A stretch of DNA of 64,000 nucleotides, taken from NCBI GenBank assembly GCA_029834535.1, contig JAQMWT010000190.1, positions 27,232 through 91,231 on the forward strand, written 5' to 3'. The first letter of the stretch is position 1. Every line of letters starts with the position of its first letter. The stretch comes from Chrysophaeum taylorii. Taxonomy: Eukaryota > Sar > Pelagophyceae > Pelagomonadales > Pelagomonadaceae. The translations under genes were made by a program, and so were the position numbers. The notes below the pieces were generated by a model, which had not been told where the DNA came from, made no database searches, and was given only the letters and a program-made list of their open reading frames with translations. Below, one piece after another: positions 1 to 64,000 of the stretch.

Positions 1-1822
1 TACGCAGATGGCGACGGACGATCTTCAGTGCCGGTCGGTTATCACACCATACCGTGGTGCGAGGCGGCCGGACCCCCTCGAGGGTCTGGATGAGGTGGCG
101 CACGCCAAGAAGGCGACGGACAGTGTGAGACAGGGCTAAGATGGCAACTCAGGCGTGCTGTGGCACGTCGCAGAGACGCGCCGACTGGCCCCAGAGACGC
201 AGGCCCCCTGGAGGAGAACGGCACCACCGAGACGCGAAAGGGCAGAGCCGTGCGCACCGCGAGCGAGCTCATAGCCAAGACTCTCGTCCGCGTAAGCAGC
301 GAGGTGGAAGGCGCCCGGTAGGCAGCACAAAACAGGATGCCAAGGTCCCGGTGAGCCGCGAGCCAACGCAGGGCGCGGTCGAGGGCCCGAGCGTGGCGCT
401 CGGACCACACGTTTACGGCGGTGGCCAGGACGTGAACCGTGCGCGCGAAGGTGGGCAACGTCGCCCGCGTGAACATGAGCAGACCAAGGGCCTCGCGTGG
501 GTTGCTGGCGAGCGCGGCACGGACGTCGCCGCCGTCGGCCGTCTTGTCGGGTACGTTGGGGTCGACGTTGAAGTCCAGGTGCATCGGTGTGGCAGGCCCG
601 ACCGTGATCGAGCCGTAGCCGAGGTGGCCGAGGACTTTGTCGATGTACGGGCGCTGGTGGGCGAAGACAGAGCCATCGGCACGGTAGTCGAGGGTGATGC
701 CGCAGATGTCGTGAGCGACGTCGTCCCACGTCATGACAAAACGGTCGCTGAGCGCAGCGCGTACTTCAGCCACGGCGTCCGGTTGGCCCGCGAGCGGAAT
801 GTTGTCGACAACGCTGATGAGTACCGTCGGCGGCCCAGTATCTTCATAGCGGTAGAAGAAGCAGGGGTGGTACGGCGATTCGAGGAAGCCAAGAAGGCCG
901 AGGTACTCGACGAACGTCTCATACCACTTGCGGCCCGCATGGGGCTGGCCGTAGACAGGCTTGAGCGTGAGCCACAGCGACCGAGCGGGGTCGTATCGTT
1001 GGTCCGGAGGAAGGTCTGCCATGTAGTCGCCAATGTGGCGAGGCGGGCGCATGTAGCGGCGCTCATGAGGCAGGAGTGGGTGAGATTGGAGGTAGGCGCA
1101 CCGAGCGTCCCCGGCGCAGGTGACATAGCCGTACCGGTTGCGGACGGCCTCGAAGACGAGCACGGCATTGTTGTCAGCGCATGGCGACGCGTACGAGGGT
1201 GAAACCGCAGTGACGGTACAAGGCGCATCGTCGTGGTCCACCGGGACGGCGAGCGCGTGCGCAGCCTCGGTCCGTTTGGCCTGAGCCCCGTCGTAGCAGA
1301 AGCGAACCTTCTGCGTGCCATCGCGCTTGACGGCGAGGGCGGTAATGCAGCCGACGACCACGGCGTCATCAGGGACGTCACGGGCGGCTACAACGCGGAT
1401 GGCCTCGAATTGGAAGAAGGCGCCGTGTTCCTCGAGGACGGCCGCCGTCCAGCCAGGCGCGTCCGGGCGGCCACGGGCCTCCCGGAGAGATCGGGGAGCC
1501 GTCGGGTCGGGGGGTCCGTAGTCGAAGGCGAAGGTCGAGGGCGGCGCCTCGTGCCAAAAGGCAGGGTCCTGGTCGTCGTCGAACAAGCCCGGGCCCGGTA
1601 GCGGGGCGTGGTCGGGAGCGGGTTCGCCGGCCGACGTGGCGGTCGCGTACGCCTGCGCAATCTTGCAGGCTTGGGTCAAGGTAGGGGGCGGGGCCGGTGG
1701 CCGTGCCGGGGGGTCGGCGTCCGCGAGCGGGGCGGTGGCCGCTGCACGCAAGCTGTCGAGGGTGGTGCGGAGCAAGTCGGTCGTAACAGGCGTGCCCGGT
1801 GCGGCGAGGAAGCGGACGGTCG
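1..1822 (-). pseudogene. Ty1/copia RT-RNase H region (3' half of split element, 'copia-1')
   Basis: Reads on the minus strand as the reverse transcriptase and RNase H end of a copia polyprotein. From 1775 downward one sees the RT lead-in, a GDARCAYLQS block in place of the usual D-x-x-x-A-F/Y-L motif, a VYGQPHAGRKWY block matching LYGLKQ-x-x-x-x-W, and VVDNI where copia RTs have YVDDI. The catalytic pair is therefore damaged. RNase H lies in two further frames: YADESLGYELARG (about 240-320) and then ALSHTVRRLLGVR...VWCDNRPAL (about 1-150). At least two frameshifts separate RT from the window edge, and the element runs off the left end. The upstream half is at 12263-15020: joining across the gypsy insertion (one TSD copy removed) keeps the reading frame open, so both halves are one element. 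It is a non-functional relic. Confidence 0.88.
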
Positions 1823-2138
1823 TGTGGCGGCAACTCCCGCCTCCTAAGGCTTACCCCTCTTCTAGCCCTCCCCCCTTTTCAGGGGCACCCTACTCCGTTC
1901 TGATGATGTCAGTTTTCTCTATGACATCATCTCCCCTGATTTCTGTGTTTCGATAATATCTTAATCATAAAGCAACGGCCGATCCTCAAGTTGTGAGGAC
2001 CAGGCACGGAAGTTGTTTGTGGTTGTGTGGCGGTAGAACGGCCATCCTCGTCCAGTGACTCCATCAAGGGCACGGACGCGAGCGCCGAGCCAGGATTCGA
2101 AGGCACGCCAGGTAGGCCTAAATTCTCCTTACGCCACA
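1823..2138 (+). repeat. 5' LTR of the gypsy element
   Basis: 316-bp direct repeat beginning TGTGGCGGC and ending ACGCCACA. It matches 11949-12262 along its whole length, with scattered substitutions and a few short indels (for example in the C-rich tract near 1866 and around 1948-1960). It should hold the promoter and polyadenylation signals. I see no clear TATA box. The bases from 2139 (GGTGGTGGAGG) may contain the primer-binding site, since TGG follows the LTR closely, but I could not match a tRNA with certainty. Confidence 0.95.
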
Positions 2139-2600
2139 GGTGGTGGAGGAATACGAGATTCGAGCGACCATATCGGTCGCAGCGAACGAGTGCATCTTGC
2201 ATTCTCTACACGGTCCGGACAAGCCGTGCGCGCCCTGATCAAGCGCGCCGACAAGGAATTCCAGAAGGACCACTGCCGTGGGAAAGTCCCCCGGCCGGAT
2301 ACGTTAGTCGTCGGAGGTGACGACGCGCGATTCGGTTCTAGCCGACGCGCAACCCGGGTACCGCTGCCGCAGGCGAGCGGAGTGAGATCGCAACTCACTG
2401 AGGCATTGATTGCCGGGCAGAGACGAATTCTGCCGCCCACCGGACTGATATATCGGTCGGTGGAAGACGCACGCGACGACGATATTACGCGTGTCGTGGA
2501 CGAGTAGAAGTCCCAGAGTCGAAGGAGCACGAGAACCACGACGACTCAATCATTTTGGACCCGCTCTGATCTCGGCCGATTAGAACGAGCCAGAGCCGAT
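2139..2600 (+). other. Untranslated leader of the gypsy element
   Basis: The stretch between the 5' LTR and the gag start. Short ORFs occur on both strands but none has recognisable content. The most likely contents are the primer-binding site at its left edge and packaging signals, neither of which I can delimit. Confidence 0.5.
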
Positions 2601-4346
2601 ATGGAAGACGATGATGCTGCCGTCGAGCAGATGCGATATGAAGAACCGCCAAGCCGTCAGGATGAGACGAGCGAGCGGAATGACGATGATGATAATGATG
2701 ACGATGAAGAAGAGCACGACACGGAAGTTGACGACGAGGAAGAAGAGCTAGACTACAACAACGGCGAGCCCGCGGAGAGACCGCCGGGAGGACGATCGAC
2801 AGCTCCGTCAACGCGTGCACGACCCCCGGATGTAACGGGAATGAATGAATTATACGAGGCTCACTTGCGGGCATTACGCGAAGAGAACGAACGCGCGCAG
2901 GAACGACTTTTAAAACAAATAGAAGAAGAAAACGAACGAAACGAGCGGCTACAACGGAAGGAGGCCGAAGAATTAAGAGAGCAATTGCGTAGGGCCAACG
3001 CTCGAGCAGACGACCTCCAAGATCAAGTAGACTCGTTGACACGTGAAAGAGACAAGTTGCGTACGCCGAGTCGATCAAGGCGAGCGAGCAGCCCGGGGTC
3101 CCGAGCTGAGGAAGAGCCGCCAACTACACGATCACGCGCGAAAGCTAGGAAGCCGCGCTATGAAGACGACGATGACGAAGAAAAGGAGGAGACGCGTGGC
3201 GACGGAAGGATCGACACCCAAGAGTTCTTGATGGGTTTCACGGATCGATTCGCCAGCGCGTTAGCTAAACACGATCGCAACAAGGAGCGGCGATCAACCT
3301 CCGGATTAAAGACCGAAACTTTTAAACTGGTTCTCGATGGACGCGATCAGGACCAGTTCGATTTACATGCGGGCGCGGTGATGAGTACGTTAGCCGAAGA
3401 CCATTTTAGCTTGGAGAAACTACGGTACCTGCTGCCCGCGACCCTGCGCGACACAGTCGCACCGATTTTTCGAGAACACTTAAAGAAGTACGAAGACCTG
3501 TGTAAAGATCTCGATCAACCAGCGTCTTTTTATTTACGTCGGGATATCGACGATGAGGAGTACGGTTCAGTGGTACGACGATTACGACGATTGAATGAGA
3601 AGTATTGCCCCAAGATTTTGAAATATTTCCGAGAGAGTTGCCCACTGCCGGTGACGGCAGAGGAATCGCTACGAAAGTTGCAAGGCACTACCCAAGCGAC
3701 CGTTCCGAAACGCTCTTTGGAACGCCACGTGCATACGTATTGCATTAAATTTCAGCAAGAGGCCATGGCGTACGGCTCTGTGGCCAATCGGGATCTCAAC
3801 GATATGGAGATCATCTCTTACTTGATACGTGGACTGGAGTCCAGCGAATTGAAATCCCGCGTGCGAACCATGCGCAGCGGGCACCCGACGACGTACAAGA
3901 CGTTTACGTCTACACTGTCATTGATTACACGGCTCGAGAACGATTTCGCGACAGCCATGGCGGTGAAGAACAGCCGAAATTCAACGAACCCATCGGGCGG
4001 GAAGCTGCAGAAGCCACCGTCTGGACGCGGAGGACGGGCGCTCGCCTCGGGAACGAAAGATAAAACGACGAAATATGAAGCATTGCGCCTCGAAGAGAAT
4101 CCGAAAAGGTGGTTCGAGAGGACATGCAAGGATTGTGGGTTTTTCTTAATGACCCTCGACAAGGATGAACACGGGAACCGGGTCATTTGCAACCGCGAGC
4201 CTGATGACTATTATGTGTCGATGTGTAAATACATCGAAGACGTCAAAAAGCCCAGCTCGCGAGGACGATGGGAGAGCCGACAAAAGAGAGATAATCATTC
4301 GCGTGACGACGGCAGTTCTAATGCCACCCTCGGTTCGAGCTGCTGA
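2601..4346 (+). CDS. Gag protein of the gypsy element
   Basis: 581 residues, uninterrupted, starting at the first ATG of the frame after the leader. Order: a strongly acidic Asp/Glu-rich N-terminus (about residues 1-60), a long charged coiled coil rich in E, R and K heptads (about 85-155), a basic linker, and a helical region about 215-430 that fits a capsid domain (it contains the segment FKLVLDGRDQDQFDLHAG). A Cys-rich tail follows, with C509-x2-C512 and further cysteines near 530 and 541 in place of a classical CCHC knuckle. Gag would assemble the cytoplasmic particle and package element RNA. The next ORF is in the +1 frame and overlaps its end, so either a frameshift links them or a mutation split them. 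The role is assigned by position, length and coiled coil rather than by a diagnostic motif. Confidence 0.75.
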   Translation: MEDDDAAVEQMRYEEPPSRQDETSERNDDDDNDDDEEEHDTEVDDEEEELDYNNGEPAERPPGGRSTAPSTRARPPDVTGMNELYEAHLRALREENERAQERLLKQIEEENERNERLQRKEAEELREQLRRANARADDLQDQVDSLTRERDKLRTPSRSRRASSPGSRAEEEPPTTRSRAKARKPRYEDDDDEEKEETRGDGRIDTQEFLMGFTDRFASALAKHDRNKERRSTSGLKTETFKLVLDGRDQDQFDLHAGAVMSTLAEDHFSLEKLRYLLPATLRDTVAPIFREHLKKYEDLCKDLDQPASFYLRRDIDDEEYGSVVRRLRRLNEKYCPKILKYFRESCPLPVTAEESLRKLQGTTQATVPKRSLERHVHTYCIKFQQEAMAYGSVANRDLNDMEIISYLIRGLESSELKSRVRTMRSGHPTTYKTFTSTLSLITRLENDFATAMAVKNSRNSTNPSGGKLQKPPSGRGGRALASGTKDKTTKYEALRLEENPKRWFERTCKDCGFFLMTLDKDEHGNRVICNREPDDYYVSMCKYIEDVKKPSSRGRWESRQKRDNHSRDDGSSNATLGSSC

Positions 4347-5127
4347 CGATATTCAGAGCAGGCTCAATGATATGGGCACGCAGCTGACCACGGTTATGGA
4401 TTCCGTGAAGCACTTAAAAGACGGACACGGCCGATCGTCTTCGACACGACCGGGCCGTCGAGATAGCCGGAGCCCCCGACGCCGCGACAAGAGCCGTAGC
4501 AGCTCGCGCCAACGCCGACGGAAAGACAGCCGGAGCTCTAGCAGACATTCACGCCGCCGCCGGCGACGAAGATCTCGCGATCGAAATTCGGACGGTGGTC
4601 GTTACCGGGAAGACTCGGGACATTCGTCTGCCACGTTCGCGTTTACGACCCCTTGCGGTCAACAGTTACCATTAGGAGTGATGGTGTACCCGCACACGGA
4701 CACCCGCACCGAAGACGCAGCCGACGCCCTTGCCGCGGCCGCATTCGAAGATCTTGCTCGCCCGCCGATGGACGAGCCACCCAACGACGTGCTGACCGAT
4801 CGTCGGTCTTTAGCACAGATTTATGAGGAGATGTCGAGCGATGAACTCGAAGATTCGAGCGATGACCTCGAAGCTCCACGATACTGGGAAGGCGATTCAT
4901 ATTCGGAAGATGAAGAAGCTACACCTTGTGAACCAGTGTCCGCGATAACGTCACTTGACGAGTCGTCCACGGACGACGCACCGTTTGTTTTTGAGGAGGA
5001 AGCCCTCGACGCTATCGGCTTATCCGTGGACCCTCCGGGGACGACCTTTAGCGACCGAACTGTCTGTGAGCCAGACATGGATTTCTGCAGTTATAGTCGG
5101 ATGATCATTCGACGGACGAGACGATGA
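4346..5127 (+). CDS. RS-rich, acidic-tailed ORF of the gypsy element
   Basis: The open frame begins at 4165 inside gag, but residues with their own composition start near 4346. The first part holds an arginine/serine tract (about 4430-4600) of SRSPRR, SRSSSR and RRRRRRRSRDR repeats, like the RS domain of SR splicing factors or a nuclear-localisation and RNA-binding tail. The rest is acidic, with a DELEDSSDDLE segment. It is in the +1 frame relative to gag, and its stop overlaps the ATG of the next ORF as ATGA (5124-5127). It may be a Gag C-terminal extension that replaces a zinc knuckle for nucleic-acid binding. No enzyme motif is visible. Confidence 0.6.
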
Positions 5128-5900
5128 CCATCGCGAGTGAAGCAGACGACGGTCCTACGATAGAGTTGACGTCGGGGACGACGCGATCTTTTCCTGCGGA
5201 CCCCCCCGAAACGGTTTCGGTCACGACTTATCGAGCCATGGACACGCCGCCGGAAGAAATGGATAGATTTAAGAAGAAGATTAGCAGCGTTCTGAAGTGG
5301 GACGAAGACGAGCCAACGTGGAACCTGCAGGATTGGTGGACGAGAACTCGGAACTTCTTGCTAAAGAAGCCACCAGAACAACCGCTCAGCTACGGACTCG
5401 AAGCCGCAGCCGACACGGAACCGATCGCCGATGATGGTTATGATCAACCAACGACGAATGAATCTACAGATGCGTTCTGGAAAGACGAAATGAATGAGTT
5501 ATGGGAGAGGTCCTTTGCTTCCGAGAATAGCGAAGATCGGGATCCCCTACCAGCACTGATTCCCTCCGAGATTGTCTTGGAGGAAGAGCGGGAGCCGCCA
5601 GATAAAGAGGCTTCCGCGAGCATTACGCCGATGACGCCAACAACAGATGATAGGAAAGCTCAAGCCGCGGTGTCGATGCCCAACCCCGGAGATGAGCGAA
5701 TCAGAGCCCGATGTGCTCACACTTCGTTGACGCCACGAGATGGCAAGACGATCGAAGATGATTTGGTTACCCTCACTTGTTTAGCTACGGGTACTCTTGC
5801 GTTTATGGCCTGCCACATCTACAGGAATCGTGACGGACCGAAATTCTCGACGACCATCGGTGTCGATGGAATGGCAGATGTTTCTTATATTTGCGGATAA
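5124..5900 (+). CDS. Pol N-terminal part with the start of an aspartic protease (ends in an in-frame stop)
   Basis: 258 residues in the same frame as gag and as the following ORF. Most of it is an acidic, low-similarity linker. The last ~25 residues resemble the beginning of a retropepsin: TIGVDGMADVSYI is comparable to the usual D-T/S-G-A-x-x-S-x-I, with DG in place of DTG. A TAA at 5898-5900 stops translation in mid-domain, and the next codon (ATG, 5901) continues the same frame with the second half of the protease. This is either a point mutation or a stop that needs readthrough. One copy cannot distinguish the two. Confidence 0.6.
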   Translation: MTIASEADDGPTIELTSGTTRSFPADPPETVSVTTYRAMDTPPEEMDRFKKKISSVLKWDEDEPTWNLQDWWTRTRNFLLKKPPEQPLSYGLEAAADTEPIADDGYDQPTTNESTDAFWKDEMNELWERSFASENSEDRDPLPALIPSEIVLEEEREPPDKEASASITPMTPTTDDRKAQAAVSMPNPGDERIRARCAHTSLTPRDGKTIEDDLVTLTCLATGTLAFMACHIYRNRDGPKFSTTIGVDGMADVSYICG

Positions 5901-8027
5901 ATGGTCAGAAAGTTGGCCAAAGATCAGTTGATTTTCGATGAAGGCGAACTTCCGATTAAGCGCGAGCTGTACGGATCAGGGTTGAATACGACGACGATCT
6001 TTCGTTGGATCGCGATTCGGGTCGCCCTCGCCGACAACATCGCCGCCCCCATTGTAGCTATTGTGGCCGATACGAACTATCTGTTCCTGTTGGGAGGGCG
6101 CGATATACGAGTTTTAGGAGCCGTCGTGGACTACCCCCACGATCGAATCTGTTTTTATCGAACCCAAGTCGTCTACGGGCGCAAGAAGATTAAGTTCAAG
6201 GATGAACGAATCGATGCACCCATCGTGACCTTTCGATCTATTTACGATCGAGACCCGATAACCGTGCCGATTTACAATCATCAACACGATGCATTTCGGA
6301 AGAGTCTCGATCTAGTCAAGACTCGAGTTTACGCTCGCTTGAGCACGATTAAAGATCTCCGAAGCCCGCCGCCGGAACGAACGGTAGCCTTGGCTACGCG
6401 GGGACATGCTACGACCAAATTCTCCCCAGCTCCGGGAGAAGACGCGCGAGGAGTAGTGGCTTACGCTGCGCGCACGCTTCAAATCGAACCCGGTCGAACT
6501 TACAATCTACCGGTTATTTTATCGAAACCTATGGACATGGGACAGGTTTTCGTCGCTACGTTTGCTGAAAACGAGCAGTTGGGGGTTGTCGAAGGAATGT
6601 GTTCTTCTTGCGAAGAGCACGACCGACCCGCTGCTCGGGTTGCGGTTACTGCCGCGGAAGAAGTGCCGACGGTCGTCACTCAAGGCGAAGTCCTCGCGAT
6701 TGGCGATATCGTTCGGTACGAAGATGAGTTGAACGTCTCTACGATCAACGAACTTACGAAGGAATGTGAAGAAGGATACGACAAGGGGAACCTTTCTTTC
6801 ACCGTTTCCGTCGCTAGTCATTTGACGCATTGCGACGCGTCTCCCCCGCCGATGTTGCTGAGCACGGCGCAGAAGGACGCTACGACCGCTATGGCGGACA
6901 AGTCCTCCCTCAAACGACCCGAAGGCGACGACGATTTTGCTCGAAGGTCGGAAGAAGACGAAAAGAAGTGCCGCGAGATCACCGAAGCGGAGATACGCCG
7001 CCGATACGAAGAGGTTCAATGGCTTCCAATCACTTATCGCAAGGTGGTTGTGCTGTTCAGTGGAGCCGGGGGCAGTACTTTAGGTCTCCAACGAGCCAAC
7101 GAAAGGTGTGGGACGTCGTTTCGAGTCGTGCTAGCACTCGATGCGTCGGACACCGCCAACCAGATCCACCTTAAGAATTACCCGAACATTCCTGTGGTGC
7201 AGCACACACTGTGTGGTCGCTATGTTACAACCTTACGGTTGATTGAATCTTATTTACACTACGCGGAATGGTCGTCGTCGATGTGTGTCGCGTCGCCACC
7301 CTGCGTACATTCCGCTCTGTGCAACTTGACTTCCAGAGATGTTGGGAAGGGAGTCACCGCTACCCACTGGACGATGAAATTATGCAAGATGGCTGGTTTC
7401 TTCATGTGGTTGATAGAGCAGGAGGCCTCGATTATTTCTTACGTTGCACGTTTGCACCCTTACGTGTACGTCGTCAATTTTTATGACATAACGCCCAGTT
7501 TGATGAGCTGTCGCGTGCGATTGTTGGTTTCCAGCCACCCGCTCCATTTGCGCGCAGTTCCAAAGACTTGCAAGAATATGCAACAAGAGTTCGCCGCCGC
7601 ACTTGGCTACGCCGACGAACGACATTTACTCCAGATGAACAATTTAGGATCATCACGAGCAGCGACAGACGCAGCTTATACCGTTACGCGTGTCCCGCTT
7701 CGTGTAGGACCGCACCGTTCCGATTACAGATCTTTGAATCTGAAAATGACTTCGGAGTTGCTGACAATGCCCCTTGATTTTGATTGGGCCGGCTTCTCCA
7801 GGACGACCTCGTTGAAACACTTGGCGTCCGTCGTGCCACCAGACACGACGGCCTTATTAGTACTCGATCTGCACAACTCTGTGACCAAGGATTTTCACTT
7901 GAGCGGCGAAGCTTTGCCGTCGGCGTTGAGTCCTGCAGACCGACCGTTTGATTATTATTTGCAAATTGATGAAACCACCCTTCGTCACGTACAAGTTCCG
8001 CTGTTAAACAAGGCACACGTGTCGTAA
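5901..8027 (+). CDS. Protease C-terminal half fused to a C5-cytosine DNA methyltransferase
   Basis: 708 residues. Residues ~30-75 carry the second half of a retropepsin (VADTNYLFLLGGRDIRVLG, matching the family's x-L-L-G-x-D flap-distal motif). After a ~300-residue linker comes a complete-looking C5-MTase: motif I LFSGAGGS at residues 385-392 (SAM binding), LALDAS as motif II, motif IV ASPPC with catalytic Cys468 (codon 7302-7304), a motif VI-like Glu506 in LIEQE, motif VIII around R538-x-R540, motif IX YRSLNLKMTSE (609-619), and motif X LASVVPP (641-647). Such enzymes methylate C5 of cytosine in DNA using S-adenosylmethionine. Placement between protease and RT in one frame implies synthesis as part of Pol and release by proteolysis. 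The MTase part has no stop or frameshift, unlike the protease and integrase. Motif VI has EQ where most enzymes have ENV, so activity is not assured. Confidence 0.9.
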   Translation: MVRKLAKDQLIFDEGELPIKRELYGSGLNTTTIFRWIAIRVALADNIAAPIVAIVADTNYLFLLGGRDIRVLGAVVDYPHDRICFYRTQVVYGRKKIKFKDERIDAPIVTFRSIYDRDPITVPIYNHQHDAFRKSLDLVKTRVYARLSTIKDLRSPPPERTVALATRGHATTKFSPAPGEDARGVVAYAARTLQIEPGRTYNLPVILSKPMDMGQVFVATFAENEQLGVVEGMCSSCEEHDRPAARVAVTAAEEVPTVVTQGEVLAIGDIVRYEDELNVSTINELTKECEEGYDKGNLSFTVSVASHLTHCDASPPPMLLSTAQKDATTAMADKSSLKRPEGDDDFARRSEEDEKKCREITEAEIRRRYEEVQWLPITYRKVVVLFSGAGGSTLGLQRANERCGTSFRVVLALDASDTANQIHLKNYPNIPVVQHTLCGRYVTTLRLIESYLHYAEWSSSMCVASPPCVHSALCNLTSRDVGKGVTATHWTMKLCKMAGFFMWLIEQEASIISYVARLHPYVYVVNFYDITPSLMSCRVRLLVSSHPLHLRAVPKTCKNMQQEFAAALGYADERHLLQMNNLGSSRAATDAAYTVTRVPLRVGPHRSDYRSLNLKMTSELLTMPLDFDWAGFSRTTSLKHLASVVPPDTTALLVLDLHNSVTKDFHLSGEALPSALSPADRPFDYYLQIDETTLRHVQVPLLNKAHVS

Positions 8028-8374
8028 GATGGGTATCGACTGATGATCTCCAAGATCGCATGAAATGGGAACCTCCAGAGGTACCGTTGATTCCGCCTGC
8101 AACAGATGAGCCGGGGACGTCTCATGCTTCTTCTGCTGCCCCCCCCCCCCGACAACCAAATTTGGATGTTCCGCCAGATCCTGAGCGAGATCGGGAACCG
8201 AAGATCAAGAGCGAGCCGAGCGTTCGTGTCAAAGGCGAGAGGATCAACAAAAGCCACCCGGAAGTGAGACTAAAATTATGAGAAAAAGTTTGATGTGCCA
8301 TGGAAAGATGCGCCGCGCGATGCTGAGGGTGCACCGCTGCGCAAACTCCTGAGCATGTCAAGGATAATGAAGCC
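8028..8374 (+). other. Pol linker between methyltransferase and RT
   Basis: No enzyme domain. A Pro/Lys/Glu-rich frame (8060-8281) looks like a polyprotein hinge. A C run near 8141-8153 is a likely site of slippage or sequencing error, and stops near 8279-8281 and after it break continuity between the MTase frame and the RT frame. The ancestral polyprotein probably read straight through here; that is inference. Confidence 0.55.
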
Positions 8375-10531
8375 ATGAAAGTTCAAGTTCCGACGAAGGA
8401 AGAAGTTGACAAGGTTGTTCAGGAGCTGGGAATTCCTGACAATCCGCACTTAGATGACGAGGCGAAACTGATGCTCCGTCACTGTGTGCAATATTCTTGG
8501 GCCTTTTTCGACCCGATTATGAGACCGGTGGACTCGCATCCTGTGTCTCTACGATTCAAAGACGCGAATCCGCGACCGATTAAGATGACGCCCTACCGAT
8601 TGACGCCTGCGAAGCTCGATTGTCTCCGCAAGCAGATCAGCGAGTGGCGCCGGGATGGAGTCATTCGTCCGGCCAACTCACCTTGGGGCTTTCCTGTGTT
8701 GATGCTTCCGAAGAAAGGAGCTGAGATTGGAACGTCCAACGCGTTCCGTGCTGCAGTTGACTTACGTCAGCTCAACGATCAATTGGTCAATGACAGTTGG
8801 CCGAACATTCGACAAGATGATGCTTTAGCTTTTCTCGCTATGCGACGATGGCGGACATGCAATGATATTAGATGGGGATACCACAACCTTCGTCTGGATC
8901 CGGCAGCGCAAGACGCTATCACGATGGTTAACCCACTTGGCGCTCATAGTATCTTGCGATTACCTCTAGGTGTGAAGACGGCCGGAGCTCTTTTCTGCAA
9001 GCAAATGGCGAGCGACCTTTCGAGATGGATGTATCGAGACTTGGTTGCGTTTGTTGACGATATTATGATGGGATCTGACGATCTTCATCGACATTTGCAA
9101 GTTTTGATCGAAGTGATGTGTCATTTGGCACAGAGAGGGTACAGCGGTCGAACCGCGAAGTTCCACCTTCTCAAGGATGATATAGAATTTCTGGGACACA
9201 TCTCGACCCCAGAAGGCTTGAAGCCGAATCCGAAGACGCTGGAAGCACTGCAGAAGATGCCGATTCCAGGTACTTTACCGAATACTTCCCCGAAGACCCA
9301 GATACGCTCTTTCATCGGCATGAGTAATTATTGTCGGCGATATGTGAAGGGCTACTCGAAGATCGTGGAACCGTTGAGACGATTATGCCTCGAAGGCGCA
9401 AAGTTCGAATGGGCGCCCGAGTGTCAGAAAGCTTGGGATACGATTATTGAAGCTTTGGTCGATTCCAGAGGAGTCCACCACCCCGATTGTGATCTGCCTT
9501 TTCAGATCCGATCCGATGCTTCCAAGGATGGACTTGGAGCATATCTCTTCCAGATTGTCGAAGTCAAGGACGATGCCGGAAGAGTGACTCGAGAAGAACG
9601 AGTGATTGAATATTGGAGCCGAGCTGTGCCGAGGGAGATGCGCAATTACGAACCCCGTCGGCTAGAGCTGCTGGCAGTTATACTTTCTCTAGAGCACTTT
9701 CGAGCCTACATCGAAGGGCACCGGACTGTTTTGGAGACCGATCACCGAAATTTGACGTTTTTACGTAAGGCGACGCACTTGTCTGGGCAGCTTGCTCGTT
9801 GGGCGATGCGCCTCGCAAATTTAGACCCTGAACTTGGTTACAAGCCGGGAAAGTCACCGGGAATGAGTATCCCTGACTGTCACTCCCGCAATCCGATAGA
9901 TCATGTCATCGAGACTGACGAGTTTGGAGAACCTTTTAACCACGCTTATCTGGTGTTCCAAGAGCTTCCCCGACCTGTTGATGACCGAGGAATTCCCGCA
10001 TCCGGCTGCCACTTCATAATGTCGTTTGTTACGACCGAACTGCCGGAAGACGAAGACGAAGACCCTGAAAAGGACCCGATAAAATTGGCTACGTCTCACG
10101 CTACGAGACAACGTCGGAAGAAACGTGCGCGCGATGAGCCACAGATCTTCAAGGACGCAGCCGCTTACAAAGATTATATCGATAAGATACCCGATAATAT
10201 GACGCTCGCTGAGATCGCACGTGAGCAAGAATCTGATGCTACTTGCGATATTCGCTACCGAATGGCCCAAGGTCAGACGCCGCGACGTTCCCGAGCGAAC
10301 GAACGATTCGAAGTTGTTAAAGACGTTCTTTACCGAATTTCTGCTGATTTGCACCCGATGATTGTTGCACCTGCTACGTTGCGCAAGCGCATTATTCGAC
10401 TCTACCATGGCACTCCGGTTAACGGTGGTCATATGGGACGTCACAGTACCGTCCAGGCTATCCAAGAACGATTTTGGTGGCCCCACATGTCGAACGAAGT
10501 TGGAGTCTTCATTGCTGAATGTTTAATTTGA
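8375..10531 (+). CDS. Gypsy reverse transcriptase - RNase H - integrase zinc domain
   Basis: 718 residues. RT: the PYRLTPAKLDCLRKQI entry, Asp164 in NDIRWGYHNLRL, and the catalytic pair Asp228-Asp229 in FVDDIMMG, followed by the conserved IEFLGH and the FIGMSNYCRRYVKGYS connection. RNase H: Asp381 in RSDASKDGLGAYL, then ELLAVILSLEHFRAY and ETDHRNL. The integrase zinc region follows: LYHGTPVNGGHMG supplies the two histidines and IAEC the first cysteine. The frame then meets TGA at 10529-10531, exactly where the second zinc cysteine (C-x2-C) is expected, and continues in frame with QIARTPEPKR. It copies element RNA to DNA. RT and RNase H look catalytically intact. Confidence 0.95.
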   Translation: MKVQVPTKEEVDKVVQELGIPDNPHLDDEAKLMLRHCVQYSWAFFDPIMRPVDSHPVSLRFKDANPRPIKMTPYRLTPAKLDCLRKQISEWRRDGVIRPANSPWGFPVLMLPKKGAEIGTSNAFRAAVDLRQLNDQLVNDSWPNIRQDDALAFLAMRRWRTCNDIRWGYHNLRLDPAAQDAITMVNPLGAHSILRLPLGVKTAGALFCKQMASDLSRWMYRDLVAFVDDIMMGSDDLHRHLQVLIEVMCHLAQRGYSGRTAKFHLLKDDIEFLGHISTPEGLKPNPKTLEALQKMPIPGTLPNTSPKTQIRSFIGMSNYCRRYVKGYSKIVEPLRRLCLEGAKFEWAPECQKAWDTIIEALVDSRGVHHPDCDLPFQIRSDASKDGLGAYLFQIVEVKDDAGRVTREERVIEYWSRAVPREMRNYEPRRLELLAVILSLEHFRAYIEGHRTVLETDHRNLTFLRKATHLSGQLARWAMRLANLDPELGYKPGKSPGMSIPDCHSRNPIDHVIETDEFGEPFNHAYLVFQELPRPVDDRGIPASGCHFIMSFVTTELPEDEDEDPEKDPIKLATSHATRQRRKKRARDEPQIFKDAAAYKDYIDKIPDNMTLAEIAREQESDATCDIRYRMAQGQTPRRSRANERFEVVKDVLYRISADLHPMIVAPATLRKRIIRLYHGTPVNGGHMGRHSTVQAIQERFWWPHMSNEVGVFIAECLI

Positions 10532-11908
10532 CAGATAGCTCGTACGCCTGAGCCGAAACGAGCTGGACTCTTGCAGCAGCCCGTATACGATGGTGATGGT
10601 GCTGTTCTTTGCATGGATTTATTTGGACCTTTGCCCAGCGCTGGTCCCGAGACGTATCTTCTAGTATTTTTTGATCCGTTCTCGCATTTCTTGATTCTGG
10701 ATGTTTTGAACGATAAGACTGCTGAGTCTGTCCTCGAGTCTTTTGTCATCAACATCCTACTCAAGGGCCACTTGCCCCAGATGACTCGTACCGACAATGG
10801 GGAAAGAGTTCGTGAACAAGTTGATGCGCGAGTTTTGCCATCTCTTTAACACGCGATACCAGACTACGATTCCTTATCATGCCCAGTCGAACCCGGCTGA
10901 GCGTGTTAACCGATTTATCAAGGCCTTCCTCCGTGCTTGCCTTCAGGGCCGGAACATCACGGATTGGCCCGACTTTGCCCATTATATTGCGTTTTGTTAC
11001 AACCGCAAGTTTATTCCAGGCACGCAGATTTCTCCCTTTATGCTGCGCCTGAACCGTCAGCCGATGCTGCCGACTGACTACACGCTTATGGACTTTGATA
11101 CGCGATTGTTGCCGAAGACTCGCTCTGATGCAGTCGCCGAAACTCGTGAACGACTGAAGTATTATACGAAGATCGTCCGCGAGGCTCGTGATAAAGCTTT
11201 GAAGAAACAACGATTGGCATACAATGCTGATCATGCTGATGTTGAGTACAAGGAAGGATCGCACGTTTTGCTCTATATTCCTTTCCTTCAGAACAAACTT
11301 CGACCGGAATGGCGAGGACCGTTCAATATCAAGGAACGCCCTTCCCCGGTCACCTATAGGATTGAGTCTCTCGACTCTCCGCCCGAAGAACGACGTGTTC
11401 ATGTTAGTCAGATCACGCCTGTGATGGTACCTCCGATCGTCGATCCAACCATCCGCAAACCCGAAGAAACCTTCCGTGATGATTATCAGCACGGTAAATT
11501 TGTTCTTTTCCGGATTCCTGACCGGAAGCGCTCTGATTGGCGCAAGAAGATTTATGTTGCCGAAGTTTGCGAGCCTTACGATTACCTGAATGGTCGTGTT
11601 GCTCTACATTCTACTCCGATTTGGGTCCGAACGATGATGACGCTTATTTCAAGCCGACCTCTCACCTTTCGCACCGCAAGCTCAAGCCCGAGTTAAAGGA
11701 CGTTGAAGGTCGAAGTTTCACCGACGAGTCCAGAATTTCCTCCAACACAACTCCTTGTGTCACGGATTTCGCTCCGCACGAGATTGATGTGTTGATCCCC
11801 AAGTTTACTTTACGCAGTGGCCGAGTTCCTGAACCGGTCATCACCCGCGTTTACCAGAAGATTCGTTCACGAGATGCTCGTAAGGCGAAGCCGCGCTCCT
11901 CGCGCTAG
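10532..11908 (+). pseudogene. Gypsy integrase core and C-terminal region (frameshifted)
   Basis: Continues the RT frame to about 10800 with the first catalytic Asp in MDLFGPL (10615-10617) and the second in TRTDNG (10792-10794). The frame then moves by one base at the GGGG run near 10796-10800 (one extra G) into 10797-11696. That frame holds the catalytic Glu in NPAERVNRF (10899-10901) and a tail with SHVLLYIPFLQNKLRPEWRG (GPY/F-like region). A second frameshift near 11630 passes to 11621-11908, the basic C-terminus. All three DDE acidic residues are present. The stop at 10529 plus two frameshifts prevent a full integrase from this copy. Confidence 0.9.
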
Positions 11909-11948
11909 CACCTCGCTGGGGCAGCTCGAATTCTTACCAGGGGAGTCC

Positions 11949-12262
11949 TGTGGCGGCAACTCCCGCCTCCTAAGGCTTACCCCTCTTCTAGGCCCCCCCC
12001 TTATCAGGGGCACCCTACTCCGTTCTGATGATGTCAGTTTTCTCTATGACATCATCTTCCCTGGTTTCTGTGATTCAAGTGTTCTTAATCATAAAGCAAC
12101 AGCCGATCCTCAAGTTGTGAGGACCAGGCACGGAAGTTGTTTGTGGTTGTGTGGCGGGAGAACGGCCATCCTCGTCCAGTGACTCCATCAAGGGCACGGA
12201 CGCGAGCGGCGAGCCAGGATTCGAAGGCACGCCAGGTAGGCCTAAATTCTCCTTACGCCACA
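11949..12262 (+). repeat. 3' LTR of the gypsy element
   Basis: 314 bp, TGTGGCGGC...ACGCCACA, the partner of 1823-2138. The purine-rich AGGGGAG at about 11939-11945 just upstream fits a polypurine tract. The flanking GGTCG at 12263-12267 completes the 5-bp target duplication. Confidence 0.95.
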
Positions 12263-15020
12263 GGTCGCGGTCGTGCGCACGAGGCGAAGGTCGTCCTGGA
12301 CGCAGCCCGGTCGCGGCGCTGGAACAACGTAGACGGCCCCGGGGCCGGCCTCGGGCCGACATCCTAGGTATATCCCGATCAAGGCGCGTTCGGCGTTCTT
12401 CGCGGCGTCGACGCGGTAGGCAACGAGCGAGCCGTAGGGCGCCATGCCGCTAATGTCCTCGTGCTCGCCGATGTAGCCGCCGACGACGTTCACCTGGCGG
12501 ACGGCGTAGAGGTAGGAATAGCCCCAGAATTTGGGATGGAGCACGTTCCGGACCAAGACGTCGTTGGCGCGCGCCACGTCCAGAATCCGGATGTGGGCGT
12601 TATCGGCGGCGTTGACGTGGCGTTCGGGGACGACATACTCGACGGCGAGGCCGGTTGCGGCGGCCGCAGAACGGAAGTGCGGGTTGTCGAGCTCGCCCCC
12701 CAAGTCCGCGCGGAGGGTAGTTGGGTGCAGCCCAGCCGCGCGCGCGGACGCGATGAGCACGAGGAGCTCCCCCGCCGCGTCGCTTTTCTTGGCGATGAGC
12801 GAGCTCGCCAGGCGAGCCGGGCGCCGAAAGGCGAAGTCGAGGCCATACCGCGCCCCTCCGAGCGTCGGCGGGTTGAAGGGGCCTTGCAAGTCGACCTCAA
12901 CGACGGCCCCGTCGGGTGCCGAGGTCGCGCTCGTCGTCGTGGAATGCGTGGGCGCCTTGCGTAAGCGGCCGAGGGTGCAGCAGGTGGGGTGCCGGCATTC
13001 CCCGACAGCGGGAAGGCCGAGCCACTTCAGGGCGGCGTCCCGGCGGTCATCGCTGGCGTGGCCGAGCATCTGATGGGCGCTGACGTCGTCGAGGCTGAGG
13101 CCCGGCATGAGGACCGGGTCGACCGGCCGTGCGCTCGGGTGCTGCAGCATTGCCGCCCCAACGGCATGGCTCGACGCCACAGCAGCCATAGCACCGGCCA
13201 AGACCGCGGTCGCGATGATGGAGGAGACGAAAGCCGAGCCAAAGACGCCGCGCGGCGCGAGCCGGCGTCCGGCAGCGGCGGTGGCGGCGGCGGCGGCGGC
13301 GGGGGCCGCGGCGGTGACGGCCGCAGTGCCGGCCGTCGCCGGTTCGGTCCCCGTGCGCCGGGTGATGAGCACGTAGTCCTTTCCCCGCTTGATGAGGGGG
13401 ATGATCTTGCCGTCGCTCGTCTCGAGGCGAGGGCGCGACCCGCTGATGAAGCGCCCCCCGCTCTTGTCGAACTGGTCGACCGAGAAGAGCCGCGGGAGCG
13501 AGGGCGTAATGGCGGCAGCGATGGTGACGTCGATGTGTCCGTCTGTAGTCTGGAGCGTGACGTTCTCGATGACGTGTCCACTGACAGCGTGGCTGTGGCG
13601 TCCACCGTCGAAGAAGCCGCCCGGGAGCCAGGACAGCCACGTCTTCGTGTAGGAGACCACCGTGCTGTACTCGGGCCGCGTGTGGTTGTCGCAGGCGGAG
13701 TCGACGAGCCACTCCTCGTAGTCGTCTTGTGGCGCCGCGCGGGCACGGGCTGCCCGCGCCGTTGTGCTGCACAGGAGCGGGAACGGGACAGTGCGGAGGA
13801 TGCATGCAAGGCCGGGGACGAGGAGGAGAGCGGGCAGCGCAACACTGCCGTCGAGCCAGGGACCGAGCATAGCCCCGGCGGCCACGAAGAGTAACGTCAA
13901 CGTCAGGTGAAGGGCGCCGGGAGAGACCAACGGTGGCTCGATGCCGCGCGCCATAAATGCGCGCGCGCCGATGGTGTAACCGGTCCGGCCGGCGTCGGTG
14001 GTGCGGCGGGCGGCCGCGGCAGCGGTCGGCGCGGGCTCACGGGCTTGCGGGGCATGCGGGTGCGCCTCATGGGGCGGCGCGGCCGGGCGGGCGGGTGGCG
14101 CGCCCCGGTACCGGAAAGTCCTCAACTTGCGGAGGTCGCGGATCGAGAGGACGTCCCCGGGCTGCCAGCCGGGAGCCTTGAGCGGGAAGTCGTCGGTGGT
14201 GTGGGTGGGGAAGCGGCAGATTGCGCACGGCATACGGCTCGTGATGTCGGCAGGGCATATGCGGGCGGTGTGAAAGAGCCCGTAGCACTTGCTGCAGAAC
14301 GGGACTGGTCCAGTCCGGGCGGAAGTCGTAGTTGAGCGTGGTGCGGCCGGGCGGGACAGCAGTTTGCGCTGCGGTCTGGCGGGCACGTGCGCGAGAGCCG
14401 CCGCGGCTGATATCGGCGTTGCGGCAGTACGTGGTAAAGACCTTGATGAATGTGTCGTACGTGGTGCCTGTCCGGGCGGACTCAATCGCGAGAAGACGGT
14501 GGGCCTCCGCCAGGTCACCCCCCCCCCCTTTGGGTCCCTTGAGGCCCTCGAGGAAGTAGAGCATGCGATCCGTGTCGGTGAATGTGTCGCCCAGCGCCTC
14601 AAGGGCCGTGATGTTACGCTCGAAGGCCGCGAGGTAAATGTCGGGCGTGCCGAACGAGACGATGGACAGATCGTGCAGGTGCTGGCGGAGTTCTGTCTTG
14701 CTGTTGAAGGCGAAGCGGTGGCGTAGGCGGTCCAAAGCGTCGGCACCAGTCTGGCAGCGGTCGACAATGCGCTACGCCTCCGTCGCGGTGCCGCCGCGCA
14801 GGAGGCAGAGCAGGAACAGGTCGGCATCGGGCGTCAACGGCGGGGGCCTGATGGAGCCGGCATCATCATCCAGGAACTGGACGTAGTCCACGACGTCCTG
14901 TTCGAGTTGTCGCAGGTGCGTCGCGTCCTCCACCGCATCACCGTCGGGGGTGAAAGTGCGGAGCAGGCTGACGATGTCCGGCAGGCGCTTCCGTGCGTCC
15001 TTGAGCTCGGTGGCCGACAT
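12263..15020 (-). pseudogene. Ty1/copia Gag-protease-integrase region (5' half of copia-1)
   Basis: Reads from 15020 (ATG, MSATELKDARKRL) downward in three successive frames. Gag N-terminus lies at 15020-14772, gag middle at 14735 to about 14310 (IYLAAFERNITALEALG), then one long frame from about 14310 to 12263. That frame holds a zinc knuckle CSKCYGLFHTARIC (C-x2-C-x4-H-x4-C), the protease WLVDSACDNH, the pre-integrase HQMLGHASD...CCTLGR zinc region, and integrase with D in VEVDLQGPF, D in RADLGGE, and AADNAHIRIL where copia has A-E-R-x-x-R. The third catalytic acid thus looks replaced. The order Gag-PR-IN followed by RT is diagnostic of copia. High GC sets it apart from the other copia elements here. 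Two frameshifts and the gypsy insertion make it non-functional. Confidence 0.88.
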
Positions 15021-15236
15021 GACACTCGCGCGCAAGTGGTAGCGTCGTGCTAGAACACGAACAACATGGGCCTCATAACCGCATGAGTGTCATGTGTGTG
15101 TGAAGTGAACGTGGCATGTGACCTAGTGTCAGGACAGGCGACGTGGCGCGTGCGTGGCGTGTGCGTGGCGTGTGCGTGGCGTGTGCGTGGCGTGTGCGTG
15201 GTGTGTCAGTGGCGTGTCACTGGGACAGGCTGGTGC
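15021..15236. repeat. Copia-1 leader with GCGTGGCGTGT tandem repeat
   Basis: Upstream (minus sense) of copia-1 gag. The stretch 15143-15211 is a tandem array of a ~10-bp GTGCGTGGCG unit repeated about six times. It may include the element's 5' leader or LTR end, but no second LTR copy is in the window for comparison. It abuts the mitochondrial-like sequence at about 15237. Confidence 0.55.
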
Positions 15237-15716
15237 AATTGACTACATGTCGAATACGCTATAACTCGTTTCAAATCATTTTGTAAAAGACCTGTTGTTG
15301 CAGCGAAGAAAGCTGTCATAGCTCCAAACAAGGTAATTACTGTTAAGGCAGTATTCGAATACTCCAATAAAGGGGAACAACGGGATATTAAGAAAACGCC
15401 TGCTGTAACTAATGTCGCAGCGTGAATTAACGCAGAAACAGGAGTCGGTCCCTCCATCGCATCTGGAAGCCAAGTATGTAAGCCTAATTGCGCAGATTTT
15501 CCTACAGCACCGATAAAGAGCAAAATACTAATAAGATTCAATAAATCAAAATTAAAAGACAGAAAGAGAATTCTTTTACCCTCAAAGTAGGGAACCATAG
15601 CAAAAACAGTGGAATATTCTACTGTTTGAAAACACAAATAAGTAGAAAAGATACCTAAAGCCAACCCAAAATCTCCTATACGATTTACTATCATGGCTTT
15701 AATCGCGGCTTTATTA
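15237..15716 (-). pseudogene. nad5: Mitochondrial nad5 fragment in nuclear DNA (NUMT), downstream part
   Basis: AT-rich minus-strand frame encoding an internal piece of NADH dehydrogenase subunit 5 of complex I. Conserved blocks include [38 protein letters not shown] and [20 protein letters not shown]. It begins mid-codon at the S1 junction and ends at STCSQL, before the next conserved residues. Tryptophan is TGG here. The adjoining upstream piece is at 17025-17130, and the two join in frame once S1 is removed. It sits among nuclear transposons, so I read it as a mitochondrial-to-nuclear transfer, not a working gene. Confidence 0.92.
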
Positions 15717-15748
15717 AGAAGGGCTAACGCTGGGGCTGTTGATAGGGG

Positions 15749-16216
15749 CTATCCGTTTAATAAGTGCGTTGCGAATGACGTGACGTAGGGCAAATGCTGG
15801 GGGTTGTAATGAATGCGATGAGGGTTTTGCGAAGGTGTTGGAAGAAGGTTTGTGTTCGAGAGGGGCATTGATGGGAGATGATGGTGGTTAGGAGATGGGC
15901 TGGATGTTGGTTTTTCGAGGAAGATTCCGGCGTGTTCGAGAAGGGTGCGGATGGTGGGCTCTTTTTCGGCTTTGAGGGCCCAGTACGTCTTGTCGGGATT
16001 GTAGCCGTGCACCAACGTGTGCGGTATGCCTGGGGGGGGGGGGTCGGCATCATTTCTTCGGCGCTTTCCATCGGTTGTACTTTGTGAGGCGTCACGACGA
16101 GTTCTTCGCGGCATTCCATAGTATCTTGCAATTTTTGAATTTTCCAACCTTTGCTCGAACGTGGAACGTTCCATTTCATACTCCGACAATAGTAGACGGA
16201 CGGTGGAACGTCCCAT
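15749..16216 (-). CDS. Hypothetical ORF of element S, conserved in copy 2
   Basis: 155 residues on the minus strand. The segment GYNPDKTYWALKAEKEPTIR and the following Pro/His/Ser-rich tail recur in copy 2 at 42553-42860, though there frameshifts split the frame. No domain recognised. It may be a captured host fragment or a remnant of the autonomous element's gene. Confidence 0.3.
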   Translation of the reverse strand: MGRSTVRLLLSEYEMERSTFEQRLENSKIARYYGMPRRTRRDASQSTTDGKRRRNDADPPPPGIPHTLVHGYNPDKTYWALKAEKEPTIRTLLEHAGIFLEKPTSSPSPNHHHLPSMPLSNTNLLPTPSQNPHRIHYNPQHLPYVTSFATHLLNG

Positions 16217-16435
16217 TTCAAGAGTGTTGCGGCCGCGCGGTTGCTTTCAAAAGTGTTGCGGCCGCGCGGTAGCACGGCGCTGTCGGACGGACGGACGGTC
16301 GCCTGGGGGGGGGGGGGTCGGCATCATTTCTTCGGCGCTTTCCATCGGTTGTACTTTGTGAGGCGTCACGACGAGTTCTTCGCGGCATTCTTGCATTTTT
16401 TGGACCGTTGAACGGTTTCAAGCTTCATTGAACAT

Positions 16436-16918
16436 TTAATTTTTCAACCTTTGCTCAAACGGGGAACGTTCCATTTCACACTCTGACAATATTAGACGGT
16501 CGGTGGAACGTTCCATTTCAATAGTGTTGCGGCCGCGCGGTAGCACGAGGCTGTCGCACGCTCTCGCGGTCCTTTTCCTACCGTTGCGGCTGCCCGGTAG
16601 CACGACGCTCTCGCGGTCGGTCGCGTTGCTCTTCCTCGTGTTGCGGCCGCGCGGTATCACGAGGCTCTCGCGCTCGGTCGCGCTCCTTTTCCTAGTCTTG
16701 CCGCACGCTCCCACGCGATGTCGCTCTTGGTCCGCGTCGAGGTCGCGGTGCTTCTGCTGCTTCTGAGCTTCGCTCGGGCGGCTCGGGCGGTGCCGCGCAA
16801 GCCGCGCGCGCCCCTCGGTGTCGCGGCGCTCTTTAGGCACGAGACGCCGCGGCTCGTCCCGGGAGGCGTCGCCATCATTTCTTCGGGGCAAGCACGCAAG
16901 ATATGCTAAGATCGGCAA
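16436..16918 (-). CDS. Arg-rich repeat ORF of element S
   Basis: 160 residues open on the minus strand, with equivalents of 158 residues at 43285-43761 and 178 residues at 48154-48690. It is built of a degenerate ~21-residue unit (ESLVLPRGRNTRKS-like) matching ~60-bp tandem repeats in the DNA. The opposite strand of the same region (16718-16909) is also open in all three copies and starts with a hydrophobic leucine run. Either frame may be open only because the sequence is GC-rich and repetitive, so coding status is uncertain. Confidence 0.25.
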   Translation of the reverse strand: MPILAYLACLPRRNDGDASRDEPRRLVPKERRDTEGRARLARHRPSRPSEAQKQQKHRDLDADQERHRVGACGKTRKRSATERESLVIPRGRNTRKSNATDRESVVLPGSRNGRKRTARACDSLVLPRGRNTIEMERSTDRLILSECEMERSPFEQRLKN

Positions 16919-17024
16919 GATACTTTAAGCTTCAACCCAACATGACTACTTAACTTTTCTATACTGGTCGGATGGACGGTCGGGCCAATTATTCAATTCG
17001 TAGCTGTTGATTCCATCAACAGGA

Positions 17025-17130
17025 TTAGCTTGAATGCGCGTAAACCAAAAATTTATTAATAAGTAAGAAGACAAACCAATACCTTCCCAGCCCAAAAACA
17101 TTTGCATAAATAGAGAACAGTAATCACAAC
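17025..17130 (-). pseudogene. nad5: NUMT nad5 fragment, upstream part
   Basis: The minus strand encodes [13 protein letters not shown] and [16 protein letters not shown], the well-conserved stretch of Nad5 immediately before the piece at 15237-15716 (which begins KAAIKAM). Together they form one uninterrupted reading frame split by S1. The match fades beyond about 17130, where the transferred segment ends. Confidence 0.9.
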
Positions 17131-17310
17131 TGTGTTACCCTCCAGCAGAGTGTGGGAACAGTGGTAGTCTGTCCTCGAATCTGTCTCTTAATCAAGGACA
17201 GTCGGTGTGAATAACACAGCGGTTTCTTAAATCGAAGGTGGCAAAGTTAAGTGAACTAACCCTAGAACAGGGGGCACTAACCCTAGTTCAGATTTTCGAT
17301 CTCTACGCCC
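17131..17310. other. Unassigned spacer
   Basis: No coding content or recognisable element. It contains two short AACCCTAG-type motifs near 17259-17290. It lies between the nad5 fragment and a copia RNase H remnant. Confidence 0.5.
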
Positions 17311-17705
17311 TCACAGGTTGAACGTGGGGAGCGAAATCTGGATCAAACTAAGCGGGAAGCGTCTTACCATCGACAAGAATGTAGAGAGTGTTCTGGACAG
17401 AGTCGTACGGTGGAAGAGCAGCTGAAAGAGTGATTTGATGGGATGGTGGGGAGGATGAAGTGGAGTGAACGCCGTAGGCGTTTTTGAGCTTGTGAAATAA
17501 GTTGCGTTGAAGGAGCTTCGAAAAACGATCAGCGACCTGGTAGAGAGTAGGACACCAGAGAGGTCTAATGATCGAGTTAGCTTGGTAGTCACGAATGCGA
17601 AATTCCCGTAATTTGATATGACGAGAAGGAGCACTGACTTTAGGATGATTAGCGACACGTAGTGCGCTAGCGTTGTCAATGGAGAGATTGGACCCTCTCC
17701 GGGTA
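17311..17705 (-). pseudogene. Copia remnant C: RNase H C-terminus
   Basis: In the minus frame starting near 17705 one reads LSIDNASALRVANHP, then SRHIKLREFRIRDYQ and CPTLYQVADRFSKLLQ. This is the standard copia RNase H ending, in which DN-S-A begins a block that closes with the Q-x-A-D-x-x-x-K-x-L motif. It is related to, but distinct from, elements A and B. No RT, integrase or LTR is attached. Element B's LTR lies directly upstream, so C was probably the target into which B inserted. Confidence 0.75.
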
Positions 17706-18190
17706 CATGGTAGAGACTGCGTGCAGTCCTAGGCGTGTACAGACCATTCCGCTTGTCACATGCTACTTCACAAGGTAGGGATTTAGGCCCTAACTCCTTA
17801 AGGACATTAGGTCCCATAGAAGCGTTTACACTGACAACGGGGAACGAAGTCTCTGTTAATTAAACAGAAAACCCCGTACCCGACGGTACGCACCTGGAGG
17901 CCTACTCCATGTTGGAAAAGAGCTTCAGACTGGGTTCTTCATAGTCGTGAAAGAAAAGGGGCGGAAGGGTAAGGAAATGGAAGAAAGAGGGAAAGCCGTA
18001 TTACGGAGAGAAAACCCTCGTGTAGAGATTGGTGTGAAAATGTTCCAGTGTCGCACACATAATAGTGTAGCTCTCTGGACCCCCTCAACGTGTGGAAACG
18101 GTTTATGCATTTCAGACGTTCTTGAGGCGGAACTTGTGCAATATACACGAAAACAGTGGACAATGGAACAAACAACAACAGAACAGGACA
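17706..18190 (-). repeat. Probable 3' LTR and 3' untranslated region of copia element B
   Basis: Downstream of B's last ORF the minus strand shows a polypurine tract GAGGGGG (complement of 18080-18086), then TCCAGAGAGCTAC. The same arrangement occurs in element A (CGAGGGGG then TGCAGAGAAA), so the LTR should start at about 18079. Its far end lies between about 17700 and 17850 and cannot be fixed because no second copy is in the window. Confidence 0.5.
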
Positions 18191-18207
18191 AATTAATTAT
18201 GATGTCG

Positions 18208-20157
18208 AGCGTGTTGTAATGTGACGCAAAGAAGCTGTATCAGTATCCACATCAGATGTATGGTCCGATTCATCTTCGCTATTATCATCCAGTTCCTTTA
18301 ACTCTGGAGAAGATGAATTATGAACATCCGATGGTGGGTCGTTAGTAGTGTTAGTATTGTGCGTAGTCATTGCATCACTCAAGGTAACCAAGGGTGATAT
18401 GACAGATGGAAGGAAAGACATAGCAGAGTCGGGTGTAAGAGCGTGTAGATCCAATGCAGGAATAACACGATCATTTGCATCAGACATAGTTGCATGGAGA
18501 TGATGAGCTGCTGCGTCGATTTGAACTTGCTGAGCCTCATTATACGTATCGGGAGGGAGCTGTCCAATAGATGGGATAAGTGACCGAGAAATGATATGGA
18601 CAAATACAGCAGAGGACGGGATTATGATGTCCTGATGCATCTGAAGACTTGACAAGATGTTGTCTAATAGAGACACATGCTTGATGTTCTCAATCACTTG
18701 GGTGTTTAAATTTTCGTAAGTCTCTTGCATCTGTGTGAGAGATGTTAATGCAAGCGATAGTTGTTGATCTTGCGCCATCAATTGCTGTTCGGTATTAGTG
18801 AGACGCAAGGATAAAGACCGAACCTCTTCTTTTAATTGATGTAAAGATTCCGTCATATTATCGTTAGTTTTATCTAGCGTGGGTTCAGCGGGTGGATTGT
18901 CGATCGGCGCTGGTGAAACATCTTCAGAAGAAGTATCATCTGAAAAGACATCGCTTATGTCCGAAGGGTAGCCAACCTGGATTGGCACATTTTTAAAGGC
19001 AGCTTGCTGTACAGGTGATAGTTGACGAAAATAATTAAGCATTGGCGGTAACGTCTCGGAGGAGATTGCGTTAAATTGGTGGGAAACATCATCAACGAAG
19101 CGTTCGACAAGCACATTAAGCAGCTCGTCCGGGTTGGTTACTACGCATACTTTATCTTCAACTGAATGTAACAGAGACCAAGCTGCTACAAGAATCTCAA
19201 GATTTACACTCGAGATAAAGGGCAGCCGAAGTAAAAGCATGCTGCTATCGTCAGTGTTAACAATGGTTTTGGAGGCATCAACTTTAAGGGATAACGCAGT
19301 TTGCATGATTGCCTCTTTGAGCTGCTTATTAATAGCAATGGACTTTCCAAGGCGGAGGATTATCGCTCTGGTGTGGGCAGCTGGATCGTCAAAGCAGGAA
19401 AGTTGGAAGGGCTGCTGACTGTTGCGAATTAAAGCTATCCCATGATGTGACCGATCGCACAGCACACAAATCAACAAGAAGAAAGGGCGCGGTACGTCGA
19501 AGCAGTGGGATGCATGTTGCTCAGACGCGAGATGATCCTCAATAATTTGGCGAATCCTGTCAGTTTTAAGTTCATCTTCATTACAAATGATGAGCACGAC
19601 TGGTGTGCCTGGCGCATCAACTTTATTGTAGCACTTTGTACACGTCACATGTACTTTGACACCCCTTTAATGGGTGGGAAGCGATGAAGACGGATACCCT
19701 CGTTAGGAGATATAGCGGGGGCGTTTCGGATACGCTTAGTCTTGACACACAACACGGAGCTGAGATATTGGACGTTGTCTACAAACTCTGTCTGTTGTGC
19801 TTCCGTAAGCAGCTGTTGCAAAGACTTAAGCCAGCACTGGGGGTCCTTGTGTTGCGGAATAAGAAAGTTGGGTGGTGATGAGCCAAGAGCAGTAACGTTC
19901 CCGGACATCATCGCTAATACGTCAAATTTGCAATGTTTGAGCAGGAAATACTCAGACTTTGCTGCTTGCGATTTAGACTGTTGTTGGGCAGCTGCTTTGG
20001 GCGCCCTGGGCGTCACGGGCGTCGATTGATGTCCTTGCGCCACCGACAAATAGGTTTGATGTTTCCGACTAGGGGAACTAGTCGGTGCAGCGCTTGGAGT
20101 TAGAGCATTGAAAGGTGGAGACAGTGACAGTATACCACCACCGCGACCACGGTTCAT
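18208..20157 (-). pseudogene. Element B post-pol ORF: Cys-pair plus coiled-coil protein of unknown function
   Basis: Starts at the ATG at 20157 (MNRGRGGGI). It runs ~170 residues to about 19660, then continues one frame over to 18208, so a single indel near 19660 splits what was one ORF of ~650 residues. Content: an RG-rich N-terminus, a low-complexity linker, cysteine pairs (VTCTKCYN, LICNEDE, ICVLCDRSHHGIALIR) that could bind zinc, an acidic Ser/Asp segment, a long coiled coil (LKEEVRSLSLRLTNTEQQL and following), and a Thr/Asp-rich tail. It lies directly after B's RNase H. Element A has the same two parts as two ORFs. No membrane helix is evident, so it is not an obvious envelope protein. 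No known family recognised. Confidence 0.65.
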
Positions 20158-20293
20158 GGTAGAGTGGCGTCGGCTCGCAGCATCTTTGTTTTTTAGTGGG
20201 ATTCATCATGAGAGGAATCTCCACATCACATTTTATGTCGCATTTCACATTTTAGCAAGCCAGTGTCCTGTGCATAGCAGGGTTAGTTTAAAG

Positions 20294-20711
20294 TCATTTC
20301 GGACATAATGGAGGGTAATGATTAACCGTCATGTTGAGCCATGGGTTGTTGTAAGCCGAGTAACGTGCGAAATCTGCTGAAGAGTGGAGCTCCAAAGGGT
20401 TTGGTAAATCCATCGGCAAATTATGGGTACCGGAAACATGATGTAGGCGGATTCGTTTTAACTGTGCGTAGTCACGTATACGGAACCAGCGTGTGCTGAT
20501 AGCTTTAGCCTTAGTCGCGCTGTCGGGGTTGTTTGATAGATGAATAGCAGAGGAATCTCCAAGTATAGGACTGTTACGTATGACCGACATGTCCGATGGG
20601 AGGGGATTGTCTTGAGCATCATAATCTAGTAGCAAATCTTTCCGTGAAGGTTGGCGAAGATAGAAGTGAGGGTTTATAACGAATGCCATTTCCGTTAGCA
20701 ATTTGCGTAAC
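20294..20711 (-). pseudogene. Element B RNase H C-terminus, cut by element A1
   Basis: From the A1 border the minus strand encodes LRKLLTEMAFVINPHFYLRQ, then SPILGDSSAIHLSNNPDS and AISTRWFRIRDYAQLKRIRL. These align position by position with A's RNase H ending (LRKLLLELSFVVNPTFY, LPLLSDNAAAVHTSNNPDG, ALSTRWFKIREYISLQKIRV). Just after the last residues lies a variant of the family motif discussed under findings (20283-20305). The upstream part of B's pol would lie beyond A1's 5' end, but it is not there, so it has been lost. Confidence 0.85.
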
Positions 20712-21024
20712 TGCAGAGCATTAGCAAGCAGTGGTAAGTCACCTGGGAAACCACCCCGTCTCATCATGAACGTCTGGAAGTATTTAATTCGGGGAATGAA
20801 AAGGTATGTTCCCTATATCCTCAGAACACGACAGGCGGCATCTAGAACTACTCGAGAAAGGTAAAGTGTATAGTGCTACATACCTCGGGACGCGCTAGAC
20901 CATGATGATGAGCGTAGGCACAAATCAGAGGACTATTTGATTGTGTAGAAAGGAAGAAGAAGGGTAAGGAAGAGATCACGTTCTCAACGGACGGATAAGG
21001 GTAAGAGGCAGCAGGTTTCTCTGC
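20712..21024 (-). repeat. LTR of element A1
   Basis: 313 bp. In minus sense it starts TGCAGAGAAACC and ends GCTAATGCTCTGCA, the same length and nearly the same sequence as the A2 5' LTR at 48712-49024. The CGAGGGGG purine tract directly precedes it (minus sense). The bases on its outer side (GTAAC at 20707-20711) belong to element B. Confidence 0.92.
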
Positions 21025-21184
21025 ACCCCCTCGAGATGTCTTAAGCGCAAGGTGCGACTGAAGAGTATCTCTTGAGAAAGATGATGATGAAAACAGGAGA
21101 AAAAAAAAGGAAAGGAGCATACAGTCTTGATGGTCGCAGAGGTCACACAAGAAGCATCAAGAGCATAGTCGGGTGTCTTAGGGC

Positions 21185-21895
21185 TTAGGACTTGAACTTG
21201 GTGGAGTTGAGAGTCGACTTGACGCTTTTAAACAGAGCATTACGAAACACAGGTACAACAGACAGTGTGTTGCGGCTATCTGAGGTGGTGGGCATCGTTA
21301 CTGGTTCGAGGGTATCAGTATCTTCTTCGTCGGCTTCTGCTGTAAGGTGGTGAACACCAATAGCAGAATGGTGTGGTACCATACGAAACGTGAGTGCAAG
21401 TAAAGTATTCAGTAGGGATGGCACTAGTGAGTCAAGTTTTAGGGTGTCCAGTTGGTTTTCCAAGAAGTTGGACTCAGCGAACGGATCCGAGAAGATAGAA
21501 GAGTCTTCCAATTCACATGCGAAGGGAATGCTTTGAATACACGAGAGCAAATTATCACGCAGACGATGGAGGTGATCGTCCGGGGAGGAATGGTTGGCGG
21601 CACATTGGTCATGAGCTGTTAGAGTTAAGCGGGACAGTAGCTCTGTGATCTTGAACAGTGTTACGAGCAACACGTGTGCATTGGCTGTAGGAGGAAAGAG
21701 CCGGTTCTCCAGGGAGGTAATTGAAGCAATGGCAGCCTGCATATCTGTGCGCAGAGATAGATTCTCAGCGCTGAGGTTGTTGACCTTCCGAATATATAGG
21801 CGAAGAGTTTCCTGGAGTTGCTCGACTTGTTGACGCAATGCATCGACATCATCAGGCGAGGCAGAAGGAGCAGGGTGTGTCGATGGCGAAGACAT
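21185..21895 (-). CDS. Element A post-pol ORF2: coiled-coil protein
   Basis: 236 residues, starting MSSPSTHPAPSASP. Residues ~18-60 form a strong coiled coil (VDALRQQVEQLQETLRLYI, then SAENLSLRTDMQAAIASI). The rest is helical, with an acidic EADEEDTDTLEP segment before the C-terminus. It is the last ORF before the LTR. The corresponding part of element B is the coiled-coil half of its single ORF. The A2 copy (62653-63340) is broken. Function unknown; the position suggests a structural or assembly partner of the preceding Cys-pair protein. Confidence 0.65.
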   Translation of the reverse strand: MSSPSTHPAPSASPDDVDALRQQVEQLQETLRLYIRKVNNLSAENLSLRTDMQAAIASITSLENRLFPPTANAHVLLVTLFKITELLSRLTLTAHDQCAANHSSPDDHLHRLRDNLLSCIQSIPFACELEDSSIFSDPFAESNFLENQLDTLKLDSLVPSLLNTLLALTFRMVPHHSAIGVHHLTAEADEEDTDTLEPVTMPTTSDSRNTLSVVPVFRNALFKSVKSTLNSTKFKS

Positions 21896-21927
21896 TTCCA
21901 GAGTAGATTCTTATGTGGGAAGTGAGT

Positions 21928-23175
21928 AGTTTAATGACGTTTCGGTCAACACATGCTGTGCAAATAGGGGTATTTCGTGTTTAGAAAATGCAGAAAGTCT
22001 TGATGTTCTGCCGGAGTATAGGTGGGGCCGAACATTACATCCAGGAGTGATGGCGGCTTTGTATCATCTGAGGATGATACGTAGTCGTCAAGGTGTTGTG
22101 CCTACGATTGGACAACAGTATTAATCACATGGTGGTATTTGGTGGGCTTGAACATAGCCTGAGTTTTACGAGCCTGTGTTCGCACGAGCGTTACAAGAAA
22201 GTTAAGATGCTCCAGGTGCATCTGAGTAATAAGCCGAAGATCCAGTGCGAATGGCAGTTGAGTGGTGGAGTCTGTGGCTGCATCGGTTACTGATAAGACT
22301 AAATGAGCAAGTGACGAATATTGCGTTAGACTGCTAGTCAAGAGAGTATGTAACTCCTTTGGCAAATGATACGTGCGTATGATGGTTGCGCGTATATGAC
22401 CAGCTGAGCACCCATCACAGGAGGGTTGGAAGGAAGTAGCATTACGTGCACATACGATAGGTTGTATGGGCACCTGATCGGTGTTGTGACAAGCGCAACA
22501 AATGTTAATGGTGATAGTTGAGATGGGGATGTGACCATTCTTCTTGTGGTCATCTGTGTTGAGGTGACTCAGCACTTCAGTGGGGAGTTCACTAGGTGCT
22601 TGTGACTTCGAATTATATGTGGTGGAGGCAAGAAATGTAGGTTGCCCCAAATCGTTGAGGCATTGCGTACAGTAGGATGACAGAATGAAACGTTCACGTT
22701 TGGGGCCTCTGTAGCAGCCAATAGAAGTAATAGCAGGAGCAGCTTCCCAAAATGTAGTAATGGGTAGGCGCATGGATATGAATGTTGTTAGTTCCACAAA
22801 CAGTAAAAAGTCAGCAGATTCATAGATCGAGTTGAGTGCCGTAGAGATTTCCGCTCGCATAAAAGAAGAGAGAAAGGGAGTAGCAGGAGTACGGAAGCTC
22901 TTAGAGAGAGAGCATCCTCGTTCAATCAGGGCAAAATCCATGTTGAGGCCATCCTGGAGTGTTAGGGATTGTAGTAAAACATGTTCAGCTGGTGTCGGTG
23001 AGACAGTAGCAGCCTGGGAGGTAGCAGGAGTGACAGTGGTTATGGGTTGTCGCTTTTGAGACAACTTGGGAGAAGGCTCGGTCGTGGAAAGCGAGCGTGG
23101 AATTGTCCTTCGAACGACTGGAGAGATGCCACGGCCACGGCCACGGGAGTGCCAAGAAAAAGACATGAACGACAC
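21928..23175 (-). CDS. Element A post-pol ORF1: RG-rich Cys-pair protein (premature stop in A1)
   Basis: 357 residues from MSFMSFSWHSRGRGRG to a stop at 22102. In A2 the same protein continues ~75 residues to the SLNY-type site near 62590, and A1 retains that DNA down to 21928, so the A1 stop is a truncation. Features: an Arg-Gly N-terminus, a Thr/Pro-rich linker, a conserved middle, and cysteine pairs YCTQCLNDL, CCACHNTD and CDGCSAGHIRATI that may bind zinc. The ATG lies ~95 nt beyond the RNase H stop and in a different frame, so it needs its own initiation, readthrough or frameshifting. No known family recognised. Confidence 0.65.
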
Positions 23176-23269
23176 TCACGACACGTACAAAAAAATTGTG
23201 GCAAAAGAAGGAAGGGTCAGGGCTAGTTTGCTAGTTTAACGACGTTGCGGTCACTAGGGTTAGGCATCT

Positions 23270-24062
23270 TCAATCCTGTAAAGGATTGTCGTCAGAGGCA
23301 TGATGCATACCGAGTAGAGAGCGAAAGGTGGAGAACTCAGCAGCAAGTGGCTTTGTAAAACCATCCGCCACGTTCAGCTTGCCGGGAACATGATGGACTC
23401 GTATTTTCTGTAGCGAGATGTACTCACGGATTTTAAACCATCTGGTCGACAGTGCCTTGGATCGAGAGGACCCATCTGGGTTATTAGAGGTGTGAACAGC
23501 GGCAGCATTGTCAGACAAGAGAGGTAGGCTTCTGATGAAGCGCATATCTTCAGCAATTGGGTTGTCATTGTCATCGAAGTCGACAGGGTCAGCGGTGTTC
23601 TCACCATTAGCATTGTTGACGTAGAAGGTGGGGTTGACGACAAAGGAGAGTTCCAACAGCAGCTTGCGTAGCCAAACAGCTTCATCAGCACAAATACTGA
23701 GGGCAATCAACTCAGCTTCGTGAGTTGAGCAGGAGACAATCGGTTGAAGTTTGCTTTTCCAACCAATAAGGCAGTTGAAAAGATAGAAGACAAACCCGGT
23801 GGTAGATTTCCTATCTTCCTGTGCTAAGGAAGGGGCATTGTCAGCGTCAACCATGGCAACTAAGGGGTCAAACTGTCCAGTAGATACATCCTGCGGTTGG
23901 TAGTCGACCACAGTGGATAGATCAATTCGATTAGCGGAGACAGTGCGAAGGTGAGCTTCAATGGCATTACCTTTAGGATGGAACCAGAGGCGAAGTGAGC
24001 GGTTTTCCGGCTTCTTGAGGTAGCGAAGCAAATGCTCTAGCATTTGGACGTGAACATGTGGG
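23270..24062 (-). pseudogene. Element A1 RNase H (frameshifted from RT)
   Basis: The frame runs from about 24062 to the stop at 23270. It contains AMVDADNAPSLAQEDRKS, FYLFNCLIGWKSKLQPIVS, CSTHEAELIALS, and the C-terminal DNAAAVHTSNNPDG and TRWFKIREY blocks, a full copia RNase H. Compared with A2, A1 lacks two bases near 24063 (A2 has CACCCACGTATG where A1 has CACCCACATG), which throws RNase H out of the RT frame. Confidence 0.9.
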
Positions 24063-27000
24063 TGCATGCATACCACGCGAACATCTGCCCAAGGCTTGCG
24101 AGAAGTCAGGTCTGCAGGCAACTTGCATGAACACCAGCTTGCCAAGGAGGGTGGCAAAGTGCGAATTGATGTACAACTCTGTTTCAGAGCTGGGAGTGCC
24201 ATCTTTATACTTGAAGGACGATGACATAGGATATTTAAGCGGGGTCGGTTGCTGCAAGACTGGGTGATCAGCGAAGAGTTCATCCAGCTTGGCTTGCACA
24301 TCCAGAGAAATGGAACCGTCAGATGTGCGACACACACGCATGCCTAGGAGGGTATGGACAGGTTCAAACTGCTCTACAGCATACCGTTTGCGGAGGGCAT
24401 CCTGTAATTCAGTACGAAGAGGGTCGTCATTGGACACAATAACAATGTCGTCTACAGACAGACTGCATACGACGAACTTAGCATGTGCGGATACTCGAGC
24501 ATATAGGCAAGAGTCCGAATGCAGGCGTTTGTAGCCAAGGCTACGGAAGAAGCCGTCTATCTCTTTGTTCCAAAGGGATGGTGATTGCCGAAGTCCATAA
24601 AGTGACTTCAGCAGTTTCGGTAGACGTCGGCCCTTGTACTTAGCGTCATCGGGGTCGATAAGCTTGATGCCGTCTGGTAACTGAACATAGACATTGGCAT
24701 CGATGTCAGACTGAACGAAGGCGTTCGGGACGTCTGCATGGTAGACAGGCAATTGCTTGTATGCTGCAATAGCTAGTAGTACCCGGATTGCGGTCATGGT
24801 GGCCATGGGGCTGAAGGTACCAAAGAAATCGGCGCCAAGAGATGCTAGGAAGCCACGTAGTACGAGGCGAGCCTTGTGCTTAACGTATTTGCCTGCAGAG
24901 TCTGTTTTAATCTTCAGCACCATCTTGTTGTCAATAGGGCGAGAGACACCGTCGGGTAAGGAAAGTTTGAAGCAGCCAAAGCGGATAATGTAGTGGAGTT
25001 CCTTGGCGATGGCCTTGAGGTAGGCGTGCCTGTTTTCAGGCGACATACCGCGGAGACACTTGAGTTTATATTCGTCAATGGAAACGTCAGCTTCTTGGAC
25101 CTTATATTCGTCAGGACCAACAATGGCTGGTGAATTATAGTTTAGCGACGTTGCGGTCGAGGCAGTGTGCGCAACTTCGGGATAAGCGGAAACAGCGTCA
25201 GTAGGAGTAGTAGGGGCAGATTCCAGTTGGATATGGATAGTAGGGTCGGTACGTAAGACCTGGGTGATAAACTCTGTAGAGACCAGAAGGTATTCCTCCA
25301 AGTCAGCCAGAGATGCAGAAGTAGCGCCAAACTCGGATGAGTTGTGATCAATAAAGCTGGTCGGCGCCAGGTACGTAAGTGCATATTGTAAGGAAGAAGT
25401 GCCGAAGGCAGCAGCGTGTTCAGTGAACGCAGATAAAAGGGGCTGAGGAATAGGGCACGCAGGTGAACCATCAGCAGTTAAAAAGGCTGCAGCTGGGATG
25501 TTGGATGCGCACTTGGCGTGGGCGAAGTAACCATCGACGTGCGGGTAGCGGGCAAGTAAGTCAGTGCGCAGCGGGAGAAGAAGACGAGCTAACAACGCAT
25601 GTTCCCCCTTTGAGCAGATAGCAGACCAGAGGATACCACCACGGAGATGAAGGGCGGAGAGGGTGGGGGACTTGAACGTAAGAAAGTGGTGGCGAAGATC
25701 CCAGCGGAAATCGGCGAGCTTGCCACCAGCAGCTTTGTAAGCACCAATAGTAGACGCTTGTAACCGGGCTCGGATATTTTGCATAGAAGTGGCCTTGCGA
25801 GTGTTAGGCTGTTTGGAACCTGGGACAAGAATGAGGTCATCTTGTGCAAAAAGGTCTTTGTAAGAAGGAAGCAAGGGCGGCGGTGACATAGAGCCAGATT
25901 CGTCGGCGGTAGCGTCAGAAGATGGAGAAGAGGCCGGAGTAGGGGACGAAGAAGGAGGAGCTGAAGGAGGTGGGGAGTGCCCCCTCTGAGGATGCGGAGT
26001 CGTCCTTGTCCCCCTCTGAATGACATGGTCTTGGATAGTGGTGTGGGGTGTGAGCGAGAAAGGCGCGGAAGGAGCGTGTGGCGGAGGAGCTAGTTCAGGA
26101 TCAGGAGTAGGATGCTGCAACATGTAGAGGAATTGCAGCTTGGACGAAACACGAATCTGTCCGTTTTCAGGGTTGAGGACGACGTCAGCGAGATGGTCGA
26201 CGCGTGGGGAGACGAGCGGGTTTTGTGCGTTGGCGCAACATAGATACAGATATTTGCGGCGGCACGGTTCCCACTTGTGGTGTTCATGGGGCTCCAATAG
26301 GAGGTAACATTCAGCGCCAAAAATCTTGAGCATATCGTGTTGGGGAGTGTTGAGTTGGTTGTAGAGTAGCTGTTGCGGACTCAGAATAACATGATGAATG
26401 CGCTCGAGCGTGGCGTTCGGGAGAAGGTTATAGCTTTGAACGGTGTGTATCACCGCCCATGGGAACATGATAGCGGGCTCCACGATCTTGGCGCCACGAT
26501 AGTGAGCATTAAGGAGAGAGCGAAGGCGAGTCGATGAGGCGGAGGTGATGAAACCGATGGCAGACTCAACTTCAAAGTTAAAGTGGTGCATGTACGGCGG
26601 GGTGGCAATGAGTTGAATGCCCTTATCGACGCGGTACGGGGAGGTAATGTGCTGGCTAAAGTAGGGCTTGAATGCATCGGAGTAGAGGGTGCGCATGTGC
26701 ACGTTGAGTTGTGTACGACAGTAGTCATACACAAAAGCCAGAGCTTGAGTGAACTCCGTGGCGTTGGTGGTGCGTGTAAAGTACACCAAGAGAAATTTCG
26801 AAGTGAGTTCCTTGAAGACGATGATATGTGTGAAGCCTCCCCATTCGGATGGGATGGTCACATAGCCGCCGTCGCACGCCCAGACTTCGCCGGCTTTGTG
26901 AGTTTGCTCAAAAGAAGGCTTGGTCGCATTGAAATGCTTGTGCGGGTGGCGCTTGTTGTGTGCGATGCAGTCGGTGCATAAGTCGCGATATGGTATGTCA

Positions 27001-28174
27001 GAAGCAGAGAATCCAGGGTGAGCAAGTACGTTGGGGGCCTTGGCAGCGACGTTGTCGGGGCAGTGATGCACCCGGTGAAAGCGATTGGCACGTTCTTTGG
27101 CATTGAGATATTCGGTGGATCCGTGTGCGAGGGACTTACGAGGAATGGGATGAGCGGGAATGTGCCGTTTGCGCCGAACATCGAACTTGAGTTCGGTGTC
27201 TAAGGCTGGGGAAGGCGGTGTATCGTCATCCTGGTGCGCAGCAGGGTCACTTGGAGATGCATCCTCATCATCACGAGTAACGAGAGTATCTTCGTAGGAC
27301 GAAGATATATAGTTTAACGACATTTCGGTCAAGCAGTTGCTGGAAATGGACATCATAAAAGCTTGTGCTAAAGACAAGGTATATGTGCTGCACGTGGTGG
27401 AAGCTTGATTAATGGTCGTGAAGTTGGATACATTGGATTTCTTAGTCACTGCAGCAGTATGTTGGAAGGTAGGGTCCAACATAAGGGATTTAATATCGGC
27501 AACGAGGAGCGAAAGGTGCTTGTACAGAGTGCTGTACGTACCGGCAGGCAGAGCATTGCTGAGCATGTCACAGCAAAGGTCATGGCGTAGAGACAAGAGG
27601 AAGGATACCTGTTGTTTGGTGTGGTTGTTAGCACGAATCAACTCCGGTCGAGTGGGGTAGCGTAATTTCCCGTTGCGAGGGTCAAGTAAAATAATATTGG
27701 CATACCCTCGGACGGTTGGCAATGGAGCAAGCATGGAGTGGGTTTTAGAGCCGAGTTTGCGGTCACTTCCACGAATATACCCTATATAGCGACTATGAGA
27801 TAGGTGGTGATCTTCCAGAGCAAAATGAGAATCCTTGTAATCGAAAGAGTTGTCGGTGGCCTTGTAGGTAAGGCAGCCAGGCATCACAAGAGAGCATCTG
27901 GACAAGAGTTCTTGTATGGCGGTGCCATAGGTGACAGCGGAGCCAACTTGGGGAAGGGCTTGGACTATCCACAAGTAACCCATAAACGGCTCCAAATATA
28001 TGGACCTGTCCCGGTCGCGGGGGATGTCGGAAGCAGAGAACGTATACGTGCTTCCAAAGGCGTTGATGGGAGTTTGATATTGGGTGGTGGCGTTCTCAAT
28101 GGTGAGGTTGCCGTCGGAATGGTGGCCGCCAGTTAAGAAGTAGGAGTTGTGTGATGTTGATGAGGTTGTAAGTA
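24063..28174 (-). CDS. Element A1 integrase - reverse transcriptase
   Basis: A long open frame of ~1,370 residues. It starts within element sequence at the SINE border; the few codons beyond belong to the SINE. The first ~280 residues are an unassigned region that in A2 follows the methyltransferase. Integrase: the zinc region with HRVHH and CTDC, D in VWACDGGYV, D in LYSDAFKPYF, E in FNFEVESAIGF. A Pro/Ser-rich linker follows, then RT with D in VYHADVPNAFVQSD, LYGLRQSPSLWNKEI, and the catalytic pair in SLSVDDIVIVSN. SLNY-type sites lie at 27310-27331 (before integrase) and 25138-25160 (before RT). It is intact through RT; the frame breaks at 24063. Confidence 0.93.
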
Positions 28175-28580
28175 AGTAACTAACTAACTTCAGACCTCTC
28201 CCGAGCATGGGAGCCAGGCCGGACAGGCAGGAGCCGATCCGGAATCACAGAGGAAAATCACGCAGTTGGGGCAGAGGAGAGGGACGAGGACTCGTTGATG
28301 ACGGACCGCCACCGCGCGCGGTCTTGTGCGAAGTCGTGCAAAAGCGTCGCAGGCCGCAAACGTGTTGGTCCACGAACAATCGAACTGTCCGTCGCGTGCT
28401 GCCCAACCGAGCGAACCCCATCCCAGCGCGGACTTTCCGGGTGCTAACCGGCCAGCCCGGGAGGCGAGCAGGCACCGTCTCACTCCGGGACGGCCGGGGC
28501 CGCCGCAGGGAGCAAGCGTGTTAGGCGCCGTCCTCCATCGCAACCTACGGTTAGCGATCGCAGGGTTAGTTTTATTTTTT
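28175..28580 (-). mobile_element. SINE-a copy 1 with TTAG-type tail (14-bp TSD)
   Basis: 406 bp inserted in A1, flanked by TGAGGTTGTAAGTA at 28161-28174 and 28581-28594. On the minus strand it ends in GTTAGTTAGTTAC. The last ~170 bp match the 3' end of the LINE at 52541-55325, including the codons that in the LINE spell HDLAQDRAQWRS. The first part is unrelated to the LINE and begins near the TGCGATCGC box. A chimeric head plus a LINE-derived tail is the standard design of a SINE mobilised by that LINE's reverse transcriptase. The second copy is at 47494-47906. Confidence 0.85.
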
Positions 28581-28602
28581 TGAGGTTGTAAGTAGTAACC
28601 TA

Positions 28603-28984
28603 CAAGTGCAGGCCAGTGAGTTCACCTAGCCCCAATCTCTAACCCCAGTAAGTTCACCTGGTCCCAGTAAGTTCACCTAGTCCCAATCTCTAACCCCAGT
28701 AAGTTCGGCGTAAACCCACTCGTGCTCACACCCACTCACCCCACTCTCCTTTGAGCTCGTCGCTCTCACCTCCGCCAATCTAAGCTGCTTTGATCCGCAC
28801 ACGCCGCTAACCTTTGAGTTTACTCTAAAAACCCCAGTAAGCTCACTTGGTCCCAGTAAGTTCACCTGGTCACCTAGTTCACATTGTCCCAATCTCCAAC
28901 CCTAGCAAGCTCACCTGGTTCCAGTAAGTTCACCTGGCCCAGTAAGCTCACCTACAGTGCGCGTGTAGACGCCGGGAGGGGGCT
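28603..28984. repeat. Minisatellite of AGTAAGTTCACCTGGTCCC units
   Basis: Irregular tandem array in which AGTAAGTTCACCT(G/A)G(T)CCC and CCCAATCTCTAACCCC recur many times (clear copies at 28612-28700 and 28830-28960). No coding content. It begins where element A1 breaks off and may mark the rearrangement that removed A1's 5' part. Confidence 0.75.
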
Positions 28985-29215
28985 TATTGGTATTGCGCAG
29001 CACGTGTGGGGTAGGGTGGAGTCGTCGACCCGGAAGAGGATAACCTCGGGGTTGCCGATCGACAGAGAGCCACGTAGAGCTGGACGTGACAGAAGACGGG
29101 CTTGGGCAAGAGGACGCCGACCTCGCGGGGCGTCTGGCCCTTGCTCTTGTTGATCGTTTGGCGTCGGCGGGCCTTGAGGGATACAGGTTGGAGGAGCCTC
29201 GGTGACACGACACGA
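28985..29215 (-). pseudogene. Helitron/Pif1-type helicase C-terminal fragment
   Basis: The minus strand encodes RRRQTINKSKGQTPREVGVLL followed by PKPVFCHVQLYVALCRSATP. This is the motif V/VI end of a Pif1-family helicase in the form typical of Helitron Rep-helicases (TINKSQGQT...QLYVALSR). CR replaces the usual SR. Only this end is present, and frames change on both sides. No Helitron terminus (CTRR with hairpin) was identified, so it is a scrap. Confidence 0.75.
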
Positions 29216-29579
29216 TCGATCATGTATCTGGTACCGTTGCAGTGGCCGTGCGACGGGTCGAGGTTGCGAAGACTTTAAGCTCGCGATCAAAGCCAGCATG
29301 CCGTTGGTTGTCAGGGAGTTGAAACTCGACTGTAAAGAGCGAGGCGTCGTCTTCCGACCCAACCTAGTCGGCCGAAAAGAACTCCGACGCCTCGTCTCCG
29401 GGAAAAAAAGGCCGCGGTCATGCGCGTGTTGTCGGCATCGACAACATCGTTTCGACGGGGCGTGAGAATGGCGCGCGGAAAGAGCCGCCGCGGGTCGTGG
29501 AAACAGTCTGCGAGGTCGCCGTATATGGCTTGGAGGATCACTGTCTGACTCGCGCCTACCTGAGCCTTACCTGAATCGG
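29216..29579. other. Unassigned stretch upstream of the recombinase element
   Basis: GC-rich, with overlapping short frames on the minus strand that may be a decayed continuation of the helicase. No motif convinced me. Confidence 0.4.
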
Positions 29580-29646
29580 GGGACAAACACCACCCACATC
29601 CTTCATGCCCCCCCCCCCACACCCCTCTTAGCAGTCGACCTTTAAA

Positions 29647-29945
29647 GAAAAACAGACGTTTCCGGACGCCCCGTGCCGGAAAAAAAGTGTTCCGGCGGCG
29701 TCGGCGCCGAAGGCGCCGAAAAGGTGCCGAAAAGGCGCCGAAGAGGCGCCGAAGAGGCGCCGAAAAGGCGCCGAAAAGGCGCCGAAGGCGCCGCCGAAGC
29801 GCCGAAGCCGCCGAAGCCGCCGAAAGCGCCGAAGCCGCCGAAGCCGCCGAAGCCTTCGGGGCCGGCGCTGGAGGCGCCAAAGGCGCCGAAGGCGCCAGCG
29901 ACTTTGGCGGCGCCGGTGACGCCGCCGGGAGTGGATGCTGTTCAT
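29647..29945. repeat. GCCGAA/GGCGCC low-complexity tract
   Basis: Dense imperfect repeats of GGCGCCGAA and GCCGAAG (about 29695-29900), open in several frames as Ala/Pro/Lys/Arg-rich peptides. It abuts a copia fragment and is continued on the other side of that fragment (30130-30260). Confidence 0.8.
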
Positions 29946-30128
29946 AATCAGGAGGAGATTTAGAAATAAGATGAGGAAAAGTCAGTTTAGAGGAAACACG
30001 GACTTGACCGTTTTTAGGATTAAGGACAACATCGGCTAAATGATTAACATGGGGTGTTATTAAAGGGTTTATAACGTTAGCACCGCATAAGTAGATGTAG
30101 GGACGACATCGGGGTTCATATTTGTGAA
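29946..30128 (-). pseudogene. Copia integrase-tail fragment captured inside the recombinase element
   Basis: The minus strand reads HKYEPRCRPYIYLCGANVIN and then PLITPHVNHLADVVLNPKNG. This aligns with element A's HKWEPCRRKYLYLCCANAQN and HLADVVLNPENGQIRVSSKL. About 60 codons of a third, diverged copia family are embedded between two GCC-rich tracts. In element A the same segment is also followed by a Pro-rich linker, so the tract may derive from an expanded linker. Confidence 0.8.
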
Positions 30129-30463
30129 ATTCGTCGCCGGAGGCCCCGGCGGCTTTGGCGGCGCCGAAGGCTTTAGTGGCGCCCTCCAGCGCCGTGGCGG
30201 CGCCTCCGGCGCCGCCGGCGGCTTTTGTGGAGCCCTCCGGCGTCTAGGCACCTCCGCGCCGCTAAAGCCGCTTCTTCGACACCGGCGGCTCGCGCCGCGT
30301 AGAAGGACCCTTTCGTGGGCTTCTGGCACGAGGCTACGGGGTCGGCCCGAGGTTGCAAACCGATGGGTGATGCTTTTCTTACTTGTTAATGTCAGCTTGT
30401 TCCCCCGGCCGCGGACGGCCGGCGGCTTAGGGGCGGTTCCAGGGCGTGCTCGCGGTGTTCGGA

Positions 30464-32959
30464 TTAGTTGCTGCTGGTGATGCGCGGCCGTTTGGCAGCG
30501 GGGGCGAAATCGGGGTCGAGCGTGTCGTCGATCTCCTTTCGGAAATTGTGGAAGTTTGCTCTTGAGATTGGGAAATTCCGGCGGGAGATTCCGGGGAGTT
30601 TGGAGATCTGACTGACTCGGTCGTCGATGTAGTTGGCCTTCATGCCGCCCTTCGCTTCGAAGGCCTTGGGCATCGGAACCGATGGGCTCTTGTGCTTCAT
30701 GTACAACATCGCAAGGTAGCGGCGTACGAAGCCGAGGAGTTTGGTGGCAAGGGCGCGCTTTTTGCCAATTTCCATGTTCGACGATGCCAATCCCTTGATT
30801 TCGGCGTCGGTTCCCATAAACCTGACACACTTGAGCAGATTCTCGCAGCGTCTCTTGTCCTGGCGTGTCATGGTGTGAGGCAGTTTATGTCCTAACCACC
30901 CGACAACGACATCCACGGCGGCGACGCCACTGAGTTTGTCGAGGTCGAATGAGGGTGCTGCGCTGGAACGCACGAGCATGTTGTTGACTGTTGGAGGAGC
31001 GGTCGCGTGAGTGCAGGCCGGGAAGACGGAGGGTGGGAGAGGGCCTCGAGATTGCATGACCAAAGGCGGCATGACTGCCGCCGGCGTGGGCACGACAACG
31101 GCGGTGGGCGCCGGTGCGGGGATTGGTGCGTTCACGATCCGCTCGGGCTGAGGCACGACAGGGGCCGGGGCCAAGGACGGGACCGACGCCGATGCCATCG
31201 CGGGAGGCGGCGGCGGTGGCGGAAGCGGGGCGACGGGGCTGTGCGCTGCTGGAGGCGGCAGCACCGGTGGAGGCGGCAGGAGTGGCTGCTCCGGTGGCTC
31301 GATTGGCTGCAGTTGCGGTGGTTGGGCTAGCTGCGCGACTCCAAAGATATCGAGTAGGCATCCAACCATCATCTGCAGCTGATCGAACTTTCCGTGGAGT
31401 TGATCGACCTTTCCGTGGAGCTCGCGGTTTTCGTTGCGCTGGCGAGCCATCTCACGATCCTCATAGCCTGAGATCCAGCGGCCTGTGAGGTGAAGGTTGG
31501 CCTCGTCGAACGCAGAGCGAATTTTGCGGCTCCATTGGCGAAGGACGGCGTCGGGCGCGCCGTACTGCGCACCAAAGATATGATTGACGGCGTCTCGAAG
31601 CTTAAGGTTAACGAACAGGAAATAATTGCCGTCCTGCCGCTCGGGGTAGTACATGACGATGCTGGCGAAGGCCGCCGTGATGAGGCTCCACAGCTTCCCG
31701 TCGCGTTGATACTCTTCGGGGTACTGGGTGTCGATCTGAAGCACGACTTTTATGACATCGACGAGCTTGTCGGGGTCAACGCCGAGGGCGAGGATGACGT
31801 CGATGGACGCCGGCACGGGACCGCGGGGTATTTGGCCCCAAGCCGGCTTGCGCCAGCCCGCGAGGATGATAGCGCCCGGCATGACTTGGCAGTTCAACTT
31901 CCGGAAGTATTCGAAGAATGCTGAGACAGAGCGAAGCTCGTGTCCCGTCACCATTACGCAGTGCTCGAGGGCCAACGAGCCGGCAAGATACTCGCAGACA
32001 CCGTGGCGGAAGCTAGCCGCGGAGGCGTTGTCGGGAGGCTTGTCGTCGCCGCCAGTAATTTCGACGGCTTCGAAGCTGCGAGCACGCGAGCCTCGGGCCG
32101 CCGTTGAGGAACGCGGCAACAGGTCCTCGACGTATCGCCCGATCCTCTTCGCGGAGCTGTCGGTGTTGACGAGGTCGGGGAAGAGCCAGCGAGTGCCGTC
32201 GTCCTCCTGGACTTCGAGGCGATTGAGGACCATGTTGTCGGCAAAGGACGTAAGAATGCAGCGTTCCCACCCGTTCCCCGCAATCCAGGCAGTGAGCTTG
32301 GTCTTCGAGACCTTTGACTGCGGCACCGTGATGAACCACGCGTTGAACTGGACGTCGAAGCGTCCCACGTTTCCTAGCGCCATCCACCTGGGCTCGCTCG
32401 ATCGAGCCCCTGCCATCCAGAGGCCGTGGATCGTGTGGATGCGCTTGGCGGATTCCTGGCTGCCCTTCCGAGCGTAGGCCCGGACAATGCGGTCAATTTG
32501 GCACGGGTATATAGCTGGAGCCGTGTGGTCCTCATCTTCGCCCGCCGCCATCGAGCGTTGAGACTTGATCCGCTGGATGTTGTGGCGTATACCACGACAC
32601 CAGACGGCCCATTCCGAGCGCGAACCCGAGTTGAGACACACGAAGAAGTCTTTGACGTCCGCCGCCGCTCCCCGAACGTCGAACCTGGTCTTGGCGGCCC
32701 GGAGGACGATGCCCAAAATGTCGAGGATGCTCGTCGTTCCGAGGCTCGTTTCCTCGACGAGATAGAAGGCGAAGCGTTCCCAAACCCTGGGCGCCGCCAA
32801 GACCGCAACGTCCACATCGCTGAAGGGGCCCCGGGGCCGGTCGCCTTTGCCGTTGGCAAAAGCATTGAAGTGCCGAATCGCGTTCGTTCGAGCTCGGTCG
32901 CGGTCTCCAGACATTCCTGCGCTCCCGATGGTTCCGCTGGGAACCGCGGCGCCGCTCAT
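30464..32959 (-). CDS. Tyrosine recombinase (Crypton-like) with coiled-coil and Pro-rich C-terminus
   Basis: 831 residues in one uninterrupted frame, starting MSGAAVPSGTIGSAGMSGDR. The catalytic domain shows the first Arg in GARSSEPRWMALG, an H-x-x-R-like box as SFRHGVCEYLAGS, a GHELRS box, and the nucleophile Tyr in FFEYFRK. The spacing is that of eukaryotic transposon tyrosine recombinases. It is followed by a ~150-residue helical region, a coiled coil (LHGKVDQLHGKFDQLQ), a long Pro/Ala-rich stretch, and a conserved-looking basic C-terminal domain. It would cut and rejoin DNA to excise and integrate the element. The frame is intact, so it may have been active recently. The exact subfamily is uncertain. 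Confidence 0.82.
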   Translation of the reverse strand: MSGAAVPSGTIGSAGMSGDRDRARTNAIRHFNAFANGKGDRPRGPFSDVDVAVLAAPRVWERFAFYLVEETSLGTTSILDILGIVLRAAKTRFDVRGAAADVKDFFVCLNSGSRSEWAVWCRGIRHNIQRIKSQRSMAAGEDEDHTAPAIYPCQIDRIVRAYARKGSQESAKRIHTIHGLWMAGARSSEPRWMALGNVGRFDVQFNAWFITVPQSKVSKTKLTAWIAGNGWERCILTSFADNMVLNRLEVQEDDGTRWLFPDLVNTDSSAKRIGRYVEDLLPRSSTAARGSRARSFEAVEITGGDDKPPDNASAASFRHGVCEYLAGSLALEHCVMVTGHELRSVSAFFEYFRKLNCQVMPGAIILAGWRKPAWGQIPRGPVPASIDVILALGVDPDKLVDVIKVVLQIDTQYPEEYQRDGKLWSLITAAFASIVMYYPERQDGNYFLFVNLKLRDAVNHIFGAQYGAPDAVLRQWSRKIRSAFDEANLHLTGRWISGYEDREMARQRNENRELHGKVDQLHGKFDQLQMMVGCLLDIFGVAQLAQPPQLQPIEPPEQPLLPPPPVLPPPAAHSPVAPLPPPPPPPAMASASVPSLAPAPVVPQPERIVNAPIPAPAPTAVVVPTPAAVMPPLVMQSRGPLPPSVFPACTHATAPPTVNNMLVRSSAAPSFDLDKLSGVAAVDVVVGWLGHKLPHTMTRQDKRRCENLLKCVRFMGTDAEIKGLASSNMEIGKKRALATKLLGFVRRYLAMLYMKHKSPSVPMPKAFEAKGGMKANYIDDRVSQISKLPGISRRNFPISRANFHNFRKEIDDTLDPDFAPAAKRPRITSSN

Positions 32960-33412
32960 GTTTTGTCGATCCGCGTATATAGACTACGTCCGTCGACTCA
33001 ACCCGCGTTCGACTTGGCGACCTACTCGACTTGGTCGTCCTCGAGAACTCCACGACTTGGTCGTGTCCTACGACTTTGGGGCGTCGGACGTTTGGCTCGG
33101 TTTTGGCTTTGTCGCACGCATGCCCACCCTACTTTGGTTTGGAAATGCGCGAACGTTGGGCTTCGCGACTCTTCCCCCGGTCCTTCCCCTCTGGTCTTCC
33201 GCCTCTAAGTAAAGACTTCTAACGGACCGTCCGGAAACGTCCGCCAAGCCAGAAAAACAAACAAACATCTGCCGATTAGTAGTAAAGAAAAGATGAGAAC
33301 AAACAAACATCCGCCGATTAGTAGTAAAGAAATGATAATGGCTTTAAAGGTCGACTGCTAAGATGGGGGTGTGTGTGGCGGGCATGAAGGATGTGGGTGG
33401 TTTTGTGGGGTA

Positions 33413-33460
33413 ATGGCTTCCAAAGCCAGGGGTTATGGGTTCAAGTCCCATTCTTTCTGA
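33413..33460 (+). pseudogene. trnW: 3' part of a mitochondrial tRNA-Trp (anticodon CCA) gene
   Basis: TGGC-TTCCAAA-GCCA forms an anticodon arm with a CCA anticodon, U33 and A37. ATGGG-TTCAAGT-CCCAT is a perfect T arm, followed by an acceptor strand TCTTTCT and discriminator G, as expected for tRNA-Trp. The D arm and 5' acceptor strand are missing because the recombinase element's right end abuts here. A Gly(UCC) reading of the loop gives a worse stem. It is a fragment of organellar DNA and cannot fold into a tRNA. Confidence 0.65.
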
Positions 33461-33495
33461 TCAGATATATTTTTATTTCTTCTTAAACTAATTTT

Positions 33496-33608
33496 ATGTA
33501 TCTAAATATTATTTTTTTGCCCTTTTTGGGATCTTTTTTTGGAGGATTTTTTGGCAGATTTTTAGGAGCGTTTGGTTCTTCTATAATAACAACCAGTTGC
33601 ATAGGATT
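33496..33608 (+). pseudogene. nad5: NUMT nad5 start (N-terminal 37 codons)
   Basis: AT-rich frame from ATG 33496: [20 protein letters not shown], then [18 protein letters not shown]. This is the conserved Nad5 N-terminus with its first membrane segment. With the tRNA piece just upstream it is one block of mitochondrial DNA, separate from the nad5 fragment at 15237-17130. Element E is inserted at the end of the recognisable match (TSD GGATT). Nad5 sequence does not resume beyond E at 39325. Confidence 0.88.
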
Positions 33609-33704
33609 TGTGAGGAAGCTATGACACTTACCCCTGCACCACGTATCCAGTATCCCCACGTCATTCCCTTATCGCTAGTGTAACGCCCCATTCCAGTTGT
33701 CACA
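33609..33704 (+). repeat. 5' LTR of element E
   Basis: 96 bp, TGTGAGG...GTCACA, 94 of 96 bases identical to 39229-39324. Unusually short for a copia LTR. Confidence 0.95.
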
Positions 33705-33719
33705 TGGTAGCAGGTGTTC
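33705..33719 (+). promoter_or_regulatory. Primer-binding site of element E
   Basis: TGGTAGCAGGTG directly follows the LTR. TGGTAGCAG is the standard complement of the 3' end of initiator tRNA-Met, so minus-strand synthesis would start from that tRNA's 3' end, unlike element A2. Confidence 0.75.
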
Positions 33720-35939
33720 TTTTCGATTTTATCGTCTCGCGTTTCGTACCGACGAATGTGGTTGTACCCTTGAGAAGTTCAACAACAACAATTTAGATGG
33801 CATGCACAACCACTACCGTCGCGCTATCCGCCGCGTCGTCAGCCACAACCCCGACTTCAGACTCTTCCAACTGACCTACCCTAGACGCCCCCCTTTCCCA
33901 ACAACCTGGCTCTACTCGATTCCGACGCACTACCCAATGTCATATTGGCGGCTGCAAGGGTCGCTTTAAGAGGGACTGCCGCAAGTTTCAAAGTTCCTAG
34001 CTATTCCACGACAACGTCTTACCCACCATCGCCGTTCTTCTCAACAACGGAACACTTCCAATGACTCCAAAAACACCCAACAACACCAACCCACCAAAAC
34101 CAACACCATTAACACTACCTTTTCTGCTCCTATGCCTACTCCAACCTTGACTGATTCTCGTTCCACTCCGCCGCTTTTCTTAATACCACCATCTATTACA
34201 CCCCCTTCACCGCCTTAAACGGCCACACCCAACGTCTCACATCCACCTCCCGATACTCTGTCTTATCATATTTGCACCTTTCTGCCAATCAAGATAATTC
34301 CAAGTCAACGTGTGTACCGCCGCTTGTCTGGCGCAAGCACATCAACAACCCCATCCCACGGAAGCCCCTCGTTGTGGACTTTTTTTGTTTTTAGCTCCCA
34401 TTGCACAGGCGCCCTTCGTTCTGTATTTTCCGCTATTCGTTGCTCCCCTCCTCGTTCTGTATTTTCACCTCGTCGTTGCTCCCCTCCTCGTTCTGTATTT
34501 CGCCTATTCGTTGATCCACTCCCCGTTGTGCATTTTCAGCTATTCCTTGATCCACTCCCCGTTCTGCATTTTCCCCTATTCGTTGATCCACTCTTCGTTG
34601 TGCTTGTCGGTTTTGGTCAAACCAGCGAATCACGTTTCATCGCGCATTGCACCCGACACAACTAAGCTGTGCCTGTCAATTTTCGCGTGCGCAACTTCCG
34701 TGCTTCCTATGTGGTTGGGTCGCTCATCTTCGGTATCCTGGACCGACGCTTCTTTGCTGTGTGATTCGGCTTCTTCATCTACGGTATCAACACAATGTTG
34801 TGGTTATCCTTCGCGCACTATCTGCATTTCGCCGCTTTTCTGCTCAAATTCGGTTTTGCTCTCGAAGTGAATTCCGTGCTCCGCCCCCGCGACGCTATCT
34901 GCACTGTTCTTACGTGTCACTGCGACGCTATCTGCAACGTCCTTAAGTGCCACCACAGTTTTGCCACTATCGTCAACTTCTACCGCAGTTTATTCGAGTA
35001 TGACGAGCAAAGATCGCCGCTTGCTCCTCAAACGTTGGCCCATATGGCAACTTCGTTCTTGGGAATGCGAAAAAGGGCCACTTTCTTATCTGCCACAGCA
35101 GGCTGGCATACAGCAGCCTGGTCTACCCATGTTCGTTCCTTACAACGCTGGCGCGTCAGAAGTCTTCCATCTTCGCGTCAAGGACGCGGTCATGAACATG
35201 GCAACTTGCTCGCGCCACAACGACCAAACACCCACGTTCGCATCAAACCTGTTTACGCCTGTTTTTGATCCCGTCGCCTCCGCCCATCGTCATAACCTGG
35301 TCACCATGCAACATATCTGCCCACAGGCCACGTTCTCATCAGACGTCTGGTACACCGCTATTATATATACCAGCGTGGCCACAATTGCCTAACGCAAGTC
35401 TTCCCAGGCACTTTTGTCGCTATTGTTCTTCAGACCTCGATTTTGCTGACAGTTTCGCTTATCAATGTCAACCACCGAAGGAACTTCAACGATGTTCCGA
35501 CTTTCTCGAATCACGCTTCCAAGCTATCGTCTACTGTTGCCCCATTGTCGCCTGTTCCTGCTGTTGCCCGATTGTCACCTGTTTTTCCGCTGTTGCCCCC
35601 TTGTCCCCTGTGTTTGATGAGAATGCGCCGGTTTCACTGGGACTGATCACCCCATCACGTGAACCGACCATTCTACGAGCTCATGAACTCCGAAGAAACA
35701 ACAGGGAGAGAAAACAAAAGTGCACAACAAAGTCGAGCCCACCAGAGCCGACAAAACCAACGAGCCCAAAACCTCCTGAGGAAAGTGCAAAACAAAGTCG
35801 AGCCAAACAGAGCCGACCGCGCCAAGTCGACAAAGCGCACATTATTCAGAAACAACTGGAGAAAAAAGATTCTGTGTCATCTCATGTCGATTCTGTGTCA
35901 TCTTGTCATTCCCTTCGATTATGTGTCATCTTGTCATTC
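33720..35939 (+). pseudogene. Decayed gag-protease-integrase region of element E
   Basis: No frame stays open for long. A relic of a CCHC knuckle is visible near 33950-33995 (CKGRFKRDC, where KGHFKRDC is usual), marking the end of gag. A Thr/Pro/Asn-rich stretch follows (34050-34220), then the tandem repeat listed separately. A basic, Pro-rich hinge (35690-35870) resembles the linker between integrase and RT. I could not identify protease or integrase catalytic motifs with confidence. Confidence 0.55.
34420..34605 (+). repeat. Five tandem units of ~36 bp in element E
   Basis: Imperfect repeats of the pattern TTTTC-CTATTCGTTG-TCC-CTCC-CGTTCTGTA in direct array, diverged from one another by several bases. 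They lie within the decayed polyprotein region. Confidence 0.8.
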
Positions 35940-36232
35940 TAACTAACTAACTAACTTCAGACCTCTCCCGAGCATGGGAGCCAGGCCGGACCGACAGGAG
36001 CCAGTCCGGAATCACGGGCCTGTAGACGAGGAGCGCCGAAAGGTCGGTCGGCGGAGAGTGACCATCAAGCTTGTCGCCATGCGACGAGGAGACCGCGATG
36101 TGACTGACAACCAACTCGTCGATAACCTTCCGTCTGCGCCCCCCGGCCATACCCCGTCCCACTGCGAACGTTCCGGCTGCCAACCGGCCCGCCCGGGAGG
36201 CGAATAGGTGCCAACCTACGCCGGGAGGGCGG
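35940..36232 (-). mobile_element. SINE-b copy 1 (12-bp TSD)
   Basis: 293 bp flanked by ATCTTGTCATTC at 35928-35939 and 36233-36244. On the minus strand it ends in TTAGTTAGTTAG. The last ~70 bp are shared with SINE-a and the LINE; the head differs from SINE-a. Other copies are at 42111-42467 (longer) and 61327-61473 (5'-truncated). Confidence 0.88.
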
Positions 36233-36299
36233 ATCTTGTCATTCCCTGTACGTTAATTATGCTAGCTTTCGTTTGTTAGTTCATTATGTCTTCCTTCCC

Positions 36300-37110
36300 C
36301 TCTGTCTCGCCCACACATTGATGACGGCGCTATCACTTCCACTCATTTACGCGAAGCTCTAACCCATCCAAATCCTGCACGTCGGTTACAAGCCATTGCC
36401 AGAGAATATCATTCCCTCGGTCCGCTCGGTTACTGGGATGTTGTTCGCGTTCCTTCTACTTTTTCTGGCAACATCTGCACTTTGAAGTGGGTCCTCCGCA
36501 AGAAGTATGAATCTGGCCGCTCCAAATCGTACAAAACTCGTCTCGTTGTCCGCGGTTACACCCAGGTTCACCGCATTGCTTACCACGACACGTACAGTCC
36601 TGTAGCCAACCCATACGCTTCCTTCTCACCTTTGTTGCCGTTCATGACTGGGATTTGCATAAGCTGGATGTCACCTCTGCTTTCATACAAGCCCCTGTCT
36701 GGCCACCCGAAGGCTATGCTCCCAGCCAACCCAAAGATACCTCCAAACTCATTTCCACACTTTGTCGCTCTTGGTACGGTTGCAAGCAAGCTTATCGCCA
36801 CTGGTGGCTTTACTTAGGACGCTTCCTTGTCAATGATTGTAGCTTCGTCCGCGGATCTGGTGGCACTTGCAGCTACAAACTCATGCTTACGTCTACTGTC
36901 GTTCTGCGCCTTGTTCTCGTCGTTGATTATCTTCTTGTGGCGCACCCGCGTTCTTGCATTGGCCATTACCAGGCTTTCCTTTTGCGTTTTTCAATGCCTT
37001 CACACTTCCGTTGCTCTTCGCCTTGCGCGTGGTCGAGCACGTCAACCCGAATTGCCTCCCGCTCCAAACGGTCTTCGTCTTTCAGCGGCTGACTGTCCTG
37101 CACACGGTTC
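36300..37110 (+). pseudogene. Copia reverse transcriptase of element E (broken)
   Basis: Starts in one frame with EALTHPNPARRLQAIAREYH, ICTLKWVLRKKYES, YKTRLVVRGYTQV and YHDTYSPVA, the usual copia RT entry. It shifts frame near 36610 into HKLDVTSAFIQAPVWPPEGY and WYGCKQAYRHWWLYLG, then VVDYLLVA where V-D-D is expected, so the second catalytic Asp is lost. Further frame changes follow. It is a dead relic whose family is clear. Confidence 0.88.
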
Positions 37111-37139
37111 CTCCGATCACCTTTTCTTTATTGTCGGTT

Positions 37140-37640
37140 GTGTCTTGTTTATTTCTGTTATGCCACGACGCTCCGCTACCTCAATGGTACTCAAGATCTT
37201 GCCCTTGTTCTTGGTCGAGATTCTACCCTTCGTCTCTGTGATTATTCCGACTCCAGCTGGGCCGACGACCCTGCTGACCGCCACTCCACCACTGGCTATA
37301 GTTTTCTGCTTGGTGGCTCTATGATTTCCTACTGCTCCCGTTCGCAGTACCTCCTCACCCGCTCATCTTTTGAAGCCGAATTGCTCGCTCTTTACGCCGC
37401 TACTGCTGAGCTCACCTGGCCTCTCAAACCTTTTGACGACTTTGATCTCCCTCGTCACACGGTACCTATGTATGTCGATAGCAGCACCACCGTCACCCAA
37501 CACCGCCGAATATCATCGCAATCACATCATTGATCTCCAACACATTCCCCGCCTTGACAATCTCCGCGATATCCTCACCCGTAGTACGGAAGCTCCTCCC
37601 TTCCTTCGGCTTCGTGCTCGTTACCTCACCTCGCGACTTC
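37140..37640 (+). pseudogene. Copia RNase H of element E
   Basis: The frame from 37138 reads RYLNGTQDLALVLGRDS, then CDYSDSSWADDPADRHSTTG, YSFLLGGSMISYCSRSQ and SSFEAELLALYAA. This is a good copia RNase H with the SD-x-W-A-D and E-A-E-L signatures. Near 37490 the frame shifts to the closing segment AEYHRNHIIDLQHIPR and RDILTRS. One frameshift; otherwise well preserved. Confidence 0.9.
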
Positions 37641-37710
37641 GCATGGCATCTCCTGTCTTATTATGCCACAATGCCTCTCATGACGTTTTTCCACCTTCGC
37701 GCTTCTCCTC

Positions 37711-37809
37711 TGTGAGGACCTCACTTACCCCTTTTTCCGTTTTCTTTCTTTTCCAGCACCTGTGTGAGGACCTCACTTACCCCTTTTTCATTCTCTTTCT
37801 TTTCCAGCA
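37711..37809 (+). repeat. Two direct ~50-bp repeats before the 3' LTR of E
   Basis: The unit GTGAGGACCTCACTTACCCC plus a pyrimidine run ending TTTTCCAGCACCTGT occurs twice in tandem (from about 37711 and 37762). Each unit begins with a sequence resembling the LTR start (TGTGAGGAAGC...ACTTACCCC), so these look like partial LTR duplications. Confidence 0.7.
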
Positions 37810-37817
37810 CCTGTGTG

Positions 37818-39224
37818 TATTGAACAGCTTAACACGTTTTTTATAACGCGCCAAAATATAATTTCGTTTTATATCGATATTATTTAAATACTGTGTCGTT
37901 TCGTTTGTATTTTCCCAAATTGCGTCGATGGCGCCGAAGGTTGGTCACAAAAAGAGCATCGTCGCGGACTACGTCGTCGAGGGACCTACGAATTCCGAGA
38001 ATCAAACGACATATTCTTGTTCGGCGCATGGCTGCACCTATTCGAAGGAGACGCAGACATGGACGGCGTCGTACTGGGCGGATCATATTGTTGGGTGCAA
38101 GTTTACGACTGATGAGGTCAAAATCGCCGTCGCCAAGTCCACCAGTACGACGAAGACGCGGGCCTTTTTGAGCACTATGGAGAAGAGGGCCACGAAACTG
38201 GTGACGTGCGTCATGTCTGAATCGACCTGCGTCCCCTCTAAGCGAACAGCCGAGTCCGAGCCAGTCGTAAGCAGTAAGAGTAAGCAGGCCCGGGTCACTG
38301 GCTGCTTTGACCGTTGTGACGACGCGCGTGCACAGCGCATCACCGCGACGATCACCAAGTTCGTTGTCGGATGCGCTCTCCCGTTCTCCATCGCGGCAGG
38401 TTGGTCTCCTGGACTCGCTGCACATCTTCGCCTGGCTGGTAGACCCGTTCACAACGCCGACGTATGATGAGCTTCTCAAGGTGACACACTGGGAAGACCA
38501 CGGCATCAAGATAATCGGGCGGTTCTACCCAGACTCTACTGATCGCGAGGTGGCCTTCACCGAGTTCAAGCAGATCGCTCTCCGCCGGGGCAAGTGGGGC
38601 GCGCTCATCGAACGCCAGCAGTCCCTCATCATCAAACCGCCCGCCGACGTGCGACTCAAGACGTCCACCGAGCGCGAGATCTTCAAGCAGTCGCGGATGA
38701 TGTCCGTCGCCGACGACTGGCGACTCATCGGCATCAAGCAATTCCCAAAGATCACCCCCATCGCCATCCGCATCGACGAGACGGCTGTCCAGTCTGCCAA
38801 CGTCGAGCGAGTCTGCAAGACCCACAAGCTCATCCACACCAAGACGCGCAACCGGCTCTACACCCTCACCGTCCATCGCCTTCTCTTTACCTACGTCAAC
38901 CTCCGCCTCCTCAACAAGTGCACTGAGGAGCTCGGCGACTTCCTCGAGCAGACGCTGCGCAACTCCCACGACGAGGACGAACCCCCTCTCGAGGCCGGGC
39001 GCTCCGACTACGAAGACCCAGCCGCAGTCGTCGATGACGCCTCCTTCGTCGCCGCGGTACTCGACGACGAGAGCATTTCCGAGATTGAAGTTGGGCTGTT
39101 GGCTGTTGGCTTGTCTAATTTCGTATAGGCGTCTTTTTCTAAAATGGCTTCTATATAATATCAATATAAAACGACAAAAAAACGATACTGTGTTTTTTGC
39201 AATATAATATAGCGCCGTTCAATA
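37818..39224 (+). mobile_element. hAT DNA transposon with 8-bp TSD
   Basis: 1,407 bp with inverted ends TATTGAACAGC / TATTGAACGGC (right end reverse-complemented), flanked by CCTGTGTG at 37810-37817 and 39225-39232. An 8-bp duplication is the hAT hallmark. The right TSD overlaps the first bases of element E's 3' LTR (from 39229), so the insertion hit the LTR border. It carries a shortened transposase. Confidence 0.9.
37928..39128 (+). pseudogene. hAT transposase, internally deleted and frameshifted
   Basis: The N-terminal frame 37928 to about 38390 (MAPKVGHKKSIVADYV) has a BED-type zinc finger (CSAHGCTYSK...ADHIVGC) and the ITKFVVGCALPFS block that precedes hAT catalytic domains. The frame then moves to 38307-39128, which ends with the hAT dimerisation region: FPKITPIAIRIDETAV, ANVERVCKTHKLIHTKTRNRL and LFTYVNLRLL. 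Total coding capacity is ~400 residues against the usual 600-700. The central catalytic part appears mostly absent, so the copy is non-autonomous. Confidence 0.85.
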
Positions 39225-39228
39225 CCTG

Positions 39229-39324
39229 TGTGAGGAAGCTATGACACTTACCCCTGCACCACGTATCCAGTATCCCTACGTCATTCCCTTATCGCTAGTA
39301 TAACGCCCCATTCCAGTTGTCACA
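39229..39324 (+). repeat. 3' LTR of element E
   Basis: 96 bp, differing from the 5' LTR at two positions. The hAT target duplication covers its first four bases. Confidence 0.95.
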
Positions 39325-39437
39325 GGATTAAGACCCGTTCTCTACCGAGATAAATACATCCAGCAAGCCAGATTCCAGAGCGGGGCCGGCGAGCCGTTAA
39401 GTTTTAATACATACTGGTTTCGGTGAATACAACTCGG

Positions 39438-39947
39438 CTAGCGACGCGACGAGTAGTCGTCGTCCAGCTCCATCGGCATCGGGGCGGCTGCGGCGGCGCC
39501 GGCGGGGGGAGGAGGAGCGCAAGGGCCTGGGATGCCGAAAAGCTTGCACACCGCCTGGAGCATCGGTTGTTTTTTCGGCGCATGGCGGCCTCTGTACTTC
39601 ACTTGGGTCAGGTCGGCGAGCAGTTGCGTGCGCGTCCGCCTGAGCAACTGGGCCTCGGGCAAGGACTGGTAGAACGTTGCGAGCGATTCCATAGCGGCCT
39701 CGACCTTTTCCTTGGCGGTTGATTTGGCTTGTGCTACCTCCTCGTCAGACGCGGGCCGCGTTGTCTTGGCGACGCGCCGCTTGAACATTTTGACGAAGTC
39801 GGACAGCCGTTGAAAGCCGACGTCGACTTCATCGCGGACGTTGATGAACTCTTGTTCGTCGGAGACGTGAGCCGCGGCTTCTTCGAGACGTGGGCGTCTT
39901 CGAGTGTCGACTTGAACGACGCGGCTCGGACGCGCTCTCGATCGCAC
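39438..39947 (-). CDS. Hypothetical protein, Lys/Arg- and Ala/Pro-rich C-terminus
   Basis: 169 residues. The middle is helical and charged (EQEFINVRDEVDVGFQRLSD, then KMFKRRVAKTTRPASDEEV). The end is Pro/Ala-rich and closes PMPMELDDDYSSRR. Not recognised. The repeat at 40203-40480, which resembles the recombinase element's terminal repeat, lies on its upstream side, so it may be the C-terminal piece of a related mobile element. The first ~15 residues are doubtful. Confidence 0.35.
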   Translation of the reverse strand: MRSRARPSRVVQVDTRRRPRLEEAAAHVSDEQEFINVRDEVDVGFQRLSDFVKMFKRRVAKTTRPASDEEVAQAKSTAKEKVEAAMESLATFYQSLPEAQLLRRTRTQLLADLTQVKYRGRHAPKKQPMLQAVCKLFGIPGPCAPPPPAGAAAAAPMPMELDDDYSSRR

Positions 39948-40202
39948 CTGAGCTCCGGCTAAAAAGGCTTATTGTGGATCCCCAACAAGCGCGGCGAAGT
40001 GCGCAACGTCTCCTACCGGGGGCGGACGCGGGAGCTGGCCTCCTTGATGACAGACGGCGTGGCCTTGATATTGTTCGCCAGCGAACGTTTTTAAGTAGCG
40101 AATTCAGGCGCTCGATGAAGACGTCATAGACGTACTTGCAATGAAGTGCCGAGATTGTCACCAGGTCGGGGCGCTTCTCCGCTCTAGGGGCCGAGGCTCT
40201 GA

Positions 40203-40480
40203 CTTGGCCTTGGTCTTTAAAAGGTCGAGTGCCAAGAGGGGGGGGGGTGTTCAGTGCATGAAGGATGTGCGTGGGTTTGTGGGGTAGGAGGGATGTGCCT
40301 GACGGGCGTAGATAGGTATGCGGGGCCTAGTCGGGGTCATCGCCGAGGCGTGGGGCAGGCGAAGAGAGGACGGGCCCCGCCCGTAGGTCGTACGCATGCT
40401 GCCGCCGGACGTATGTGCGACGAAGGGTGACGTCCTGCTGGGATCGGGCAGCCTGGGTGGGGTCATCGCTGTTTGTCTTT
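40203..40480 (+). repeat. Direct repeat D, copy 1
   Basis: Contains a TCTTTAAA-GGTCGA-TGC-AAGAG segment, the GCATGAAGGATGTG block, and a GC-rich tail with GGACGGGCCCCGCCCGTAGG. Matches 40766-41018 nearly throughout. Its left ~70 bp resemble the terminal inverted repeats of the recombinase element at 29580-33411. Confidence 0.8.
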
Positions 40481-40765
40481 AAATGTCGACTGCAAAGAGT
40501 TTGTTTGTCTGTAAATGTCGACTGCTAAGAGGGGTGTGTGTGTGGGGAGCATGAAGGATGTGGGTGGGTGTTTGTCTTTAAATGTCGACTGCTAAGAGGG
40601 GTGGGTGTGGGTGGGGAGCATGAAGGATGTGGGTGGGTGTTTGTCTTTAAATGTCGACTGCTAATAGGGGGGTGTGTGTGGGTGGGTGTTTGTCTTTAAA
40701 TGTCGACTGCTAAGAGGGGGGGGGGTGTGGGGAGCATGAAGAATGTGGGTGGGTTTGTGAGGTAT
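40481..40765 (+). repeat. Minisatellite of TGTTTGTCTTTAAATGTCGACTGC units
   Basis: About five tandem units of 45-80 bp (starting near 40475, 40502, 40570, 40641 and 40688). Each combines TTTGTCTTTAAATGTCGACTGC with AAGAGGGG, a GT-rich run and often GGAGCATGAAGGATGTGGG. Unit length varies through the G/GT runs. It is an expansion of the first part of repeat D. Confidence 0.85.
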
Positions 40766-41018
40766 TGTTTGTCTTTAAATGTCGACTGCCAAGAGGGGGG
40801 TGTGTGTGGGAACATGAAGGATGTGGGTGGGTTTGTGGCGTATGAGGGATGTGCCCGACGGGCGGAGATAAGTACGCGGGACCTAGTCGGGGTCATCGCC
40901 GATCCGCGGGGCAGGCGAAGAGAGGACGGGCCCCGCCCGTAGGTCGTACGCATGCTGCCGCCGGACGTATGTGCGACGAAGGGCGACGTCCTGCTGGGAT
41001 CGGGCGGCGTGGGTGGGG
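40766..41018 (+). repeat. Direct repeat D, copy 2
   Basis: Second copy of 40203-40480. Its right part overlaps the C-terminal codons of the minus-strand ORF at 40883-41497. Confidence 0.8.
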
Positions 41019-41497
41019 CTCCCCGAGGCGGCGACATAGCCGAGGGCGGTGAGGGCACAGCGCGCCCGGCCCAATGCGTTGGTGATCCCCCACTCATGGT
41101 AGATGCGGCGAGTATGGGCAGCCTTTGCCTCTGTGAAGTTGGCGCAGCCGCTTTCCAAACAGGCTCGCGCAGCGATGCGCTCTGCGCATGTTTTGGCGAG
41201 GGCGTGGTTTGCCGCGCTGGCCTCACCGAAGGCACCAATGACGAGGCCGGCGACGGTGCCGTAGCTACGTAGCCGCTGTTCGACAGGGCCCAAGAAGCCA
41301 GGCGGTGGTGCTGTACCCGGCTGGGGGATGATGGCTGTACCCGGCTGGGGGGTGATGGCCTTGGTTCCTAGTCTTGGTCGTATGGCCGCCGTCGCCAGTT
41401 GCGAAATCAAGCTCGTTTGCCATTGTCGGGGAAGCGAATCGTCCTGATGTCCACGTACTTGCTGCGAGCCCTCCGGCCGGGAAGAAAGTAGGCACAT
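40883..41497 (-). CDS. Hypothetical protein with a 'GAFGEAS' domain, possibly from a retrotransposon
   Basis: 204 residues. The core VEQRLRSYGTVAGLVIGAFG, then EASAANHALAKTCAERIAAR and RRIYHEWGITNALGRARCAL, has the look of a domain I associate with the region after reverse transcriptases in plankton and algal transposons. I cannot name the family. A short duplicated segment (41318-41361) encodes repeated Pro-Gln-Pro-Gly. The C-terminus lies in repeat D. Upstream frames are broken. Confidence 0.35.
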   Translation of the reverse strand: MCLLSSRPEGSQQVRGHQDDSLPRQWQTSLISQLATAAIRPRLGTKAITPQPGTAIIPQPGTAPPPGFLGPVEQRLRSYGTVAGLVIGAFGEASAANHALAKTCAERIAARACLESGCANFTEAKAAHTRRIYHEWGITNALGRARCALTALGYVAASGSPTHAARSQQDVALRRTYVRRQHAYDLRAGPVLSSPAPRIGDDPD

Positions 41498-42103
41498 CGC
41501 AGGCCGTCGCCTGTACGATAATGGCGACGGTACAGCCCCTGCCTGGTATCACAGAATTCTGCTCAGAATTCTGCTTGCGCGTTCTTTGGGCCATGCTTTG
41601 CGTTGAGTTCAGAGACAGTCAGAGTGTCAGTTCCATCGACCGACTGTCTCTTCAACTCGCTAAGGAGTCTGTTGTCCGACCAGACTCGCCCTTGAGTGGA
41701 GATGGCCAAGGTTGCACTGACAATGGGGTCGTCGACGACGAGCTTGCGGAACCGCGCGGGCATGACGTCTGCCACTGAAAAAACCAAGCGGCAACGAATG
41801 CAATAAGAACGCCGCTTCGTCCGTTGCGACGTGGGTATGAGCTGAGCGTGCTCCTTGAGTGGCGTTCTTATTTGCCACCGTCTTCCCTGGTTCGCGCTCA
41901 ATTAGGGTTTTGGTCCTTTTTCGCAATCGCAAGTTTTCCGCGGCTCGGCGTCTCGAGGCGAGAACACTCGCCGTGGCAGGCCGTGAGGCAAGGGCGGCGA
42001 GGAGTTGGTGAGGTGCGGGCCTCAAAGCGATGGAAGCTTCGCGCCGTGAGCAGTCTTCCAAGTTTCACGCTGCTCCATATTCTTGGAGCATTTTTGTTCC
42101 GTA
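41498..42103 (-). other. Weakly coding stretch
   Basis: The minus-strand frame 41563-41901 (112 residues, with the segment MPARFRKLVVDDPIVSATLA) may be the broken N-terminal part of the ORF at 40883-41497. No motif recognised. Nothing else stands out before the SINE. Confidence 0.3.
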
Positions 42104-42110
42104 ACGTCAC

Positions 42111-42467
42111 TTACCCTGATCGCCGACTGCGGTTGCGATGGAGGACGGTGCCTCATGAATCCTGAGCCTTGCGAGGGCATCCGCCCTCCCGGCGTAGGTT
42201 GGCACCTATTCGCCTCCCGGGCGGGCCGGTTGGCAGCCGGAACGTTCGCAGTGGGACGGTGTATGGCCGGGGGGCGAAGACGGAAGGTTATCGACGAGTT
42301 GGTTGTCAGTCACATCGCGGTCTCCTCGTCGCATGGCGATTGATGGTCACTCTCCGCCGACCGGCCTTTCGGCGCTCCTCGTCTACAGGCCCGTGATTCC
42401 GGACTGGCTCCTGTCGGTCCGGCCTGGCTCCCATGCTCGGGAGAGGTCTGAAGTTAGTTAGTTAGTT
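42111..42467 (+). mobile_element. SINE-b copy 2, full-length (7-bp TSD)
   Basis: 357 bp flanked by ACGTCAC at 42104-42110 and 42468-42474. It starts TTACCCTGATCGCC and ends in TTAGTTAGTTAGTTA. The GGTTGCGATGGAGGA box near its head is shared with SINE-a, and the last ~70 bp with SINE-a and the LINE. It is the longest SINE-b copy here and probably near full length. Confidence 0.88.
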
Positions 42468-42474
42468 ACGTCAC

Positions 42475-42552
42475 GATACCCCAAAGTATAGGTGTCGATT
42501 CTCGCTTCTCGGATGTAATAAAGTTGGCCAAATAATGAAATTGGCCAAGTTA
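42475..42552. other. Spacer between SINE-b and element S2
   Basis: Short AT-rich stretch with a repeated TTGGCCAA palindrome (about 42522 and 42541). No gene. Confidence 0.5.
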
Positions 42553-43908
42553 AGAAGGGCTAACGCTGGGGCTGTTGATGGGGGCTATCCGTTTAATAAG
42601 TTCGTTGCGAATGACGTGACGTAGGGCAAATGCTGGGGGTTGTAATGAATGCGATGAGGGATTTGCGAAGGTGTTAGAAGAAGGTTTGTGTTCGAGAGGG
42701 GCATTGATGGGAGATGATGGTGGTTAGGAGATGGGCTGGATGTTGGTTTTTTCGAGGGAGATTCCGGCGTGTTCGAGAAGGGTGCGGATGGTGGGCTCTT
42801 TTTCGGCTTTGAGGGCCCAGTACGTCTTGTCGGGATTGTTGCCGCACACCAACGTGTGCGATATGCCTAGGGGGGGGGGTCGGCATTATTTCTTCGGCGC
42901 TTTCCATCGGCTGTACTTTGTGAGGCGTCACGACGAGTTCTTCGCGGCGTTCCATAGCATCTTGCAATTTTTGAATTTTTCAACCTTTGCTCAAACGTGG
43001 AACGTTCCATTTCATACTCCGAAAATAGTAGACGGACGGTGGAACGTCCCATTTCAAGAGTGTTGCGGCCGCGCGGTAGCTCTCAATAGTGTTGCGGCCA
43101 CGCGGTAGCACGACGCTGTCGGACGGACGGACGGACGGACTGTCGCCTGGGGGGGGGGTCGGCATCATTTCTTCGGCGCTTTCCATCGGCTGTACTTTGT
43201 GAGGCGTCACGACGAGTTCTTCGCGGCATTCATGCGAGTTTTGGACCGCTGAACGGTTTCAAGCTTCATTGAACATTTAATTATTCAACCTTTGCTCAAA
43301 CGTGGAACGTTCCATTTCATACTCCGACAATAGTAGACGGACGGTGGAACGTTCCATTTCAAGAGTGTTGCGGCCGCGCGGTAGCTTTCAATAGTGTTGC
43401 GGCGGCGCGGTAGTGTCGCGCGCGCTCGCGGTCCTTTTCCTACCGTTGCGGCTGCCCGGTAGCACGACGCTCTCGCGGTCGATCGCGTTGCTCTTCCTCG
43501 TGTTGCGGCCGCGCGGTAGCACGAGGCTCTCGCGCTCGGTCGCGCTCCTTTTGCTAGTCTTGCCGCACGCTCCCACGCGATGTCGGTCTTGGTCCGCGTC
43601 GAGGTCGCGGTGCTTCTGCTGCTTCTGCTGCTTCTCAGCTTCGTTCGGGCGGTGCCGCGCAAGCCGCGCGCGTCCCTCGGTGTCGCGGCGCTCTTTCGGC
43701 ACGAGACGCCGCGGCTCGTCCCAGGAGGCGTCGCCATGATTTCTTCGGGGAAAGCACGCAAGTTCTATATGTTGGGTGGTCGGACGGATGACTACTTAAT
43801 TTTTCTATATGTTGGGTGGACGGACGAATGACTACTTAATTTTTCTATATGTTGGGTGGACGGACGGACGAGTTATTCGATTCGTAGCTGTTGATTCCAT
43901 CAACAGGA
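42553..43908. mobile_element. Element S, copy 2 (TTA duplication)
   Basis: 1,356 bp with the same ends as copy 1 (AGAAGGGCTAACG...CCATCAACAGGA) and TTA on both sides (42550-42552, 43909-43911). It contains the duplicated TTCTTCGGCGCTTTCCATCGG module, the paired GGAACGTTCC palindromes, the ~60-bp GC-rich repeats and the terminal CTGTTGAT/ATCAACAG hairpin. It differs from S1 by indels in G runs and extra TTTTTCTATATGTTGGGTGG repeats near the right end (43768-43860). Confidence 0.85.
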
Positions 43909-44822
43909 TTATTTTTATATTCGAATTATAGAACAGCGCGGTGGCTATATGTGTCATATGAACTATAATATTTGTTATATGTGAAATTTTAGTACACTTA
44001 ATTGTTACGAGTGTCATTGCATGTACATAAAATGTTTTAAGTGTCACTTTTCTCTGTAAATTGTATTATGTGTCACAAGTTGTATTTTAATGTTATAAGT
44101 ATCACGTCCTAATTTTTGTAATATTTTTGTATGTGACTCTTTTGGAGTTAATTGTTATAAATGTCACATCTCTTGCATCAAACTTTAAGTATTGTCGCAA
44201 CTTACTTGTAAACTCTTATCAGTGTCACTTTTTTTTTGGACGCTCTTCGTGTAAGTGTCGCGTATCGTGTAAAAATTGCTATCAGTGCTACACTATTGTC
44301 GCGTGATAAGATGACTCAACATAGCGCGCCGCTGCAGGTGACGCACCTCAACGCAGCGCGCCGCAGCGGGCGGCGCGGGTGCCCGCTGCGGCGCGCGGGC
44401 ACGCGCTCTTCCATCTTATCCTCTTCTCTCCAACGGCGTTGGCGACATCACGTCACAAGACGGGACGACACGACAGGGCACGGCTCGCCGCTCGGTTATT
44501 TTCTGGCGCGTCGCTTTACCAGCACTACCTGCCATGCATTCAAAGCAGCTCGCGGCCTCGTATTAAATTTTGCGCTTTACATCGTTTGTGTTGAGCGAAG
44601 AATCGTCAGTCTGAGATTCAGGTGACGATGGTGCTGTTGTGCTTACTTGTCTGGAGTCGCCAGGTGCGACACAGGAGGGAGGGACGTAGGGAGGTAGGAG
44701 GAGCCGAGCTGCTTCGGTGATGATAATCTTTTAAGAAGATGATGACGCTGACGAGTCCAAGTTGCCGATATTGAAATGACGGTGATGGTGGGAAGCGAGT
44801 GGAGCCAGTTTAGAGAACGGCG

Positions 44823-47261
44823 TTGTTACCCGGGAGCTGGCGAAAAGCCTCAGCGCTGGCATGGGCTGCCCGAGCGGCTGTCTGGCGAAGATGACGGTGG
44901 GGTTCCTCTTCGCTCTCCTTCCTCTCGTCGTCGTCACTGTCGTCCATCCGTTGGTGATTCCGCTCCGCTCTCATCCTCTTCGCAGCGGCCTTGACGGCGT
45001 CGTTGCGGCCACCACCGCGCTTCATTTCGGGCCTTGCGCGAGTCCGTGGGACGGCGAGCGGCTTGGTAAAGGCCGTCTCGGCCGGAACCACCGAGCCAAA
45101 GTCCGGCACAGGCAACTGGCCGGCGGCAAGGTACTGAGACTTCATCAGGGCCGTCGTGTCGAGGCGCGAGACGCACTCCTGCAGCGTCTTGCCCGCGCAC
45201 TCATTGATAACAGCGGCAACGTGAATGCACGGAAACTCGTTGACTTGGGGTCCGCCACAATCGCAGGTTGGGCAGTCACGGTGGATATTCACGTGGAAGA
45301 CGCGTCGACTGCAGAAGGCGCGTGCCCCCGCCAGACCAGGCGATGCGCGTCACTTGATCCCTCGCGGCCACTTCGACCTCGGCGAGCTTGCCGATCGCTT
45401 TTGTCGCCGCAAATGTCGACACGCTGCTCGCCTCTGCCTCATACTTGTCAATCTTCTCCTCGCTCATCTCGACGAAGCGAACAAGTGCAGCAGCCGGGTC
45501 CTCGATTTCCCGGGCCTCCTTTAGCAGAGACCAGAGCGACTCGACCTGGTTTGAGGTGTGCTTCTTGTGAAGAAGACCCGCGCTCTGCGGCGCGCACTGA
45601 ACATCTCGTGGGAACTTGTCCACGAACGATTTTTCCTTCGGCGAGAGCTTCTCGTACGCAACCTGCTGTGCGTACTCGCTCGTTGCCTCCACCTGTGAAA
45701 CGTCTGTCGCTAACACGAGATTGACAACATTGAGAGTGACAAAAGGCGACATTGCGAGACTCGGACGAATACGAAGTTGAAGTACCGATCCCTTGGTGCC
45801 GGATTTGCCGGCGAGCAAGGTTCCTCTGTGCTCCTTGCACAGAAACATGCGTCCACGATGAATTTCCTTCTTAATAGCGGCAGCACCGCCCTTATCGCCG
45901 TCGACGATGAACACGGTGGTGGCAGTGTCGATCTTTTCCTCGCCGTAGTACTCCTTACCCTCGCGGAACAGTCGGGACCAGCTCTCCGTGGACTCGTTCT
46001 CGGTGGTGTGCATGAAGACGAGGGGAGTGATGTGGTTGTTCGAGTCGTAGCCCGTCACGGCGCCGAAATTACCGCCGTCGACATGCTTGGCCCTGGCGAA
46101 ATCGGCCGCAAACACAGGCTTGATCAAGTTGCCCTGGAGCATCCTCCAGGTCGTAGGCGGAGCGACGACCCAGCCCCTGTAATAGACCTTGTCCGGATCG
46201 GCCCGCGGCAACGTTGTCTCGTCTAGGGTGACCTGCTTCTCACGGGGCCGGCCCTTGTTCAAGTGCTTGAGGTCCGTATTGGCGCGTGCTACGACGATAG
46301 CGTTCATTTGATCGGCGGTGGCAGTGAGCAACTTGGCGTGCCAGCCCGCGTCCTGTAGCGCTTGGACGTAAGGCTTGATCTTCAGGTTGTCGCTCGGCTT
46401 TCCACGGAGCTGGAGGGCAGCCATCGACGTCACACGCGTTACTAGGTCTTCGGAAGGGGTCACAAGACAAATGGGTGCGAGTACCGCCTTGACTCCTGAG
46501 CGGGGCACGGACATGCGGTTTCCCCTTTGGGACTGCACGGCGGCTTGAGCCAAGACTTCCGCCGAGTAAGCCGTCCTGCGATCGCTGTGCGGGTGCGAAT
46601 CGGCGTCTTGTCTATCACGACGCCCATCAACCGAGAGCACCCCGCAATCCGGGTCGTGTCGCTTGAAGTTTACAAGCTTCCAGGACGCGACGCCTGAGAC
46701 CTCGCGGCGGCGGGCGTCGAATAAATGGGAACACGTCGGCTGCGTACAGACCGTTAGCAGCTGCGTACGGTTGTTGACGGGCTTGACTTTGGAGCGCGGA
46801 TGGGCCGTGTCGAGGAACGTAAGGAACGACGCACCCGAGGCCTCGGAGTAATCCATCGCCGTCACCAGCGCCCCCTTTTTGGATTTCCAGCTCGTCACCG
46901 ACTCTTCCTTTTCGCCGTTGTACGAGTTCAGCACGGCGCGCGCGCGTAACAACTCCTCGCCGCGCAGTTCTTTATCCCAGTCGACCGTACTGAGCTCCCT
47001 CAGCGAGCGCGGAGCGCGCCAGGACTGCTCCTCGTCCTCCGCCGCGATCCGTGCCTTGCGCTCCTTATCAGCCTTGGCCTTATTGGCCTTCTTCTCGGAC
47101 TCCGTCAAAGCCGCGCGCCGCACGAGCGCCGCGGCCTCTTGCTCGATCTCTTCCTCCCCAAAACTCTCCTCCTCCGACGACTCGCCGAGCGCGATTGCCA
47201 CCGCTGCTAAGTTCTGCGACACAGGAGCCATCGTCGGCGGCACTGATGTCATCGGCGGCAC
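44823..47261 (-). pseudogene. MULE transposase with SWIM zinc finger (one frameshift)
   Basis: The main frame 45276-47261 has 661 residues: an acidic, Lys-rich coiled-coil N-terminus, a Cys/His region around CTQPTCSHLFDARRRE, and the MULE catalytic core. In the core, FAADFARAKHVDGGNFGAVT carries the first Asp (near residue 385), VFIVDGDKGGAAAIKKEI the second (near 451), and the VESLWSLLKEARE area the probable Glu. At about 45285 the frame shifts by one base into 45292-44810, which supplies the SWIM finger CDCGGPQVNEFPCIH (C-x-C-x8-C-x-H) and a basic tail. It would bind the terminal repeats and catalyse cut-and-paste transposition. Apart from the frameshift it looks well preserved. Confidence 0.9.
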
Positions 47262-47493
47262 TTTCTGTCTGTAGCACGCTCTCCTCTAGCTTGGCAACAA
47301 CTCCGGAGACTGGAGCGCGCTGCTTGCGGCAGGAAATGATTATGCGCGCTAACTTCATACCTTGCTTCGACCGTGCCCTTGACTTCTCGAGGGTGCCGAG
47401 CGGGCTGAGGGGCGCTTCCTTCCTGTCGCCCAACCTTCAAACTGCCCACGAGCTTCATACCGAAAGGGGTAACCGCCAGGGATAAAGAAAGCT

Positions 47494-47906
47494 AACTAGC
47501 TAACTAGCTTCAGACCTCTCCCGAGCATTGGAGCCAGGCCGGACCGGCAGGAGCCGGTGCGGAATCACAGAGGAAAATCACGCAGTTGGGGCAGAGGCGA
47601 GGGACGAGGACGGACTTGTTGCTGGTGTACCGCCACTGCGCGCGGTCTTGTGCGAGGTCGTGCAAAAGCGTCGCAGGCCGCGGACGTGTTGGTCCACGAA
47701 CAATCGACCTGTCCGTCGCGTTCTGCCCAACCAAGCGAACCCCATCCCAGCGCGGACTTTCCGGGTGCTAACCGGCCAGCCCGGGAGGCGAGCAGGCACC
47801 ATCTCACTCCGGGACGGCCGGGGCCGCCGCAGGGAGCAAGCGTGTTAGGCACCATCCTCCATCGCAACCAACGGCTAGCGATCGCAGGGGTTAGGGTAAG
47901 CAATGT
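47494..47906 (-). mobile_element. SINE-a copy 2
   Basis: 413 bp, flanked by AAAGCT (47488-47493 and 47907-47912). It matches SINE-a copy 1 throughout. The minus-strand tail reads CTAGTTAGCTAGTTAGC, a variant of the TTAG repeat. It lies inside the MULE, between transposase and right inverted repeat. Confidence 0.85.
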
Positions 47907-48213
47907 AAAGCTCAAACTTGTGACACTTATTTGCAATTTTTAAAAAAGTGTGACGCTAAAAAATATTTTACCAGAAAAAGAATGCCACTTATAACAAATT
48001 TACAAAAGACTGTGACACTTATTACAATATTTTTACAATGGCGGCCTCTACACCGATTTCGTTATAGTAGTGACACTTTTAACAATTAAATGTATCTAAA
48101 TGGCACTTATAACAATATGGGTTAAGCGGTTTACATATACCAATTTTTTTTAATCACATATAACAATTTGCACCTCTTAAAGGACACATATAACCGAATA
48201 ATTCATTATAGAA

Positions 48214-48711
48214 ACGCATGGACATACATAGACGACGAATGGTGGAACGTTCCATTTCACACTCCGACAATGGTAGACGGACGGTGGAACGTTCCATTTC
48301 AATAGTGTTGCAGCCGCGCGGTAGCAGGACGCTGTCGCGCGCGCTCGCGGTCCTTTTCCTACCGTTGCGGCTGCCCGGTAGTACGACGCTCTCGCGGTCG
48401 GTCGCGTTGCTCTTCCTCGTGTTGCGGCAGCGCGGTATCACGAGGCTCTCGCGCTCGGTCGCGGTCCTTTTCCTAGTCTTGCCGCACGCTCCCACGCGAT
48501 GTCGCTCTTGGTCCGCGTCGAGGTCGCGGGGCTTCTGCTGCTTCTGAGCTTCGCTCGGGCGGTGCCGCGCATGCCGCGCGCGCCCCTCGGTGTCGCGGCG
48601 CTCTTTAGGCACGAGACGCCGTGGCTCGTCCCAGGACGCGTCGCCATCATTTATCCGGGGCAAGCACGCAAGATATGCTAAGATCGGCAAGATACTTTGA
48701 GCTTCAACCCA
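48214..48711. mobile_element. Element S, copy 3 (left part), target of copia A2
   Basis: From about 48240 the sequence follows element S (compare 16455-16940): paired GGAACGTTCC palindromes, GC-rich ~60-bp repeats, then AAGATACTTTGAGCTTCAACCC. It is interrupted by A2 at ACCCA (48707-48711). The continuation ACATGACTA resumes after A2 at 63938, as in S1 (AACCCAACATGACTACTT). The left end of S is missing here. Confidence 0.82.
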
Positions 48712-49024
48712 TGCAGAGAAATCTGCTGCTCTTACCCTTATCCGTCCGTTGAGAACGTGATCCCTTCCTTACCCTTTTTCTTCCTTTCAGCACAATCAAA
48801 TAGTCCTCTGATTTGTGCCTACGCTCATCATCATGTCTAGCGCGTCCCGAGGTATGTAGCACTATACACTTAACCTTTCTCGTGTAGTTCTAGATGCCGT
48901 CTGTCGTGTTCTGAGGATATAGGGAACATACCTTTTCATTCCCCGAATTAAATACTTCCAGACGTTCATGATGAGACGGGATGGTTTCCCAGGTGACTTA
49001 CCACTGCTTGCTAAATGCTCTGCA
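48712..49024 (+). repeat. 5' LTR of element A2
   Basis: 313 bp, TGCAGAGAAATC...AAATGCTCTGCA. Very close to the A1 LTR (20712-21024). The A2 3' LTR is more diverged. Confidence 0.92.
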
Positions 49025-49038
49025 GGTTATGGGCCCAG
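49025..49038 (+). promoter_or_regulatory. Primer-binding site matching the initiator tRNA-Met anticodon arm
   Basis: GGTTATGGGCCCAG lies immediately after the LTR. It is complementary to the anticodon-stem region of initiator tRNA-Met (…GGGCUCAUAACC…), not to a tRNA 3' end. Drosophila copia, which is primed by a cleaved 5' half of that tRNA, carries the same kind of site in the same position. Element E nearby uses the ordinary 3'-end type. Confidence 0.78.
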
Positions 49039-49550
49039 GCGGGTCCCTGAGAAACCATGTGTTAAAACGTGCACGTAACCTATGGGTATTGGGTCGTTAC
49101 CGCGCCGACCTAACCTCGCCACGAAAACACACTTGTAAATACAACGCCATTACCATTGGGCTGTATATAATATTTTTTTGCACACGTGATCGTGAAACCT
49201 TGTGTGCACCTGTTCATAGCATCGTATTGTCATGTCAATGTTGATATGTGTGTAGTTGGCTAGCCTGTACTCTTGCACACATGTTATGGAATATTTTGGG
49301 TACGTCCACTCGTACATTCCATGGCAATGCACTTAACAAGCTCCTTGAGAGCACCAAAACTAACCAGCTGCCTGAGTGACTACGCTTAGCGACACTACTC
49401 TGAACTCACAGCTTGCACAGTCGTCATATAGACACATCTTTCCATCGAAAACGATGAGTGTACATAGACACCGATACACAGAGACCCCCTTGAAATGTCT
49501 ATACAGTGTCAACTGCGTGACTGAACCCACAGGTTCCCCGTCAACTGCTA
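49039..49550 (+). other. 5' leader of element A2
   Basis: About 510 bp without a convincing ORF before the gag ATG. Presumably holds packaging signals; I see no specific structure. Confidence 0.5.
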
Positions 49551-51950
49551 TGGCAGAACACGCAGCACGAGCCGCACCCAAGGCGATCACAGGTGCGGAT
49601 ATATTGAAGCTCGAAGCTCCTGTAGTTGAGTTTCTTAACGAAGGAAATCGGTTTCAGCTTCAGAACCGCAAGGTATCCTTGCAAATTAAACACATTAAGC
49701 AATTATTACGGTCCAGTCAAGCAATTATTACGGTCCAGTCATGCCGATGCTTTCCTCGAGTACGACTCGTACGAAGCATATACTCGGTCATGCAAGGACT
49801 ACGAAATCCTCCAGAATCAAATTCTCGATCGCGTTTTCCTGGAATGGAAGACCGATAGGGCTGCTGATCTCCGTTTAGCTGTTGATGAATTACCCCCTGA
49901 GTATCAGGAATGGCATTTCACCAACGAATCTTTCCCCCACTTACCTGATGCAGAAGTAGCTCAGCTAGCTACTGTCTGTTACGACTATGAAGTCAAGGCA
50001 TTACGTCCTGAAATCAATGCTCGTTTCTTAGAAGAGGAACGAATCTTAAATCGCGCGCACCCGAAGGCACTAGCTTTCGACACCCGTGTTCGTGCCCCGG
50101 TTACCATGTTTTCGTTAACTGCAGCTGACTGGCACACTTACCAGAACACGTACGCTACATTCTTGCATACTTACTTCAATCTTGAAAGTGTTGGAAAACC
50201 GGCACTTGCGGCCTGGCCCGCTATCAATGAGGTATACAACAAAAGTTATTTACCCAACAAGGCTCGAGCTATTATGCTCATCGCCGTTAGTCACTACGAG
50301 TCTGTTACGACTACTGATGTGTCTTATTTGAAACAGCAATTTAACTCTGCTGTTTATAATCCTAACTGGTATGTCCCTGTATTTATCGAAGCTGTCCTAG
50401 CATTTAGGCAAATCTCTTACCAACTTAACCAGGAAGAGACTGACCTTCAATTCGACTTTGGCACTCTTTGCAGAAAAATATGTGAAGAGATACATCGGCA
50501 TTATGCCGATAATACCAGCAACAACCGTTACGATCGTGGTTGGGTAGATTGGTGTTATATGTACGAAACCCGATCTTCATCTCGACCTGTGCCAGAAGCT
50601 GAACGATTGTGTCACCCTACCAACCCTAGCTACATTTTAGAATACGCATTAGACCTATACAATGTAGTATCAAATGGGTCGAACAAAAGACGTTCAGAAC
50701 GCCCTGTTTCTTGGCAACCCTATGTCGAAGGTTTATCATCTCAACCAAAGCCAAAGTTACTACTTACACACACTTTGGACTCATCAGACAAAAGTCTGAC
50801 TCGAACTGCCAACACACTCGCCTTCATCACTTCGTCCCAACCTGGTACATCTTCCACGTTTAATGCTAGACGCTTGCGCAACTCTAATGATGCTCGCCAG
50901 CCTTTCTCTCGCAGCGATTTATCGTATTATCGTCCTGGTGATTCTTACGTCACCAAGAAAACTGCCGGACAGTCCCATGACCGTCCAATTTACCCCCGCA
51001 CTTTTGACAGGTCGTCTCGGTCTAACATGAAATTATTAGATCGAACAAACCACACCTTAAACACCCTGCGAGAACAGTGTAGTGAACTTACGAAGCATGT
51101 GACAGATAATGATACCACGGCTCAGCTACAACAGAATATCAACAAGTTATTTGAGACTCTATTACAATCAGCTGACATTCTGTCAACGACATCTACTGAG
51201 GACAACAGTAGTTTACTTCGTCTAAACGAACAGCTCATGTTTGCAGAAGACATCATTTATGATGTAGACGTTCATCTATCCTCGACCGAAAAGTCGTTAA
51301 ACTACGCGGAGCCACAACACCATACTGTTGTTACTGTTCCCACCCCAAAGGCAACTCCTCCTACTACAGACACACAGGGTAATCCTTCCAATACTGTGCC
51401 TAACCTCTTTACCGCTTCCGCCATCTCGGCTTTACCACCAGCATTATTGTCCTCGCTATCTTCACAGGTCCAATCTGCCCTCAACACACCATCACAAGCC
51501 GAAACCAAAAGGGATGCCGATCATACTTCGCTATCGTCATTTGATGAAAAGCACGGCATGGCTGATGAGGCTGACGAACCATCACCACCTGTTCAACCGA
51601 TTATTATTCCAACGAATCTGTTATTGCTGAAGAACTTCTTCACAGCCAGCCTCTCCACTACTTGCCCACATTCGGAAAACGCCTTCCTCACCAACTACAT
51701 GAAGGTAAACAGTGTCCCTCCACATTGCTCTTTTCTATATTTTGACTCTTGTGCTACCATCTCATTGATGTCCACTTACGATTTTGCAATACCCAATCAT
51801 ATAATTCCATTGGATTCCAAATACGCGCCGATTGTTATTCAGACGGCTACAGGACAACAACGGGCATCACACATGATGTTGACACGTAACATTGTTGGTC
51901 CCCTACCAGATCATCCACAAGTTGGCTATGTTAAGATCGACTTCGCTTGA
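49551..51950 (+). CDS. Gag-protease of copia element A2 (frameshifted by a 22-bp duplication)
   Basis: The ATG at 49551 (MAEHAARAAPKAITGADILK) begins a frame that ends in a 22-bp tandem duplication (49697-49718 = 49719-49740). The rest lies one frame over (from 49626) and runs to 51950. Removing one repeat unit makes a single ORF of ~790 residues. The first ~400 residues are helical and fit a capsid/Gag. A Ser/Thr-rich linker follows, then a TEKSLNY site (51284-51305). The retropepsin comes next: FDSCAT with the catalytic Asp codon at 51744, then VIQTATGQQRASHMML. No CCHC knuckle is evident. The 22-bp duplication makes this copy non-functional. Confidence 0.8.
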
Positions 51951-52361
51951 TGTCTTCAGCCAGTGCATGACCGACATCTCGCTATCCTGAGCATGCTCGA
52001 GTGGAACCAGACGAACCTGACCACTGTGTTCAATGATCGAGCTGAGCCAAAGCTCAGCGCTGTCACGAGCCGCATAGACAAAGATGTACGTATACCCATA
52101 CACTATGTAGCAGCTAATTTACCTGCTCTCCCTTGTCTCACTTACAACATCGCGCGCGACAAGCAACTCGAACTTCGTTCTCTCGCATTTCCCCTCAAGC
52201 GATACCATGAAAACAGGGATCTACTGGCATACTACAACTACCTACTCCAAAGAGTTTTACCAGATCGCCCGTGGATTCGCCCTTTGGTTCTCAATATTCG
52301 GAAACAGAACAAGTTTGTTCAGCAAACTACGCAGCCATTAACTTGACTACTTTCACGCCCA
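51951..52361 (+). pseudogene. Region between protease and methyltransferase of A2
   Basis: The frame 51963-52346 encodes LAILSMLEWNQTNLTTVFND and VRIPIHYVAANLPALPCLTY, which look like the continuation after a copia protease (compare N-L-L-S-x-x-x-L). It is separated from the protease frame by the stop at 51948-51950 and a frame change. No further domain recognised. Confidence 0.5.
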
Positions 52362-52540
52362 GTGTTCCTCTCACAAGAGTCCAATCTCCGCAAACCCTCT
52401 GTCATGTTACTTTGCTCTGGTTTGTCAACTCCGGCGTTCCTGTCTCAAGCCACTAATGACTTAGGCTTAAATATCAATGTAAAAGTTGTTGTTGAATCTG
52501 ATGATACGCTTGTTCGTATGTTACGCCACCGTTTTCCTAA
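52362..52540 (+). pseudogene. C5-cytosine methyltransferase of copia A2, N-terminal part (motifs I-II)
   Basis: The frame shows VMLLCSGLSTPAFL (52401-52442) as motif I of a C5-MTase, the SAM-binding strand-turn (compare LFSGAGGSTLGL in the gypsy enzyme). VVVESDD-x3-RMLRHRFP follows as motif II and the next helix, with the acidic residue that contacts the SAM ribose. The LINE interrupts directly after the FP. The second half follows the LINE at 55341. Motif I lacks the second glycine of F-x-G-x-G. Confidence 0.75.
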
Positions 52541-52630
52541 CTAACTAACTAACTTCGGACCTCACCCGGGCATGGGAGCCAGGCTGGGCCGGTAGTAGCC
52601 GGTCCAGAATCACAGAGCAAAAAAAAAAAA

Positions 52631-54785
52631 TCACACAGTTGGGGTAGAAGCTTGGGATGAAAGTGCATGGATGGCGGACCGCCACTGCGCGCGGTCTTGT
52701 GCGAGGTCGTGCCACGAGTTGAAGGGGATGTCGCATTTCCGGAGTGCCTTGGCGAGCGACCTCCCGTACGTCATCTGCGGAACCCCCGGTGGGCGCTTGG
52801 AGCGGACCCAAGACGAGAGCATCTTGCGAGGGAGTCGGGAGAAGGGCATGCGGGCGACGTGACCGGCCCAGCGGAGCTGGCGGCGCGTGACGTAGACGTC
52901 GATGGACTCGAGGCCGAGGCGCCGCCGCAGGATCTCCGTTGAGATGTGGTGGGACCAGGTGTGTTTCCGGGTCACACGACACATGACGCGGGCGCACTGC
53001 GCGTGGAAACACCGCAGCCGGCGGAACAGGACCTCGGTGAGGCACCACGATTCCGCACCGTGAAGGAGGATGGCCAGGACGAGCGAGACATAGACGAGGC
53101 GTTTGGCGCGAGCAGAGACGGACTTCGAGGCGAAGATGCAGTCCCGCAAGGCACCGAAGGCCTGAGACGCCTTCTTGATCCGCGCGTCGACGTCTGAGTC
53201 GTCGCGGCAGTCGCGCGAGAGGACCGAGCCGAGGTACTTAAACTGGTCGACGACCGGTATGAAGCGGCCGCGCCCGAGCTCGATGTCCGAGAGGTTCGTG
53301 TCGTCGAACGACTTTGGGTCGCCGTACAGGTGTGCCGGGCGAGCGACGAACAGCATCTCCGTTTTGGACGCCGCTTTCGTGTGTCGGTTGCCGCAATGCA
53401 CCTCCATGCCCCTGGCGTCGCAGTGTTCGATGAGGCGCGGTGTCTCGCTGGCGGCGATGTGGCGGTCCCAGAAGAGAAAGGCAACGTCGTCGGCGTACGC
53501 CGATTCATCGAAGGGAACCTCGTCGCCGCGAGCGGACCAACTCCGGTTCGTCATCTGAAAGTCTTTCCGCGTACGGTAGACACATGGGGTGCGGCCATGG
53601 CGTCGTCGAAACGACGTCGTCAGTGCTGCCATGAACAGCACGAACAGGATGGGGCCCAGTACGTCGCCCTGCTTGACGCCGATGATCGAGTCAACCGAGG
53701 CGACGACACCGCTGACCGAGAAGTGGACCTGGATTCGGTGGAGGCCCTTGATGACTGCGACGAGCTTCGGCGGGACGCCGAACTTCAGGAGCACCTCCCA
53801 GAGAAGCTCTCGCGGGACGCGGTCGAACGCCTTAACGAAATCGATGAACAGTACCCACGAGTCCTGACCGTGCTCACGCCGCTTCTTCAGCGCTAGCATG
53901 AGCGAGAAGGTGGCGTCGGACGTACCGCGCTCGGGTCGAAAGCCACATTGAGACTCGTGATCGAGGGCCTCGCAGATGACGTTGAGTCGCGCACGGACGA
54001 TGTTCGAAACGATCTTCTGCGCGACCTCGAGCATCATGATCCCGCGGTAGTTGTTGCCCGGCAGGGAGAGGTCCCCCTTCTTGGGGAGAATCCCGAGGAG
54101 GCCTACGTCCCACTCGGCCGGCTGGACTTCGGACTCTCGAGGACTACACGCTCCAACAGCGGGAGCGTGCGAGCGTCGGTGGCGAGCGCCTTCCAGACCT
54201 CCGCGCGCAGGCCCGATTCGCCGGGCGCGGTGCAGTTCAGCTGACCAACGGCCCGTTTTGTCGCCTCCTGCGTCGGTGGTTCCCCGAGTTCCGGACGGAT
54301 CGGCAACTGGTCAACGTCGTTGATCACGGTGGGGTCGTAGCGAGCTTGTCGACTGTAGAGCTGCTTGAAGTGCGCCTTGAACACGTCGGCGTTCTCCTGT
54401 GGCGACGAGCACCTGCTACCGTCGGCCTTCGTCATCTGCACCTGCCTAGCCAATGTGGTCTTCGTGAGACCGCGTCGGAGCCGTTCGACCGTATTCCAGT
54501 ATTTCGAGGTGCCGCCGAGCGACTCGCTTCCCGCGTTGAGTCCGGCACACAGACGAGTAATCCATCGCTCTTTCGCCCGTGCTACGGCCTTCGCGAGCCG
54601 CGACTTGATCGCCCGAAGGTCGTCGAGGATCGTGGACGCCGAGCGAAGACGGCGCCGGGCACCGAGCGAGAGCACAAACGCGTGGAGGGAGTTGCGTCGC
54701 TCGATCAGAGGCTGGAGCTCTTCCGCCGCGTCCTCAAACCATCCGGGTCGGAGGCGTCGGGTCTTCGGCAGTAAGGCGTCAGAGG
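52631..54785 (-). pseudogene. LINE reverse transcriptase
   Basis: From about 54785: the linker before RT (LIERRNSLHAFVLSLGARRR), then WITRLCAGLNAGSESLGGTS, HFKQLYSRQ and APGESGLRAEVWKAL. A frameshift near 54110 leads into LPKKGDLSLPGNNYRGIMML and the main frame 54037-52631 (468 residues). That frame holds CGFRPERGTSDATFSLMLAL, FIDFVKAFDRVPRELLW, GVKQGDVLGPILFVLFM, the catalytic YADDVAFL, FKYLGSVLSRD, and the thumb-region HGAESWCLT and RRQLRWAGHVARM. The WAGHVARM box and the overall form suggest an RTE/L2-like LINE. Catalytic residues are intact, but the copy is truncated, inverted and frameshifted. Confidence 0.92.
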
Positions 54786-54789
54786 CCGA

Positions 54790-55325
54790 GGCCGCCGCCC
54801 GCGCAAGGCGGGAGTACGGCGAGGACGGCGAGCCCTGGTCGGCGCGACGGCCCCTGTGGGCCCTACGGGGCGCCTTACGTCAACAACGCTGGCCGCCGTC
54901 TCCACACGTTCCTCGCAACACGGCGTCTGGCGTCGGTCGGCACGTTCTTCCGCAAGCGCGCCTACGCGTCGTGGCTGCACCCGCGCTCCTGGAAAACGTA
55001 CCAGCTCGATCACATGATCTCACGACGGCGCGACGTGCACCGGTTCGCTGATGTGGGTTTGACCAGCAGCCTCGTGGACTCGGACCACCGCGCTCTCAAG
55101 TGCATCCTGCGCGTCAAAGTCCGCCTCGCACGGCCTCCTGGCACACGGCCCTCTTTGGCGCGCCTTGACTACGCTCCCCTGCGCTCAGAAAGCACGCGCT
55201 TCGGATTCCGGCGCCGGTGGTGCTCGAAAGTGCTCGACATCTTCGGCTTGGGCCGTGGGTCACATGACAACGCGACCGACGACGCACCGACCGACGCCAC
55301 GGACGAGATACCCGACGCCGACCAG
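54790..55325 (+). pseudogene. LINE endonuclease C-terminal segment, inverted relative to its RT
   Basis: The plus strand encodes GPYGAPYVNNAGRRLHTFLA, TFFRKRAYASWLHPRSWKTYQ, LDHMISRRRDVHRFADVG and the SDHRALKC box, the C-terminal half of an APE-type endonuclease (N-x-x-G, T-F, D-H/Y and the final S-D-H). The codons after that lead towards RT but stop at the TSD. The RT of the same element is on the other strand, with the junction at about 54785-54790. Confidence 0.88.
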
Positions 55326-55340
55326 GCCACCGTTTTCCTA

Positions 55341-55770
55341 CTGTATTATTATTTGAATCTCTCCCCGCCCCGCCTTTATTAACCATCTTCACCTAATCTC
55401 ACCAGAGGAAAGGCGCACATTCTATTGTGATATAATTGAGATCACTCCTCCCTGCACAAACAGGAATTTACTAAAACAGCATAAGACAGAAGACTTACAC
55501 AGCCTGCTGGACGATTCTCTTTTCGACAGCATGTTGTCTGTCATCGAGCTACTCCAGCCCTTGGTACTACTGGCGGAGATGACGCCTCCACACAAGTACT
55601 GTCATCAAGACCACATCACAGTGGCCAACCTTATCCATACTACACTTGATTACTGTGTCGATGGTGTTGATAGGCTCCCGACCTACCTCTGTGGCGACTA
55701 CCAATCTAGAGAAAGATGGATTTGCATCGCACGCAGATATTTTACTGGAACAATTAAATTATTGTCGTAG
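55341..55770 (+). pseudogene. C5-cytosine methyltransferase of copia A2, catalytic part (motifs IV-VIII)
   Basis: Resumes after the LINE. Up to about 55365 it continues the N-terminal frame; a one-base slip in the C-rich stretch (about 55361-55373) then passes to the frame ending at the TAG at 55768-55770. That frame reads YCDIIEITPPCTNRN, with motif IV PPC and catalytic Cys codon 55453-55455. ELLQPLVLLAEMTPP follows as motif VI, with AEM where ENV is usual. DRLPTYLCGDYQSRERWICI is motif VIII (Q-x-R-x-R). Spacing between motifs is that of C5-MTases. The enzyme differs clearly from the gypsy one (ITPPCTNRN against ASPPCVHSA). LINE insertion, slip and stop make this copy dead. Confidence 0.85.
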
Positions 55771-55803
55771 CCTATCCTCCATCCACGCCCCTTCCTAAAG
55801 ATC

Positions 55804-57330
55804 GTGGATGATCTACAAGCTATTCCCAAGCGCCTTTGGCTGCCTAAACACGTGTCCAAAGACTGGATCCGGGTGTTCCCCGATCCTCCATATATTCCCG
55901 TTCCTAAAACGTTTGCACCTTACTCTCGCACAGGTTCTGTTCAGCTTACTATGGCTGACCTTGAATCCCTCAATATGTTACTGCTTCGCCTTCTCTCACA
56001 ACAGGGTCACGAACAAAGTACTCACTCTGTTCAATCCGAGTGTACTTATCACCAGTTGTGCTTTAAACGCTCCTCTATGGAGCCGCTACCCAATGCAACG
56101 TACCCTATACACGTCAAGGTTTTTACAGTCCTCTATAACTTGTTTGCCAGCTTACACACTAACTCACCCACTCCTGTGTCCTATTACACAACCGTTTTCG
56201 AAACTAACCAACCGTCACACAGGTTATTTCTTACAACCTCATCAACATCACACAACTCCTACTTCTTAACTGGTGGCCACCATTCCGACGGCAACCTCAC
56301 CATAGAGAACGCCACCGCCAAAGCGTTGACTTCCATCAACGCTTTTGGAAGCACGTATACGTTCACTGCTTCCGACATCCCCCGCGACCGGGACAGGTCC
56401 ATATATTTGAAGCCGTTTATGGGTTACTTGTGGATAGTCCAAGCCCTTCCCCAAGTTGGCTCCGCTGCCACCTATGGCACCGCCTTACAAAAACTCTTGT
56501 CCATATGCTCTCTTGTGATGCCTTGCTGCCTTACCTACAAGGCCACCGACAACTCTTTCGATTACAAGGATTCTCACTTTGCTCTGGAAGATCACCACCT
56601 ATCTCATAGTCGCTATATAGGGTACCTTCGTGGAAGTGACCGCAAACTCGGCTCTAAAATCCACTCCATGCATGCTCCATTGCCCACCGTCCGAGGGTAC
56701 GCCAATATCATCTTACTCGACCCCCGCTACGGGAAATTACGCTACCCCACTCGACCGGAGTTGATTCGTGCTAACAACCACACCAAACAACAGGAATCTT
56801 TCCTCTTGTCTCTACGCCATGACCCTTGCTGTGACATGCTCAGCAATGCTCTGCCTGCCGGTACGTACAGCACTCTGCACAAGCACCTTTCGCTCCTCGT
56901 TGCCGATATTAAATCCCTTATGTTGGACCCTACCTTCCAACATACTGCTGCAGTGACTAAGAAATCCTATGTGTCCAATTTCATGACCATTGATCAAGCT
57001 TCCACCACGTGGAGCACAGATACCTTGTCTTTGGCACAAGCCTTTATGACGTCTATTTCCAGCAACTGCTTGACCGAAATGTCGTTAAACTATATATCTT
57101 CGTCCTACGAAGATACTCTCGCTACTCGTGATGATGAGGATGCACCTCCAAGTGACCCTGCTGCGCACCAGGATGACGACGCACCGCCTTCCCCTGCCTT
57201 AGACACCGAACTCAAGTTCGATGTTCGGCGCAAACGGCACATTCCCGCTCATCCCATTCCTCGTAAGTCCCTCGCACACGGATCCACCGAATATCTCAAT
57301 GCCAAAGAACGTGCCAATCGCTTTCCACCG
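55804..57330 (+). CDS. A2 region between methyltransferase motif VIII and integrase
   Basis: Open frame of ~510 codons (to a one-base insertion near 57327). It is absent from ordinary copia elements in this position. By location it should hold the target-recognition part and the end of the methyltransferase. SVQLTMADLESLN or RDRSIYLKPFMGYL followed by LPQVGSAATYG might be motifs IX and X, but the fit is loose. The segment from 56235 on is also present in A1 (28174 downward), well conserved. The TEMSLNY site lies at 57072-57093, just before integrase. No family recognised for the remainder. Confidence 0.5.
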
Positions 57331-58790
57331 GGTGCATCACTGCCCCGACAACGTCGCTGCCAAGGCCCCCAACGTACTTGCTCGCCCTGGATTCTCTGCT
57401 TCTGACATACCATATCGCGACTTATGCACCGACTGCATCGCACACAACAAGCGCCACCCGCACAAGCATTTCAATGCGACCAAGCCTTCTTTTGAGCAAA
57501 CTCACAAAGCCGGCGAAGTCTGGGCGTGCGACGGCGGCTATGTGACCATCCCATCCGAATGGGGAGGCTTCACACATATCATCGTCTTCAAGGAACTCAT
57601 TTCGAAATTTCTCTTGGTGTACTTTACACGCACCACCAACGCCACGGAGTTCACTCAAGCTCTGGATTTTGTGTATGACTTCTGTCGTACACAACTCAAC
57701 GTGCACATGCGCACCCTCTACTCCGATGCATTCAAGCCCTACTTTAGCCAGCACATTACCTCCCTGTACCGCGTCGATAAGGGCATTCAACTCATCGCCT
57801 TCCCGCCGTACATGCACCACTTTAACTTTGAAGTTGAGTCTGCCATGGGCTTCATCGCCACCGCCTCCTCAACTCGCCTTCGTTCTCTCCTTAATGCTCA
57901 CTATGCGCCAAGATCGTGGAACCAGCTATCATGTTCCCATGGGCGGTGATACACACCGTTCAAAGCTACAAACTTCTCCCGAACGCCACGCTCGAGCGCA
58001 TTCATCATGCTATCCTGAGTCCGCAACAGCTACTCTACAACCAACTCCACACTCCCCAACATGATATGCTCGAGAATTTTGGCGCTGAATGTTACCTCCT
58101 ATTGGAGCCCCATGAACACCACAAGTGGGAACCGTGCCGCCGCAAATATCTATATCTCTGTTGCGCCAACGCGCAAAACCCGCTCGTCTCCCCACGCGTC
58201 GACCATCTCGCTGACGTCGTCCTCAACCCTGAAAACGGACAAATTCGTGTTTCGTCCAAGCTGCAATTCCTCTACATGCTGCAGCATCCTACTCCTGATC
58301 CTGAACTAGCACCTCCGCCTCACGCTCCTCCCGCGCCTTTCTCGCTCACACCCCACACCGCTATCCAAGACCATGTCATTCAGAGGGGGACAAGGACTCC
58401 TCATCCTCAGGGGGGGCACTCCCCACCTCCTTCAGCTCCTTCTTCGTCCCCTGCTCCTGCCTCTTCTCCCTCTTCTAACACTCTCGCCGACGATTCTGGC
58501 TCTATGTCACCGCCGCCCTTGCTTCCTTATTACAAAGATCTTTTTGCACAAGATGACCTCATTCTTGTCCCAGGTTCCAAACAGCCCAACACCCGCAAGG
58601 CCACTTCTATGAAAACTAGCCGAGCCCGGTTACAGGCGTCTACTATTGGTGCTTACAAAGCCGCTGGTGGCAAGCTCGCCGATTTCCGCTGGGATCTTCG
58701 CCACCACTTTCTTACGTTCAAGTCTCCCGCCCTCTCCGCCCTTCATCTCCGTGGTGGTATCCTCTGGTCTGCTATCTGCTCAGAGGGGAA
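57331..58790 (+). pseudogene. A2 integrase and linker (frameshifted)
   Basis: Same protein as A1 integrase: HRVHH...CTDC zinc region, D in WACDGGYVTIP, D in LYSDAFKPYF, E in FNFEVESAMGF, then HLADVVLNPENGQIRVSSKL and a Pro/Ser-rich linker. Relative to A1 there is one extra base near 57327, a 4-bp deletion near 57908 (A1 CACTATCGTGGCG, A2 CACTATGCG), and one base missing from a G run near 58785. The frame therefore changes three times. Confidence 0.9.
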
Positions 58791-61113
58791 CATGCGTTGT
58801 TAGCTCGTCTTCTTCTCCCGTTGCGCACTGACTTACTTGCCCGCTACCCGCACGTCGATGGTTACTTCGCCCACGCCAAGTGCGCATCCAGCATCCCAGC
58901 TGCAACCTTTTTAACTGCTGATGGTTCACCTGCGTGCCCTATTCCTCAGCCCCTTTTATCTGCGTTCACTGAACACGCTGCTGCCTTCGGCACTTCTTCC
59001 TTACAATATGCACTTACGTACCTGGCGCCGACCAGCTTTATTGATCACAACTCATCCGAGTTTGGCGCTACTTCTGCATCTCTGGCTGACTTGGAGGAAT
59101 ACCTTCTGGTCTCTACAGAGTTTATCACCCAGGTCTTACGCACCGACCCTACTATCCATATTCAACTGGAATCTGCCCCTACTACTCCTACTGACGCTGT
59201 TTCCGCTTATCCCGAAGTTGCGCACACTGCCTCGACCGCAACGTCGCTAAACTATAATTCACCAGCCATTGTTGGTCCTGACGAATATAAGGTCCAAGAA
59301 GCGGACGTTTCCATTGACGAATATAAACTTAAGTGCCTCCACGGTTTGTCGCCTGAAAACAGGCACGCCTACCTCAAGGCCATCGCCAAGGAACTCCACG
59401 ACATTATCCGCTTTGGCTGCTTCAAACTTTCCTTACCCGACGGTGTCTCTCGTCCTATTGACAGCAAGATGGTGCTGAAGATTAAAGCAGACTCTGCAGG
59501 CAAATACGTTAAGCACAAGGCCCGCCTCGTACTACGTGGCTTCCTAGCATCTCTTGGCGCCGACTTCTTTGGCACCTTCAGCCAATGACCGCAATCCGGG
59601 TACTACTAGCTATTGCAGCATACAAGCAATTGCCTGTCTACCATGCAGACGTCCCGAACGCCTTCGTCAGTCTGACATTGATGCCAATGTCTATGTTCAG
59701 TTACCAGACGGCATCAAGCTTATCGACCCCGATGACGCTAAGTACAAGGGCCGACGTCTACCGAAACTGCTGAAGTCACTTTATGGACTTCGGCAATCAC
59801 CATCTCTTTGGAACAAAGAGATAGACGGCTTCTTCCGTAGCCTTGGCTACACACGCCTGCATTCGGACTCTTGCCTATATGCTCGAGTATCCGCACATGC
59901 TAAGTTCGTCGTATGCAGTCTGTCTGTAGACGACATTGTTACTGTGTCCAATGACGACCCTCTTCGTACTGAATTACAGGATGCCCTCCACAAACGGTAT
60001 GCTGTAGAGCAGTTTGAACCTGTCCATACCCTCCTAGGCATGCGTGTGTGTCGCACATCTGACGGTTCCATTTCTCTGGATGTGCAAGCCAAGCTGGATG
60101 AACTCTTCGCTGATCACCCAGTCTTGCAGCAACTGACCCCGCTTAAATATCCTATGTCATCGTCCTTCAAGTATAAAGATGGCACTCCCAGCTCTGAAAC
60201 AGAGTTGTACATCAATTCGCACTTTGCCACCCTCCTTGGCAAGCTGGTGTTCATGCAAGTTGCCTGCAGACCTGACTTCTCGCAAGCCTTGGGCAGATGT
60301 TCGCGTGGTATGCATGCACCCACGTATGTTCACGTCCAAATGCTAGAGCATTTGCTTCGCTACCTCAAGAAGCCGGAAAACCGCTCACTTCGCCTCTGGT
60401 TCCATCCTAAAGGTAATGCCATTGAAGCTCACCTTCGCACTGTCTCCGCTAATCGAATTGATCTATCCACTGTGGTCGACTACCAACCGCAGGATGTATC
60501 TACTGGACAGTTTGACCCCTTAGTTGCCATGGTTGACGCTGACAACGCCCCTTCCTTAGCACAGGAAGATAGGAAATCTACCACCGGGTTTGTCTTCTAT
60601 CTTTTCAACTGCCTTATTGGTTGGAAAAGCAAACTTCAACCGATTGTCTCCTGCTCAACTCACGAAGCTGAGTTGATTGCCCTCAGTATTTGTGCTGATG
60701 AAGCTGTTTGGCTACGCAAGCTGCTGTCGGAACTCTCCTTCGTCGTCAACCCCACCTTCTACGTCAACAATGCTAATGGTGAGAACAACGCCGACCCTGT
60801 CGACTTCGATGACAATGACAACCCAATTGCGGAAGATATGCGCTTCATCAGAAGCCTACCTCTCTTGTCTGACAATGCTGTCGCTGTTCACACCTGTAAT
60901 AACCCAGACGGGTCCTCTCGATCCAAGGCACTGTCGACCAGATGGTTTAAAATCCGTGAGTACATCTCGCTACAGAAAATACGAGTCCATCATGTTCCCG
61001 GCAAGCTGAACGTGGCGGATGGTTTTACAAAGCCACTTGCTGCTGAGTTCTCCACCTTTCGCTCTCTACTCGGTATGCATCATGCCTGTGACGACAATCC
61101 TTTACAGGATTGA
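58791..61113 (+). pseudogene. A2 reverse transcriptase - RNase H (frameshifted)
   Basis: 58797-59588 holds the pre-RT region, the TATSLNY site (59235-59256) and the RT entry (KMVLKIKADSAGKYVKHKAR, LVLRGFLASLGADFFGTFS). A ~10-bp deletion near 59580 and a one-base deletion near 59670 move the frame to 59673-61113. There LYGLRQSPSLWNKEI, SLSVDDIVTVSN and the entire RNase H (AQEDRKSTTGFVFYLFNC to TKPLAAEFSTFRSLLG) are in one frame, without the 2-bp loss seen in A1. It ends at a TGA (61111-61113). After the TGA, the same frame spells LTLVTATSLN before a TAG. Confidence 0.9.
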
Positions 61114-61208
61114 AGATGCCTAACCCTAGTGACCGCAACGTCGTTAAACTAGCAAACTAGCCCTGACCCTTCCTTCTTTTGCCACAATTTGTTGTACGTG
61201 TCGTGTGA

Positions 61209-62610
61209 GTGTCGCTCATGTCTTTTTCTTGGCACTCCCGTGGCCGTGGCCGTGGCATCTCTCCAGTCGTTCGAAGGACAATTCCACGCTCGCTTTCCAC
61301 GACCGAGCCTTCTCCCAAGTTGTCTCGTCGCATGGCGACGAGCTTGATGGTCACTCTCCGCCGACCGACCTTTCGGCGCTCCTCGTCTACGGGCCCGTGA
61401 TTCCGGACTGGCTCCTGTCGGTCCGGCCTGGCTCCCATGCTCGGGAGAGGTCTGAAGTTAGTTAGTTAGTTATTCTCAAAAGCGACAACCCATAACCACT
61501 GTCACTCCTGCTACCTCCCAGGCCGCTAATGTCTCACCGACACCAGCTGAACATACTTTACTACAATCCCTAACACTCCAGGGTGGCCTCAACATGGATT
61601 TTGCCCTGATTGAACGAGGACTCTCTCTCTCTGAGAACTTCCGTGCCCAGGGCTACTCCCGTTCTCTCTTCTTTTATGCGAGCGGAAATCTCTACGGCAC
61701 TCAACTCGATCTACGAATCTGCCGACTTTTCACTGTTTGTGGAACTAACAACATTCATATCCATGCGCCTACCCATTACTACATTTTGGGAAGCTGCTCC
61801 TGCTATTACTTCTATTGGCTGCTACAGAGGCCCCAAACGTGAACGTTTCATTCTGTCATCCTACTGTACGCAATGCCTCAACGATTTGGGGCAACCTACA
61901 TTTCTTGCCTCCACCACATATAATTCGAAATCACAAGCACCTAGTGAACTCCCCACTGAAGTGCTGAGTCACCTCAACACAGAGGACCATAAGAAGAATG
62001 GTCACATCCCCATCTCAACTATCACCATAAACATTCGTTGCGCGTGTCACAACACCGATCAGATGCCCATACAACCTATCGTATGTGCACGTAATGCTAC
62101 TTCCTTCCAACCCTCCTGTGATGGGTGCTCAGCTGGTCATATACGCGCAACCATCATACGCACGTATCATTTGCCAAAGGAGCTACATACTCTCTTGACT
62201 AGCAGTCTAACGCAATATTCGTCACTTGCTCATTTAGTCTTATCAGTAACCGATGCAGCCACAGACACCACCACTCAACTGCCATTCGCACTGGATCTTC
62301 GGCTTATTACTCAGATACACCTGGAGCATCTTAACTTTCTTGTAACTCTCGTGCGAACCCAGGCTCGTAAAACTCAGGCTATGTTCAAACCCACCAAATA
62401 TCATCGTGTGATAAATACTTTTGTCCAATCGTGGGCACAGCACCTTGACGACTACGTATCATCCTCAGATGATACAAAGCCGCCATCACTCCTGGATGTA
62501 ATGTTCGGCCCCACCTATACTCCAGCAGAACATCAAGACTTTCTGCACTTTCTAAACACGAAATACCCCTACTGTGCACAGCATGTGTTGACCGAAACGT
62601 CATTAACTAC
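61209..62610 (+). pseudogene. A2 post-pol ORF1 (Cys-pair protein), split by SINE-b
   Basis: The N-terminus MSFSWHSRGRGRGISPVVRR is at 61218-61326, the SINE occupies 61327-61473, and the protein resumes with KRQPITTVTPATSQAA. A frame change near 61640 leads to 61610-62650, which carries the conserved middle and the Cys pairs YCTQCLNDL, CACHNTD and CDGCSAGH. It extends ~75 residues beyond the A1 stop (FVQSWAQHLDDYVSSSDDTK, then SLLDVMFGPTYTPAEHQDFL) to a VLTETSL site (62590-62610). This shows the full length of ORF1, about 430 residues. Confidence 0.7.
61327..61473 (+). mobile_element. SINE-b copy 3, 5'-truncated
   Basis: 147 bp matching the last part of 42111-42467 and ending in TTAGTTAGTTAGTTAT. 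It interrupts the AAGTTGTCTC/AAAAGCGACAACC junction that is continuous in A1. TCTC is found on both sides (61323-61326, 61474-61477). Confidence 0.85.
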
Positions 62611-62652
62611 TACTTCCCTCATCAGAATCTACTCAGAATCTACTCTCTGAAA

Positions 62653-63340
62653 ATGTCTTCGCCATCGACACACCTGCTCCTTCTGCCTCCCTGATGATGT
62701 CGATGCATTGCGTCAACAAGTCGAACAACTCCAGGAAATCTCTTCGCCTATATATTCGCAAGGTCAACACGCATACGCTGGGAAATCTATCTCTGCGCAC
62801 TATTACACAGCCCCTATATCTGCGGTCTGCCATTGCTTCAATTACCTCCTGGAGAACCGCTTCTTCCTCCTACAGCCAATGCACACGTGTTGCTCGTAAT
62901 CCCTGTTCAAGATCACAGAGCTCCTTACTGTCTCGCTTAACTCCGTAGGAGCTGGATGACCATATGCCGCCAACCATCCCCTCCCCGCCGTCACCCCATC
63001 GTCTGCGTTATAATTTGCTCTCGTGTATTCAAAGCATTCCCTTCGCATGTGAATCGGAGGACCGTTCTAATCCTCTCATCCGTTCGCTGAAGTCCAACTT
63101 TTTGAAAACCATCTGGACACCTTAAAACTGACTCACTAGTGGCCATCCCTACTGATGCTTTACTTCACTCTCACTTTCTATGGACCACCGCTTAACGGCC
63201 CCGTCCTCCACACCATTCTGCGATTGTGTTCCCCACCTGACAGCAGAAAGCTGAGAGACGAAAACATAGAAAGCATATTTACCGAATACCCCTCAACCAG
63301 TAACGATGCCCACCACCTCAGATAAGCCTCAACTCCACTG
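62653..63340 (+). pseudogene. A2 post-pol ORF2 (coiled-coil), broken
   Basis: Similar at the DNA level to A1 ORF2 (21185-21895), starting ATGTCTTCGCCATCGACACA. The segments RQQVEQLQE and NYLLENRFFLLQPMHTCC appear in different frames because of many indels. It is clearly more decayed than the rest of A2. Confidence 0.7.
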
Positions 63341-63590
63341 TCTTTGTAAACCTGTGTTTCGTAATGCTCTGTTTTAAAGCGTCAAGTTCGACACTCAAGC
63401 CACCAAGTTCAGTCCCAGCCCTAAGACACCCTGCATGCTCTGAGCTGTCTTGTGTGACCTTGCGACCATCAAGACTGTATGCTCCTTTCGCTTCTCTTTT
63501 TTGTTCCTGTATCATCATCATCTCTCAAGGAGACCAAAACTCTTCAGTCGCACACCTTGCGCTTAAGACATCTCGAGGGGGGCAGAGCGA

Positions 63591-63932
63591 AAGGAATCTG
63601 CTGCCTCTTAACCCTTTTTAATTGCCCGTCCGGTGAGAACGTGATCTCGTTGCCTTACCCCCTCTTCTTCCTTTCTTATACAATCACAATGGTCCCTCTG
63701 AATTGGTCTTACGCTCATCCTCCATGGTTCTAGCGCGTCCCGAGGTATTGTAGCACTATCACTTACCTTTCTCGTGTAGTTCTAGATGCGCCTGTCGTGT
63801 CTGGTTCTGGTCCTGATTAGGATATGGAACATTTTACCTTTTCATTCCCCGATTTACATACTTCCGGACGTTCATGATGAGGACCGGGGATGGTTTCCCA
63901 GGTGACTTACCACTGCTTGCTAATGCTCTGCA
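63591..63932 (+). repeat. 3' LTR of element A2
   Basis: About 342 bp following a CGAGGGGG purine tract and ending GCTAATGCTCTGCA. It corresponds to 48712-49024 but carries many indels and substitutions (for example around 63610-63720), more than expected if both LTRs aged equally. ACCCA at 63933-63937 completes the target duplication. Confidence 0.85.
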
Positions 63933-64000
63933 ACCCAACATGACTATTTAGTTTTCTATATGTTGGGTGGTCGGACGGACGGACGGGACGACGGGGGAGA
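63933..64000. mobile_element. Element S, copy 3 (right part)
   Basis: ACATGACTATTTAGTTTTCTATATGT... continues element S after the A2 insertion and contains the GTTGGGTGG-CGGACGG repeats also seen near the right end of S2 (43768-43865). The window ends before the terminal hairpin. Confidence 0.75.

Follow-up and report, generated by a model that had tools for sequence, protein, structure and literature searches.

A Ty3/Gypsy retrotransposon of Chrysophaeum taylorii very probably carries, upstream of the reverse transcriptase (RT) in its Pol, a divergent C5-cytosine methyltransferase (MTase) domain, as motif order, profile comparisons and related copies suggest. The element lies within the 64,000-nucleotide stretch of DNA analysed here, which we call the window. 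Our overall reading, to which we assign a probability of about 0.5, is that the MTase is a regular, if divergent, part of the family's Pol that would methylate the element itself, and that it is helpful but dispensable in cis.

The element in the window (1823–12262) is an old, broken copy of its family (Table 1). Its assignment to Gypsy by a first-pass annotation of the DNA holds: the long terminal repeats (LTRs), beginning in TG and ending in CA, match at 96.2% identity (12 differences over 314 aligned bases, plus two gap columns), an exact target site duplication (GGTCG) stands on both sides, and Pfam places RT, RNase H and integrase in that order. The open reading frame (ORF) said to encode the MTase is indeed open, over 708 residues. 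In Pfam searches the ORF in the gag position matched no gag family, giving coiled-coil-like matches below cut-offs, and a search with a putative primer-tRNA pattern, based on the nucleotides following the 5' LTR, came up empty. A putative protease is recognized from a DTG-like motif seen by eye in copies of the element, Pfam giving no protease match in the window or in its relatives. Signs of decay are several: the window copy reads Ala-Thr-Gly (ATG) where four other copies have DTG, it has an in-frame stop at 5898–5900 that is absent from the same four, its frame diverges from that of other copies near 8010, and its integrase is split. Two groups of GC-rich minus-strand ORFs flanking the element (42–1775 and 12242–14827) are read as halves of one Copia element, within which the Gypsy element would be nested; the one domain match in these groups is a weak RVT_2 in 42–1775 (24 bits against a cut-off of 31.6).

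Table 1. Features of the Gypsy element in the window, with positions counted from the first base of the window.
Feature	Position	Strand	Basis
Left target site duplication, GGTCG	1818..1822	.	repeated at right end
5' LTR, TG...CA, 316 bp	1823..2138	+	LTR pair comparison
ORF in gag position, first long one past 5' LTR	2601..4346	+	ORF list
ORF holding start of protease-like part	5124..5900	+	protease by eye
708-aa ORF: remainder of protease-like part, linker and MTase domain	5901..8027	+	ORF list, Pfam
Predicted C5-cytosine methyltransferase domain, about residues 380-660, motifs I, IV, VI, VIII, IX, X	7038..7880	+	profiles, alignments
Predicted catalytic Cys468 codon	7302-7304	+	motif IV alignment
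RT, RNase H and integrase zinc-binding domain	8375..10531	+	RVT_1 8.7e-11, RT_RNaseH 5.9e-25, Integrase_H2C2 1.3e-13
Integrase core piece, broken frame	10571..10849	+	rve E 6.2e-6, 26.8 bits, below 32.6 cut-off
Integrase C-terminal part, own frame	10797..11696	+	Integrase_p58_C E 4.3e-5, 24 bits, below 27 cut-off
3' LTR, 314 bp	11949..12262	+	96.2% identity to 5' LTR
Right target site duplication, GGTCG	12263..12267	.	matches left copy

The window also holds other mobile or transferred sequence. Two Copia elements of one family lie in opposite orientation at 23973–28208 (minus strand; RVT_2 E 4.8e-42) and 55804–61113 (plus strand; assigned by reading its ORFs). On the minus strand are a fragment of an NADH dehydrogenase subunit (15206–15694; PF00361, E 1.8e-37) that looks like a nuclear insert of organelle DNA, an 831-residue ORF with no Pfam match that appears tyrosine recombinase-like by eye (30464–32959), a MULE-type transposase-like ORF (45276–47261; PF10551, 27.4 bits against a cut-off of 27.6) and a reverse transcriptase ORF (52631–54037; RVT_1 E 3.3e-21), of non-LTR type by eye.

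Within the ORF at 5901–8027 the predicted MTase motifs follow one another in order: LFSGAGGS (residues 385–392), ASPPC with C468, IEQE (505–508), RVR (538–540), ELLTMP (619–624) and LASVVPP (641–647), where a residue number equals the column of our alignment A1 plus 353. The earlier description of the domain as full-looking is thus right as to motifs I to X and their order, and too generous as to two of them: relative to the C5-MTase consensus, motif IV lacks its usual Q (PPC-V/I) and motif VI reads EQE instead of ENV. A match to PF00145, proposed at first pass as the check on this region, was found, as the sole Pfam match of the window ORF at E≤1; it covers residues 382–437 only (E 4.9e-4) and at 20.1 bits falls below the cut-off of 22, so that the case for an MTase rests on the relatives. 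One of these, locus L039, also falls short (21.3 bits), whereas two exceed the same cut-off: L040 (C235), 79% identical to the window in the MTase domain, reaches 22.8 bits in what is its ORF's sole Pfam match at E≤0.1, and L162 (C311) reaches 29.3 bits over the whole ORF and 35 bits (E 1.4e-8) for the domain. L162 represents a second Gypsy family, 61.9% identical to the window in RT and 40.0% in the MTase; an MTase in the same slot of two families so diverged points most simply to capture before their split.

Profile comparison extends the likeness through the whole domain. When a family profile (A4: window, L040, L024 and L162) was aligned by hhalign with a reference profile (A3: six plasmid C5-MTases and the genome's DNMT2), 258 columns matched from motif I to motif X (98.2% probability, E 5e-14), IEQE pairing with ENV and the C-terminal motifs lining up as well; A1 against A3 aligned motifs I–IV (97.5%, E 6.6e-12), each such E-value referring to one single comparison. 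With L162 included, the C-terminal part by itself reached 35.7 when compared with an eight-row reference, and none of 100 column permutations exceeded 22.0; a full-length run made alongside, in which the family had seven rows, aligned motifs I–IV only (98.0%, E 2.2e-13). With L162 left out, the C-terminal signal was weak (24.3, exceeded by one of 100 permutations); for the N-terminal part the score was 82.2, the highest among the permutations being 23.1. Searched by tblastn against 72,556 plasmid records (E≤10), the window domain matched 23 (best E 0.01); among the 15 of these listed, 12 were annotated as cytosine MTases, two as 'none' and one carried no annotation, and all four matches of L162 (best E 0.08) were cytosine MTases. 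The sole NCBIfam match of four domains was dcm (TIGR00675), at E 0.013 to 1.1e-8 and in every case far below the cut-off. PDB searches returned no significant match for the Gypsy MTase, an unrelated GGA1 chain ranking first in one (E 0.17); DNMT2 chains matched the window domain weakly and without significance (E 0.18–0.98), as against 3.9e-39 for the genome's own DNMT2; DNMT3 was absent from the matches of the Gypsy MTase domains up to E 10; and a single-sequence AF2 model of the domain had a pLDDT of 31.

The family is abundant, and its copies bear out the placement of a C5-MTase downstream of the protease-like motif and upstream of RT. At least 114 genome matches to the window's MTase domain, itself included, share 79–100% amino acid identity, and 89 of the 114 are free of stop codons over the part that matches; 114 is a lower bound because the matches were scored from 1,066 candidates. 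The worry that no other copy would carry an MTase in this slot can therefore be set aside. An MTase among those listed stands directly upstream of 34 of the 62 scored RT matches, at a spacing of 348–365 bp in 31 of the 34 and of 85, 411 and 443 bp in the other three. We rejected the converse count, that the remaining 28 lack an MTase, as all six of those 28 that were read contain MTase pieces, several of them frameshifted or truncated. Four further Gypsy loci were read; three contain MTase sequence and one, L159, does not.

Across 31 first-family sequences (the window, 29 copies and L040), PPC, IEQE and LASVVPP are present in all, RVR and ELLTMP in 30 and the motif I pattern in 29, with a stop codon in two; A4, in which window and L162 share 39% identity, likewise shows no variation at the predicted catalytic Cys or at the Glu of motif VI. 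Comparing MTase with RT in other copies, as had been suggested at first pass, we obtained mean omega values against L040 (30 sequences) of 0.058 (0.048–0.068) for the MTase and 0.024 (0.017–0.111) for RT, both approximate since dS is about 1.85, near saturation; the protease-linker part had a dN of 0.33 and a dS beyond reach. Codon-position differences of the window MTase run 39:21:138 across 282 codons. Within-family values (MTase 0.152, RT 0.288) were left out of the argument, being biased because the copies were picked as top MTase scorers, a bias that affects the between-subfamily value less. By these substitution ratios the Gypsy MTase domain is under purifying selection. The first-pass annotation had taken its intact frame beside broken neighbours as a hint of constraint; constraint there is, by the between-subfamily omega, and the intact frame says little about it.

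A variant of the second family offers a natural experiment on the need for the domain. L159 (C335) is about 98% identical to L162 apart from a missing segment of 1,108 nt containing the MTase, and its reading frames before and after the junction differ. Allowing up to two mismatches, we found the deletion junction at four loci and the subfamily's intact left boundary at 18. Two of the deletion loci, C335 and C248, match at 99% inward from their TGTGGC start but do not match beyond it, which is most simply explained by separate insertions; at C394 the sequence read did not match, and C209 stops before that point. These boundaries indicate that the MTase-deleted form has moved, alone or helped by full copies, and its spread suggests that the MTase is helpful and not strictly needed in cis. 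That same spread, together with the off-consensus EQE of motif VI and PPC-V/I of motif IV, would also suit an MTase fold kept in Pol without catalysis, for structure or for binding nucleic acid, a reading made unlikely by the invariance of the predicted catalytic Cys and motif VI Glu both in A4 and in 31 of 31 first-family sequences. The Gypsy MTase is probably catalytically competent.

Searching the genome with PF00145 revealed a second class of MTase-bearing element. Among 57 matches, which come from the 123 of 474 candidates that were scored, 55 overlap MTases borne by Copia elements, which leaves DNMT2 and one DNMT5-like gene; the Gypsy MTases are missing from this set because of that partial scoring. 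The copy read at one locus (L042, L063) is a Copia element: its gag-like ORF and protease-like motif are followed by an MTase with FTLPCQ and VENV, a weak rve below cut-off and RVT_2 (E 7.8e-39), and flanking repeats of about 208 bp, 88.9% identical, enclose it; upstream of its coding region, L042 contains a perfect 217-bp tandem duplication (957–1390). The Copia MTase has 152 genome matches, some of them pieces of one copy, those listed being 56–100% identical, and a single pair (L042 against L041) gives an omega of 0.108 for the MTase and 0.123 for protease plus linker; rows for the Copia integrase part and for the Gypsy MTase of the window against L162 aligned out of register, at 5% and 7% identity, and were set aside. 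Its profile matches the reference C5-MTase set (95.6%, E 1.3e-8) and finds no match in the Gypsy MTase profile (0.7%; both profiles are shallow), which argues for separate capture. Apparently, then, MTases entered LTR retrotransposons twice in this one genome, both times in the slot next after the protease, as enzymes of no detectable specific kinship. Capture on more than one occasion suggests that an LTR element gains from methylating during its life cycle.

The DNMT5-like gene matches PDB entry 7r76 (E 3e-143), named Rad8, which we take to be a fungal DNMT5. DNMT5 is a maintenance-type methyltransferase. Neither DNMT1 nor DNMT3 was found in the PF00145 genome search, from which intron-split genes could be hidden. 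PF00504 finds 84 matches in the genome, which comprises 70.8 Mb in 697 contigs; of two compared with the PDB, one had as its best chains fucoxanthin chlorophyll protein (FCP) or other chlorophyll a/c antenna proteins, and the other the LHCI chains of a single entry (best four), with FCP-type chains next. Arrays of light-harvesting genes with near-identical scores lie on C88 and C539.

The element's CpG observed/expected ratio is 1.32, against 1.09 in the remaining window, with the 5' LTR alone (322 bp) at 0.755. Among singletons in 30 sequences, C>T changes number 9 of 125 at CpG and 11 of 260 elsewhere, and G>A changes 4 of 122 and 19 of 252; the element body is thus not depleted in CpG, nor, overall, are C>T singletons in excess at CpG. 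Such counts suggest that the coding part either has not borne heavy CG methylation for long or does not decay where it is methylated. The Copia-rich stretches of the window (20001–28000 and 56001–64000) have ratios of 0.82–0.96, below the remaining window. A body free of CpG decay would be expected if the maintained enzyme acted, in the manner of DNMT2, on RNA—the genomic RNA or the primer tRNA—rather than on DNA, and the weak DNMT2 matches in the PDB and the position the MTase would have, adjoining RT and its primer, fit this too; the reach of the profile and tblastn matches to plasmid DNA C5-MTases tells against an RNA substrate, which we think improbable.

We tentatively favour self-methylation as the role of the Gypsy MTase, with the odds somewhat against it. 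The Pol polyprotein would be cut by the protease and the MTase packaged alongside RT in the particle. There it could place 5mC de novo on the nucleic acid of the element, the likeliest substrate being the double-stranded cDNA at or ahead of integration, and the marks so set could afterwards be maintained by the DNMT5-like enzyme of the host. That the enzyme instead targets host or viral DNA, altering host chromatin or countering competing DNA viruses, has been speculated for such elements (in the available text of PMC6338049), and hundreds of genome matches could yield much enzyme; we consider it very unlikely. A broader proposal, which we regard as doubtful, is that retrotransposons hold most of the recognizable C5-MTase genes of this genome, captured independently by Gypsy and Copia, and may set de novo the methylation that DNMT5 goes on to perpetuate. 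It arises because DNMT2 and the DNMT5-like gene are the only host-like MTases found. Were it true, establishing the marks of a host epigenetic system would be the work of selfish elements. With a DNMT5-like gene and neither DNMT1 nor DNMT3 found in the search made, this host allows one to ask directly which enzymes lay down methylation de novo.

Outside this genome, among 5.8 billion proteins, the MTase regions of the window, L039 and L042 ORFs had no relative at E≤0.01, within length limits and word seeding and with the L042 query scored against the 7,992 candidates sharing most words; viral contigs scanned with A1 yielded none, and 80 bacterial loci, all close to the query, were left out of the analysis. 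In the open-licence literature, covered by titles and the starts of abstracts, we found no report of Gypsy and Copia elements with separate MTases in one genome.

MTase-bearing retrotransposons, one Gypsy included, are already published, and the family in the window adds a variant. The precedents given at first pass, in dinoflagellates and a charophyte alga, are real: de Mendoza et al. (2018; PMC5890265, here and below as described in its available text) report SymbioLINE, SymbioDIRS and KnitGypsy-Dnmt3. The closest, KnitGypsy-Dnmt3 of Klebsormidium nitens, is likewise a Gypsy element with a C5-MTase within the Pol ORF and under purifying selection, but it is Dnmt3 by phylogeny and has a DIRS-like repeat arrangement, whereas the window element has ordinary paired LTRs and a 5-bp target site duplication (PMC5890265). 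The window MTase is further set apart by description, having no DNMT3 match in the PDB up to E 10 and EQE in motif VI, and its host, unlike that of KnitGypsy-Dnmt3, carries chlorophyll a/c-type antenna genes. SymbioDIRS-Dnmt3 and SymbioLINE-Dnmt of Symbiodinium share with our elements high copy number and a retrotransposon-borne C5-MTase, and two SymbioDIRS enzymes methylate CG in yeast; they are DIRS and LINE elements, however, where ours are LTR Gypsy and Copia, and SymbioLINE is CG-depleted where the body of the window Gypsy element is not (PMC5890265). A 2025 paper, citing the 2018 elements, words them in its accessible part as 'LTR Copia and DIRS' elements with DNMT3 (PMC12344493) and so shares with our case an MTase in LTR retrotransposons, Copia by name; the L042 Copia MTase, for its part, has PCQ and ENV motifs. 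The available text of PMC6338049 mentions in general terms that Stramenopiles, among other algae, have Gypsy and DIRS elements encoding an MTase, which lowers the novelty here, although that text names no family comparable with the window Gypsy. Farther afield, an orchid Ty3/Gypsy element carries an m6A RNA demethylase domain (PMC9289625, from its available text), again a captured nucleic-acid-modifying enzyme, differing in being an RNA demethylase and in its plant host. Against this background the window family extends by one the known captures of MTases by LTR retrotransposons, and does so in a host that has chlorophyll a/c-type antenna genes.
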